IMG/VR virus record: IMGVR_UViG_3300044675_004297
Span: 1-41,786 of that record
Direction: 5' to 3' (one strand)
Source: a virus
Length of the DNA: 41,786 bases
In this document: positions 1 to 41,786 of the stretch, piece after piece
Numbering within the stretch: the first letter of the stretch is position 1
Layout of the letters: each line of letters begins with the position of its first letter
Notes under the pieces: model-generated
The model's database searches: none
The model's input: only the letters and a program-made list of their open reading frames with translations
What the model was told of the DNA's origin: nothing
Translations under genes and position numbers: made by a program

Positions 1-214
1 AACAACAACGTTCACATACACCACAACAACAACGGGAACAATTACATCCGCTGCTGATACTGGTACAGCGCTTGTTACAGCTAACTCATGGGACGTTACC
101 GACTTCCTTTCAGAGGGATCAACTACTGAGTACAACACGCCTGGCAACAAGGATTACAACGCTGACGAAGACATTGACTTCATCATTGCGTCGACTGAAG
201 ACCCAGCGTCCTAA
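1..214 (+). CDS. Partial structural protein (C-terminus only)
   Basis: An open frame enters from the left edge (codons in phase with position 2) and ends at a double stop, TAA TAA, at 212-217. The visible 70 residues are rich in Thr at first and then acidic, ending in SSTEDPAS-like sequence (actual end IASTEDPAS). It lies directly upstream of the head-tail adaptor gene on the same strand, where a major capsid, decoration or major tail protein is expected. No recognisable domain remains, so I cannot choose between these. No major tail protein gene is visible between the connector genes and the tail chaperones, so this could be a displaced one. Confidence 0.7.
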   Translation, partial: TTTFTYTTTTTGTITSAADTGTALVTANSWDVTDFLSEGSTTEYNTPGNKDYNADEDIDFIIASTEDPAS

Positions 215-230
215 TAATTAACCGAGCGAT

Positions 231-280
231 AAGCGGCGCGTCTTTTGTATAGAATACACTAGGCGCGTCGCTTTTGCTTT
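231..280 (+). terminator. Hairpin with T-rich tail after the partial structural gene
   Basis: AAGCGGCGCG (231-240) pairs with CGCGTCGCTT (264-273) over 10 positions with one mismatch, followed by TTTGCTTT. The 23-nt loop contains a -10-like box, so this may be a combined terminator and promoter. GGCGCGTC also occurs as a direct repeat at 235-242 and 262-269, which is an alternative reading of the same bases. Confidence 0.4.
248..255 (+). promoter_or_regulatory. -10-like element upstream of the adaptor gene
   Basis: TATAGAAT sits about 50 nt upstream of the start codon at 305, which itself has a GAGG ribosome site. No convincing -35 hexamer was found. It lies in the loop of the preceding hairpin. 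Confidence 0.3.
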
Positions 281-304
281 CTGCGACCTAGATACGAGGA
301 CGAA

Positions 305-1672
305 ATGTCAAACCTGTGGGTTACACCTGAAGAATTGGGCGCGTACGCCGAATCTGAATTTGCCTATGAGGCTGCTAAGGCGGCATCTAATCTTCTCTGG
401 GCAATGTCTGGACGTAAGTACAGCGGCATCACTACAGTAACAGAACGATACGTATGCGCAACATTGTCATACCGCTACGGCCCATCAGTACGTAACAATA
501 AAGCAGAGCTTGTTCTTGGTGATGTTTACAACATTCCGTACTCTGACATGGACTCATACACGGCGGTGACTACTGACGGTCTTTCTCCGCAGTCGCGCAT
601 CCGTCTCCGTGGGCGTCCAGTGCAAAAAATTCACACAATCCGTAATAGAAGCGGAGTTGTTGTTGATCCAACAAGTTATTACCTTGTAGACCACTCGACA
701 ATCCAAGCAACTGCAGGTTCACGCTGGACACCGTGTGACATCGAGGTCACATATACCTACGGCATTGATCCTCCGACTATGGGCAAGATGGCCGCGCGTA
801 CGATGGCAATGGAATTTTGCAAATTGTGGAATGGCGATGATGATTGCATCCTTCCTCAGCGAGTAACATCAGTTTCTCGACAAGGCGTGTCATATACAAT
901 TCTTGACAGCCAAGACTTTATTGCGGAACTCCGCACTGGACTTTATGCGGTAGACCTTTTCTTAAAGTCAGTGAACCCCGACGGCGCCCGTGCAAAAGCC
1001 CGTGTGTTTACGCCTGACGTTCCTCGCGGCCGGCGCTATACACCAAAGGCACTGAAACTCGGTGTAAGCGATCTTGATATATCTGTGGCCGCAGGATCCA
1101 GCGGGTCAATGACCGTGTCTCTGACATCTATTAACTCTAATTTTTTAGTTGAAGACGCTGACTGGACACCGTATGTTGTAGTTAGAAACTATTCCGACAG
1201 CACGTCAGTCACTATTGACGATGCAGTAGACGTAGCCGATCCAACACCAACTCCAAGTACTGTATCTAGTAAAGCACTCACGTCAAACGTTGCAACTATA
1301 ACTACAGCGGCAGCGCACGGTCTGTTCATTGGGACATCCGTTATTATTGCCGGTGTTGATGCTACGTTTAATGGTACATATACAGTTACAAACGTACCGT
1401 CAAACACGACGTTTACGTACAGCAAAACGGCAGCTAATGTCGTGTCTACAGTAGCCACCGGCACAGTTGCTGCTAACTACGACGACAGAATCACAGTTAC
1501 ATTACAGTACAACGACATTCTTAAAACTATAGGTAAAGTTGATCCAGGAACGTACGACATTTATGCGTCACGAACTGTCGGTGACACTACTGAAACTGTT
1601 TATATTGGTTCTGGCAATCTTAATGTTTCACTTTCAACATCCGTTGTTACGGCCTATACGTTAGGATCGTGA
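305..1672 (+). CDS. Head-tail connector/adaptor-like protein with extra C-terminal module
   Basis: Probably the adaptor ring protein that docks under the portal. Residues 1-220 look like the helical phage gp6-type connector family: an N-terminal helical stretch, then a conserved-looking beta segment, then a helix with a WNGDDD turn near residue 175. The protein is 455 residues, about twice the usual connector length, because residues 250-455 carry a beta-rich extension. Residues 322-390 of this extension are a copy of a module also found in two tail proteins here. The start is supported by GAGG at about 9 nt spacing. Position right after an upstream structural gene and before the tail terminator-like gene fits. 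The family assignment rests on recall of similar actinophage proteins and is moderate. Confidence 0.6.
   Translation: MSNLWVTPEELGAYAESEFAYEAAKAASNLLWAMSGRKYSGITTVTERYVCATLSYRYGPSVRNNKAELVLGDVYNIPYSDMDSYTAVTTDGLSPQSRIRLRGRPVQKIHTIRNRSGVVVDPTSYYLVDHSTIQATAGSRWTPCDIEVTYTYGIDPPTMGKMAARTMAMEFCKLWNGDDDCILPQRVTSVSRQGVSYTILDSQDFIAELRTGLYAVDLFLKSVNPDGARAKARVFTPDVPRGRRYTPKALKLGVSDLDISVAAGSSGSMTVSLTSINSNFLVEDADWTPYVVVRNYSDSTSVTIDDAVDVADPTPTPSTVSSKALTSNVATITTAAAHGLFIGTSVIIAGVDATFNGTYTVTNVPSNTTFTYSKTAANVVSTVATGTVAANYDDRITVTLQYNDILKTIGKVDPGTYDIYASRTVGDTTETVYIGSGNLNVSLSTSVVTAYTLGS
1268..1474 (+). repeat. Shared beta-rich module, copy 1 (adaptor protein)
   Basis: Encodes residues 322-390 of the adaptor. 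Signature elements are K-x-LTSNVATIT, then HGL..G..V.I.GVDATFNGTYTV, then TFTYSKTAANV. The same pattern recurs at 13707-13919 and 14856-15065. Related segments occur in structural proteins of other actinophages, as I recall. Confidence 0.8.
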
Positions 1673-1673
1673 C

Positions 1674-2177
1674 ATGCCAATTGTTGATATTACAAACGTA
1701 GATGACGAAGCGCTCAATGTTGTTGCACTCATGAACGGCGTGCTCCAGCGCGTTGTTTCTACGTTTAACTCGTATAATGTCCCGTTGCCGACGCGTCAGT
1801 ACTGGACGGTTGGACAGCAAGCAGTAGACTGCGAGCAGCTCACTGTCACTCTTGTTCAAATCTATCTTGGCGCACCTGGCGACCAAGCTTCATCGCCGCA
1901 GCGTTGTACACAGCCGCGGACAGCAGTAATGACAGTTTCTGTTTCGCGAGCAATACCCGTTGTAGGACAAAATGGACGACCACCATCTGCAGATAAACTG
2001 GAAGAGGCTGCAGCAGTTTCTGCAATAGATGCGTACATTCTTATGCTATCATTAAACATTTTAGACATGTGGGAAGAGGGCGGATTTGGTGTAGGCGTCA
2101 TTGCAACTGCCGATATTCCACCTCCAGAAGGTGGATTCCAAACAGTGAACATGCAACTTACAATGGCAATTCCATGA
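1674..2177 (+). CDS. Putative tail terminator protein
   Basis: A 167-residue protein beginning one base after the adaptor stop. It has a CEQLTVTLVQIYLG segment, a CTQPRTAV turn, an internal helix rich in Ala (residues 110-135) and a C-terminal EGGFQTVNMQLTMAIP beta end. This arrangement resembles the tail terminator proteins of mycobacteriophage-type siphoviruses, which cap the tail tube and join it to the head connector. The stop overlaps the next start (ATGA), implying translational coupling. Assignment is from family resemblance and position, not from a catalytic motif. Confidence 0.5.
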   Translation: MPIVDITNVDDEALNVVALMNGVLQRVVSTFNSYNVPLPTRQYWTVGQQAVDCEQLTVTLVQIYLGAPGDQASSPQRCTQPRTAVMTVSVSRAIPVVGQNGRPPSADKLEEAAAVSAIDAYILMLSLNILDMWEEGGFGVGVIATADIPPPEGGFQTVNMQLTMAIP

Positions 2178-2572
2178 CCGATAGAGTAACGTTTAAACCA
2201 TACAAGTCGCAGATGGACTATCTGCTTAAGCAACCACAAGGTGTTGTAGGTCGTCACTTGTTCAAAAAAGCTACAATGATACGCGAAATGGCGCGAATGC
2301 AAGTGGGATTTAAGACGGGAGCGTTGTACGCATCTATTTCAGTTTCTGGCCACGAACGTACTATGACAGGGCAGTCAATACGTATTGGTTCAACTCTTCC
2401 ATATGCGCATATGCATCACGAAGGCACTCGGCCGCACATGATTTCTGGGGAAAACGGCGGAATGCTCCGCTTTACGCGCGGAGGCCGCGTTGTTTACAGC
2501 CGCGCGGTAATGCACCCGGGAACAAGACCTAATCGGTACCTATCTGATAATTTGATTTACGCACTGACTTAG
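2174..2572 (+). CDS. HK97 gp10-like neck/tail completion protein
   Basis: A 132-residue basic protein. The start is ATG at 2174 inside the ATGA overlap with the preceding stop; a longer frame opening at 2069 would overlap the upstream gene by over 100 nt and is not believed. The centre has the features of HK97 gp10-like proteins: TGALYASI followed by SLPYAHMHHEGTRPH-type sequence (here TLPYAHMHHEGTRPH), then a short HPGTRPNRYL end. Such proteins act at the head-tail junction or tail completion. Position between the terminator and chaperone genes agrees. Confidence 0.65.
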   Translation: MTDRVTFKPYKSQMDYLLKQPQGVVGRHLFKKATMIREMARMQVGFKTGALYASISVSGHERTMTGQSIRIGSTLPYAHMHHEGTRPHMISGENGGMLRFTRGGRVVYSRAVMHPGTRPNRYLSDNLIYALT

Positions 2573-2597
2573 AACAGCAACGTCACTACATTTGTAG

Positions 2598-2603
2598 TAC
2601 AAT
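2598..2603 (+). promoter_or_regulatory. -10-like TACAAT upstream of tail chaperone gene
   Basis: TACAAT lies 45 nt upstream of the ATG at 2649 in the 76-nt gap between the gp10-like gene and the chaperones. The TG at 2593-2594 is not in the exact extended -10 position. Weak support. Confidence 0.25.
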
Positions 2604-2648
2604 ATACTTAATGTCGAAAGACGACTACGTAAGAACGGAGAAATAAAG

Positions 2649-2987
2649 ATGGCAAAGTTTAAAGACTTTGGCGCAGGAAGTGACACTCCACAGGAGCCCA
2701 TTTCATTTGCAATTCATGGCGAAACCTTTGAATGCAAGCCAGCAATTCAAGGAAAGTTTCTTCTTGATCTTGTGGCAAGATCTGCAAATCAAGACGATCC
2801 AGGAGAAAGTGCAAAAGTCATTGGTGACTTTTTTAAGACAGTGCTTTCGGTTGAAAGTTACAGTCGCTTCACATATCTTTCTGAAGACAGTGACAAAATT
2901 GTAGATGTCGAAACGCTCAGCGAAATCGTAGGCTGGCTTGTGGAGCAATACACTGACCGCCCTACGCAGCGGCCAGAGCTTTCCTAG
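2649..2987 (+). CDS. Tail assembly chaperone, short form
   Basis: A 112-residue acidic protein with the start ATG preceded by GGAGAAATAAAG (GGAG about 8 nt upstream). The N-terminal beta segment (ISFAIHGETFECKPAI) and following helices match the general pattern of siphovirus gpG-type tail chaperones, which coat the tape measure before tube polymerisation. It is two short steps upstream of the tape measure gene, the usual place. The last codons overlap a second open frame in the -1 phase that continues to 3391 with no start codon of its own, so a fraction of ribosomes probably shift frame near the end of this gene. Confidence 0.7.
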   Translation: MAKFKDFGAGSDTPQEPISFAIHGETFECKPAIQGKFLLDLVARSANQDDPGESAKVIGDFFKTVLSVESYSRFTYLSEDSDKIVDVETLSEIVGWLVEQYTDRPTQRPELS

Positions 2988-3391
2988 AGTGGGCGATAAA
3001 TCTCTGGCCGTACGTTAACGGCAAAGCCATAACTCTCGGTGTTAAGCTACTCGAACTTACACCAGAGGATTTAGTAGATGTCCTACATTTCCTTTTTGAG
3101 TCAGACACTACTTCGGCACACGACGGCGATCACTTTAAAGCTATTCAAAGTGTTCGTACAGAACTGTATTCTAGTTTGTACGGACGCAGCTATGCGTACC
3201 CCGGAAACAGCACTGAATCTTTAGATTCATCGGTAGTTGGTTATGCGGAAAATGATGATGACATGGACATGCCAGTCCCTATCGACCCGTTTACACGATC
3301 CAATAACGTCAAGCCTTTCGTGGCTGCAACCCCGCTCACTGAAGACAGCCCGAGACCATTTGGTCGTGCACTTGATGCCCCGCTAGGGTAG
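2957..3391 (+). CDS. Tail assembly chaperone extension made by -1 frameshift
   Basis: In the -1 frame relative to the short chaperone, codons are open from 2957 (just after a TGA at 2954-2956) to the TAG at 3389-3391. The product includes FLEWAINLWPYVNGKAI, then LLELTPEDLVDVLHFLFES and an acidic tail. There is no ATG, GTG or early TTG; the first possible start is a TTG at 3176, which would discard the best-looking part. This is the standard two-frame chaperone arrangement (gpG/gpGT in lambda, gp24/gp25 in mycobacteriophages). The slip must occur between 2957 and 2987. No canonical XXXYYYZ heptamer is present; GCTTTCC at 2978-2984 is the least bad candidate, and a small hairpin (3007-3022) follows it. 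Confidence 0.7.
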   Translation, partial: PPYAAARAFLEWAINLWPYVNGKAITLGVKLLELTPEDLVDVLHFLFESDTTSAHDGDHFKAIQSVRTELYSSLYGRSYAYPGNSTESLDSSVVGYAENDDDMDMPVPIDPFTRSNNVKPFVAATPLTEDSPRPFGRALDAPLG

Positions 3392-3403
3392 TCTAAGTTG
3401 GTG

Positions 3404-3409
3404 TAAAAT
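3404..3409 (+). promoter_or_regulatory. -10-like TAAAAT upstream of tape measure gene
   Basis: TAAAAT preceded by GGTG lies 33 nt upstream of the tape measure start. It could give the long tape measure gene its own transcript. No -35 recognised. Confidence 0.25.
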
Positions 3410-3426
3410 GAGTATCGACGCAATTG

Positions 3427-3436
3427 AAGGAGGTGA
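3427..3436 (+). promoter_or_regulatory. Near-perfect Shine-Dalgarno for the tape measure gene
   Basis: AAGGAGGTGA is an almost complete anti-16S complement, 6 nt before the ATG at 3443. It is the strongest ribosome site in the window and fixes the start. Confidence 0.8.
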
Positions 3437-3442
3437 CACCTA

Positions 3443-6400
3443 ATGCCTGTAGTTGGAGAAGCTCACGTAGTCGTACGTGCGATTACAACTGGATTTGAAG
3501 ATGACGTCCGCAGAGGCATTAATAACGGCGGACTTAGCCGTATTGGACAGCAGGCTGGCCAGTCTCTTTCAAACGGATTTTCTAAAGGATCAGGCGGAGG
3601 AAAAGCAGACAAGTTTGCTAAGGAAATCGAAAATGCGCGTCTAAAACTCCAACAACTTGTCATGCAAAGTTATTTTGTAGGACCTGCGGTTGGTGTTGCC
3701 GCGTCCGCGCTATCGTCCCTTGCGTCAGCTGCGTTTGCTATGGGTTCTCAGGTGGCTGCTGCGTTGCCATCGCTTATTGTTCTTCCGAGTATTTTCTCTG
3801 CTATGGGCCAAGCGATGGTCACAGCAAAACTCGCGTTTAGCGGTGTTGGCAAGGCGATCGGTGCGCTAAACAAACAACAAAAAGGTGTTGACAAAATACC
3901 TGGTCTTTTAGAAAGGTATTCTAATGCGCAAGACCGTCTAGCGGACTCGAAGAAACGTCTTAAAAAAGCAGAAGAAGCTCTTACAGAGGCTCGAGACTCT
4001 GCGCGTGAAAGTCTAGAGCAACTAAACTTTGACTCCGAAGACGCAGCGATCGCTGAAAAAAGAGCGTCAATAGAACTGGTTAAAGCTCGCGAAACTCTGC
4101 TAAGAATGCAAGACTTACCGCCAAACAGCGCTGCTCGAAAAGAAGCGCAACTTGCATACGAAGAGGCCGATCTCAATTTCCGCCGCGCGAAAGATAGAAA
4201 CTCTGATTTAGCTAAGGAATCAGAAAAGCGAAACGCTGCTGGCGTTGAAGGCTCTAAAGAAGTTCTTGACGCAATTGAAAACGTAACTGAAGCTGAAAAA
4301 GCACGAAATAAAGCTATCATTGAGCAAGCTAAAGCGAAAAAAGAACTTGATGATGCTCAGGCAGGAAAAGGTGCAGGCGCTGGAGCTAATCCACTAGAAG
4401 GTTTGTCGCCTGAGGCTGCTGCATTTGCTAAGTACATTGCAGGTCTTAAACCTAAACTTGATGAGCTAAAAGCTTCGGCCGGTAAAGACCTATTTCCTGC
4501 GCTTGAAACAGCGATTGACAACTTAGTAAAAAATCTATTCCCAACGCTTAATACAATATTGCGTGACACTGGAAAAGCACTTGGACAGTCTGCAATTGAC
4601 TTTTCTAAAATTGTTACTGAAGCCAATAACTTAAAAAATCTAAACACTGTTGCCGGCACTAACAAAGACACTATTGGAAAGCTCGGCAAAGTTGTTGGAA
4701 ATCTGTACAGCGTTTTCTTGTCATTGCTCGCTGCTGCAGATCCTTTAATTCGTAGATTCACAGACTGGTTTGTAGTACTTACGAACGGCTGGAAAACAAC
4801 AGCCGAAGCTAAAAACCAGTCAGGTGCGCTTACAAAAACTTTTGAATACGCCGGTGATGTTGCGGCGCAACTTGGAACTATTTTTGGAAATCTTGGTCGC
4901 GCAATATTTGACATTGGAACATCAGCTGCTGGTCCTGGCAGTGGCGGTGAAATGCTTCTTGACATGCTCGAAGGCGCGACTGAAAAGTTTCAAAAGTTTG
5001 TTGATAAAGCGCAAGAAGGCGGAAAGCTTGAGCAATTCTTTAGAGACGTTGCAACAAACGCCGCAGCTATAGGCAGACTTTTTAATGCAATTGTTTTAGA
5101 GTTTGGAAAGCTTGGAAACAATAAAGAAGTTGGAACGTTTGCTGATAGTCTGATTCCAGCAGTTGAAACTATAGGAAAAGCGTTAGATACTTTTACAAAC
5201 GCTAGTCCAGCACTCGGCGAGTTTATTGTAAAGCTAGTTGATTTGTTAGCCAAGTTTGCAGAAACTGGTTCAATTAATACATTCTTTGGTGTTCTTGGGA
5301 AAATACTCGACGTACTAAACGTGGTTTTTGGTAACCCCATAATGATGAAAATTGTTGGAGTTCTGTCAATAATTAAAGCTGTAATGATTGCACTTAGTGT
5401 TGCTACCAAAGTCTTTGGATTTTACGGTAGAGCAATTCTCGGCACAGTTGCAAAACTATTAGGTCTCGGTAATACGAAAAAAGGCCTTATGATTATTCAA
5501 AAGCTTTTCCGTGTTCAACAGCTTGCGGGAACAGCAGTTACAACAAAAAGTACTGTTGCACTGATTCGTCAGAAAATAGCAACAAAATTGTCGGGAGTTG
5601 CAACTAAAGCCTGGGCTGCAATAACAAAAGGAGCAACTGTAGTTGCTAATGGATTTACTAAGGCAATGAAACTTCTCAGAGCGGCTGCACTCGCAAACCC
5701 CTTCGTTGCGATTGTAGTTGGCATTGTTGCGCTTATCGCGCTTTTAGTACTTGCGTATAAAAAAATTGACAGGTTTAAGAGGTTTGTAGACGCCATATTC
5801 CGCGGAATCGTAACAGTCGTTAAGGTAGTAGTCGGCGCGATCTCTGACGCTTTCATGTGGCTGTACAACATATTGATTGGCAACTCAATTATCCCAGACA
5901 TAGTCAATGGCATCATATTCTTTTTTAAGAAGGCCTGGGAGTTCATAAAAGTAGTTGTCGATCTTATTGTTGGAGCATTTAAGATAGCTTGGGGCATCAT
6001 TTCGACAGTCGTCGAGTTTGCATGGAACAATATAATCAAGCCAATTTTTGAAGCGTTTGGCACTGTGTTCGGACTCGTTTGGGATGGCATTAAGTTGTAC
6101 TACACAACAGTGTGGGACATCATTAGTACTGGCATTAGCTTTGCATGGAACAAGATCATTAAACCAATCTTTGAAGCGTTTGGCACTGTGTTCGGGCTTG
6201 TCTGGGACGGTATTAAACTGTACTATACGACAATATGGGGCATTATCAGCACTGGTATTAGCTTTGCATGGAACAATGTAATCAAGCCAGTTTTTGAAGC
6301 TTTCGGTACCGTGTTTGGCAAAATATGGGACGGTATTAAGAGTGCGTTTTCAAGGACTTGGGATTTCATCACTGGAGCAATTGGTAAGGCGAAAGAAATT

Positions 6401-6814
6401 TTCGGCGGCCTCGGCGAGTCAATTAAAGACGCGTTCAAAACGGCGTTTAACTTCGTAGCTGACTTATGGAATAATTCAATTGGAAAGATTGGTTTTAAAG
6501 CTCCTAAGTGGCTCGGCGGCTGGGAGTTTAGTGTTCCAGATATTCCTAAACTTGCACAGGGCGGTGTTGTTTCACCGAGAAGCGGCGGAACATTAGCAAT
6601 GATCGCCGAAGCAGGACGTCCAGAACGCGTTGAGCCACTCGATCCTGACGGTCTTTCAAAGCGAGATAAAGCAATGATTTCTTTGCTGGCCGGTGGTACT
6701 GGCGGTGGCGGCACAACAATCAATGTCTACCCATCACCAGGCATGAATGAAGTTGAACTTGCTGCGCTTGTTAATCGTCAGATTTCTTTCCAAATAAGAA
6801 AAGGCGCCGCATAG
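3443..6814 (+). CDS. Tape measure protein
   Basis: At 1123 residues this is the longest protein in the window and carries the hallmarks of a siphovirus tape measure: a Gly/Ser-rich N-terminus, a hydrophobic stretch (about 75-130), a long charged coiled coil (about 155-310, rich in Ala, Lys, Glu and Arg), further helical segments with hydrophobic patches (about 620-790), and a C-terminal region with three 41-residue tandem repeats. The family sets tail length at roughly 1.5 angstrom per residue, implying a tail near 170 nm (inference). The N-terminus is fixed by a near-perfect Shine-Dalgarno. The C-terminal GGGGTTINVYPSPGMN segment resembles the usual tape measure end. No peptidase motif was recognised. 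Confidence 0.92.
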   Translation: MPVVGEAHVVVRAITTGFEDDVRRGINNGGLSRIGQQAGQSLSNGFSKGSGGGKADKFAKEIENARLKLQQLVMQSYFVGPAVGVAASALSSLASAAFAMGSQVAAALPSLIVLPSIFSAMGQAMVTAKLAFSGVGKAIGALNKQQKGVDKIPGLLERYSNAQDRLADSKKRLKKAEEALTEARDSARESLEQLNFDSEDAAIAEKRASIELVKARETLLRMQDLPPNSAARKEAQLAYEEADLNFRRAKDRNSDLAKESEKRNAAGVEGSKEVLDAIENVTEAEKARNKAIIEQAKAKKELDDAQAGKGAGAGANPLEGLSPEAAAFAKYIAGLKPKLDELKASAGKDLFPALETAIDNLVKNLFPTLNTILRDTGKALGQSAIDFSKIVTEANNLKNLNTVAGTNKDTIGKLGKVVGNLYSVFLSLLAAADPLIRRFTDWFVVLTNGWKTTAEAKNQSGALTKTFEYAGDVAAQLGTIFGNLGRAIFDIGTSAAGPGSGGEMLLDMLEGATEKFQKFVDKAQEGGKLEQFFRDVATNAAAIGRLFNAIVLEFGKLGNNKEVGTFADSLIPAVETIGKALDTFTNASPALGEFIVKLVDLLAKFAETGSINTFFGVLGKILDVLNVVFGNPIMMKIVGVLSIIKAVMIALSVATKVFGFYGRAILGTVAKLLGLGNTKKGLMIIQKLFRVQQLAGTAVTTKSTVALIRQKIATKLSGVATKAWAAITKGATVVANGFTKAMKLLRAAALANPFVAIVVGIVALIALLVLAYKKIDRFKRFVDAIFRGIVTVVKVVVGAISDAFMWLYNILIGNSIIPDIVNGIIFFFKKAWEFIKVVVDLIVGAFKIAWGIISTVVEFAWNNIIKPIFEAFGTVFGLVWDGIKLYYTTVWDIISTGISFAWNKIIKPIFEAFGTVFGLVWDGIKLYYTTIWGIISTGISFAWNNVIKPVFEAFGTVFGKIWDGIKSAFSRTWDFITGAIGKAKEIFGGLGESIKDAFKTAFNFVADLWNNSIGKIGFKAPKWLGGWEFSVPDIPKLAQGGVVSPRSGGTLAMIAEAGRPERVEPLDPDGLSKRDKAMISLLAGGTGGGGTTINVYPSPGMNEVELAALVNRQISFQIRKGAA
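6017..6385 (+). repeat. Three 123-bp tandem repeats in the tape measure gene
   Basis: Units start at 6017, 6140 and 6263, each with TTTGCATGGAAC and each 123 bp, encoding 41 residues of the form FAWNxxIKPxFEAFGTVFG plus a WDGIKLYYTT-WxIISTGIS segment. Units 1 and 2 are nearly identical in protein; unit 3 diverges after its first half. Spacing is exactly in frame, as expected for unequal recombination that changes tail length. Confidence 0.9.
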
Positions 6815-6851
6815 GTTATGATTACAAATAGAAAAATCTTAGGAGAATATA

Positions 6852-8552
6852 GTGGCTAATTTAATTGATGGCGTTACGCCACTCCCGAACAACGGCGATG
6901 CCGGTTGGGGTACTGTACTCAATGCAGCTATTAATGCTATTGACAGTCGATTTACCTGGGCGTCTGGCTCAGCGGCAGCCAACAAAGTTGCTGCATCTGG
7001 AATTACTGGAACTACTCTGCCAGCTACGCTTACGAGCTCGAGTCTTACAAGTTTCGGGACACTCACAAGTTTTACTGTTTCTGGTACAGCGACTGTTTCT
7101 GGTCTTAGCACTTCAGACACTTCATTTAATCTCATTAACACGACAGCAACAACTGTTAACTTTGCTGGCGCCGCAACGGCGCTGACAATTGGTGCCACTT
7201 CGGGCACAACAACAGTTCGAAACGCACTAACTGTCACAGGTGACTTAACCGTCAATGGCACAACAACAACTGTCAACTCGACTACAATTTCTGTAGACGA
7301 CATTAATGTTGTTCTTGGTGATACTGCCTCTCCTACAGATACTTCTGCCAACGGCGGCGGTATTACTCTTAAAGGTGCAACTGATAAAACGATCAACTGG
7401 GTCCAAAGCACTACGGCTTGGACGTCATCTGAAGACTTTAACCTGCTGACAGGCAAGGTCTATGAGATCAACGGAACAACAGTTCTTAGCGCAACAACTC
7501 TTGGTTCAGGAGTTACTAGTTCTTCACTTACCAGTGTCGGAACAATTGCAACCGGCACGTGGCAAGGCACGATTGTCGCAGGTCAATACGGCGGCACAGG
7601 AGTTGCAAACACCGGCAAGACAATTACCCTTGGCGGTGACTTAACAACGTCCGGCGCTTTTGCTACGACTATCACAGCAACTGCTACTACGAGCGTAACT
7701 CTTCCAACTACTGGAACTCTTGCAACTCTTGCTGGGACTGAAACACTTACAAACAAGACTCTGACGTCGCCTGTGCTCACCGCTCCTGCGCTCGGTACGC
7801 CTGTATCGGGTGTTGCAACGAACTTGACTGGTACTGCGTCTGGTCTCACAGCGGGAAATGTTACGACTAATGCGAACTTGACAGGTATGGTCACATCCGT
7901 TGGCAACGCTACAACTGTCGTAACTAACGCGAACTTAACTGGTCACATTACTAGCGTAGGCAATGCTACGGTTCTTGGGTCATTCACTTCGGCAGAACTT
8001 GCCGCAGCATTGACAGATGAAACTGGTTCTGGTGCTAGTGTTTTTGCTACTTCACCTACAATTACGTCACCAGCAATAACTACAAGTCTTACCACAAGCA
8101 GCACAACGTTCGCGCTCGTCAACACAACAGCAACGACTGTCAACTTTGCCGGTGCAGCTACAGCATTAAATGTAGGCGCAGCAACAGGCACGACGACAAT
8201 TAACAACGGTCTAACTGTTACAGGTCCAACAATCCTAGGCCCAGCAGTGCTTACTCAGCAGTCAACAAACTACGTTCTTACGCTCGCAGATGCCGGTGAT
8301 ATTCTCGAAATGACTAACAGTTCCGCTGCAACTGTGACTATTCCAGCAAATGCAACAACTGCGTTCCCAATTGGCACGCAGATCACAGTTGTTAGAAACG
8401 GAACTGGTGGCGTTCAGTTTGTTGCAGGTGTCGACGTTGTTCTTTTATCTGATAGTTCAAAGCAGTATCTTGCTACGCAGTACTCAGCGGGCACGCTGGT
8501 TAAACGCGCCACAAACACTTGGTACTTGATCGGTAACTTGGCGGCCTCGTGA
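6852..8552 (+). CDS. Thr-rich phage tail fibre-like protein
   Basis: A 566-residue protein with GTG start preceded by AGGAG at 6841-6845. The N-terminus (NLIDGVTPLPNNGDAGWG) is of the kind that anchors fibres to a tail. The rest is a Thr/Ser/Gly/Ala-rich beta-repeat body with GDLTVNGTTTTVNSTTIS and YGGTGVANTGKTITLGGDL, segments I associate with fibres of cyanophages and other aquatic phages. A block of about 43 residues is duplicated (7112-7248 and 8097-8226). The C-terminus (ITVVRNGTGGVQFVAGVDV...LVKRATNTWYLIGNL) resembles the end domain of fibre shafts. It likely serves in host recognition. Its stop overlaps the next start (GTGA). Confidence 0.75.
   Translation: MANLIDGVTPLPNNGDAGWGTVLNAAINAIDSRFTWASGSAAANKVAASGITGTTLPATLTSSSLTSFGTLTSFTVSGTATVSGLSTSDTSFNLINTTATTVNFAGAATALTIGATSGTTTVRNALTVTGDLTVNGTTTTVNSTTISVDDINVVLGDTASPTDTSANGGGITLKGATDKTINWVQSTTAWTSSEDFNLLTGKVYEINGTTVLSATTLGSGVTSSSLTSVGTIATGTWQGTIVAGQYGGTGVANTGKTITLGGDLTTSGAFATTITATATTSVTLPTTGTLATLAGTETLTNKTLTSPVLTAPALGTPVSGVATNLTGTASGLTAGNVTTNANLTGMVTSVGNATTVVTNANLTGHITSVGNATVLGSFTSAELAAALTDETGSGASVFATSPTITSPAITTSLTTSSTTFALVNTTATTVNFAGAATALNVGAATGTTTINNGLTVTGPTILGPAVLTQQSTNYVLTLADAGDILEMTNSSAATVTIPANATTAFPIGTQITVVRNGTGGVQFVAGVDVVLLSDSSKQYLATQYSAGTLVKRATNTWYLIGNLAAS
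7112..7248 (+). repeat. Fibre internal duplication, copy 1
   Basis: Encodes FNLINTTATTVNFAGAATAL and following TTT.xxLTVTG; the second copy is 984 bp downstream at 8097-8226. Protein similarity is high while third-base positions differ, so the duplication is not very recent. Confidence 0.75.
8097..8226 (+). repeat. Fibre internal duplication, copy 2
   Basis: Encodes FALVNTTATTVNFAGAATAL followed by TGTTTINNGLTVTG, in frame with and matching the copy at 7112-7248. Confidence 0.75.
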
Positions 8553-11500
8553 GATCTGGTCTTTTTGCTGCAGCCGCGAGTAGCGGCAGTGGGCCTGGTG
8601 CTCCTGGCGTTGTGACTAATGTTGCAGGCGCAAGAGGTGTCGGCCAAATCAGTGTTACGTGGACCGCACCGGTAAGTAACGGTGGAAGCCCGATTACAAA
8701 CCATGAAATTCAAGTTTCGCCAAATGCTACAATCGGAGGCGGTACACTTTACGCACCATTCACCTTCGCAACGAACACCAATTCAGAGTACAACAGCACC
8801 CTGCTCTCATTAGCTGTCCAACCAGACGGCAAAATTATTGCTGGAGGCGGCTTTTTCTCGTTTAACGGTGTCCCTTCTGAATATATCGCGCGGCTTAACG
8901 CTGACGGCACGACTGACACGCTATTCGCCGCGAATATAGATACAGCGCTTAATAGTAGCGTAGACGCAATAGCTATTCAGTCAGACGGCAAAATCGTCGC
9001 CGGAGGAGCGTTTACAGTGTTTAACAGCACAACAGCTAATCGCATTATGCGTTTAAACGCTGACGGCACTCTCGATATGACGTTTGTGACAAACAACGGC
9101 ACTGGAGCTAATGCTATAGTGCAATCGGTGGCTATTCAGTCAGACGGAAAAATTCTTGTTGGAGGCCAATTTACAACATTTAACGGTGCGACTGTTAATC
9201 GTATTGTGCGTCTTAATGCTGACGGCACGCGAGATGCAACGTTTACAACAAACGCAGGCACGGCGTTTAACGGTAACGTGCTTTCGATAGCCATTCAGTC
9301 AGACGACAAGATACTCGTTGGCGGGAACTACACAACATTTAACGGTGCAACTGCTGGTAACATTGTGCGTCTTAATGCTGACGGCACGCGAGATGCAACG
9401 TTTACAACAAACGCAGGCACGGCGTTTAACGGCAGTGTATACTCAATGGCTGTTCAGTCAGACGGTAAAATTATTGCTGTAGGACTTTTCACAGGATTTA
9501 GTGGTACAACCGTTAATGGCATAGCACGTCTTAATGCTGACGGTACACGTGACACGTCGTTTACAACAAATACAGGCACGGCGTTTAACGGTTTAGCGGC
9601 TGCAGTAGCTATTCAGTCAGACGGTAAGATTATTGCTGTAGGAGACTTTACAACATTTAACGGTGCGACTGTTAATCGTATTGTGCGTCTTAATGCTGAC
9701 GGCACGCGAGATGCAACGTTTACAACAAACGCAGGCACGGCGTTTGAAGATTACGTTACTGTCGTGGCTATTCAGCCAAATAGCACAATTGTTGTTGGAG
9801 GTGTCTTTACGGCGTTTAACGGCACGACAGCTAACCACATAGCAGGTATTAACGCTGACAGGGAATGGCTGATTCCTGTGTTAAGCGGTTCTTCTGACAC
9901 TTCTTACACGTATACAGGTCTCTCGGCCGACACTTCATACACGTTTAGAGCACTGGCAAAGAACGCCATTGGAAGCGGTCCGTACTCTGCAGAATCTGCC
10001 GCAGTGTCGACTGCAGCAGTTCCAGGAGCGCCGGGGACACCTACACCTACAGCAAGTCAAAACACGCAGGTCCCGCTTTCATGGACAGCAGCAGCCAACA
10101 ACGGTTCTGCTATTACGGACTATGTAATTCAGTATTCAACTTCTGCAACGTTTGCTTCATCTGTTACAACGTTTGCTGATGGAACATCTGCTTCAACTAG
10201 CGCAACTGTGACTGGTCTCTCTAACGGAACTACTTACTACTTCCGAGTAGCAGCAGTCAACGCCGTAGGTACCGGTCCATACTCTTCTATCTCAACAAGC
10301 GCGGTTCCTTCTACTGCCCCCGATGCGCCAACAAGCGTGTCTGGAACGCCAAACGGAGTAACGGCATCAACCGTGTCATGGACTGCGCCGGCAAGCGCAG
10401 GCGGCTTAAGTATAGACGGTTACAAGGTTGAATACGCCTTATCGCCTTATTCAAGCTATACAGTTTTCAACGCGAATACAGGAACTACCGATACGTCAAT
10501 ATCTGTAACTGGACTGAACAACGGAGGATCTTACAAGTTTAGAGTTTCAGCAAGAAACGCAGCTAATGGTTTTGGCGCCACAGCAGAATCCGGAGTTGTA
10601 GTTACAAACATAGTTCCTGGTGCTCCAACAATAGGAACTATGACTCGCGGTACTGGCACTAGTACTACTGACACGCTGGCATGGACTGCACCTACCGCAA
10701 ATGGTGGCAGTGCAATTACTGGATATGTTTATACTCTTTCCACAGACTCTTATGTAGCCGCTACGGCAACAACCAATGGCCTTACTACTTCTCAGGCTTT
10801 TAACCCTGGTTACACAACAACCACTACAACAGTAAAAATAGCAGCGGTTAATAGTCTTGGCACTGGCCCGTTCAGTGCCGCGTCCGCGGTCGGCTACGGT
10901 GGCTGGTCTAACCCTAGCTTCTCAATTGACGGAAGCGATGCCTGCGCTGACTGCGCTGCATGCCCCGATTGCGCTGCATGTACTGGAGGCTGTGATGGTT
11001 GCGGAAGTCGCACAATCACAGGTTCTAAAGGAACAATCACCGGTTCTAAAGGAACAAGGTCCAAAACTTGTTACAAGTGGACAAGAAGCGGAAACACTGA
11101 AAACGCTGGCCCATTCGATCAAGGCGGCACCGCCGACTGTACTGCCGCCTTCTCTACTTGTACTGCTGGGACATGCGGCTGTACGGCTGGAACATGCGGC
11201 TGCTCTGCTTGCTCAGGTTCGTGGGCCGCTACGTCTGTTGGTTCATTTACAGCAGACGCCGACCAATATGGGTCGCCATATTCCTACGTTAGATTTCAAG
11301 AAGTCGATGGTGCCGGCAATGGAACCGGAAACTACTACTATGCAAGAGACAGTGGTGATTTCTGTGAAGGCGTTAACTGCTATGAACACTGTTCATATAC
11401 TGCAGAATACTGCAGCGTAGGTGGCTACAGAACTACATTTGTAGGAATTAAGAGATACAGATTGCTATCACAATGTGGCGGTGGCGGTGGTGGCACCTAA
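8549..11500 (+). CDS. Large adhesin: FN3 domains, nested seven-blade delta-60 propeller, Cys-rich tip
   Basis: A 983-residue protein starting at GTG within GTGA at the end of the fibre gene. Order: first half of a fibronectin type III domain (about 12-65, WTAPVSNGGSPITNHEIQ); seven 53-residue delta-60 repeats (88-440, each with QSDGKIxxGG and RLNADG); the second half of the same FN3 fold (about 446-486, YTYTGLSADTSYTFRALA); three more FN3 domains (to about 785); then a Cys-rich region (792-983) with about 20 cysteines, a duplicated ITGSKGT, and a Gly-rich end. FN3 and delta-60 domains bind surfaces or carbohydrate in other phage and bacterial proteins, so a receptor-binding or virion-decoration role is likely. 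Its stop overlaps the convergent minus-strand stop. Confidence 0.8.
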   Translation: MRSGLFAAAASSGSGPGAPGVVTNVAGARGVGQISVTWTAPVSNGGSPITNHEIQVSPNATIGGGTLYAPFTFATNTNSEYNSTLLSLAVQPDGKIIAGGGFFSFNGVPSEYIARLNADGTTDTLFAANIDTALNSSVDAIAIQSDGKIVAGGAFTVFNSTTANRIMRLNADGTLDMTFVTNNGTGANAIVQSVAIQSDGKILVGGQFTTFNGATVNRIVRLNADGTRDATFTTNAGTAFNGNVLSIAIQSDDKILVGGNYTTFNGATAGNIVRLNADGTRDATFTTNAGTAFNGSVYSMAVQSDGKIIAVGLFTGFSGTTVNGIARLNADGTRDTSFTTNTGTAFNGLAAAVAIQSDGKIIAVGDFTTFNGATVNRIVRLNADGTRDATFTTNAGTAFEDYVTVVAIQPNSTIVVGGVFTAFNGTTANHIAGINADREWLIPVLSGSSDTSYTYTGLSADTSYTFRALAKNAIGSGPYSAESAAVSTAAVPGAPGTPTPTASQNTQVPLSWTAAANNGSAITDYVIQYSTSATFASSVTTFADGTSASTSATVTGLSNGTTYYFRVAAVNAVGTGPYSSISTSAVPSTAPDAPTSVSGTPNGVTASTVSWTAPASAGGLSIDGYKVEYALSPYSSYTVFNANTGTTDTSISVTGLNNGGSYKFRVSARNAANGFGATAESGVVVTNIVPGAPTIGTMTRGTGTSTTDTLAWTAPTANGGSAITGYVYTLSTDSYVAATATTNGLTTSQAFNPGYTTTTTTVKIAAVNSLGTGPFSAASAVGYGGWSNPSFSIDGSDACADCAACPDCAACTGGCDGCGSRTITGSKGTITGSKGTRSKTCYKWTRSGNTENAGPFDQGGTADCTAAFSTCTAGTCGCTAGTCGCSACSGSWAATSVGSFTADADQYGSPYSYVRFQEVDGAGNGTGNYYYARDSGDFCEGVNCYEHCSYTAEYCSVGGYRTTFVGIKRYRLLSQCGGGGGGT
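8810..9868 (+). repeat. Seven 159-bp delta-60 repeats
   Basis: Units begin at 8810, 8969 and every 159 bp to 9764. Units 3, 4 and 6 share long stretches of identical DNA around the segment encoding RLNADGTRDATFTTNAGTAF, whereas units 1, 2 and 7 have diverged. Seven units of this size fit a seven-bladed beta-propeller. Confidence 0.9.
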
Positions 11501-12207
11501 ATTTCTAATTCCCTTAATCTATCATTTGTTTCTTTAAACGGATTTTCTAACAACTTCTCTTTGAGCCAATCGCGCATATCATCAGACATTTGCGGTAATT
11601 CAATTTGGCTGTTTCTATGGTCTTCGTCACCTTTTAGAAATCTAGCAAGGTGCATGTCGGGAAAAGCGTCAAGTTCGTCAAATACCCATTGTGGAGTTTC
11701 TAGTTTGTCAAAAGCAAGTTTTGAGTACGTTGCCATCGGGTGATCCGAGTTGAATGGTTCTTCTAGCATGAACGTCCATTCTCTCATGTTTTTCAAAAGT
11801 TCTATTAATGTTTTTCCAAACCACAATATGCACGGAGAATTACTGTGATGAATATCTGAAGCGTATTCACGTCCGTCATTGTCTGCGTTTTTGTGTACAA
11901 ACTTTAAAAATGTAAAACAAAAATATGGAGTAAAATCCAAAACAATAGCCCAGTCATAGACGCTGCTAACCCCTAAGTAGAAATCATCCCATTTAGATTT
12001 AGCCCCAACGTAAATGCCTTCGTCTTCATACGGGGTTCCATGAACCGGAAGGTCAACATTGTAAGACAGGTTATCGCACCTAAATGTTCTTATGACGTTT
12101 TGGCCGTCAACTATAAACACGGATTTATGGAGTATAAATACGCCTTCATTGGACGGCAAAGTTGGACGAAACACCAAACTTTCAGGTAGATAATTGTATT
12201 CCGTCAT
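11497..12207 (-). CDS. Unknown 236-residue protein on the minus strand
   Basis: I do not recognise this protein. It is acidic to neutral, rich in aromatic residues (Trp, Phe, Tyr), with no signal peptide; one short hydrophobic run (VLDFTPYFCFTFLKFV) is probably a core strand rather than a membrane helix. The C-terminus is charged and helical. It is read opposite to the tail genes, with its stop overlapping the adhesin stop, and starts one base downstream of the 83-residue gene's stop, so the two form an operon. The DNA is more AT-rich than the neighbouring tail genes, suggesting later acquisition. A role linked to the adjacent adhesin, such as folding or assembly, is possible by position only. 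Confidence 0.7.
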   Translation of the reverse strand: MTEYNYLPESLVFRPTLPSNEGVFILHKSVFIVDGQNVIRTFRCDNLSYNVDLPVHGTPYEDEGIYVGAKSKWDDFYLGVSSVYDWAIVLDFTPYFCFTFLKFVHKNADNDGREYASDIHHSNSPCILWFGKTLIELLKNMREWTFMLEEPFNSDHPMATYSKLAFDKLETPQWVFDELDAFPDMHLARFLKGDEDHRNSQIELPQMSDDMRDWLKEKLLENPFKETNDRLRELEI

Positions 12208-12459
12208 TTAAGATGCTTTCCCTATTTTTTCGTCAATCATTTTTAAAGACTCGCAAAATCTTTCTATTACTTTGTAAAAATGATGAATAGCAACATTGTT
12301 ATTTGACACCTCTGGTAGTTCCCATGTTTCGTAGTCCATCAAGTCCGGGTCAATTTGGGCTTTGATACAGAAAACATACAACTCCCTAAAAGTTTGATTT
12401 CTGAGTTCTTCCAGTGCGGCCGTTTTATTTTCTGCGTTTAAAAAATCACCTAAAGGCAT
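12208..12459 (-). CDS. Small helical protein, DPD-TWE family member
   Basis: An 83-residue protein with ATG at 12459 preceded by an AGGGAGA ribosome site. No known domain recognised. It contains an amphipathic helix, then IDPDLMDYETWELP, then a second helix. The core (hydrophobic, DxD, hydrophobic, D/E, T-W/F-E) resembles two small proteins at 39117-39347 and 39344-39589 and more weakly 38522-38830, suggesting a paralogous family in this phage. It is first in a two-gene minus-strand operon beside the adhesin gene. Confidence 0.65.
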   Translation of the reverse strand: MPLGDFLNAENKTAALEELRNQTFRELYVFCIKAQIDPDLMDYETWELPEVSNNNVAIHHFYKVIERFCESLKMIDEKIGKAS

Positions 12460-12543
12460 GGTTCTCCCTGTTAAAGTTGGTGTTATATAGATTACATAGT
12501 ATCATATCTATAGTAAGTAAGCACGAATACGAAAAGAGGTTTT
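12460..12543. promoter_or_regulatory. Divergent promoter region between minus and plus genes
   Basis: This 84-nt AT-rich spacer separates divergent starts at 12459 (minus) and 12544 (plus). On the minus strand it reads TGATACTAT, an extended -10 box; on the plus strand TATAGT lies at 12509-12514. The plus gene has an AGAGG ribosome site. Confidence 0.5.
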
Positions 12544-12789
12544 ATGGGCTCAGCATGGGACGAATGGAAAAAGAGAAACGCCGAAAAGCAGAGGCAGGGC
12601 ATAGTTTCTCCTGTAGACTTTATCAACCCTCAAACGGAGTACGCTTCAGATGAAGAAAAGGATAGAAGGTATTCTATCTGTGAGGATTGCCCTCACTTCC
12701 TCGTAACAAAACAGTGCTCAAAATGCGGCTGCTTTATGCCTGCTAAGACTGCTTTGCTACACGCCTCGTGCCCTATAAATAAGTGGTAA
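12544..12789 (+). CDS. Small zinc-binding protein (DUF6171-like)
   Basis: An 81-residue protein. The C-terminal half has RYSICEDCPHF, then QCSKCGCFM, then HASCPINKW: a Cys-x2-Cys pair, a C-x2-C-x-C group and a terminal Cys, closely matching the small DUF6171-type proteins common in cyanophages and other aquatic phages. The N-terminal half is charged and helical. Function is unknown in the family; zinc binding is inferred from Cys spacing. It stands alone between the minus-strand pair and the distal tail gene. Confidence 0.7.
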   Translation: MGSAWDEWKKRNAEKQRQGIVSPVDFINPQTEYASDEEKDRRYSICEDCPHFLVTKQCSKCGCFMPAKTALLHASCPINKW

Positions 12790-12840
12790 AACTCACGTTT
12801 AGCTGCTCGTCTCAGGTAAGTACACCATAGTAGACTGGGA

Positions 12841-12846
12841 TAGAAT
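12841..12846 (+). promoter_or_regulatory. -10-like TAGAAT before the distal tail gene
   Basis: GATAGAAT lies about 72 nt upstream of the start at 12918 in the 128-nt gap. A separate promoter would make sense because the upstream transcription unit is interrupted by the minus-strand genes. No clear -35. Confidence 0.3.
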
Positions 12847-12917
12847 TACTACAAACGAATAATCTGTACTGACTAGACTTAGCCGAAAACGAAAAGAAGA
12901 GAAGAAAGAGTACAAAA

Positions 12918-14123
12918 ATGACAACATTAGCGCCAGCGACATACTATGGTGATGGTCTTTACGGTGACGGCTACTACGTAGAAGGTTCGTACCAAAACTA
13001 CGAAACCACGATTGCAAATATAGCACTGACGCCGCTCCCACCGCCAGTCTTTACTGGTATGAAACTGCAAGCAGACGTGTCGCTTGGTGATCTTGTCCTC
13101 AATAAAATTGACGCTAATAATGTTATTTGGGTGTGTACAGAAATTGAAGGCTGGTGGGACTTGCCAGATCCAGATATTCCAGACGTTACACGAGGTTGGC
13201 GAGATGGTTCGTATGATGCTCGTGGGCGCTGGCAGGCGCGTCAAATCACGCTTAACGGTGTGATTCTTCCGCCAAATCCAGACTTTCTTCCGGCAGCACG
13301 AAACACTCTCATTAATGCAGCAAATCTTGTCTATAGTGGCGCATGGCTAAAGACTAGAGAAAGCCCAACTCGCGCATCGTACGTCCGCCTAAGCGGTCGC
13401 CCTGACATATCTACAGTTAACGCACGGGGACGTACAGAGTTTTCTATTGGACTTCGCGCGGCGGATCCAATTAAGTACTCGTGGAACGACTCTGACCCAG
13501 ACGGCTATAATCTTACAACGATCGCTTGCAAAAACACATCTACATCTGCGACAGGCGAAGCTGTTATTAACAACGTTGGCAATACGAGCGTGTCGGTGTT
13601 TTTAGAAGTGACAGGGCCAACAGTTGGCGATGCTACTATTTATAACGTTGCAACTGATGAACTTCTTACTATCATCGAACCGCTGCGTGGCGCAGAGACG
13701 CGGACAGTGACAAATAAAGTATTAACTGGCAATGTAGCAACGCTGACTTTCTCGACAACTCATACGATTGTAGTTGGTGATCTTGTCACTGTGTCTGGCG
13801 TTGACTCTACGTTTAACGGCGAAGTGACTGTTGTAGCGATACCAACAACATCAACAATAAGCTACGATGTGACGGCCGGCAACGTCGCGTCTACCGGATC
13901 TAGTGGTACAGTCGCTCGTGCCGCTGATTTTCTTGAAATAGATACGTATGAGCGCGAAGTGTCTCTTAACGGAATTATCACTGGCGCACGAGTGAAAATC
14001 GACACTCTGACGGACTGGACCACATTAGCTGCTGGAAACAACACGATTCGGTTTATTGACGAAGGCGACGCAACAGCAGATGCATCATTGAAAGTGTACT
14101 ATAGGTCTGGTTGGATCGGTTAG
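12918..14123 (+). CDS. Distal tail protein (Dit-like)
   Basis: A 401-residue protein. After a Tyr/Gly-rich N-terminus, residues 45-190 match the actinophage distal tail pattern: VSLGDLVLN, GWWDLPDPDIPD, RGWRDGSYD-x-RGRWQARQITLNGVI, and a later ADPIKYSW. Dit forms the hexameric hub at the tail tip, joining tube, tail-associated protein and fibres. Residues 264-334 are a copy of the shared beta module; the rest of the C-terminal part (340-401) is the usual Dit end that wraps around the tail tip. It is followed by the tail-associated gene, as normal, but separated from the tape measure gene by about 6 kb of accessory genes. The ribosome site is weak (GAAAGAG). Confidence 0.75.
   Translation: MTTLAPATYYGDGLYGDGYYVEGSYQNYETTIANIALTPLPPPVFTGMKLQADVSLGDLVLNKIDANNVIWVCTEIEGWWDLPDPDIPDVTRGWRDGSYDARGRWQARQITLNGVILPPNPDFLPAARNTLINAANLVYSGAWLKTRESPTRASYVRLSGRPDISTVNARGRTEFSIGLRAADPIKYSWNDSDPDGYNLTTIACKNTSTSATGEAVINNVGNTSVSVFLEVTGPTVGDATIYNVATDELLTIIEPLRGAETRTVTNKVLTGNVATLTFSTTHTIVVGDLVTVSGVDSTFNGEVTVVAIPTTSTISYDVTAGNVASTGSSGTVARAADFLEIDTYEREVSLNGIITGARVKIDTLTDWTTLAAGNNTIRFIDEGDATADASLKVYYRSGWIG
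13707..13919 (+). repeat. Shared beta-rich module, copy 2 (distal tail protein)
   Basis: Encodes residues 264-334, with NKVLTGNVATLTF, then VSGVDSTFNGEVTV and ISYDVTAGNVAST. It matches the modules at 1268-1474 and 14856-15065 in order and length. Confidence 0.8.
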
Positions 14124-14156
14124 TATTAGTCAACACAGCGACGCGGAGATTTCAAG

Positions 14157-16184
14157 ATGCCAGCATTTGACCCATTAGTAGCACAGTATAGATACTTTGT
14201 TGCAGACTTTCTTACTAATGCAGTAATTGCAGAACTACCGTTTAAGGGCGTAAGCTACGAGCGTGCAGTTAAAAGCGCTGGGTCGTTTAGCGGGAACATT
14301 CCCATTATCGACAAGACCGCGGCGTATGACCTGTATGAAAGCACTATGCCCGGCAAGACCGCGCTGTACGTTGTTCGCAACAACGAGTGCGTGTGGGGCG
14401 GACTTATTTGGAGTAGATCATACTCAGTCGAAAGCAGAGAGCTATCTGTAAACGCTTCTGAATTCACTAGTTACTTGCACCATCGTCTCATTTGGAAAAC
14501 ATACAGTCACGACTATTCAGCTACAGTTGTTGCTTCTGGCGGAGTGGCGAACGTTACAATCACGAACGGAACTTTTGCGTTTACAGCTGGTGCTCCGATT
14601 CGTGTTTCATTCTTAGAACTGGACAACTTTCAATACAGCAGCAACGTGCCGGTGCGTACTTCGCCCGTGCCGACTAACACAACGTTTTCGGTTAATATCC
14701 CAGGTTTGCCCAATGGAACGTACTCTGATGTGACAGTAATGGTCAGAATCGATACGTTCGATTATGTTCGTAAATTGCTTGATGAAATGCTTGTAGACTT
14801 TAATAATTTAAATTTTCCAAATGACGAAATTCAACCAGGCGTTTTTAACACTCATACAGTCACAAATAAATCATTGACTAGTAACGTTGCGCAAATTACA
14901 GTGTCACCTAATCACGACGTTATTCCTGGGCAATCATTTGACGTATTTAACGTTGATGCCACGTTTGACGGTAGATTCACCGCCACTACGGTAACTAGCA
15001 ATACAATTAGTTACAACAAAACGGCAAGTAACGTATCGTCGGCTGTTGTTACTCCAGTGACCCGCGCGATTATTTCTAGAACAGCAGCAGTTAATCCAGA
15101 CATCGAAGGTGCTATCATAGGCTATCTTCAAACATCTTCAGCCGTGCCGTTTTTAGTTGGCGACTACGTTCAAATAACTGGTGTAGACGACCCATCTTGG
15201 ACCACAGCAGCGTTTAACGGATTACATCAAGTTATCAGCGTAGTAAGCGGCGATCCTATTATTGGTAACGGTTTTCGTATTTCAGTCCCGGCAACAACTG
15301 TCCTTGAGTCATTAACGCCGCTCAGCCCCAACGGGTCAGCGTCAATATCTCCTCACATTGAATACGGCACATGGGGCTCGTATCCGGCTAACTCCGATTT
15401 TAGCCTTGACTATTCCACTGACGAGTATAGCGGAGTAAACGTAAGCACACTAGACAAGACACGTCGTGGCTACGAGCTTAGATCAGTTGGCGAAGAACTC
15501 GATGAATACTCGGACATCATTGACGGCTTTGAGTACCGCATTGACTGCAGCTACGACACAGCGAGTTCGACTTTTAAGCGTACATTTGTTTTGATTCCTA
15601 TTAACTTCCCCGATCCTCCAGCAGCTGGCGAAGTGTCCCCGATCACCAGGTACGGCGCGCAGAACCTTGTGTTCGAGTACCCTGGCAATATTTCAAATGC
15701 TACTTTAGATGAATCCGCAGAAGACGCTGCAACTCGATTCTTTATCGTTGGGAACGACAGCGATCTTGGGCAGGACGCAAGCCAGCCGTACTCCGCTGCA
15801 ACTGCGACTGAATTTCTTTCGACCGGTTGGCCGCTACTCGATCAAGAAGAAGCTCGCGGTGACTCATTTGACGAAGAAGTTTTATATGATTATGCAGCAC
15901 GATATTTGTCAGAGTTTTTACCGCCGATATCTGACTTAAAAATTAATGTAAACGGCTCGCTAGCACCTACGGTTGGCTCATACAGCCCTGGCGATTGGTG
16001 CAGCGTAATTATAAATGATGATTTTATCAAGCTACGTTTAGAAAGTGCTCTTGAACCTAGAAGCGACATCATCGTTCGCAAAATTGAGTCATACAGCGTT
16101 TCAGTTCCAGATAATCCATCATTTCCGGAAGAAGTTGATCTTAGATTGATCACCGAGTGGGAGGTTGACAAAGTTGGCCAGTAA
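14157..16184 (+). CDS. Tail-associated minor tail protein (Tal / Gp37-like)
   Basis: A 675-residue protein with GGAG 9-10 nt before the ATG. The N-terminus (YRYFVADFLTNAVIAELPFKGVSY... then RAVKSAGSFSGNIP) and VVRNNECVWGGLIWSRSYS are typical of actinophage tail-hub minor tail proteins related to the gp27/Tal beta-barrel fold, which sits below Dit and attaches the fibres. Residues 234-303 carry the shared beta module, and about 313-398 look like a diverged second copy (VGDYVQITGVD...FNGLHQVISV). The C-terminal portion (about 410-675) returns to a hub-like domain with RGYELRSVGEELDEYSDIIDGF. The stop lies beyond the start of the next gene. Confidence 0.7.
   Translation: MPAFDPLVAQYRYFVADFLTNAVIAELPFKGVSYERAVKSAGSFSGNIPIIDKTAAYDLYESTMPGKTALYVVRNNECVWGGLIWSRSYSVESRELSVNASEFTSYLHHRLIWKTYSHDYSATVVASGGVANVTITNGTFAFTAGAPIRVSFLELDNFQYSSNVPVRTSPVPTNTTFSVNIPGLPNGTYSDVTVMVRIDTFDYVRKLLDEMLVDFNNLNFPNDEIQPGVFNTHTVTNKSLTSNVAQITVSPNHDVIPGQSFDVFNVDATFDGRFTATTVTSNTISYNKTASNVSSAVVTPVTRAIISRTAAVNPDIEGAIIGYLQTSSAVPFLVGDYVQITGVDDPSWTTAAFNGLHQVISVVSGDPIIGNGFRISVPATTVLESLTPLSPNGSASISPHIEYGTWGSYPANSDFSLDYSTDEYSGVNVSTLDKTRRGYELRSVGEELDEYSDIIDGFEYRIDCSYDTASSTFKRTFVLIPINFPDPPAAGEVSPITRYGAQNLVFEYPGNISNATLDESAEDAATRFFIVGNDSDLGQDASQPYSAATATEFLSTGWPLLDQEEARGDSFDEEVLYDYAARYLSEFLPPISDLKINVNGSLAPTVGSYSPGDWCSVIINDDFIKLRLESALEPRSDIIVRKIESYSVSVPDNPSFPEEVDLRLITEWEVDKVGQ
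14856..15065 (+). repeat. Shared beta-rich module, copy 3 (tail-associated protein)
   Basis: Encodes residues 234-303 (NKSLTSNVAQITV, then FNVDATFDGRFTATTV and ISYNKTASNVSSA). Third copy of the module found at 1268-1474 and 13707-13919. Confidence 0.8.
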
Positions 16185-17772
16185 TCTAAAAAGAAGTAAG
16201 CGTACTATTGGTCGCAGAATTAGCAGTCTTGAAAGTCGCACACGACGACTCCAAAAGCTCCCGACTCGTACAAGACTCGGACCACGCGCGGTTGTCGGCT
16301 CTAGTATTGCGCAAGGGGCTATAACCACGTCCGAACTAAGTCCAGTAGTCACTAACACTATTACGTCTGCAGAGACTGCGGCAACTACCGCACAGACTGC
16401 GGCAACTACCGCACAGACTACAGCAGACGACGCGTTTACTGCGGCAGACGATGCACAGACTGCTGCTGACACAGCACAGGCGACAGCAGACGGTAAGAAT
16501 AAGATCTATCGTTCAGATGCTGAACCGCCAGTCGGAGGAACGTATGTAGATGGCGACTTGTGGTTTGAAACTGATCAAAACAACAAGATTCATCGTCGCC
16601 TCGGCGGAGCCTGGGTAGCGGTTCAACTTGGTGGAGAAGCTCTTGCAAACATCAATGCAAACAAAATTACAGCAGGAACAATTGACGCGAACGTCATTAC
16701 AGTCTCAAACATAGATGCTGGAAACATTACAGCAGGAGTCATCACCTCAGCGAGAATTAACTCAGCGAGCATTAGTGCAGCAGAAATCAATGCTGATAAA
16801 ATCACCGGCGGGACGCTCACGGGACGCGTTATACAAAATAGTCTAACAACTCCAAACTTTAAGGTTGACACGAACGGTGATGTTTTTGCAAACAACATTT
16901 TTGCAACCGGGTCCGTGGGAGGCACTCAGCCAGGTTTAATTATTCGCTCTGACGGTGTAGGAGGCGCGCCGGCAAGCGCAGGCGGTTCACTGTATCTTTT
17001 TTCCGGTGTTGGAACTATATCAGAAAACACTTCGCAATATAAAGTGAGAATAGGCAGCTCTGCCAGATATTTAGAAATAAGTTACCCGCGCAATCCCTTA
17101 ACAGGAACAGGGCAAAGAGAGCACGTCAACGTTGAAACTACAGTTTCAACTCAGCACTTGAGACTTAGTTCCGCTAGTGGACAGATCGGTCTTCTAGGAA
17201 ATACTCAAACGCAGAGAACGCAGAACGCCGTAACCGTAGCTGGCGATATTATTTTAGAAAATTATGGTCCAGATGCTGACACGGATGATGGAAATGCTCC
17301 CGCAGGATCTAGAACTGTTTTTAGTAAGAATATAGGTAACAGTTCTAGTTCAACCTACTGCAGAATAGGTTTAATAGATGGCCTTCAGTATTATGGCGAT
17401 CCTTCTTCATTAAGAGAATTGAAAGACAACATTGAAGACATAACTGGAGAAGAATCAATTAACTTAATTAAAAAATTAAGACCAAGGAAATATACTTGGA
17501 AACCAGAAGAAAATGATAGCGAATTGCAAAAAGCGCTAAAAAGCCTAGACATACATTATGGTTTTGTTGCAGAAGAAGTCCAAGAAGCAGATAGAGCACT
17601 GGCTACTTATAAAATGACGCCAGAGTTTCAACAACAGTGGCCAAACGTAACAGAAGAAATGTTTAATGATTTTCCTCTAATTTTTTACAAAGAAGGGGCA
17701 ATGCCTTCAATAACAATTTCTGCAGTAAAAAATCTTATTGAAAGAGTTGAATATTTAGAGTCTCGTATTTAA
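16174..17772 (+). CDS. Tail fibre with C-terminal S74 self-cleaving chaperone
   Basis: A 532-residue fibre. I choose TTG at 16174 because GGGAGG (16159-16164) is 9 nt upstream; the alternative TTG at 16165 abuts that site. Order: a very basic N-terminus, an Ala/Thr coiled coil (TAATTAQTAATTAQTTADDA region), a DGDLWFETDQNNKIHRR segment typical of minor tail proteins, a stack of beta repeats (ITAGTIDANVITVSNIDAGNI), then a C-terminal domain. The latter has SSLRELKDNI, LRPRKYTWK and HYGFVAEEV, the Peptidase_S74 intramolecular chaperone signature. Ser412 and Lys417 fit the catalytic dyad, so about 121 residues should be released after trimerisation. The C-terminal third is visibly more AT-rich with many AGA codons. 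Confidence 0.85.
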   Translation: MASNLKRSKRTIGRRISSLESRTRRLQKLPTRTRLGPRAVVGSSIAQGAITTSELSPVVTNTITSAETAATTAQTAATTAQTTADDAFTAADDAQTAADTAQATADGKNKIYRSDAEPPVGGTYVDGDLWFETDQNNKIHRRLGGAWVAVQLGGEALANINANKITAGTIDANVITVSNIDAGNITAGVITSARINSASISAAEINADKITGGTLTGRVIQNSLTTPNFKVDTNGDVFANNIFATGSVGGTQPGLIIRSDGVGGAPASAGGSLYLFSGVGTISENTSQYKVRIGSSARYLEISYPRNPLTGTGQREHVNVETTVSTQHLRLSSASGQIGLLGNTQTQRTQNAVTVAGDIILENYGPDADTDDGNAPAGSRTVFSKNIGNSSSSTYCRIGLIDGLQYYGDPSSLRELKDNIEDITGEESINLIKKLRPRKYTWKPEENDSELQKALKSLDIHYGFVAEEVQEADRALATYKMTPEFQQQWPNVTEEMFNDFPLIFYKEGAMPSITISAVKNLIERVEYLESRI

Positions 17773-17794
17773 TACTTACAGATCCGATACGTGA

Positions 17795-17800
17795 TAAAGT
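17795..17800 (+). promoter_or_regulatory. Extended -10-like box before gene at 17833
   Basis: TGATAAAGT (TGn at 17792-17794, hexamer TAAAGT) lies in the 60-nt gap after the fibre gene, the junction between tail and metabolism genes, 33 nt before the start. Confidence 0.35.
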
Positions 17801-17832
17801 TTCACTAAACGTAATCATAGAGAGACACTTAC

Positions 17833-18303
17833 ATGATCGAAGTAAAAGACGGTTCAAGAACGTTGCAGTTTAATGGTAAGCTACTCGGCAAGTCCTCTTC
17901 ATGGCGCCGTGGCTCAAACCGCTGGATTGAGTTTGAACTATATAAAACAGAGAACGGTTCATACGTTCTTTCACGTGTAGGTATTTCGGTTATTTACCAC
18001 GGCGCAGCGTGCCACTTGGTTAAGCGCTATGGTCTGCAGGAAGTATCGGTAGATGAACTCCGCAACGACGTGGTCCCTTGCGACGACTGTCGTCCATCGT
18101 TTGCCGCTGGGGTAGTTTTTCCTGAAAAGAATCGCTACTGGGCGCAGGTAAGCGAAGACCCGAACGCAGTACTTGAAGCACTCTACAAGTACGACAACGG
18201 CGGTGCTCGCTACCTTACGCACGTTGCGCAACGACTTCTCGAAGACGCCTCGGGCTTAGATGAGGGTATTGAGACCGTTTACAAAATCGAACTCATCCCC
18301 TGA
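17833..18303 (+). CDS. Unknown 156-residue protein with His/Cys cluster
   Basis: Not recognised as a named family, though similar proteins occur in actinophages as I recall. Residues 50-90 contain YHGAACHLV, then VPCDDCRPS; His56, Cys60, Cys83 and Cys86 could bind one zinc ion. The first 50 residues look beta-rich and the C-terminal third helical. GAGAG lies about 10 nt before the ATG. First gene of the metabolism block; its stop lies just before the promoter of the kinase gene. Confidence 0.65.
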   Translation: MIEVKDGSRTLQFNGKLLGKSSSWRRGSNRWIEFELYKTENGSYVLSRVGISVIYHGAACHLVKRYGLQEVSVDELRNDVVPCDDCRPSFAAGVVFPEKNRYWAQVSEDPNAVLEALYKYDNGGARYLTHVAQRLLEDASGLDEGIETVYKIELIP

Positions 18304-18309
18304 TATAAT
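18304..18309 (+). promoter_or_regulatory. Extended -10 promoter (TGA TATAAT)
   Basis: A perfect extended -10, TGATATAAT at 18301-18309, 26 nt before the start of the dNMP kinase gene. The same nine bases occur upstream of the gene at 32304. Confidence 0.6.
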
Positions 18310-18335
18310 CAACTTCGAACAGAAAGACGTACGAC

Positions 18336-19322
18336 ATGTTTATCGCTATTGAAGGCTCAGATGGCGCTGGTAAGAGCTCATTAATTGAAGCAATTAAAAC
18401 TGAATTGCTCGAGCAGCAACCAGATCTCCAGATTACCAGTCATCACAAAGGCAAGCCGCCAATTGAAACTCGCGAGTGTCTCCTTGAAGAATACGTGACA
18501 AGTCTAGAAAATATCGATCTCTACGCATCTACCCACGTCGCTGATCGCTGGCACTGGGGAGAGCGCACATATGCCCCAATTAAACGCCCACACACTAATA
18601 CCGACGGCTACGGTCTTCTCGGCAAAGCAGGCTGGCGCTGGGTAGAGCTATTCATGCAGTCCCGCGGAATGACACAGTTCTTGCTGTCCCAAAAGCTCGA
18701 TGTAATTCGCGAGCGCGTCGCCGAGCGAGGTGATGACTATATTGATTTGTCAGAACTTGAAGCGATTTACAATGCGTATGTAGAAACATCAAAGGTCGCT
18801 GTTCTCACCGAAACAATTATGCCGGGCAACACTGGTTTTGATAGTCTTCCGTACTTTGCACGTCACATTATCGATGTAGCAAAAGCTACAGCAAAACGCG
18901 TTGAATTCCTTAGAGCTTATCCAAACTACATTGGCCCAATAAACCCACGGGTTCTTATCGTCGGTAACGATCGAAGCGAGCATGACTTATTTGCTAGTGA
19001 GACTGATCTACCGTTTGTTCCTACTCCCGAAAGCGACGGTGAGTTTCTTCTCGAGTCTTTGCCTGAAAATCTTTGGAAGCACGTTGGTATGGTGACAACT
19101 AATCACATAACACCGGATGAGCTATCAAACTTGCACAAGCAACTTGGTCGCCCCATGATCGCAGCTCTTGGCGTAACAGCAGAACGTTTCATCCTAAAGA
19201 CTACAATTTACGTAAATGACTACGTTACTATTCACGATCCGCAGCATATTTTTAGCGACCAGCGAAATGAATACGGTTTAGAAATCGAAAAAATTAGCAA
19301 GAGAAAGAATACAACCAAATGA
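18336..19322 (+). CDS. dNMP/thymidylate kinase fused to a putative UDG-like domain
   Basis: Residues 1-200 are a P-loop thymidylate kinase-type nucleotide kinase: GSDGAGKSS (7-15), a DRWHWGE motif in the place of the family DRY segment, and a later RGDDYIDLSELEAIYNAY region. Such enzymes phosphorylate dNMPs to dNDPs. Residues about 205-320 are an added domain with RVLIVGNDRS, then LPFVPTPESDGEFLLESL, then VTTNHI and PMIAALGVTAERFIL and a final IHDPQHIF. This order resembles uracil-DNA-glycosylase-fold proteins, but the assignment is tentative. The stop overlaps the next ATG, so kinase and thymidylate synthase-family enzyme are coupled. In T4 an analogous kinase (gp1) acts on hydroxymethyl-dCMP. 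Confidence 0.75.
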   Translation: MFIAIEGSDGAGKSSLIEAIKTELLEQQPDLQITSHHKGKPPIETRECLLEEYVTSLENIDLYASTHVADRWHWGERTYAPIKRPHTNTDGYGLLGKAGWRWVELFMQSRGMTQFLLSQKLDVIRERVAERGDDYIDLSELEAIYNAYVETSKVAVLTETIMPGNTGFDSLPYFARHIIDVAKATAKRVEFLRAYPNYIGPINPRVLIVGNDRSEHDLFASETDLPFVPTPESDGEFLLESLPENLWKHVGMVTTNHITPDELSNLHKQLGRPMIAALGVTAERFILKTTIYVNDYVTIHDPQHIFSDQRNEYGLEIEKISKRKNTTK

Positions 19323-20173
19323 GTGCTTCAGTAATTGAAATCGAGAACGGTACAAACGGATACGTTGATCTCGTCCGCCACGTCCTTAGCAACGGCGAAG
19401 AAGTGGCGCCTCGCGGAATGAAAACCCGTGAAATCGAAGACGCTGTTATTTTTATTAATGACGTGTACAACACGCTCCCTCTCAAGGTTGGTCGTGGATC
19501 TGTCCCAGGTATTGGCGCCGTAGAAGCATGTCAGCTCTTGGCTGGTGAAAGCTACAATGATCTCATTGTTGCCGTTGGCCCGCAGTTCCGCAACTACGCA
19601 GAAAGCGACGGAATTTTTCATGGCGCGTACGGCCCGCGTACGCGCGAACAGTATCCGCTCGCTATTGACAAGCTTCGCAACGATAGCGACACGCGGCAGG
19701 CTGTGATTACACTGTGGAACCCCAATCTCGACAACCAACCAAACAAGCGTGACTATCCTTGCACAATTTTGCATCAGTTCCGTATTCGCAACAACAAGCT
19801 CAACATGAGCGTGTACATGCGATCAAACGACGTGTGGCTCGGCGCCGCATATGACTTCTTCCAGTTTACTCGTGTTCAGATTGCTATGGCGTCTGTTCTC
19901 GGCATAGAGCCAGGCAAGTACGCTCACCATGTTGGTTCATTGCATATTTACGAACAGCACTACGACGCAGCTGAAAGCCTAAAAAAGACAGACGAAGTTA
20001 CGCTTATTCCAACAATCACAGGATCAACTTGGGACGATATTCGTGATTCTGCTAAGGCCGCACTTGATGCAGCAAGCGGCACGATTTCGATTTACAACAC
20101 TAGCGCCGATGCACGTTGGTACGCTGACGCAATGATTACGGCAATCGAAAAAAATAAGGCTAAAGGTCTCTAA
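19319..20173 (+). CDS. Thymidylate synthase-family enzyme, dCMP (hydroxy)methylase-like
   Basis: A 284-residue member of the thymidylate synthase superfamily. Visible landmarks: a catalytic Glu (Glu70 in GAVEACQLLAG), SDTRQAVITLWNP, nucleophile Cys148 in RDYPCTILHQFRIR, the RSNDVWLGAAYDFFQFT loop and the GSLHIYEQHYD phosphate/nucleoside segment. In canonical enzymes the loop reads LGxPFNI, where Asn selects dUMP; here the aligned residue is Asp179. Asn-to-Asp at this place is known to switch the preference to dCMP, as in T4 dCMP hydroxymethylase, for which I recall the same Cys148 and Asp179 numbering. I therefore infer a dCMP hydroxymethylase or methylase. It is coupled to the upstream kinase by ATGA overlap and followed by dCMP deaminase. 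Confidence 0.8.
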   Translation: MSASVIEIENGTNGYVDLVRHVLSNGEEVAPRGMKTREIEDAVIFINDVYNTLPLKVGRGSVPGIGAVEACQLLAGESYNDLIVAVGPQFRNYAESDGIFHGAYGPRTREQYPLAIDKLRNDSDTRQAVITLWNPNLDNQPNKRDYPCTILHQFRIRNNKLNMSVYMRSNDVWLGAAYDFFQFTRVQIAMASVLGIEPGKYAHHVGSLHIYEQHYDAAESLKKTDEVTLIPTITGSTWDDIRDSAKAALDAASGTISIYNTSADARWYADAMITAIEKNKAKGL

Positions 20174-20361
20174 TGAGCGATGATTACGAGTTTGAACAAA
20201 TGTCGCCACTCAAGGCGGCGGCAACCTCAATGCATGAGTTGTTCACCACGCTCAAAGATGCTGGATTTAGCCGGCGCGATGCGCTTGAACTGATCGCCAA
20301 GGTTATGACAGGTACAATCGCAGAAGCAATGACACAAGACACAGAAGAAGACGATGAATGA
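20173..20361 (+). CDS. Small helical protein
   Basis: A 62-residue acidic protein starting within the upstream stop (TAATG) and ending in an ATGA overlap with the deaminase gene. The central helix (SMHELFTTLKDAGFSRRDALELI) resembles a small protein type common in phages of Gram-positive bacteria, with a DAGFxxxxALxL pattern. No function is known to me. Tight coupling on both sides suggests expression with the nucleotide genes. Confidence 0.7.
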   Translation: MSDDYEFEQMSPLKAAATSMHELFTTLKDAGFSRRDALELIAKVMTGTIAEAMTQDTEEDDE

Positions 20362-20843
20362 TCGATACACGACCCTCCTGGGATGAAGTCTGGCTCGCAG
20401 TAGCCGAAATAGTGGCGAAGCGCTCTAGATGCTCACGTGCACAAATGGGCTCAGTGATTGTTTCTCACGATCAACATATTATTGCCACTGGTTACAACGG
20501 CCCAGCTGCTGATTGGCCAGAGTCTGGCGAGTGCATAAACTGGTGTGAACGCGCACAAGGGAAAACTCCGCTCGACAATCTCTACGACGCGTGCCCGTCT
20601 ATTCACGCAGAAGCAAACGCTTTGCTTTATGTAGATCGTTCACGTAGCTTAGGCGGAACTATTTATATCGTCAGCGCTCCGTGCATGCAGTGCGCCAAAC
20701 TAATCTCAAACTCTGGCCTTGCTAAGGTAGTGTGTCGACTAAAGAAAGCCGACATGCATCGCGATCCGTATGGAGTCATAGACTACTTGCGCAAGTGCAA
20801 TATCGAAGTGACAATTATTAAGGACGAAAATGTCGACTGCTGA
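20358..20843 (+). CDS. dCMP deaminase
   Basis: A 161-residue zinc-dependent cytidine/deoxycytidylate deaminase family protein. HAEANAL supplies the zinc His and catalytic Glu; APCMQCAKLI supplies the two zinc Cys residues. An N-terminal SRAQMGSVIVSHDQHIIATGYNG segment is typical of the family. The enzyme converts dCMP to dUMP, feeding dTTP synthesis; in a phage with modified cytosine it would also balance pools. Additional Cys residues (CINWCERA) upstream may bind a second zinc ion as in T4 deaminase. Start is ATG at 20358 in the ATGA overlap. Confidence 0.88.
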   Translation: MIDTRPSWDEVWLAVAEIVAKRSRCSRAQMGSVIVSHDQHIIATGYNGPAADWPESGECINWCERAQGKTPLDNLYDACPSIHAEANALLYVDRSRSLGGTIYIVSAPCMQCAKLISNSGLAKVVCRLKKADMHRDPYGVIDYLRKCNIEVTIIKDENVDC

Positions 20844-22653
20844 TCTCTCAGATGTAAAACTCCACCTGGTGGACAACGCTCAAAAAGCAAATGAGTTTCT
20901 CGCATGGCTTAGTGAACGTCGCCCGCATAACGCACTTTCAGTAGACACTGAAACAGGCGAGCTACCGGGCAACCCACGTGATCATGCGTTTTCGCCTTGG
21001 CACGGACGTCTCCGTCTCGTACAGGTTGGTGACGGCATGCAAGGTTGGTCAATTCCGTGGGACGAATGGAAAGGTGTCTTTTATGAAGGCATGGATAAGT
21101 TCGATGGTCCTATTATTTGTCACAACATCGCGTTCGAAGCTCGCTGGTTTGCAGTGCAGTCCCGTTGGGAAATGCCTTGGCATCGTGCACATGACACAAT
21201 GATCATGGCGCACATCATCGATCCATTGGGATCAGGCGCTCTAAAGCGTCTTGCTGCACTACACGTTGATAGTCGCGCGGTCGCATTACAGGAAACGCTT
21301 GACACTGAGCTTGCCAAGAACGGCTGGACATGGGGAACCGTTCCCATCAACTTCCAGCCGTATTGGTCATACGGTGCGTTGGACTGTGTATTGACAACTC
21401 GTCTGTGGGAACAATTCTATGAAAAGTGTGGCCCTGGCGGACCGTACAATAAACCGTACGAACTCGAAATGGCTGTACGTCGTATTGCTACACGCATGGA
21501 AATTAACGGCGCACGCGTTGACCTTGAGTACTCTAAGCAAAAGTTCGATCAACTAACTGACTACACAGAATCTGTAAAGGCCTGGGCAAAGCAAACATAC
21601 TCTGGAACGTCGATTACAAGTAACCAGCAACTAGTGCGTCTGTTTGAAAGCCTTGGCGCAGAGATCACAGAGTTTACTCCGTCAGGACAAAAGTCTTGCA
21701 CTAAGGATCAGTTGAAAATGCTGATGCTCAATGACAATAAAGAAATCGTTAATCTTGCAGATACTGTTCTCAAGCAGCGCAAAGCCGCTAAGCTTGCCAG
21801 TACGTATTTCTCTAACTTCCTTACCGAGTCAATTAACGGGATAGTGCATCCGTCAATTCGTACACTTGGTGCTCGTACGTCGCGCATGTCGATTACTAAT
21901 CCAGCACTTCAAACGTTGCCTAAGGGTGATGACGTTGTACGTCGCGCGTTCCTCCCGAGGGACGAAGACCACGTCATTGTGACAAGCGACCTTGACCAGG
22001 TTGAATTCCGTATGTTCGCAAGTCTGTCGCAAGACGAAAACCTTGTAAACATGTTTAACCTCGCTGACTCTACTGGATCTGATCCGTTCACTGAAATTGG
22101 TCGTGAAGTATACGGTGATCCAACAATGACAAAGAGTGACAAGCGCCGTGCACTTATTAAGAGCATGATTTACGGTCGTCTTTACGGTGCAGGTGTTGCT
22201 AAACAAGCAATGACAGCAGGTGTACACGAAGCTCAAATGAAAGGTACATCTGACGCGTTCGATAATCGTTTTCCTGGCATGTCGCACTTTCAGCGACAGA
22301 TTGAAGATATCGGCATGCGTCGCTTTAAGACTGAAGGCCAGGGCTACGTTTACACGTGGACTGGTCGTCGTATTCCTTGTGACGATAACCGTGTGTATAC
22401 ACTCGTTAACTACTTGATCCAAGGCGGAGCAGCGGAAGTATTTAAGAGCAACCTCGTAAAACTTGATCAGGCTGAACTTACTGAACTTCTGATTGTTCCT
22501 GTACATGACGAAATCGTTCTCAATGCGCCCCGTAAGGACGCAGAAGAAATCATGCGTACAGTTAAAGAATGCATGACAACAACTGAAGGCTGGGCAGTTC
22601 CGCTCACCTCAGGTATCGATGGTCCAATGGAGACCTGGGGAGATAAGTACTGA
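20830..22653 (+). CDS. polA: DNA polymerase I (family A) with 3'-5' exonuclease
   Basis: The replicative polymerase, 607 residues, lacking a 5' nuclease domain as usual for phages. Exonuclease: DTETG (Asp39, Glu41), ICHNIAFEARWF, and YGALDCVLTTRLW. Polymerase: motif A SDLDQVEFRMFA, motif B RRALIKSMIYGRLYG (439-453) and motif C VPVHDEI (Asp560). The O-helix position equal to E. coli Phe762 is Tyr448, as in T7 polymerase. Published surveys of aquatic phages associate Tyr at this site with a virulent life cycle. Start ATG at 20830 overlaps the deaminase end and has AAGGAC upstream. Its stop overlaps the next ATG. Confidence 0.95.
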   Translation: MSTADLSDVKLHLVDNAQKANEFLAWLSERRPHNALSVDTETGELPGNPRDHAFSPWHGRLRLVQVGDGMQGWSIPWDEWKGVFYEGMDKFDGPIICHNIAFEARWFAVQSRWEMPWHRAHDTMIMAHIIDPLGSGALKRLAALHVDSRAVALQETLDTELAKNGWTWGTVPINFQPYWSYGALDCVLTTRLWEQFYEKCGPGGPYNKPYELEMAVRRIATRMEINGARVDLEYSKQKFDQLTDYTESVKAWAKQTYSGTSITSNQQLVRLFESLGAEITEFTPSGQKSCTKDQLKMLMLNDNKEIVNLADTVLKQRKAAKLASTYFSNFLTESINGIVHPSIRTLGARTSRMSITNPALQTLPKGDDVVRRAFLPRDEDHVIVTSDLDQVEFRMFASLSQDENLVNMFNLADSTGSDPFTEIGREVYGDPTMTKSDKRRALIKSMIYGRLYGAGVAKQAMTAGVHEAQMKGTSDAFDNRFPGMSHFQRQIEDIGMRRFKTEGQGYVYTWTGRRIPCDDNRVYTLVNYLIQGGAAEVFKSNLVKLDQAELTELLIVPVHDEIVLNAPRKDAEEIMRTVKECMTTTEGWAVPLTSGIDGPMETWGDKY

Positions 22654-23129
22654 TGAAACGTATTATTCTTGCGGTTGATCCCGGCAAGGCAACAGGTATT
22701 TCTTGTTTTGGTTTTGATAATGCAATAAATGAAGAACCACACATGATTATGGCTGGCGAGTACCAGCCACACGAGTTTGCTGCACCGATTCGTGCGATCA
22801 TCGCTAATGCGCAAGATGAAAACATCCCTATTGAAATTGTATGTGAACGATTTACAATCAACGCGCAAACGGTTCGCAACTCGCAAGCGCCGTACTCACT
22901 TGAACAAATCGGCGCGCTTAAGCAGATTATGCGAGATGCTGGAATAGATGAAAACAACCTCAAGTTCCAGAGTCCAGCAGACGCCAAGCGTATGTTCCCT
23001 AATGAAGCTATCAAGAAATTAGAATATTGGCATAAAGGTGGCGAAGGTCACGCCTTGGACGCAATTCGTCATGGTTTGCTTTATTTAGCAAAAAACGGTT
23101 GGACGCCCTTAAGGCTGCTTCAACAATAA
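22653..23129 (+). CDS. RuvC-like Holliday junction resolvase
   Basis: A 158-residue RNase H-fold nuclease. AVDPGKATGI gives the first catalytic Asp (Asp9), IVCERF the Glu, and GEGHALDAIRHGLLY the C-terminal His/Asp group. This pattern matches RuvC-type resolvases encoded by actinophages next to polA. It probably cleaves branched replication or recombination intermediates before packaging. The ATG overlaps the polymerase stop (TGATG). Confidence 0.8.
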   Translation: MKRIILAVDPGKATGISCFGFDNAINEEPHMIMAGEYQPHEFAAPIRAIIANAQDENIPIEIVCERFTINAQTVRNSQAPYSLEQIGALKQIMRDAGIDENNLKFQSPADAKRMFPNEAIKKLEYWHKGGEGHALDAIRHGLLYLAKNGWTPLRLLQQ

Positions 23130-23188
23130 GCATTCTAAAAATACTAAGAAAAACTTATAGCGATAACGTTTTCTTACTTAGTACTTGA

Positions 23189-23194
23189 TATAGT
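23189..23194 (+). promoter_or_regulatory. Extended -10-like box before the helicase gene
   Basis: TGATATAGT (23186-23194) lies in the 95-nt gap before the GTG at 23225, whose ribosome site is GAGAGG at 23213-23218. Confidence 0.45.
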
Positions 23195-23224
23195 GACTAC
23201 CAACACAACGACGAGAGGTATTAA

Positions 23225-25030
23225 GTGCCAGTACAAGTAGAGCTCAACGAGACAGGCGAGCACATCCGTATTGAAACAGAGTGGCGCTACAAGGAATTAT
23301 GCAAGAGTATCCCCGGAGCAACCTGGAGTGCTAAGGACCAAGCGTGGCGTTTGCCATTGAGTTGGGCATCCTGTCTTGCATTGCGATCAGTCTTCAAAGA
23401 TGACCTTGCTATTGGCCCTCTCCTGACCTCCTGGGCATCTAACGAGCTCAATACACGTGTAACCCCAGCTAATAATCTTCGTGACGTAGACGCCCTAGAG
23501 GACCCCGATAACGAGGATCTTTTCCCGCATCAGCGAGCCGGCGTTGCGTTCCTTTCTACGGCCCGTCGCGCGCTTCTGGCAGATGAGCCAGGTCTCGGTA
23601 AAACAGCCCAGACTATTCGCGCTCTCAAAAAGCTAAAAGACAGCGGTGAAGAAGTATTCCCAGCTCTCGTTGCCTGCCCAAATACGCTCAAGAAAAACTG
23701 GTCCCGTGAGTTTGGAATGTGGTGGCCCGATGTTCACGTACAAGTAATCAGCGGTTCCGCTGGCCAACGCCGCAAGCAGTTTGAAACAGAGGCTGACGTT
23801 TACGTCATTAACTGGGAATCCCTGCGCTCGCATTCGCGTCTTGCGTCTTATGGTTCAGTAGCACTGGCTCGCTGCGTTGAATGCGGTGGTCACGATGAGA
23901 AAGTCACAGAAAATCGTTGCGAGGTTCACGTGCGTGAACTCAATACAATCGATTTTAAAGCTGTCGTAGCTGACGAAATTCACCGCTCGAAAGATCCTAA
24001 GTCTAAGCAGACTCGTGCATTGTGGGCAGCAACTGGCGATGCAGACATTAGATACGCTCTAACAGGTACGCCCATTGCTAACAACGTTCTTGATCTTTGG
24101 TCAATTCTTCATTGGCTATCGCCAACTGAATGGCCAAGCAAAACACGTTGGATCGATCGCATGATTGACACGATGCTTAATGCGTTCGGCGGCATGATGG
24201 TCCTTGGCGTAAAGCCCCACATGAATGACGAGTTTTACGCAACAGTAAACCCTCGCATGCGCCGAATGCTCAAAGCACGCGTGCTGCCTTGGTTGCCGCC
24301 AGTCCTCAAAGAACGCCGCGATGTTGAAATGTCTACGAAGCAGGCAAAAGTATATAAGCAAATGCGTGATGTAATGATTGCCGAACTCGAAGGTGGCGGA
24401 GCACTCGTAGCTCCAAGTCCTTTAACACAGACAACACGTCTTCTTCAGTTCGCTAGTTCATACGCTGAAATCACGATTGACGAGCTTACAGGTGAAATGC
24501 AGACAGTGCTTGCTGAACCATCATGTAAGGTCGATGCGCTAATGAATGACATTAGTAGCGGTGACTTTGGTGAAGATTCTGTTGCGGTCTGCGCAGTGTC
24601 CCGTCAGCTCATTGAACTTCTCAGCGCAGCAATGACTAAGGCAAAGATTCCTCATGGTCTTATTACAGGCGCGCAAGATGAAGATGAACGCCAAAAAGCC
24701 GTTGATGATTTCCAGGCTGGCAAAATAAAGTGGGTTTTGTTTACTGCTCAAGCAGGCGGCGTTGGCATTACTCTTACGGCAGCACGTCGTCTCGTAATGC
24801 TGCAACGCCCGTGGTCGCTCGTTGACTATAAGCAAGCGCTTGACCGAGTACACCGCATTGGTAGCGAAATCCACGATTCAGTTGTGATCATGGACTACGT
24901 TACTGAAGGAACGATTGAGGAGCGAGTTATTCAAGTTCTTGAAGGCAAGGCTGATAACTTCGAAAACATCGTTCACGATAAGCATCAACTTCTCAGGATG
25001 CTTACAGATGATAAGGCAGGGACACTGTGA
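23225..25030 (+). CDS. SNF2-family DNA helicase/translocase with zinc insertion
   Basis: A 601-residue superfamily 2 ATPase. Walker A is DEPGLGKTAQTI (120-131), Walker B is DEIH (250-253), motif III LTGTPIANN, and motif VI QALDRVHRIG. Between motifs Ib and II is an insert with CVECGGH and later CEVH (Cys217, Cys220, His223, Cys232, His235), a probable zinc knuckle. The N-terminal 90 residues form a separate module (ATWSAKDQAWRLP), seen in phage SNF2 proteins. It likely acts in replication or recombination. GTG start with GAGAGG; the stop overlaps the GTG of the nuclease gene. Confidence 0.9.
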   Translation: MPVQVELNETGEHIRIETEWRYKELCKSIPGATWSAKDQAWRLPLSWASCLALRSVFKDDLAIGPLLTSWASNELNTRVTPANNLRDVDALEDPDNEDLFPHQRAGVAFLSTARRALLADEPGLGKTAQTIRALKKLKDSGEEVFPALVACPNTLKKNWSREFGMWWPDVHVQVISGSAGQRRKQFETEADVYVINWESLRSHSRLASYGSVALARCVECGGHDEKVTENRCEVHVRELNTIDFKAVVADEIHRSKDPKSKQTRALWAATGDADIRYALTGTPIANNVLDLWSILHWLSPTEWPSKTRWIDRMIDTMLNAFGGMMVLGVKPHMNDEFYATVNPRMRRMLKARVLPWLPPVLKERRDVEMSTKQAKVYKQMRDVMIAELEGGGALVAPSPLTQTTRLLQFASSYAEITIDELTGEMQTVLAEPSCKVDALMNDISSGDFGEDSVAVCAVSRQLIELLSAAMTKAKIPHGLITGAQDEDERQKAVDDFQAGKIKWVLFTAQAGGVGITLTAARRLVMLQRPWSLVDYKQALDRVHRIGSEIHDSVVIMDYVTEGTIEERVIQVLEGKADNFENIVHDKHQLLRMLTDDKAGTL

Positions 25031-25986
25031 CAGACATTACTCCAGTCGAAGTTTCTATACGCGGTCCAATACGGATCTCTAACTCGGAACTTCAGACATT
25101 CAAAGACTGCCGACGTAAGTGGTGGCTAAACTACTACCGCAGGCTTCAACCGCAGACAACAAACTACACTGGCGCGCTAGCTCTAGGTTCTCGTATTCAC
25201 GAAGCGCTCGATATGTACTACTCGACTGGTATGCCGCTTCTCGAAGCACACAGTCAGTTAGTACAAAAAGACAAGCACACCTTGCTTGAGCAATTCCGTG
25301 ACACAATGGACTTGGATAGCGAGGCTGAACTCGGACGCATCATGCTCGAAGGTTATCTTGATTGGGTAGACGAGAACGGTATTGACGCAGAGCTTGAAAT
25401 GATCTCAACGGAAGAAATTATCTCGATGCCGATGCTCGACGGGAAAGTTGAACTCCAAGGCAAGCTCGATATGCGTGTCCGTCGTAAGGCTGACGGCGTT
25501 CGCATGTTCCGCGACTTCAAAACAGTCGGTGGCTCGTTTACAGAGTTTGCATCGCTTGCCCACATGAACGAGCAAATCCTTACGTACATGCTTCTCGAAG
25601 CTGCGCAAAATAAAGACGGTGAACGTTCGGAAGGCGGCATCTTTACAATGCTTAAAAAGGTAAAGCGTACAGCAAACGCTAAGCCACCGTTCTATGAGCA
25701 AATGGAAGTTCGCCATAACCAATTCGCGCTCCGTTCTTTCTGGAGCAGAATCAGCGGCACAGTCGCAGATCTTATGGGAGTCCGCGAGGCTCTCGACAAC
25801 GGCGCCGATCACTTTTTCGTGGCGTATCCACGTCCAAGTCGTGATTGCAAATGGAAGTGCCAATTTTTCGCTATATGTCCACTGTTTGACGACGGCAGCG
25901 CCGCCGAGCACGCAATTAGCGAACTGTATACGATCGATGATCCGTATGCATACTACAAAACAACAGAGATGAAAGGAAATGAATGA
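25027..25986 (+). CDS. Cas4/RecB-like PD-(D/E)xK exonuclease
   Basis: A 319-residue nuclease. Sequence shows GSRIHEAL (His58), GKLDMR (Asp148), RDFKTV (Asp163 and Lys165) and NEQILTY (Gln183), the order of the RecB/Cas4 nuclease fold. Cys28 in FKDCRRKWW and Cys274, Cys278 and Cys284 at the C-terminus fit a Cas4-type [4Fe-4S] cluster. There is no CRISPR array or cas1/cas2 nearby, and such enzymes are widespread in actinophage replication modules, so DNA end processing in recombination is the likely role. The GTG start overlaps the helicase stop (GTGA). Confidence 0.88.
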   Translation: MTDITPVEVSIRGPIRISNSELQTFKDCRRKWWLNYYRRLQPQTTNYTGALALGSRIHEALDMYYSTGMPLLEAHSQLVQKDKHTLLEQFRDTMDLDSEAELGRIMLEGYLDWVDENGIDAELEMISTEEIISMPMLDGKVELQGKLDMRVRRKADGVRMFRDFKTVGGSFTEFASLAHMNEQILTYMLLEAAQNKDGERSEGGIFTMLKKVKRTANAKPPFYEQMEVRHNQFALRSFWSRISGTVADLMGVREALDNGADHFFVAYPRPSRDCKWKCQFFAICPLFDDGSAAEHAISELYTIDDPYAYYKTTEMKGNE

Positions 25987-25987
25987 C

Positions 25988-26749
25988 ATGTCAGAAGTAC
26001 AACGTTCACTAACTATCATGGTCTATGGCGAGTCAAAGGTTGGTAAATCAACCTTCGCCGTCACAGCACCATATCCACGTCTCATGCTTGACGTTGAAGG
26101 CGGACACAGGTTCCTGCCAATTAACGTTAAGTATTGGGATCCACTACGCGAGGAGCCACCAATCGCTGATGGCACTTGGGATACATGCGTTGTCAACGTC
26201 ACAGACTACGACACCGTTCTCAAGGCGTATCAGTGGTTGCAAATTGGCAAGCACCATTTCAAGTCATTGATTATTGACTCGGTGTCTGAACTCCAGGTTA
26301 AGTGCGTCGATACGATCGCCGGTAAAAACCAGATGCAAATGCAACAGTGGGGAGAACTTCTCCGTCACATGGGTGCGCTGCTTCGTGACCTTCGCGACTT
26401 GACAATGCATGCAACAAATCCTCTCGAGGCAGTCATTCTTACAGCAATGGCTCGTCAAGGTCAAGACGGTCGTTACCGTCCTTACCTTCAAGGACAGCTT
26501 GCAATCCAAGCACCATACTTCTACGATATTCTTGGCGCGCTCAGCGTTGAAGAATTTCCAAACCCAGACCCAACACAAGCGCCGTTCAAGGCACGTCGTA
26601 TGTACGTCGAGCGTACAGCACAGTACGAAGCCGGTGAGCGTGTTCAAGGTCGCCTTGGAAAAATCGTAGAACAACAAGATCTCGGTGTTGAGCGTATGCT
26701 TGACATCGTGTTTGGCCCACGGCCAGAACCAAAAGCTAAAAAGCAATAA
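25988..26749 (+). CDS. Sak4-like RecA-fold ATPase
   Basis: A 253-residue NTPase. Walker A GESKVGKST (14-22) and a LIIDSVSEL Walker B match phage Sak4-type recombinases, which are single-domain RecA homologues. It sits between a Cas4-like nuclease and an SSB-like protein, the classic setting for phage single-strand annealing or strand exchange. I use ATG at 25988, which has AAAGGA at 25972-25977; the ATG three codons earlier at 25979 is too close to that site. Confidence 0.8.
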   Translation: MSEVQRSLTIMVYGESKVGKSTFAVTAPYPRLMLDVEGGHRFLPINVKYWDPLREEPPIADGTWDTCVVNVTDYDTVLKAYQWLQIGKHHFKSLIIDSVSELQVKCVDTIAGKNQMQMQQWGELLRHMGALLRDLRDLTMHATNPLEAVILTAMARQGQDGRYRPYLQGQLAIQAPYFYDILGALSVEEFPNPDPTQAPFKARRMYVERTAQYEAGERVQGRLGKIVEQQDLGVERMLDIVFGPRPEPKAKKQ

Positions 26750-26769
26750 CAGAAAGACAGGTAATCATT

Positions 26770-27327
26770 ATGAGTACACTTAATTGGGGCGATCTTGTAA
26801 AAGACGCCGGCGAAGTTGGCAGTTACGATCCGTTGCCGGACGGTGACTACGAACTGCAAATCATTGAAGCCGTAGCAAAGGTTTCACAGTCAGGCAAGAC
26901 TATGTTCGCTGTCAAGGCACAGGTCCAGGTAGGCGCACACGCAAAGCGTCTTGTTTGGGACAACCTCGTTGTTTCCAGCGACAACCCAACAGCACTGGGC
27001 ATCTTCTTCCGCAAGATGAACGCTCTCGGTTTGAACCGCGATTTCTTCGCAACAAACCCGAGCAACGCCCAGATTGAACAGGCTCTTCGTGGTCGTTCAT
27101 TCCGTGCACAGGTTGGTTCACGTACCTGGCAAGGTCAGAAGAAGAACGAGATCAAGACGTACTACAGCGTTGTTGGCGCAACTGCAGCACCCGCTGCCGC
27201 TGCACCAGTAGCTGCAGCCGCACCTGCTCCCGCACCTGCTCCTGCTCCAGCCGCAGCGCCTGCTCCTGCTCCAGCACCAGTTGCTGAAGCAGCGCCTGCT
27301 CCTGCTGCTCCCGCAGCTCCGTTCTGA
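26770..27327 (+). CDS. ssDNA-binding-like protein with Ala-Pro tail
   Basis: A 185-residue protein. Residues 1-135 resemble the DUF669-type phage proteins found beside Sak4: PLPDGDYELQI, KTMFAVKAQV, a FFRKMNALGL helix and FRAQVGSRTWQGQKKNEI. These are thought to bind ssDNA. Residues 136-185 are almost only Ala and Pro with a few Val and Glu, ending in APF; the usual acidic SSB tip is absent, although the final Phe is kept. The tail is probably flexible. The gene closes the replication operon just before a strong terminator hairpin. Confidence 0.75.
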   Translation: MSTLNWGDLVKDAGEVGSYDPLPDGDYELQIIEAVAKVSQSGKTMFAVKAQVQVGAHAKRLVWDNLVVSSDNPTALGIFFRKMNALGLNRDFFATNPSNAQIEQALRGRSFRAQVGSRTWQGQKKNEIKTYYSVVGATAAPAAAAPVAAAAPAPAPAPAPAAAPAPAPAPVAEAAPAPAAPAAPF

Positions 27328-27349
27328 TAACGGAATAACTAAAAGTTAG

Positions 27350-27397
27350 GAAGTGGCGCGATTGTCGAAAGATGATCGCGCCGCTTCTTAGTCTTTC
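27350..27397 (+). terminator. Strong hairpin terminator after the SSB-like gene
   Basis: GAAGTGGCGCGAT (27350-27362) pairs with ATCGCGCCGCTTC (27375-27387) over 13 bp including one G-T pair, with a 12-nt loop, then TTAGTCTTTC. It is the best terminator in the window and separates the replication operon from the glycosyltransferase genes. The T tract is imperfect. Confidence 0.7.
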
Positions 27398-27401
27398 ATG
27401 G

Positions 27402-27407
27402 TACTAT
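27402..27407 (+). promoter_or_regulatory. Extended -10 box before glycosyltransferase gene
   Basis: TGGTACTAT (27399-27407) lies just after the terminator and 39 nt before the ATG at 27447, which has a GGAGA ribosome site. Confidence 0.5.
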
Positions 27408-27446
27408 GCACGTATCAACACACACTAAAGACGTAGGAGATAATCA

Positions 27447-28700
27447 ATGCGCGTCGCAATTCTTGAGCCGGAACCATCAGTAAAAGGTCCGACTCGTTTC
27501 GCATTCAACCTTCGAGAAGGTTTCTTACAGCTTGGGCATGATTGCCAAGTTGTTTCATACACAAAAAGTGGAAAGACCCGCGTGTCCTGGGGCAAAGCCC
27601 AGCATGGCGGTCGCTGGTGGGGCACCGCACCTGACGTCGTTGTAAAGACATCTCATCTTGTTGAGTTACTCGACACATATGATCTCGTTGTTCTTCCAGA
27701 AATCCGCGTTCTCGCGCACGACAAGGCAGCTACAAAAACTGGCGAAGGCGTGCTCCCAGATTACGTTGATGCATTGCGTAAAACGAAGACGCGCTGGACA
27801 ACAGCACTTCATGGTACTCCGTATATTCAGAGCGAAATTCCATTCGTTAAAGATTTGCTAGAGTCGCCTTCACGCGCTAATGCGTTTGTTACAACACGTG
27901 ACAATCCTGAAGGTGATGCAAACGACTACTTCTCGTCGATCAAGTGGGTGCGTACTCGTCTTCCATACTTGCCACGGCACGAAATCAATGATCCAATCCC
28001 AATGACAGATGTCGTCGGTGTCACTGGTCGCTTTGTTTACAACAAGGGACAACCGCTTGCAGCCGTTGCAGGTGCGTTTTTGCCAGAAAACATCACAATG
28101 GAACTCTGGGGTTCTTGCTCTGTTGGTCTTGGGCCATCACCAACATATTTGGTGTATGAACAACTCAAAGATCATTTTGGTGCTGTTGGCAAACGTCACG
28201 CAGTTATTAAAGAAGAGAACATTGGCAGGCCCGGATTTGACGAAGACGGTAACGTCATTACGCCATACCACTGGGATCTTAAGGTTCCTAACGGTCCAGC
28301 AATTAGTTATCTAGGTAACTATTTTGATCCAGTAGAGGTGAACTCACGTTTCCGTGTACACCTTAACTTAACAGCAGGCAACTTCTCAAGCGGACACTGT
28401 GAGTTCACGACGATGGAAGCTCTTGAAGCCGGTGCAATGTGCGTTACACCGAAGCACTTGTCTGACCCTGAGTTCAAAATGAACATTATTGATTACTACA
28501 CTAAGTCACCGACTCACGCCAAGCTTATTCATGCCGACGGTATTGAACTTGCAAAACGGATCGCTGAATCAGTAAAAGAGTCGCTTGAAATCCCAGACGC
28601 AGAACGTCTTGAAATCGCCAAGTATAACCGTGCGCTACTGCGTGATATGAACTCACCAGCAAAAACGGCACAGGCGATGATTGACAGTCTTGACGCTTAA
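27447..28700 (+). CDS. GT-B fold glycosyltransferase (GT4-like)
   Basis: A 417-residue protein. The N-terminal half begins RVAILEPEPSVKGPTRFAFNL, like the acceptor-side Rossmann fold of GT4 enzymes (Gly-Pro then an N-terminal helix). The C-terminal half has VTGRFVYNKGQP and CEFTTMEALEAGAM, in which Glu319 and Glu327 give the E-x7-E retaining glycosyltransferase signature. Possible acceptors are DNA bases, host surface polymers or virion proteins; the sequence does not say which. It heads a gene run with a second glycosyltransferase-like gene and a dNTP pyrophosphatase. A terminator and promoter lie upstream. Confidence 0.8.
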   Translation: MRVAILEPEPSVKGPTRFAFNLREGFLQLGHDCQVVSYTKSGKTRVSWGKAQHGGRWWGTAPDVVVKTSHLVELLDTYDLVVLPEIRVLAHDKAATKTGEGVLPDYVDALRKTKTRWTTALHGTPYIQSEIPFVKDLLESPSRANAFVTTRDNPEGDANDYFSSIKWVRTRLPYLPRHEINDPIPMTDVVGVTGRFVYNKGQPLAAVAGAFLPENITMELWGSCSVGLGPSPTYLVYEQLKDHFGAVGKRHAVIKEENIGRPGFDEDGNVITPYHWDLKVPNGPAISYLGNYFDPVEVNSRFRVHLNLTAGNFSSGHCEFTTMEALEAGAMCVTPKHLSDPEFKMNIIDYYTKSPTHAKLIHADGIELAKRIAESVKESLEIPDAERLEIAKYNRALLRDMNSPAKTAQAMIDSLDA

Positions 28701-28716
28701 CGAAACGGCATATTTA

Positions 28717-29730
28717 ATGAAGCCAAAAATACTAATAACTGGTATGACGGCCCAGCAATACTCGCCTGCGGTTGCTACTCGTTCGTTGTCATTTGCAGGA
28801 ATACTAACGCAGGTTCTCATGAAGCTAGGCTACGACGTAGACTTCACAGAACCATCAACAGCGTGGGACGATGCGATCCTTTCGCAGTACTCGCACGTGC
28901 TTGTTGGTGTTGCACCACCTCTTAGTGTAACTGCAAACGGCACGTACGGCGCATTGTCTATTATTTCAAGACTATCCGGAAGTGACAAGCTCACATTGTT
29001 TATTGACGCTCCGGAGCCGTGGAAAATATTTGCTAATATTAGAGCTATTGAGAAAAACGATCACACGCTTTTCAAGTCGTTTTACGCGAAGCGAAAAGGG
29101 TACAAGACGGTGACAGAAAACTCTAGTGAACGAGACCGCGTTGTTCAAGCAATCACGTCTCTCGGGACCTCTCAATGGCCGACTACGCTATTCCCTGCAT
29201 TGCCGTGGAACGGTAATCCGTCAGAGTTTGCTGGCGTACCGGAGAATGCGGCTAGGTCGATGACTGCAGTGTATGTAGATTCATTGCTAGTTAGCAACGA
29301 AACGAACTTCAACTCAGCGCGCACTAAGCGTTGGGTTGTAGAAAACGATTCGACTAAGTGGACAAAAGACACTCTTCAAACACTTGCAACCCCGGGTCTG
29401 TCTACCCGTGAACATAAGATTCGCACTAGCGATGATTTGTACAACGCAATGAGTTCAAGCACGGGTGCATTGGTTGGTCCTCACGGAGACAAGATGACTT
29501 GGTGGTCGATTGCGTTTTCACACGCACTCAACGCTTCTACTCCTATTGCGACTGACTGGCGTGCAAGTCGCGTCATCGGAAACGCATGGGATCATCTGGC
29601 AAGTGGTATCGATGAAATGACACCGATCGACCAGTATGAACTAGCGGTTACTCAGAAGATTCAATATATTCAGAGTCTGTTGAAACAAAAAGACATAACT
29701 ATACAATTACAAGAACTCGTAAGGAGTTAA
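28717..29730 (+). CDS. Putative second glycosyltransferase-like protein
   Basis: A 337-residue protein starting at ATG 28717 (the frame is open from a TTG at 28681, but that would overlap the upstream gene). It begins PKILITGMTAQQYS, typical of a Rossmann-type strand-loop, and has SLSFAGILTQVLMKLGYDVDF and a C-terminal GALVGPHGDKMTWWSIAFSHALNASTPIATDW segment suited to a GT-B nucleotide-sugar site. No E-x7-E motif was found. It follows the GT4-like gene by 16 bases, so the two likely act together. Confidence in a glycosyltransferase role is limited. Confidence 0.5.
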   Translation: MKPKILITGMTAQQYSPAVATRSLSFAGILTQVLMKLGYDVDFTEPSTAWDDAILSQYSHVLVGVAPPLSVTANGTYGALSIISRLSGSDKLTLFIDAPEPWKIFANIRAIEKNDHTLFKSFYAKRKGYKTVTENSSERDRVVQAITSLGTSQWPTTLFPALPWNGNPSEFAGVPENAARSMTAVYVDSLLVSNETNFNSARTKRWVVENDSTKWTKDTLQTLATPGLSTREHKIRTSDDLYNAMSSSTGALVGPHGDKMTWWSIAFSHALNASTPIATDWRASRVIGNAWDHLASGIDEMTPIDQYELAVTQKIQYIQSLLKQKDITIQLQELVRS

Positions 29731-29732
29731 AC

Positions 29733-30206
29733 ATGGGAACATTATTCAATCAGTGGCTCACGCAAACGCGTCGTCTTCAAACGGAAGCGTATAACATCGA
29801 CTACAGCAAGTTTCAAGGAACTGAACATGAGAACCTCAATACTTTGATTGAGTACATTCGCTGGAACATGCTTGCTATTGACGACGAACTTGCTGAAGTC
29901 CGTCAAGCTATTTCTTGGAAGCCTTGGCAGCACGATGACCCGTACGCAGATCGTCATGAGGTTCTCAAGGAATGCGTTGACGTTCTTCATTTTGTTGCAA
30001 ACATTCTCTGTGCAGTAGATGCTACTGATGAAGAGCTCGATGCCGAGTATCTTAAAAAAATGCAAAAAAATGCTGATCGTCAAAAGAACGGTTATCGTGT
30101 TCTCGATGAAGGTATGAAGTGCACGCTGTGCGTGCGTGCTTTGGACGACTACGATACTGACGCATGTATTGTTGTCGGCTGCCCATTTAAGCAAAAGACA
30201 GACTAA
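29733..30206 (+). CDS. All-alpha dNTP pyrophosphatase (MazG/dUTPase-dCTPase type) with Cys tail
   Basis: A 157-residue protein. IDDELAEVRQAI (Glu52, Glu55) and HEVLKECVDVLHF (Glu80, Asp83) form the ExxE...ExxD magnesium site of all-alpha NTP pyrophosphatases, the superfamily including MazG, dimeric dUTPases and T4 gp56 dCTPase-dUTPase. The likely reaction is dUTP or dCTP to dNMP plus pyrophosphate. The C-terminal 30 residues have four Cys (130, 133, 145, 150), a possible zinc site not usual in the family. AGGAG lies upstream of the ATG, and the stop overlaps the next start (TAATG). Confidence 0.78.
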   Translation: MGTLFNQWLTQTRRLQTEAYNIDYSKFQGTEHENLNTLIEYIRWNMLAIDDELAEVRQAISWKPWQHDDPYADRHEVLKECVDVLHFVANILCAVDATDEELDAEYLKKMQKNADRQKNGYRVLDEGMKCTLCVRALDDYDTDACIVVGCPFKQKTD

Positions 30207-30436
30207 TGATTATGTGGATTCAAGCCCATGTAAGTAACGTCAAGCCTGGAGATACAGTTCGTGTAAAAGACGATTCGTTCGATAAAGGTACTGGAGAAAT
30301 GCACAACGGGCGCATATGTGAAGTGCTTAGTACTCGCAGTGGGGACATCGTTGTCAAGTCTATTGACGACCGCAAGCCAGAACTTCCAAAGACGTATTAC
30401 CCAGCAATCGTTTTAGAGAAAAGAGTAGAAGAATGA
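30206..30436 (+). CDS. Small KOW/SH3-like phage protein
   Basis: A 76-residue protein; the segment NVKPGDTVRVKDDSF, then HNGRICEVLSTRSGDIVV, is a beta-barrel pattern (KOW/SH3-like) seen in small actinophage proteins of unknown role. Overlaps the genes on both sides by 1-4 bases. Confidence 0.65.
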   Translation: MIMWIQAHVSNVKPGDTVRVKDDSFDKGTGEMHNGRICEVLSTRSGDIVVKSIDDRKPELPKTYYPAIVLEKRVEE

Positions 30437-30633
30437 GAATCGCAGTAGAACTTGAAGCGTACGGCGCGACAATGTCCGCAATCGTCGCTGACGCCACGAA
30501 ACACTGGCAGGACTTTACTGGCAACCCAGAGGCTGTTCTTCCTCACGATACGGAGATATCGGTGCAGCAACATGCAACGCACGAATACAAAGGTGTTGTG
30601 TTTGCGCGCGTAAGGATTGAAACAAATGACTGA
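30433..30633 (+). CDS. Small conserved-type phage protein
   Basis: A 66-residue protein (IAVELEAYGATMSAIVADATKHW then a short beta end). Small proteins of this pattern occur in actinophages next to DUF6378-like genes, as I recall; function unknown. Starts in an ATGA overlap with the upstream stop and overlaps the next gene. Confidence 0.6.
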   Translation: MRIAVELEAYGATMSAIVADATKHWQDFTGNPEAVLPHDTEISVQQHATHEYKGVVFARVRIETND

Positions 30634-30925
30634 TAAGAATAAAATCGCTGCACGCCAGCGTGTTCTTGACGAAGCCGGTGTAATTATTTCCGGTCAACGC
30701 GACGCGCAGTACGGTGGACCTGAAGACAACTTCACACGCATTGCAAAAATCTGGTCAGTAATTCTTGGCATTGAAGTTACAGCAGAAGACGTTGCGATGA
30801 TGATGGTTGGACTCAAGGTTGCGCGTTATGCAAACAAGTCTGGATTCCAAGCTGACACATGGACTGACATTGTTGGTTACGCCGCTTGTGGGTTTGAAGT
30901 AGGCGAAAAGGCCGCTGGTAAGTAA
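30626..30925 (+). CDS. DUF6378-like phage protein
   Basis: A 99-residue helical protein. The motif QYGGPEDNFTRIAKIWSVIL, followed by EDVAMMMVGLKVARYA and DTWTDIVGYAACG, matches the pattern of DUF6378 proteins common in phages. Function unknown; it resembles MazG-like helical bundles but lacks their full acidic motif. I choose ATG at 30626 because AAGGA (30612-30616) is 9 nt upstream; an in-frame TTG at 30617 abuts it. Confidence 0.7.
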   Translation: MTDKNKIAARQRVLDEAGVIISGQRDAQYGGPEDNFTRIAKIWSVILGIEVTAEDVAMMMVGLKVARYANKSGFQADTWTDIVGYAACGFEVGEKAAGK

Positions 30926-30936
30926 CATTAGCGTGT

Positions 30937-30959
30937 TACAATGACATTCTTGCTACACT
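30937..30959 (+). promoter_or_regulatory. Two extended -10 boxes before the methyltransferase gene
   Basis: TGTTACAAT (30934-30942) and TGCTACACT (30951-30959) are both of the TGn-TAxxxT form and lie in the 54-nt gap before the ATG at 30980. AAGGTAGG serves as the ribosome site. Confidence 0.45.
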
Positions 30960-30979
30960 GACTGAAGGTAGGTAAAGCA

Positions 30980-32245
30980 ATGTCAAAACCGACATTTATT
31001 GACTGTAACGGACTTGCAGGGTTTATGAGCTACGGCTTTGTAAACGCTGGTATGGAAATGTCACTTCGCACAGGAACGCTAGACTTTGGGAATCGGGTTG
31101 CTGAACTCAATCGTCATCATCTTGGCAACAAATGGGACTCATTTTTTTCAAGTGATGATGAAGAATGGCCGATCGAACAAGCAGACGTAGTTATGGGTTG
31201 CCCACCGTGCTCTGGTTGGTCTGTATGGTCCGGCACTGTTAACCGCGGGCCTGACGCAGCAGCACACGAACACACGCGTGCGTTTATGCGGTACGCGGCT
31301 AGAGTAAAACCCAAAATGATCGTCTTCGAATGTGTGCAACAGGCTTACACGCAGGGACGTGACACAATGGTTAAGTATCGCGACATGGTCGAAGAACTGT
31401 CTGGCAAGAAATACGACCTGTATCACGTCAAAATGAACAACCTTCAAGTTGGTGGATTCTCGTACCGTGCTCGCTATTTCTGGACTGCTGTTGAGCAAGG
31501 AATGCCGTTTGGCGCAGTTGCGCACGCGCCTGAAGTAATGCCTACGCTTATGGACGTTATTGGCGATCTTGAGCATATGGAAATTACATGGAATGCACAA
31601 AAGTACAGCGGCCAAGGTTCATCGTTTGTGCAAGGTCTTCGCAATCAGAGTGGTGTTGTTGACGGTCACATGTCAAAAGAAACATCGAACTCAAATCGCG
31701 TCAAAGAAATCTTTGATATTCTTGGTGCAGACGGTTGGGGCGTATCTATGACTATGGACGATATGCTACGCAAAGCTGTTAATGAAAACGGTGGCAAGTT
31801 TCCACAGGCATGGGCTTCTTACGAAGAAAAGTATCTTGCCAATGATTTCAAGATGGGCTACTCGATGCCATCCCGCTGGGACGGTAATTCTTGGTGCCAT
31901 GTTCTTACTGGCGGTGGACTTGATCACACTGTCCATCCAACGCAAGCGCGCCTCATTACTCATCGTGAAGCTGCTCGTATTCAAGGTCTTCCAGACAACT
32001 GGGAGTTTAAAGACGCTCGCGGGTACTCAGCATTGAGCGCAACGTGGGGTAAAGCCGTTCCCGCTCAGGCAGGAAGATGGATTGGTGACACTGTAGTCGC
32101 TGCGCTAGCAGGGCAACCAAATGGTCCTCAGGGCGAACTCATTGGGGACCGTGAATGGTTAATCGACACTGATAAGGGATTTACCCGCCATTACGCAGCC
32201 AATAAGTGGTACCCAAACAAGTTTTCCAAGCGCGTCAAGAAGTAG
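30980..32245 (+). CDS. DNA cytosine C5-methyltransferase (variant motifs)
   Basis: A 421-residue C5 methyltransferase. Motif I is FIDCNGLAGFMSYGF, motif IV GCPPCSGWS (Cys77 nucleophile), motif VI FECVQQ where most enzymes have ENV, motif VIII GGFSYRARYF (Arg163 and Arg165), motif IX RLITHREAARIQGLPDNW, and motif X WGKAVPAQAG where GNAVP is usual. The core catalytic Cys and Arg residues are kept, so activity is likely. It may protect phage DNA from restriction. No restriction enzyme gene adjoins it. Alternatives are a modified reaction or dCMP-independent base modification. Target specificity cannot be read from the sequence. Confidence 0.82.
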   Translation: MSKPTFIDCNGLAGFMSYGFVNAGMEMSLRTGTLDFGNRVAELNRHHLGNKWDSFFSSDDEEWPIEQADVVMGCPPCSGWSVWSGTVNRGPDAAAHEHTRAFMRYAARVKPKMIVFECVQQAYTQGRDTMVKYRDMVEELSGKKYDLYHVKMNNLQVGGFSYRARYFWTAVEQGMPFGAVAHAPEVMPTLMDVIGDLEHMEITWNAQKYSGQGSSFVQGLRNQSGVVDGHMSKETSNSNRVKEIFDILGADGWGVSMTMDDMLRKAVNENGGKFPQAWASYEEKYLANDFKMGYSMPSRWDGNSWCHVLTGGGLDHTVHPTQARLITHREAARIQGLPDNWEFKDARGYSALSATWGKAVPAQAGRWIGDTVVAALAGQPNGPQGELIGDREWLIDTDKGFTRHYAANKWYPNKFSKRVKK

Positions 32246-32271
32246 ATTTTAATTTTCTGCCCGTCCGTTGA

Positions 32272-32277
32272 TATAAT
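32272..32277 (+). promoter_or_regulatory. Extended -10 promoter (TGA TATAAT)
   Basis: TGATATAAT at 32269-32277, identical to the box before the kinase gene, 26 nt upstream of the ATG at 32304. A weak TTAATT lies at the -35 distance. Confidence 0.6.
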
Positions 32278-32303
32278 GGCCATTAACGACAAAAGGACAG
32301 AAT

Positions 32304-32816
32304 ATGCAATCATTTCTCACAAGCACCGATTCGTTCGAGCTTACCTCACACCACATTGACAACAAGCGTTTACATAAGCAGACCTTAGAAGCCTGGCAGT
32401 GTCTTCTCACGATGTGCGAGCTAGATCCCGAAGGTAACGATCGAAAGCCTAAAGGTTGGTCTAATCACCCTGTTGTCAAAATGTGGCGAGGCCATGAAAC
32501 GCTACTTGTTTCTTACATTTCTGCCACGTACTTCGAATGGCGTTCACGCGGATACAAGTCAACGCTGCTCGAAAAGACTTACCGTACGTATGATCGTGCT
32601 GTAGATCTTGGGCGTATTTCTTCAGAACTTACATTGCCGTCTTGGATGCAAGACCAGCAGTATTTTTCTGACTTGTGTTCAACGCACAGGACCGCGCTTC
32701 TTTGCAAAAACTACGAGTGGTATCGCCAGTTTAATTGGGCCGAAGATCCTGGGTTTGCCCCACCCACCTATGACTATCTCTGGCCTCACCAAGATGGCTT
32801 TGTAGTCGCCGCGTAA
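32304..32816 (+). CDS. Pyrimidine-dimer DNA glycosylase (endonuclease V-like)
   Basis: A 170-residue protein matching the Pyr_excise/MSMEG_6728-type family: DNKRLHKQTLEAWQCL near the N-terminus, NHPVVKMWRGHETLL, and EWRSRGYKST. T4 endonuclease V (DenV) cuts DNA at UV-induced pyrimidine dimers using its N-terminal amine; here the N-terminal residue after Met is Gln, so the details may differ. UV repair would suit a phage of sunlit water. Own promoter upstream and an AAAGGA ribosome site. Confidence 0.7.
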   Translation: MQSFLTSTDSFELTSHHIDNKRLHKQTLEAWQCLLTMCELDPEGNDRKPKGWSNHPVVKMWRGHETLLVSYISATYFEWRSRGYKSTLLEKTYRTYDRAVDLGRISSELTLPSWMQDQQYFSDLCSTHRTALLCKNYEWYRQFNWAEDPGFAPPTYDYLWPHQDGFVVAA

Positions 32817-32825
32817 GACTTTCAG

Positions 32826-32861
32826 AGAAGCACTGAGAAGGCTTCTAAGGGCACTTAGCCC
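32826..32861 (+). terminator. Two adjacent small hairpins after the glycosylase gene
   Basis: AGAAGC (32826-32831) pairs with GCTTCT (32841-32846), and GGGC (32849-32852) with GCCC (32858-32861). There is no T tract, so termination is uncertain. Confidence 0.3.
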
Positions 32862-32921
32862 GTACAGGTGTATTTCCACGATAAAGCCGCAAAAACACCC
32901 CAGAATTTTATAGACATAGTG

Positions 32922-32927
32922 TATAAT
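32922..32927 (+). promoter_or_regulatory. -10 box TATAAT very close to a start codon
   Basis: TATAAT ends only 10 nt before the ATG at 32938, so the transcript would start about 3-4 nt upstream of the start codon. No Shine-Dalgarno is present. This is the layout of a near-leaderless actinobacterial transcript. Confidence 0.5.
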
Positions 32928-32937
32928 TACCGTTACA

Positions 32938-33270
32938 ATGCGGGATCTTAGAACCGGCGAATGCTTGTGGTCTGAGTGGACGGGTGATGGTCTAGATGTA
33001 GATTCATCGGAACCTGTCTTCTTTACAGAAGGTTATGTCGACATCGAACATGAAGTAGTTAGCCGAGCGCTAGCTTCTGCCTTTCAGAGAGACGGTTCTG
33101 CAGTTACGCTCGGCGACGGATATAAGCTTGTCGATCGAGCAATTGTCACTTGTGGCTATGCAGGATTCGTAGACGGGGACATTCATTTAGCAGTTTGTGA
33201 TGAAACTGGAGAAACCCGCGAGGGCGACGAAGTAGACGAAGTTCTTGAAATTACCTGGGTGTCGTTTTAA
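32938..33270 (+). CDS. Unknown acidic 110-residue protein
   Basis: I do not recognise this protein. It is strongly acidic (many Asp and Glu), with an FFTEGYVDIEHEVVSRAL region and a beta-rich centre and C-terminus. No Shine-Dalgarno precedes its ATG, and a TATAAT box sits 10 nt upstream, suggesting translation from a near-leaderless mRNA. Its stop overlaps the WhiB ATG (TAATG), so it is probably co-expressed with that regulator. Confidence 0.6.
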   Translation: MRDLRTGECLWSEWTGDGLDVDSSEPVFFTEGYVDIEHEVVSRALASAFQRDGSAVTLGDGYKLVDRAIVTCGYAGFVDGDIHLAVCDETGETREGDEVDEVLEITWVSF

Positions 33271-33794
33271 TGGCGTCTAAATTTGGCGATATGAGCTGGC
33301 ACGAGGATGCCGCGTGTCGCCAACCAAAAAACAAATGGATGGCTAAGTTTTTCTACTCAAATGTGCCCGCTGAAAAATATGACGCAAAAAACTTATGTTT
33401 TACATGCCCGCAGCGTCGTACGTGTCTTAAATGGGCATTGGACAATAAACAAATCTGGGGAATTTGGGGAGGCAAAGACGAATCAGAAATTCGTCGTGCG
33501 CTTTCAGTTTCTCACACAGGGCAGGAAATACGTCGTCAACGTTTTCCAAACTGCCCGTACTGTGGTGCACGACCAGCTAAGCTTAGCGTTGTCGTAGCTG
33601 ACTCGCCCGAGGGTGGCCGATGGACAACAATGAAGCTTGTTGTTTGTAGTGAATGTGAGTTCACTTGGCGCAGTCGCACTAGTGCAAATGCGGTAAATGC
33701 GTATCACGCAAGTAAAGCAGCAAAAAAGTCTAAGACTTCTAAAGGGTTTACTCCGCCTCTACCGGCGTCTGATCCTGAGCCTGAAGCTGACTAA
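33270..33794 (+). CDS. WhiB-family iron-sulfur regulator with C-terminal zinc ribbon
   Basis: A 174-residue protein. Residues 10-75 are a WhiB domain: Cys16 in AACRQPK, Cys43 and Cys46 in LCFTCPQ, Cys52 in TCLKWAL, then the GIWGG turn (64-68) and EIRRAL. The four Cys residues bind a [4Fe-4S] cluster, and WhiB proteins bind the primary sigma factor in Actinobacteria. Residues 95-129 add CPYCG and CSEC, a zinc-ribbon pair not present in typical WhiB proteins. A basic linker and an acidic tail follow. It likely reprograms host or phage transcription. Phage WhiB proteins such as that of mycobacteriophage TM4 repress a host WhiB function. Start overlaps the upstream stop. Confidence 0.9.
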   Translation: MASKFGDMSWHEDAACRQPKNKWMAKFFYSNVPAEKYDAKNLCFTCPQRRTCLKWALDNKQIWGIWGGKDESEIRRALSVSHTGQEIRRQRFPNCPYCGARPAKLSVVVADSPEGGRWTTMKLVVCSECEFTWRSRTSANAVNAYHASKAAKKSKTSKGFTPPLPASDPEPEAD

Positions 33795-33882
33795 TCGTTG
33801 CGCGTGCAACGGCGAGTTGCAGTGTTAGTTGCTTATTTTGTTCGAGAAGGTCGTTAATGACTGCTTGTACGTCGATGTCCAT
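33748..33882 (-). CDS. Short coiled-coil protein antisense to the WhiB gene end
   Basis: A 44-residue reading frame starting at ATG 33882, with AGGAAA about 6 nt upstream on the minus strand. The product begins MDIDVQAVINDLLEQNKQL and continues as a helical heptad (LTLQLAVARATISQLQ) ending in an acidic tail. Short coiled coils of this pattern are common in actinophages. It overlaps the last 47 bases of the WhiB gene and contains the CGTTGC-GCGT-GCAACG hairpin (33796-33811). It may be the last gene of the minus-strand oxygenase operon. Confidence 0.6.
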   Translation of the reverse strand: MDIDVQAVINDLLEQNKQLTLQLAVARATISQLQAQDQTPVEAE

Positions 33883-33914
33883 TGTGGTTTTCCTATTTTT
33901 GTTATTGGGTGTAT

Positions 33915-33934
33915 GCGTGGCAAACTTGCTACGC
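33915..33934 (-). terminator. Hairpin after the glutathione-peroxidase-like gene
   Basis: GCGTGGCA (33915-33922) pairs with TGCTACGC (33927-33934) with a 4-nt loop and one G-T pair. It lies 6 nt beyond the minus-strand stop at 33941. There is no clear T tract, so it may be a partial terminator or an mRNA-end hairpin. Confidence 0.35.
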
Positions 33935-33940
33935 TAAATT

Positions 33941-34546
33941 TTAATGCTTAACGTATTCTTCGTCTAAAGCTTTTTCAATTATTTTTCGAAGTCTGTCTAG
34001 CTCGACGTCGGCTGGGTCGCAGTATCCGCTTTCGTAGGCGTAATTTAGCAACAATCCATTGGCAAGTCGTGCGATTCTTTTGCCGTACTTGTCGACAACA
34101 AACTTTTCAAAGTTGCCATTGATCGGAGCACTTTCTCCGTCAGGATTGAGGAAGTCGTAAATTTGATGAATTTTACGGCCAGTATTTTCGTTGTCACGGT
34201 CTTCACGCGAGACTATTAGTTCAGTGAAAGGATACGTCACGTTCCACTCACGGCGTGCGTACTCTTCAGATACCTTACCGTTTTCGATACCGTTTTCGTA
34301 TTCACCATAAGTCACCTTAGCTCCGCAGTAGTCATTCGTAGGAATAGCGACTACTTGAAATCCGCGGTCTTTATAGTCTTGGTATAGCTGTTCAATAATC
34401 CCGAACTGTGGCGCGTTTCCGCAGCTGCCTGTTGTGTTGATAAACAATGTGACACGCCCGCGAAACTGTTCTAAGAAATTGTCTTCTCCATCTACGCCTT
34501 TGATGGGAATGTCGTAGACCGATGAATAGGTATCGTTGCTGCTCAT
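33941..34546 (-). CDS. Glutathione-peroxidase-like thioredoxin-fold protein
   Basis: A 201-residue protein of the glutathione peroxidase family: VYDIPIKGVDGEDNFLEQF, then VTLFINTTGSCGNAPQFG with Cys42 at the peroxidatic site and Gln47, a long helix (EQLYQDYKDRGFQVVAIPTND) and FEKFVVDKYGKRI at the C-terminal strand. The catalytic tetrad normally is Cys, Gln, Trp, Asn; the Trp of the WNF motif is Gly here (NGNFEKF). Cys74 in NDYCG could be a resolving Cys, pointing to a thioredoxin-linked peroxidase. AGGAG lies upstream. It follows three dioxygenase genes in the same operon, so it may remove peroxide or serve redox balance near the iron enzymes. Confidence 0.78.
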   Translation of the reverse strand: MSSNDTYSSVYDIPIKGVDGEDNFLEQFRGRVTLFINTTGSCGNAPQFGIIEQLYQDYKDRGFQVVAIPTNDYCGAKVTYGEYENGIENGKVSEEYARREWNVTYPFTELIVSREDRDNENTGRKIHQIYDFLNPDGESAPINGNFEKFVVDKYGKRIARLANGLLLNYAYESGYCDPADVELDRLRKIIEKALDEEYVKH

Positions 34547-34555
34547 TTTTTTCTC

Positions 34556-35320
34556 CTAAAAGTTCGTTACTTTATTTTGATACAAGTATTCTTGCCCGAC
34601 GTCTTTTTTTAGGTTTAAAAGCCATGTGTGCGGACTTCTTACAGTGTTTGGGGTTTCGCTTGGGCTTTGCAATTGACCAGTGTCGCCGTGGCAAAACCAT
34701 TGTAGATATACTACACGCTCGCCTGCTGTAACTGGTGTTACTTCGTGTGCACCTAAGTACGTTGATGGGTACATCACAATGTCTCCTGCCTCCAGTCTTA
34801 TAGATACGTCCCACATTCTAAAGTAAAGATCTCCGCCCTCGTAGTTACTAGACCACGAAAGTCCCGCGGTCACTGTGTTATGCAGTGGCATCTGATTTAT
34901 CGGCTTGTAGTTTTCGTCAAGTGGTATTGCAGAATCTGAATGGCACCCGATATTTTGTCCGTCTGAATACGTAGCAATGTGGCCTTTAGTTCTCCAAGCG
35001 ATGGCTTCTATTACTACTGGAAAGATTTTGCAATACTCAACAATGCATCTATACAGAGCGTCTTCGCACGCTTGTGAAAAGTCAACAAAGTGCTGCGGAG
35101 TATCGTCGACGACAGTCTCTACAAATCGTCCTGGTGCGATGTCGATCGACTTTCGGTCAAACTCATATCCAGATGAATTGACTACAGTGTCATCTTTGTC
35201 GAAGAAGTGTTGTTCTTTTCTGCTGTTTAAGTACCCCATGTACTTTTCAATCAGCGCGTCATCGATGTCTATAGCGTTCTTAAAGAGAACAATTCCATTT
35301 CCAAGATTGCTAATTTGCAT
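34556..35320 (-). CDS. 2-oxoglutarate/Fe(II) dioxygenase, prolyl-4-hydroxylase-like (R type)
   Basis: A 254-residue non-heme iron dioxygenase. GCHSD gives His127 and Asp129, GAHEV gives His192, and GERVVY gives Arg202 for 2-oxoglutarate; NYEGGDLYF and AGDIVMYPSTY complete the double-stranded beta-helix. I choose ATG 35320 because GAGGAG lies just upstream; a TTG at 35332 is also in frame but lacks a site. The start overlaps the preceding gene end. Family members hydroxylate proline, lysine or other residues of proteins or free amino acids; the substrate here is unknown. Confidence 0.88.
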   Translation of the reverse strand: MQISNLGNGIVLFKNAIDIDDALIEKYMGYLNSRKEQHFFDKDDTVVNSSGYEFDRKSIDIAPGRFVETVVDDTPQHFVDFSQACEDALYRCIVEYCKIFPVVIEAIAWRTKGHIATYSDGQNIGCHSDSAIPLDENYKPINQMPLHNTVTAGLSWSSNYEGGDLYFRMWDVSIRLEAGDIVMYPSTYLGAHEVTPVTAGERVVYLQWFCHGDTGQLQSPSETPNTVRSPHTWLLNLKKDVGQEYLYQNKVTNF

Positions 35321-36194
35321 TGTACTCCTCAAATGAAAAACCTGGAATTGACAATGTTATACCACTATTCTTTATTAGACGGACGAAGTCGTTTCTAAGC
35401 GTTGGCATGTACACGTTTGTTGCAGTTCTAGACACGTCAGGATCTTTGTTCGGATCAGTGACGCTTTCGTTGACGGCAGTGTTTGGTGTGCCGTGAGAAT
35501 ACCAACCTAGATACGAGTAGCGCACTCCAGAGCTAACTGGCTTAACCTCGTGTGTCGCCATATAGTTTGACGGGAACATCAAGACGTCTCCACGCTTAGG
35601 TTGAATTTCAATGTCTAAGTAGTTGAAGTAATGATGTCCGCCGCAAAAAGAAGTACTAGTGACTTGGTCGTCTGTGTCTACACAGTCATTTAGATACATA
35701 AGCACGGTCGTTGTATTGCGCGTGGCTAGTTGATCACCAGGTTCTGGTAAGCCATAAACATAGTCAGCACTTGTATCAGAATGCGCGCCAAGATACACAC
35801 CGCGCTTATATGAAACAACGTGTCCTTTGACTTTCCACCAAATATTTTTGTAAGCCATTGGAAACAAGGTTAAATACTTTAAGAGATACTTATCTCGAGA
35901 GTCTTCAAGAAAATCTAAAAAGCCTCTAAACTCGCCATCATTTGTTGTATGCATTTGCGATGCGCGACGTGGCATTTGTTCGACTGTGTCAAGGTCAAAG
36001 TAGTAGCCACTTTTATTTAAAAAAGATTCTTTTCCAGTCTCTGGATTAATAGCCTTTGTATACATCTGAGACTGCTCTGCTTGTAGTTCACGCTCGACCC
36101 AGTTGATTACGGTTTCGCAGTGCCAATCGAGCGCGCCTCTAAAGATGACGACACCGCCACCTAAGTGCTCTGGAGCTGCGTCATTGAACTTCAC
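35310..36194 (-). CDS. 2-oxoglutarate/Fe(II) dioxygenase, prolyl-4-hydroxylase-like (R type)
   Basis: A 294-residue dioxygenase with GTG start in a GTGA overlap with the upstream gene. GAHSD gives His138 and Asp140, ATHEV His215, GVRYSYLGW Arg225; the framework has YLNDCVD, GGHHYFNYLDIEI and RGDVLMFPSNY. N-terminus LGGGVVIFRGAL resembles the neighbour at 36191-37048 (LGGGTVVFRNAI), and the pair share the C-terminal GWxxxG element, so they arose by duplication. Probably a protein hydroxylase of unknown target. Confidence 0.88.
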   Translation of the reverse strand: MKFNDAAPEHLGGGVVIFRGALDWHCETVINWVERELQAEQSQMYTKAINPETGKESFLNKSGYYFDLDTVEQMPRRASQMHTTNDGEFRGFLDFLEDSRDKYLLKYLTLFPMAYKNIWWKVKGHVVSYKRGVYLGAHSDTSADYVYGLPEPGDQLATRNTTTVLMYLNDCVDTDDQVTSTSFCGGHHYFNYLDIEIQPKRGDVLMFPSNYMATHEVKPVSSGVRYSYLGWYSHGTPNTAVNESVTDPNKDPDVSRTATNVYMPTLRNDFVRLIKNSGITLSIPGFSFEEYNAN

Positions 36195-37048
36195 TTTACG
36201 TGATCTTTTTGTCTATTTGACACTGCAAGCAAGTGCGACGGTCTAGTGCTAGCGTCTGGGTATTTTTCAACAATGTATTGCTCGTAGTCTTCAATAATTG
36301 TCTTCATCCAATACTGACCGCCAATGGCAGAAGAACTTTTTTCATGCTGGGGATTGACACCGCGCTTTTCGTCTTCTGATCCCTGGGCAAACCAACCAAG
36401 ATACGAGTAACGTGTCCCGCGTGTTACTTCTAGGATTTCATGAGCGCCAATGTAGTTTGCTGGCATCATGCAGATATCCCCTGTGCGTGGCTTGATGTCG
36501 ACATCAAAGTATGGAACTGTCATATGACCACCAGAAAAAGAGTACGGAGCTTCTTTTTCGCCTTCATCAACACAGTCATTAAAATAGATAAGCGCACTTA
36601 GCACATTGCGTGTTGCGTGTTCTGTTGGTGGAACAGCGCCGTAGCGGTAATTGACATCATTGTCAGAGTGAAATCCCAAGGCGCCGCCTTTGTCGTAGGC
36701 CAAGATATGACCCTCACTTCTCCACCATAGCGACTGAAGAATGGCTGGAAACATCTCGATGTATTGCAGCAGCGCTGCGTACAAGGCTTTTTCACACTCA
36801 GTGAAGAATGGGTGATCTAGGTTCATCATTCTCACTGGTGCTTTACTTGTTTTTTCAAGATCGTAAATGAATCCGCCTTGATTGACTGCGTGAAGTGGCT
36901 TACCGTTTTCGTCTTTGATAATGGTAAACATTTGGCTTCGAGCCTCTTCTTTAAGCTGCTCAAGGTGGGGAATAACTACGTGCTGCGGCACTTCGATTGC
37001 ATTTCTAAATACAACTGTTCCGCCGCCCAAATGCTCAACGCTACTCAT
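36191..37048 (-). CDS. 2-oxoglutarate/Fe(II) dioxygenase, prolyl-4-hydroxylase-like (R type)
   Basis: A 285-residue dioxygenase. GFHSD gives His127 and Asp129, GAHEI His203, GTRYSYLGW Arg213; YFNDCVD and TGDICMMPANY complete the fold. I take ATG 37048, where homology with the paralogue begins; the frame is open upstream to 37387 but crosses a divergent gene. There is no Shine-Dalgarno; instead TGATACTAT ends 7 nt before the ATG, so the transcript should start at the start codon. First gene of the 37048-33941 operon. Confidence 0.86.
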   Translation of the reverse strand: MSSVEHLGGGTVVFRNAIEVPQHVVIPHLEQLKEEARSQMFTIIKDENGKPLHAVNQGGFIYDLEKTSKAPVRMMNLDHPFFTECEKALYAALLQYIEMFPAILQSLWWRSEGHILAYDKGGALGFHSDNDVNYRYGAVPPTEHATRNVLSALIYFNDCVDEGEKEAPYSFSGGHMTVPYFDVDIKPRTGDICMMPANYIGAHEILEVTRGTRYSYLGWFAQGSEDEKRGVNPQHEKSSSAIGGQYWMKTIIEDYEQYIVEKYPDASTRPSHLLAVSNRQKDHVK

Positions 37049-37055
37049 GCTAGCA

Positions 37056-37100
37056 ATAGTATCATTAGTCGTAGCAAAAAATAATGAAGCAAGATAATAT
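37056..37100. promoter_or_regulatory. Divergent pair of leaderless-type promoters
   Basis: On the minus strand TGATACTAT (37056-37064) lies 7 nt from the ATG at 37048. On the plus strand TAATAT (37095-37100) lies 6 nt from the ATG at 37107. Neither gene has a Shine-Dalgarno. The two start codons are only 58 nt apart, so one regulator bound here could control both hydroxylase genes. Confidence 0.55.
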
Positions 37101-37106
37101 GCATTC

Positions 37107-37775
37107 ATGAAAGAACCTGCTTTTTGGGAAGACGTAATTGCCGATCTGCCAGTGTGTGTCGCTTTTAAAGAAAACTGGAGGCAGATTCTTAAAGAAGCTC
37201 GTGAGTACCTTGCAATTAACTCTGATTTTCTGATCTCGTATCCAGCTATAGAAGTAGAAGATCTCGGCAGGCCGGGAGAAAAAATAAAAGTATATTCTGG
37301 AAACTCATGGAAAGTAGCTACCGCCGGAATAAAAACTGACGATGCTATGACTTCTCTTGGCGGTCCGTTTATTGCAAAGTATGTCAAAAAGACCGTTGGG
37401 ATAGAGCTAAGTGACGTTGTTTCGTCTGTGGCTTCTGTGCTTCCAACAATTCATAAAATCGCAAAACCGCTTGAAGACGCTGGGCACATGTTTAATGGAG
37501 TGTTTAGCGTAGTCAGCCCAGGCACAGTGATCGCTCCGCATAGAGGCGACAGCAATCTAATGAGAGTTCATCTTGGTTTGGTGTGCGATCCTCTATGCGA
37601 AATAACTGTAGGGCCAGACAAGCGGACTTGGAAAGAAGGAGAACTTCTAGCCTTTAAAGACGGAGGAACCTACCCGCATAGTGTCGCACACAGTGGGACA
37701 CATGACAGGCTTATACTTATATTTGATTTGACACTTGACTATTTGCGGTCAGTGATAAATCACCCTATGCTGTAG
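37107..37775 (+). CDS. Aspartyl/asparaginyl beta-hydroxylase-like dioxygenase
   Basis: A 222-residue protein read opposite to its neighbours. Residues 130-210 match the Asp/Asn beta-hydroxylase (PF05118-type) fold: SPGTVIAPHRGDSNLMRVHLGL (His145, Arg153, His155), WKEGELLAFKDGG, YPHSVAHSGTHDRLILIFDLT (His191, His195, Arg201). The family uses Fe(II) and 2-oxoglutarate to hydroxylate Asp or Asn residues, or in bacteria lipids and peptides. This is a different family from the five P4H-like enzymes. Leaderless-type promoter upstream; its last 11 bases overlap the convergent gene at 37765. Confidence 0.8.
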   Translation: MKEPAFWEDVIADLPVCVAFKENWRQILKEAREYLAINSDFLISYPAIEVEDLGRPGEKIKVYSGNSWKVATAGIKTDDAMTSLGGPFIAKYVKKTVGIELSDVVSSVASVLPTIHKIAKPLEDAGHMFNGVFSVVSPGTVIAPHRGDSNLMRVHLGLVCDPLCEITVGPDKRTWKEGELLAFKDGGTYPHSVAHSGTHDRLILIFDLTLDYLRSVINHPML

Positions 37776-38529
37776 CCGCGTTTTTAATAAAGACAGTGTA
37801 TCCGTAAAACTCTGAAACATGGAACGTATGTCCATCGAGAGTTTTTAGAACCTTATGCAATTCCGTGTGCGGATGAGAGTGATACGAGTTTCTGTAAATA
37901 CGTGTAGAGTCATTGGTAGACGCGATATGAAGAATTCCGCCAGGGGCAAGTGAATCAACATATTTCTTAAGAAGGTCTGGCTCTCCCAAAATATCCCACA
38001 CCATTAGAACGATCATGTCAAATTTTTCAGATTCTGAAATACCGTTTTCTAGATCTGCGTAGTCTATGACGTCGTAGTCGTCAATGGTGTACTGGCCATG
38101 TACGCCGTACATGTGCTGTTCGAAAGCGTCTAAGAACGTGTTATTCATAAACGTGAAATAAGGCGCAGCGGAGGGTTCGTTGTGTGCCCACGAATACAAC
38201 CCCGCTGGAGTTCCGGGGACAGAGCTTAGTATTCTTTTTGGATTCTTTGCAAGTAAAAAAGACTCTACAGACGCGCTAACACGCTTAAGCAAAGAGAACC
38301 ATTCGTTTTCTGCGTCCTTGAAAAGATCATACAAAAAAATCTCTCCATTGCCTCCGCCGCCGACAGCAACAATTCTTTTATCAACGCTGTATGCAGCTCT
38401 TTCATTCAAAATAGCTGTTGCGGCTTCGCTCTGCGCCTGGCCAAAGTCGTCTCCAAATGTTCCGCTGTCAAGCATTGTAGAAGACAAAAACTCCGACACC
38501 AGAGACATTCTTAAGATTGTGTTATCCAC
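37765..38529 (-). CDS. SAM methyltransferase-like protein with degenerate motif I
   Basis: A 254-residue protein. I choose GTG 38529 because AAGGAG lies 9 nt upstream and the gene then overlaps the upstream stop by 8 nt; a TTG at 38589 has no site. The C-terminal half has the class I methyltransferase pattern: YDVIDYADLENGI, FDMIVLMVWDILGEPDLLKKYVDSLAPGGILHIAS. The expected glycine-rich motif I is not canonical (KRILSSVPGTPAGLYSW or VAVGGGGNGEIF are candidates). It may be inactive or use another nucleotide. Possible partner of the dioxygenases. Confidence 0.55.
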   Translation of the reverse strand: MDNTILRMSLVSEFLSSTMLDSGTFGDDFGQAQSEAATAILNERAAYSVDKRIVAVGGGGNGEIFLYDLFKDAENEWFSLLKRVSASVESFLLAKNPKRILSSVPGTPAGLYSWAHNEPSAAPYFTFMNNTFLDAFEQHMYGVHGQYTIDDYDVIDYADLENGISESEKFDMIVLMVWDILGEPDLLKKYVDSLAPGGILHIASTNDSTRIYRNSYHSHPHTELHKVLKTLDGHTFHVSEFYGYTVFIKNAATA

Positions 38530-38830
38530 GAGCAATAACTCCTTTAATGATCTGTCGGTGCCACCAGTACCTGCGAGCTGAGGTGACAAGATGGTAGTTC
38601 TCGGTTCTTAAAAAGTCGATTGCAGAGTGAGAACGAGACACTGCTGAAGGAGAAGAGTAGTGAAAGTTGTTTCTTAAACCACTAACTATGTCGTCTATTG
38701 TAATTAGATCTAGGTTGTCTTCTGTAATTCCTGCTAAAATGCAAATAACAGCAAGCTTATAGTCTACTCTTTCTAGGTCACTTTGCGGATTGTAAAGAGC
38801 CGCTTCTGTTTGAGATCTAGTTCTCTTCAT
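38522..38830 (-). CDS. Small unknown protein, possible relative of the DPD-TWE family
   Basis: About 102 residues from ATG 38830, which has GAGG 8 nt upstream; an ATG three codons earlier overlaps that site. Contains ERVDYKLAVICILAGITEDNLDLITIDD, a helix followed by a G-x-x-x-D-x-h turn that resembles the small proteins at 39117-39589 weakly. The C-terminus is basic and Tyr/Trp rich. Function unknown. Confidence 0.55.
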   Translation of the reverse strand: MKRTRSQTEAALYNPQSDLERVDYKLAVICILAGITEDNLDLITIDDIVSGLRNNFHYSSPSAVSRSHSAIDFLRTENYHLVTSARRYWWHRQIIKGVIARG

Positions 38831-39113
38831 ACATTTCATCCTCTGGCATGTCTATTTCTGGGGTAACAGTCCACGGCTCAGAAGGATCTCCACTCTGCAG
38901 CAGCTCGCAAAAAAACGCAGCGCCGTCTGCAAGTTGAAAAGAAAACTGGTTTGGTACCCAGTGTATAACCTGATCGTTTCTTGACGGGTTGTGGATTGGC
39001 TCACTAATGTGGGGGTAAGCGGGATCTTCGTCCGGGCATATTTTATATTTTCCAGTTGAAATTGCAAATTCAATAATTGGCAACTTCAGTGGAATTTTTG
39101 GCTTTATATTCAC
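38817..39113 (-). CDS. Unknown acidic 98-residue protein
   Basis: Not recognised. GTG start, 3 nt after the upstream stop. The sequence is rich in Pro and aromatic residues early (IKPKIPLKLPIIEFAI) and acidic at the end (MPEDEMYEEN). It contains ICPDEDPAYPHISEPIHN, which has Cys and His residues but no clear metal site. Its position in the coupled operon suggests it works with the dioxygenases or DUF6065-like protein. Confidence 0.5.
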   Translation of the reverse strand: MNIKPKIPLKLPIIEFAISTGKYKICPDEDPAYPHISEPIHNPSRNDQVIHWVPNQFSFQLADGAAFFCELLQSGDPSEPWTVTPEIDMPEDEMYEEN

Positions 39114-39116
39114 GGT

Positions 39117-39347
39117 TTACACCGCACTTACGCGCGAGTGTGCAATCACTTGAAGTCGTAGGCATTCATACGCGTTCCAGATGTCAGAACTGTTGTCTTC
39201 TGGTACTGGATTTTCCCATGTTTCACTGAGGTCATCTACGTCAACACCCAAAAGAGACGCGAGATTGACAATTGAATACTCTAGATACTCAATTGCGTTC
39301 GCGTTCGCCTTTGCTTTTAATTCATCTGAAAGTGTTGTAAATGTCAC
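39117..39347 (-). CDS. Small helical protein of the DPD-TWE family
   Basis: A 76-residue protein with GTG start in a GTGA overlap. Pattern: AIEYLEYSIVNLASLLGVDVDDLSETWENP, matching the 39344-39589 and 12208-12459 products in the order helix, small residue, D-x-D, hydrophobic, acidic, T-W/F-E. No known domain recognised. Confidence 0.6.
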   Translation of the reverse strand: MTFTTLSDELKAKANANAIEYLEYSIVNLASLLGVDVDDLSETWENPVPEDNSSDIWNAYECLRLQVIAHSRVSAV

Positions 39348-39589
39348 AGCGATTCCATTTTGGTCTTAATTTTAGCAATAGCGTCAAGAGTAAGTGAAAT
39401 TTCTAATTCTCCCTGACGAGGAACACCAGCCGTGTGCCCGTCACGTGGCTCGAACGTTGTCTCGTCAAACGTGTCTGGGTCGTAGCCTTCCATAACCAAT
39501 AAATTGATGAGGCGACGCTCTGAATTTTGAAGACTGCGTGTGTACAATGCCCGCAGTTCTCCTTCTGTCATTTTAGTTGTAAAGTCCAT
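39344..39589 (-). CDS. Small helical protein of the DPD-TWE family
   Basis: An 81-residue protein with ATG at 39589 and AGAGGAAAT upstream. Segment LINLLVMEGYDPDTFDETTFEP matches the small-family core, followed by a helix rich in Lys and Glu. It overlaps the next gene by 4 bases. Function unknown. Confidence 0.62.
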   Translation of the reverse strand: MDFTTKMTEGELRALYTRSLQNSERRLINLLVMEGYDPDTFDETTFEPRDGHTAGVPRQGELEISLTLDAIAKIKTKMESL

Positions 39590-39663
39590 ATTTCCTCTGC
39601 GGTTTCTATTGCTAGTAAAGCTGGTCGTGTTGTTTCAATTATACGTCGTACAAGCGCTGATGT

Positions 39664-40365
39664 CTACGTTTCCGGGGCATTTAGCTTTACTGGCCCAGTA
39701 TGTTGAGGGCCAATTCGTACGCCATCTGCATCTAAGCCAGTTTTAATTCCTTTAGTCCATGTCCACGGATTTTCAATATTATTCTTCATTTTGATGTCGT
39801 TGTACTTCACGCGCGACTCGATCAGTTCAGGATTGTCCCATAAATTTGATACTTCAAATTCAACAGACGGCATAGTGTCTTCTTTGTAAATAGAAAAAAA
39901 GCAAAATGGCGACCCTGCTGGGAAAGTAACTGGTTCACCTACTTTAGTGATCTTCCAGTTCATTTGTACTTCATCAGGCCACCAAGAACTGGGAATAGCC
40001 GCGGCAAGTGGAACAGCGCCATCGATGAAATAGTTAGGTGACCCGGTGAGCCACGTCGCGTATCCTTCTTCGGTATTGACTGTCCAGCCCATCCCAATCG
40101 AAATAATTCCAATAATAGATGGAAACGCTACTTGACGTCCGTTTTGCTCACCGCCGCTAATGACAGTGACGGGGTTATTTCCACCGTTCCACTGGACTAC
40201 TAGGTCCTCTTCAAGTACTAGCTCCCAGCCCATAACGTTAGCAACAGTCATCGGTAGGCACTGGTACGCATGCTTATTGTGAGTGTTGTCCATCCATTCA
40301 CGCTTCATACGAGACTGCTCGACACGCGGAGATGCTTGATGGTTTCTCGTAAGGCGCACTTTCAT
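39664..40365 (-). CDS. DUF6065-like protein
   Basis: A 233-residue protein. The segment AYQCLPMTVANVMGWELVL, with later DLVVQWNGG and GWTVNTEEGYATWLTGSPNY, resembles the DUF6065 family, which I recall as unknown-function proteins often near 2-oxoglutarate dioxygenase genes in cyanobacteria and phages. Many Trp and Pro residues suggest a beta-rich fold. ATG overlaps the dioxygenase stop (ATGA), so the two are coupled. Confidence 0.55.
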   Translation of the reverse strand: MKVRLTRNHQASPRVEQSRMKREWMDNTHNKHAYQCLPMTVANVMGWELVLEEDLVVQWNGGNNPVTVISGGEQNGRQVAFPSIIGIISIGMGWTVNTEEGYATWLTGSPNYFIDGAVPLAAAIPSSWWPDEVQMNWKITKVGEPVTFPAGSPFCFFSIYKEDTMPSVEFEVSNLWDNPELIESRVKYNDIKMKNNIENPWTWTKGIKTGLDADGVRIGPQHTGPVKLNAPET

Positions 40366-41081
40366 TGTGCTAAAAACCTGCCGTCAGCACTTCGCTGACT
40401 ACCGTGTACTGGCAGTCCGGCGCCTTCTGTTGCTTTAGTGCCGTCAATGTTTTCTCCATAGCCTTGTTTGTGGGTCCTATCATTGTAGTCAAACATAGTT
40501 ACAGCGGCGTACTTTATTCCGCTCGTGACTGGTTTTGACGCGTGGGCATAGATATACGTAGAAGGGAAAAATATTATGTCTCCATATGACGGCTTAAATG
40601 TCACATCAATAAACGGAAACCACAATTCACCACCTTCATAGTCGTCATTCAGGTACATTACAGACGAAACAGTGCAGTTGTATGAAAACCCGTGGTCAGT
40701 GTGCAAACCAAAATGTTGCCCAGTGCCGTAACGTACATAGTTTATAGCTTCCATAAAATCCATACGGATGTTATAGCGAGACTCATAGTCACGCAGGCAC
40801 TCTGTCAGGCGAATCACCGTGTCATTGTAAACATTTTTCATTTCAGAAAACTGCGGAGGAAGGTGCTGAATATGGGTAGGACCCATCTTGCAATCTACGC
40901 AGTCGCGGTATTCTGGCATTTTTTGTGCATCACCGACAAGAGCGTCCATCCACATGAACGGCGCCATTGTGCTAGTCCCGATGGTGTCTTCAAGACGCTC
41001 GATTAGGCGTAATTCTTTTGGTAGTGCATTTCTATAGACAATAAGACCAAATTTAGGATCACCAATGTATTCGTGTTGCAT
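40362..41081 (-). CDS. 2-oxoglutarate/Fe(II) dioxygenase, prolyl-4-hydroxylase-like (K type)
   Basis: A 239-residue dioxygenase. GLHTD gives His127 and Asp129, YAHAS His180, SGIKYAAV Lys190; VMYLNDDYEGGELWFP and SYGDIIFFPSTY complete the beta-helix. Unlike three cassette members it has Lys, not Arg, at the 2-oxoglutarate carboxylate position, as in collagen prolyl-4-hydroxylases. ATG overlaps the upstream stop (TAATG), with GGAG upstream. The CVDCKMGPTHIQH segment near residue 62 is unique to this copy. Confidence 0.88.
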   Translation of the reverse strand: MQHEYIGDPKFGLIVYRNALPKELRLIERLEDTIGTSTMAPFMWMDALVGDAQKMPEYRDCVDCKMGPTHIQHLPPQFSEMKNVYNDTVIRLTECLRDYESRYNIRMDFMEAINYVRYGTGQHFGLHTDHGFSYNCTVSSVMYLNDDYEGGELWFPFIDVTFKPSYGDIIFFPSTYIYAHASKPVTSGIKYAAVTMFDYNDRTHKQGYGENIDGTKATEGAGLPVHGSQRSADGRFLAQ

Positions 41082-41743
41082 TATTTATTTTCTCCGTTTA
41101 CAGATTCTGCAAGCTTAAATACTTGCAAAAATACTTCAATTATCGTCGCGTCCGACAAGAATAAAGAATACGTATACTTGTTACCACTAGTAATTTCTGC
41201 GACTTCGTGCGGATACATAATTGTCGCTGGAAAAAGTATAAGCGTGCCGGGCGCAGGTTTTGTTTTGTAGTCTTGCTTTGGAAACCACAGTTCACCGCCC
41301 TCATAGTCATCATTAAGATATACAACTGAAGAGTACATGATCACTGGCGGCGGAGCTGCTATCCCACTGCCGAGAAACTGACTAACGTCTATAGAACCAT
41401 CTCGTGGCGACGCCGCGGAGTCAGAGTGTCTTTCAAGTAAATCACCGATTTCCCAGCGGTTAAATCTGCCAGTGTCATCGTAGCGTTGAATGTTTGCGCC
41501 AAACTGGTAACTAGCTATGTTTTCTATCGCGGTAATCACGCTTTCTAGCTCGATGAAGTCAGCGATGGGGTCGGGATTAGCGTACGAAGTTGGTGTGCCA
41601 GGTTGCCAGTCATCCTCTGTGAGTACTGTACGAATCCTGTCTACTTCACTAGGTGTAAGAAAATCTTTTACAACAATGATGTTTCTATCAGAACCACCAC
41701 GCTTCATATTTTCAATAGTAGTTAGTTGCTTTTGTTTGTCCAT
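41081..41743 (-). CDS. 2-oxoglutarate/Fe(II) dioxygenase, prolyl-4-hydroxylase-like (K type)
   Basis: A 220-residue dioxygenase. ERHSD gives His106 and Asp108, YPHEV His179, SGNKYTYSLF Lys189; VVYLNDDYEGGELWFPKQDY is nearly shared with the neighbour at 40362-41081, so these two are paralogues. First gene of an operon running to 37765. The ribosome site is weak (AAAGACAG or a distant AGGA). An alternative internal start is not needed because the N-terminus (IIVVKDFLTPSEVDRI) is family-like. Confidence 0.87.
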   Translation of the reverse strand: MDKQKQLTTIENMKRGGSDRNIIVVKDFLTPSEVDRIRTVLTEDDWQPGTPTSYANPDPIADFIELESVITAIENIASYQFGANIQRYDDTGRFNRWEIGDLLERHSDSAASPRDGSIDVSQFLGSGIAAPPPVIMYSSVVYLNDDYEGGELWFPKQDYKTKPAPGTLILFPATIMYPHEVAEITSGNKYTYSLFLSDATIIEVFLQVFKLAESVNGENK

Positions 41744-41772
41744 TACTGTCTTTCGTATCCTGGTTCTTTATC

Positions 41773-41778
41773 ATTCTA
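41773..41778 (-). promoter_or_regulatory. -10-like TAGAAT before the last dioxygenase gene
   Basis: TAGAAT on the minus strand, about 29 nt upstream of the ATG at 41743 and close to the window edge; the -35 region is partly outside the window. Confidence 0.3.
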
Positions 41779-41786
41779 AACATATC

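What the first reader, a model, noticed from the sequence alone, without database searches (positions are those of the whole stretch)
34556..41743. Cassette of six 2-oxoglutarate/Fe(II) dioxygenases
Five P4H-like enzymes (34556, 35310, 36191, 40362, 41081) and one Asp/Asn hydroxylase-like enzyme (37107) lie in 7.2 kb, all with intact HxD/H iron ligands. Single dioxygenases are common in aquatic phages; six from two families, coupled to DUF6065-like, methyltransferase-like, small-protein and peroxidase genes, look like a dedicated multi-step oxidation system. Substrates could be tail proteins, host proteins, or bases.
Basis: partly seen in the sequence, partly recalled or inferred. Interest (0 to 1): 0.85.

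Follow-up and report, generated by a model that had tools for sequence, protein, structure and literature searches.

The report
Phage enzyme kit modifying proline-rich tail proteins
This bacterial virus carries the end of a conserved row of about a dozen oxygen-using enzymes that sits directly behind a tail-protein gene ending in a 'Tyr/Phe-Phe-Pro-Pro' repeat, and such repeats and such enzymes occur together across many viruses, so the enzymes very probably decorate that tail protein, giving a testable answer to why phages carry proline-hydroxylase genes.

Summary
Five PF13640 2-oxoglutarate dioxygenases and one PF05118 AspH-like enzyme lie at the stated places. The AspH-like enzyme has HxG...H, not HxD...H. 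The record stops inside the cassette. A sister contig, 100% identical over 9,485 bp, continues with six more PF13640 genes, a weakly sulfotransferase-like gene, and then an fn3 tail protein ending in (YFPP)9FFPP-GFK, itself preceded by a tail-fibre gene.

The order is conserved: repeat protein, dioxygenases including subfamilies Q and K, DUF6065, small proteins, and often MT/GPx-like genes and C-B-A. 27 of 31 cassette records carry [FYH]FPP arrays; 0 of 26 others, including this truncated window, do. Conversely, records picked only for the repeat have PF13640 in 25/25 (167 genes), against 1/25 (1 gene) of random viral records. Within contigs the genes cluster around the repeat (6-fold, 0/2000 rotations). 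Active sites are intact. K's nearest solved structures are peptidyl-prolyl hydroxylases, first among them chlorovirus vCPH.

Best explanation: a dedicated tail-protein hydroxylation kit acting on aromatic-Pro-Pro repeats, in some phages probably followed by glycosylation (a PF11397 GlcNAc-transferase lies nearby). No chemistry was tested. I found no paper describing the repeat or the pairing.

The parts
33941..34546 (-). glutathione-peroxidase-like gene (PF00255); recurrent cassette member
   Evidence: Pfam E 3.2e-13; GPx-like cluster in 32 of 45 locus sets
34556..35332 (-). PF13640 dioxygenase 'A' (HxD..H, R); ATG start possible at 35320
   Evidence: clade in 21 of 22 records, support 0.95
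35310..36194 (-). PF13640 dioxygenase 'B'; overlaps A
   Evidence: one copy per record in 21 records, support 1.0; query
36191..37048 (-). PF13640 dioxygenase 'C' (probable ATG start 37048; the ORF is open to 37387); 4-bp overlap with B
   Evidence: clade in 21 of 22 records with extra copies
37107..37775 (+). PF05118 aspartyl/asparaginyl-hydroxylase-like gene, HxG..H facial dyad; accessory, opposite strand
   Evidence: Pfam E 1e-22; alignment to AspH structures
37765..38589 (-). conserved 'MT' gene, methyltransferase-like by motif only
   Evidence: cluster in 31 locus sets; no family hit
38522..38839 (-). small conserved protein F (sp5 family)
   Evidence: cluster of 25 locus sets, alignment
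38817..39113 (-). small conserved protein G
39117..39347 (-). small conserved protein (sp4 family, LGVDxDxL motif)
39344..39589 (-). small conserved protein (sp8 family, GxDPDTFD motif)
39664..40365 (-). DUF6065 (PF19541), constant partner; predicted core resembles the dUTPase fold
   Evidence: E 3e-43; 59 of 120 repeat-selected loci; structure
40362..41081 (-). PF13640 dioxygenase 'K', prolyl-hydroxylase-like
   Evidence: nearest solved structures are peptidyl-prolyl hydroxylases; clade in 20 of 22 records
41081..41743 (-). PF13640 dioxygenase 'L'; the cassette continues beyond the window end (L060: six more dioxygenases and the [YF]FPP tail protein)

Best explanation
The genes are the distal part of a phage operon dedicated to modifying a virion tail protein after translation. 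Inferred chain: the tail operon makes a tail fibre and an fn3-domain tail protein whose C-terminus is a tandem [Tyr/Phe/His]-Phe-Pro-Pro array. Downstream P4H-like dioxygenases (core subfamilies Q and K, then C, B, A and lineage-specific extras) use Fe(II), O2 and 2-oxoglutarate to hydroxylate prolines, and possibly the aromatic or histidine residues, of the repeats. DUF6065 and the small proteins would help recognise or hold the substrate. In some phages hydroxyls are probably further decorated by a PF11397 GlcNAc-transferase, methyltransferases, or a sulfotransferase-like enzyme. The GPx-like gene would guard against peroxide or thiol damage. The product would be a soluble, stiff or adhesive decorated tail tip used in host contact. 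Shown: gene content, order, conservation, intact active sites, and association with the repeat. Inferred: substrate, chemistry, roles of the partners, and the biological benefit.
For: Sister contig identical over 9,485 bp places the (YFPP)9FFPP-GFK tail protein directly upstream of the operon and behind a tail fibre. Repeat-selected loci: 86/120 with PF13640-like ORFs (310) versus 1/120 (1) arbitrary loci; 298 of 310 lie downstream of the repeat. Whole records: 25/25 versus 1/25. Within contigs 2.04 versus 0.33 per 10 kb, 0/2000 rotations, 84/88 on the same strand. Reverse test: 27/31 cassette records carry the repeat, 0/26 others, including this truncated window. Still diverse after dereplication: 63 of 89 clusters at 80% identity. 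Arrays are conserved as protein while codons vary. H, D, H and R/K are invariant in 176-177 of 179 aligned dioxygenases, the rest being gaps. K model: top hits vCPH of PBCV-1, algal P4H with (Ser-Pro)5, PHD2, bacterial P4H. PF11397 GlcNAc-transferase near cassettes, E 1e-21; in Dictyostelium hydroxylated Skp1 proline receives GlcNAc (PMC9108976). Myovirus-type relatives place the cassette between tail fibre and tail sheath genes.
Against: No enzyme activity or modified virion has been measured. The repeat gene is outside this record and is inferred for this virus from an identical contig. G016/G017 have the cassette without FPP repeats; in the part read they have a short Gly-X-Y stretch and Gly-rich tail proteins instead. 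Some dioxygenases lie far from the repeat. The AspH-like enzyme matches lipid hydroxylases (LpxO, OlsC) weakly in NCBIfam. DUF6065 resembles dUTPase in fold and in bacteria shows no dioxygenase neighbours in short loci. The arbitrary control loci were not matched for habitat, although the within-contig test is.
Confidence: 0.72

Rival explanations
1. The dioxygenases hydroxylate host proteins (for example a translation factor, as Pseudomonas P4H does with EF-Tu) and sit near tail genes because late moron insertions accumulate there.
For: Foldseek hits include Pseudomonas P4H with EF-Tu and the Bacillus enzyme reported to modify EF-Tu.
Against: It does not explain the specific pairing with the [FYH]FPP repeat in both directions or the within-contig clustering, nor the need for about a dozen paralogues.
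Confidence: 0.08
2. The cassette makes or decorates a glycan, lipid or small molecule (surface or receptor modification) that the tail uses or that alters the host surface.
For: Neighbours include glycosyltransferase, methyltransferases, a weakly sulfotransferase-like gene and dehydrogenase-like genes; the AspH-like enzyme has weak LpxO/OlsC similarity.
Against: Sugar and methyl genes are accessory, while the repeat, K, Q and DUF6065 are the constant set; the K fold is peptidyl-prolyl-hydroxylase-like.
Confidence: 0.08
3. The enzymes modify phage DNA bases or act in DNA repair, as is usually suggested for cyanophage 2OG-Fe(II) oxygenases.
For: Published proposal for cyanophages (PMC9146016); a cytosine-C5 methylase lies at 30980-32245.
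Against: The cassette sits with tail genes, not replication genes; K resembles peptidyl hydroxylases rather than AlkB or TET/JBP enzymes.
Confidence: 0.04
4. The repeats and the dioxygenases travel together only because both belong to a mobile, rapidly exchanged tail module, without an enzyme-substrate relation.
For: Tail modules are exchanged as blocks; both sipho- and myovirus-type phages carry it.
Against: Repeat-only selection returns dioxygenases in 25 of 25 large records, and active sites are strictly conserved.
Confidence: 0.08

Closest known systems
PBCV-1 (chlorovirus) collagen prolyl 4-hydroxylase vCPH
   Same: Virus-encoded peptidyl-prolyl hydroxylase; nearest solved structure to gene K; 4-hydroxyproline in viral proteins was proposed (Eriksson 1999, title cited in PMC9301287).
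   Different: Eukaryotic virus; here an operon of about 11 paralogues with DUF6065, tied to aromatic-Pro-Pro tail repeats in phages.
Mimivirus collagen-modifying enzymes (e.g. R699 collagen glucosyltransferase)
   Same: A virus with its own repetitive structural proteins and enzymes that decorate their hydroxylated residues (PMC9546862).
   Different: Collagen Gly-X-Y and lysine chemistry in a giant virus; here [FYH]FPP repeats, mostly P4H-like enzymes, bacterial viruses.
Dictyostelium Skp1 prolyl hydroxylase / GlcNAc-transferase pathway
   Same: P4H-like hydroxylase followed by a GlcNAc-transferase on hydroxyproline (PMC9108976); PF11397 gene found near some cassettes.
   Different: Single regulatory proline in a cell protein; that PF11397 contains the Dictyostelium enzyme is from memory; in phages the pairing is only genomic.
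Cyanophage 2OG-Fe(II) oxygenases (phrog_61; nine copies in S-SZBM1)
   Same: Same superfamily, many copies per genome, some beside short tail fibre genes in S-H9-1 and S-MbCM7.
   Different: Reported as scattered; no [FYH]FPP repeats or DUF6065 found there; interpreted as DNA repair or auxiliary metabolic genes.

Membership tests
PF13640 2OG-Fe(II) oxygenase superfamily | HxD...H iron triad and Arg/Lys for 2-oxoglutarate | tested here: met
   H 177, D 177, H 176, R/K 176 of 179 aligned cassette dioxygenases, the rest gaps; family cut-off exceeded by all five window genes
Peptidyl-prolyl 4-hydroxylase (P4H/PHD group) | Fold closest to peptidyl-prolyl hydroxylases | tested here: met
   Model of K, pLDDT 82: vCPH, algal P4H, PHD2 and bacterial P4H head the list; phmmer best hits are bacterial P4H. 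Only K was modelled
Peptidyl-prolyl 4-hydroxylase (P4H/PHD group) | Hydroxylation of peptidyl proline | not testable with these tools
   needs enzyme assay or mass spectrometry
Aspartyl/asparaginyl beta-hydroxylase (PF05118) | AspH-type HxG...H facial dyad | tested here: met
   PHRGDSN aligned with PHTGPTN of 5apa and relatives
Aspartyl/asparaginyl beta-hydroxylase (PF05118) | Hydroxylation of Asp/Asn in EGF-like domains | not testable with these tools
   weak LpxO/OlsC similarity leaves the substrate open
Collagen-modifying viral system | Gly-X-Y collagen substrate beside the hydroxylases | tested here: not met
   no run of four Gly-X-Y in most adjacent tail proteins; only a short stretch in L074
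Dedicated repeat-modification cassette | Repeat protein and dioxygenases co-occur in both directions | tested here: met
Random moron genes / auxiliary metabolic genes | Independent, non-conserved insertions | tested here: not met
   conserved order and orthologous clades

The most novel reading that the evidence does not exclude
Environmental phages of several types share a previously undescribed class of tail protein built on [Tyr/Phe/His]-Phe-Pro-Pro arrays that is matured by an operon of up to about 11 distinct dioxygenases plus DUF6065, and in some by hydroxyproline glycosylation, giving a bacterial-virus counterpart of extensin, mussel-adhesive or collagen maturation.
Probability: 0.55. 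Interest if true: 0.9.

Novelty: new variant of a known kind. Interest (0 to 1): 0.8.

Why it matters
Prolyl-hydroxylase genes are among the more abundant viral auxiliary genes in some waters, yet a survey states that how viruses use them 'remains cryptic' (PMC9301287), and in cyanophages the 2OG oxygenases have been proposed to act in DNA repair (PMC9146016). A specific candidate substrate encoded next door makes the question directly testable. If true, phages run a multi-enzyme protein-maturation pathway for their tail tips, which bears on host recognition and on bio-inspired materials, and many 'auxiliary metabolic genes' would be virion-maturation genes.

Tried and rejected
BLASTN of the cassette against INPHARED: no match. 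DUF6065 tblastn against INPHARED: none, so no isolate in that collection at that sensitivity carries this core. Cyanophage neighbourhoods were read for proline repeats: none. Bacterial DUF6065 neighbourhoods (17 of 299 genomes over the cut-off) gave no conserved dioxygenase context within 3.7-kb loci. The two 'bacterial' genome hits L080/L081 are phage-like contigs with the same cassette and repeat. A first ligand count used wrong columns for the second His and the Arg/Lys and was redone. A first dereplication at 70% over 300 bp was meaningless, probably because the repeat DNA itself links loci, and was replaced. The small proteins as RiPP-like substrates were considered: they are conserved without an obvious variable core, so not favoured. 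Paper searches for DUF6065, FPPFFPP and viral tail hydroxylation found nothing on this pairing; only open-licence PMC papers could be searched.

Full report
What is in the window. The window is a whole linear IMG/VR virus record of 41,786 bp. It is a siphovirus-type phage: tape measure, Dit-like and minor tail proteins. A WhiB gene at 33270-33794 points to an actinobacterial host by established knowledge of WhiB. On the minus strand from 41743 down to 33941 runs a tightly packed operon with overlaps of 1-4 bp at several junctions (coordinates). Five genes exceed the PF13640 cut-off and one (37107, plus strand) the PF05118 cut-off. DUF6065 and a GPx-like gene are members. The AspH-like enzyme has the AspH-type HxG...H, not HxD. 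The five PF13640 enzymes are old paralogues: A, B and C are 28-35% identical and K/L share 60% over only 53 residues, so this is not a recent tandem amplification.

The cassette runs off the record. Scanning viral contigs with gene B gave 54 loci. One, L006/L060, is 100% identical to the window over 9,485 bp and extends beyond it: six further PF13640 genes and a 257-aa weakly sulfotransferase-like gene, then (reading upstream) a 430-aa fn3 tail protein and a tail-fibre gene. Whole-record counts of PF13640 are 3-11 in 32 records.

Conservation. In nearly all related loci the order is fibre, fn3 protein, dioxygenases, DUF6065, small proteins, MT, further dioxygenases or GPx, then C, B, A. A further divergent dioxygenase family (68 genes in 34 locus sets; E 5.5e-5 to PF13640) and TauD genes are added in relatives. 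In myovirus-type relatives the block lies between tail fibre and tail sheath genes. A tree of 179 dioxygenases from 22 records puts A, B, C, K and Q of the window lineage in clades spanning 21, 21, 21, 20 and 19 records; B and Q occur once per record, with supports 1.0 and 0.95. B was the search query, so its presence is by construction; the others are not. Ligands are invariant: H 177, D 177, H 176, R/K 176 of 179, the rest gaps. Distinct, apparently catalytic subfamilies are therefore kept side by side.

The repeat. Reading the fn3 protein revealed its end...APPYFPPYFPP...FFPPGFK, ten [YF]FPP units in L060; relatives have up to about 30. Over 119 distinct arrays 99% of units are FFPP, YFPP or HFPP. 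Both prolines use all four codons and Phe both codons, so the pattern is held at protein level rather than by DNA slippage alone.

Testing the association. Viral contigs were selected purely by a degenerate DNA pattern for FPP[FY]FPP[FY]FPP. Of 120 loci, 86 hold PF13640-like ORFs, 310 in 1.09 Mb, against 1 in 1.02 Mb in 120 loci chosen by an arbitrary 15-mer. In whole records, 25 of 25 repeat-bearing contigs have PF13640 (167 genes) against 1 of 25 arbitrary ones. Within the 21 repeat-bearing contigs whose repeat positions were printed, the density is 2.04 per 10 kb within 10 kb of the repeat and 0.33 elsewhere; none of 2000 rotations reached the observed count, and 84 of 88 nearby genes share the repeat gene's strand (the match lists were cut, so counts are slightly low). 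This within-contig test controls for phage lineage and habitat, which the arbitrary sets do not. In reverse, 27 of 31 cassette records carry the repeat; 26 other records (25 arbitrary plus the window, truncated at that end) carry none. Dereplication leaves 89 clusters at 80% identity, 63 with dioxygenases. Repeat-selected loci also hold DUF6065 in 59, K-type in 73 and Q-type in 66 of 120; the control set has one dioxygenase and nothing else. So repeat, Q, K and DUF6065 look like the core, with A/B/C, GPx, MT, AspH, sulfotransferase-like and glycosyltransferase genes as additions.

Mechanism. K was modelled (pLDDT 82). Its nearest solved structures are the PBCV-1 viral collagen prolyl hydroxylase, algal P4H bound to (Ser-Pro)5, PHD-type and bacterial prolyl hydroxylases. 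By established knowledge such enzymes act on proline in extended peptides. Ten loci also hold a PF11397-type GlcNAc-transferase. In Dictyostelium hydroxylated Skp1 proline is capped by a GlcNAc-transferase; that this enzyme belongs to PF11397 is from memory. DUF6065 models as a beta-rich protein whose core aligns with dUTPases (target-normalised TM about 0.7, query-normalised 0.4); its role is unknown and a substrate-holding function is inference. The benefit (solubility, stiffness, adhesion or receptor contact) is inference.

Limits. No chemistry was measured. The repeat gene is not inside this record. G016/G017 have the cassette without the repeat; G015 and G023 are fragments. The AspH-like enzyme, A, B and C could have other targets.

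Context. A survey names P4H as an abundant viral auxiliary gene of cryptic use, and cyanophage 2OG oxygenases were proposed to act in DNA repair. No paper found mentions the repeat or DUF6065.

Noticed in passing
L060:2729-2860 and many viral contigs (L082-L201): [FYH]FPP tandem arrays at or near the end of tail proteins are common in environmental viruses; some have FFP/FFPP mixes, GFFAPP units or end in Cys-rich domains.
   Followed up: partly
L064:4912-5874: A second fn3 tail protein in G030 ends in extensin-like (SPPPP)n, another proline-rich candidate substrate beside dioxygenases.
   Followed up: no
L074:3608-7876: The cassette phage without FPP repeats has Gly-rich tail proteins and a short collagen-like Gly-X-Y stretch.
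   Followed up: no
window 39664-40365: DUF6065 models with a core like dUTPase although no dUTPase sequence match was found; a separate dUTPase_2 gene lies at 29733-30206.
   Followed up: partly
window 38522-39589: Several small cassette proteins share a 'LGxDxDxLD'-like acidic motif and may be one divergent helical family.
   Followed up: partly
window 8549-11500: Tail protein with six DUF5122 beta-propeller repeats, fn3 domains and a Cys-rich C-terminus (CADCAACPDCAACTGGCDGC), a different tail-tip design from the FPP protein.
   Followed up: no
window 30980-32245: Cytosine-C5 DNA methylase gene close to the cassette but on the other strand, shared with close relatives.
   Followed up: no
L322 (S-H9-1) and L325 (S-MbCM7): In isolated cyanophages two 2OG-Fe(II) oxygenases closely follow short tail fibre genes, so tail-linked oxygenases may exist in culturable phages.
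   Followed up: partly
L066:5454-6560: Genes near some cassettes pair a weakly AurF-like (di-iron oxygenase) gene with a methyltransferase (c27/MT28).
   Followed up: no
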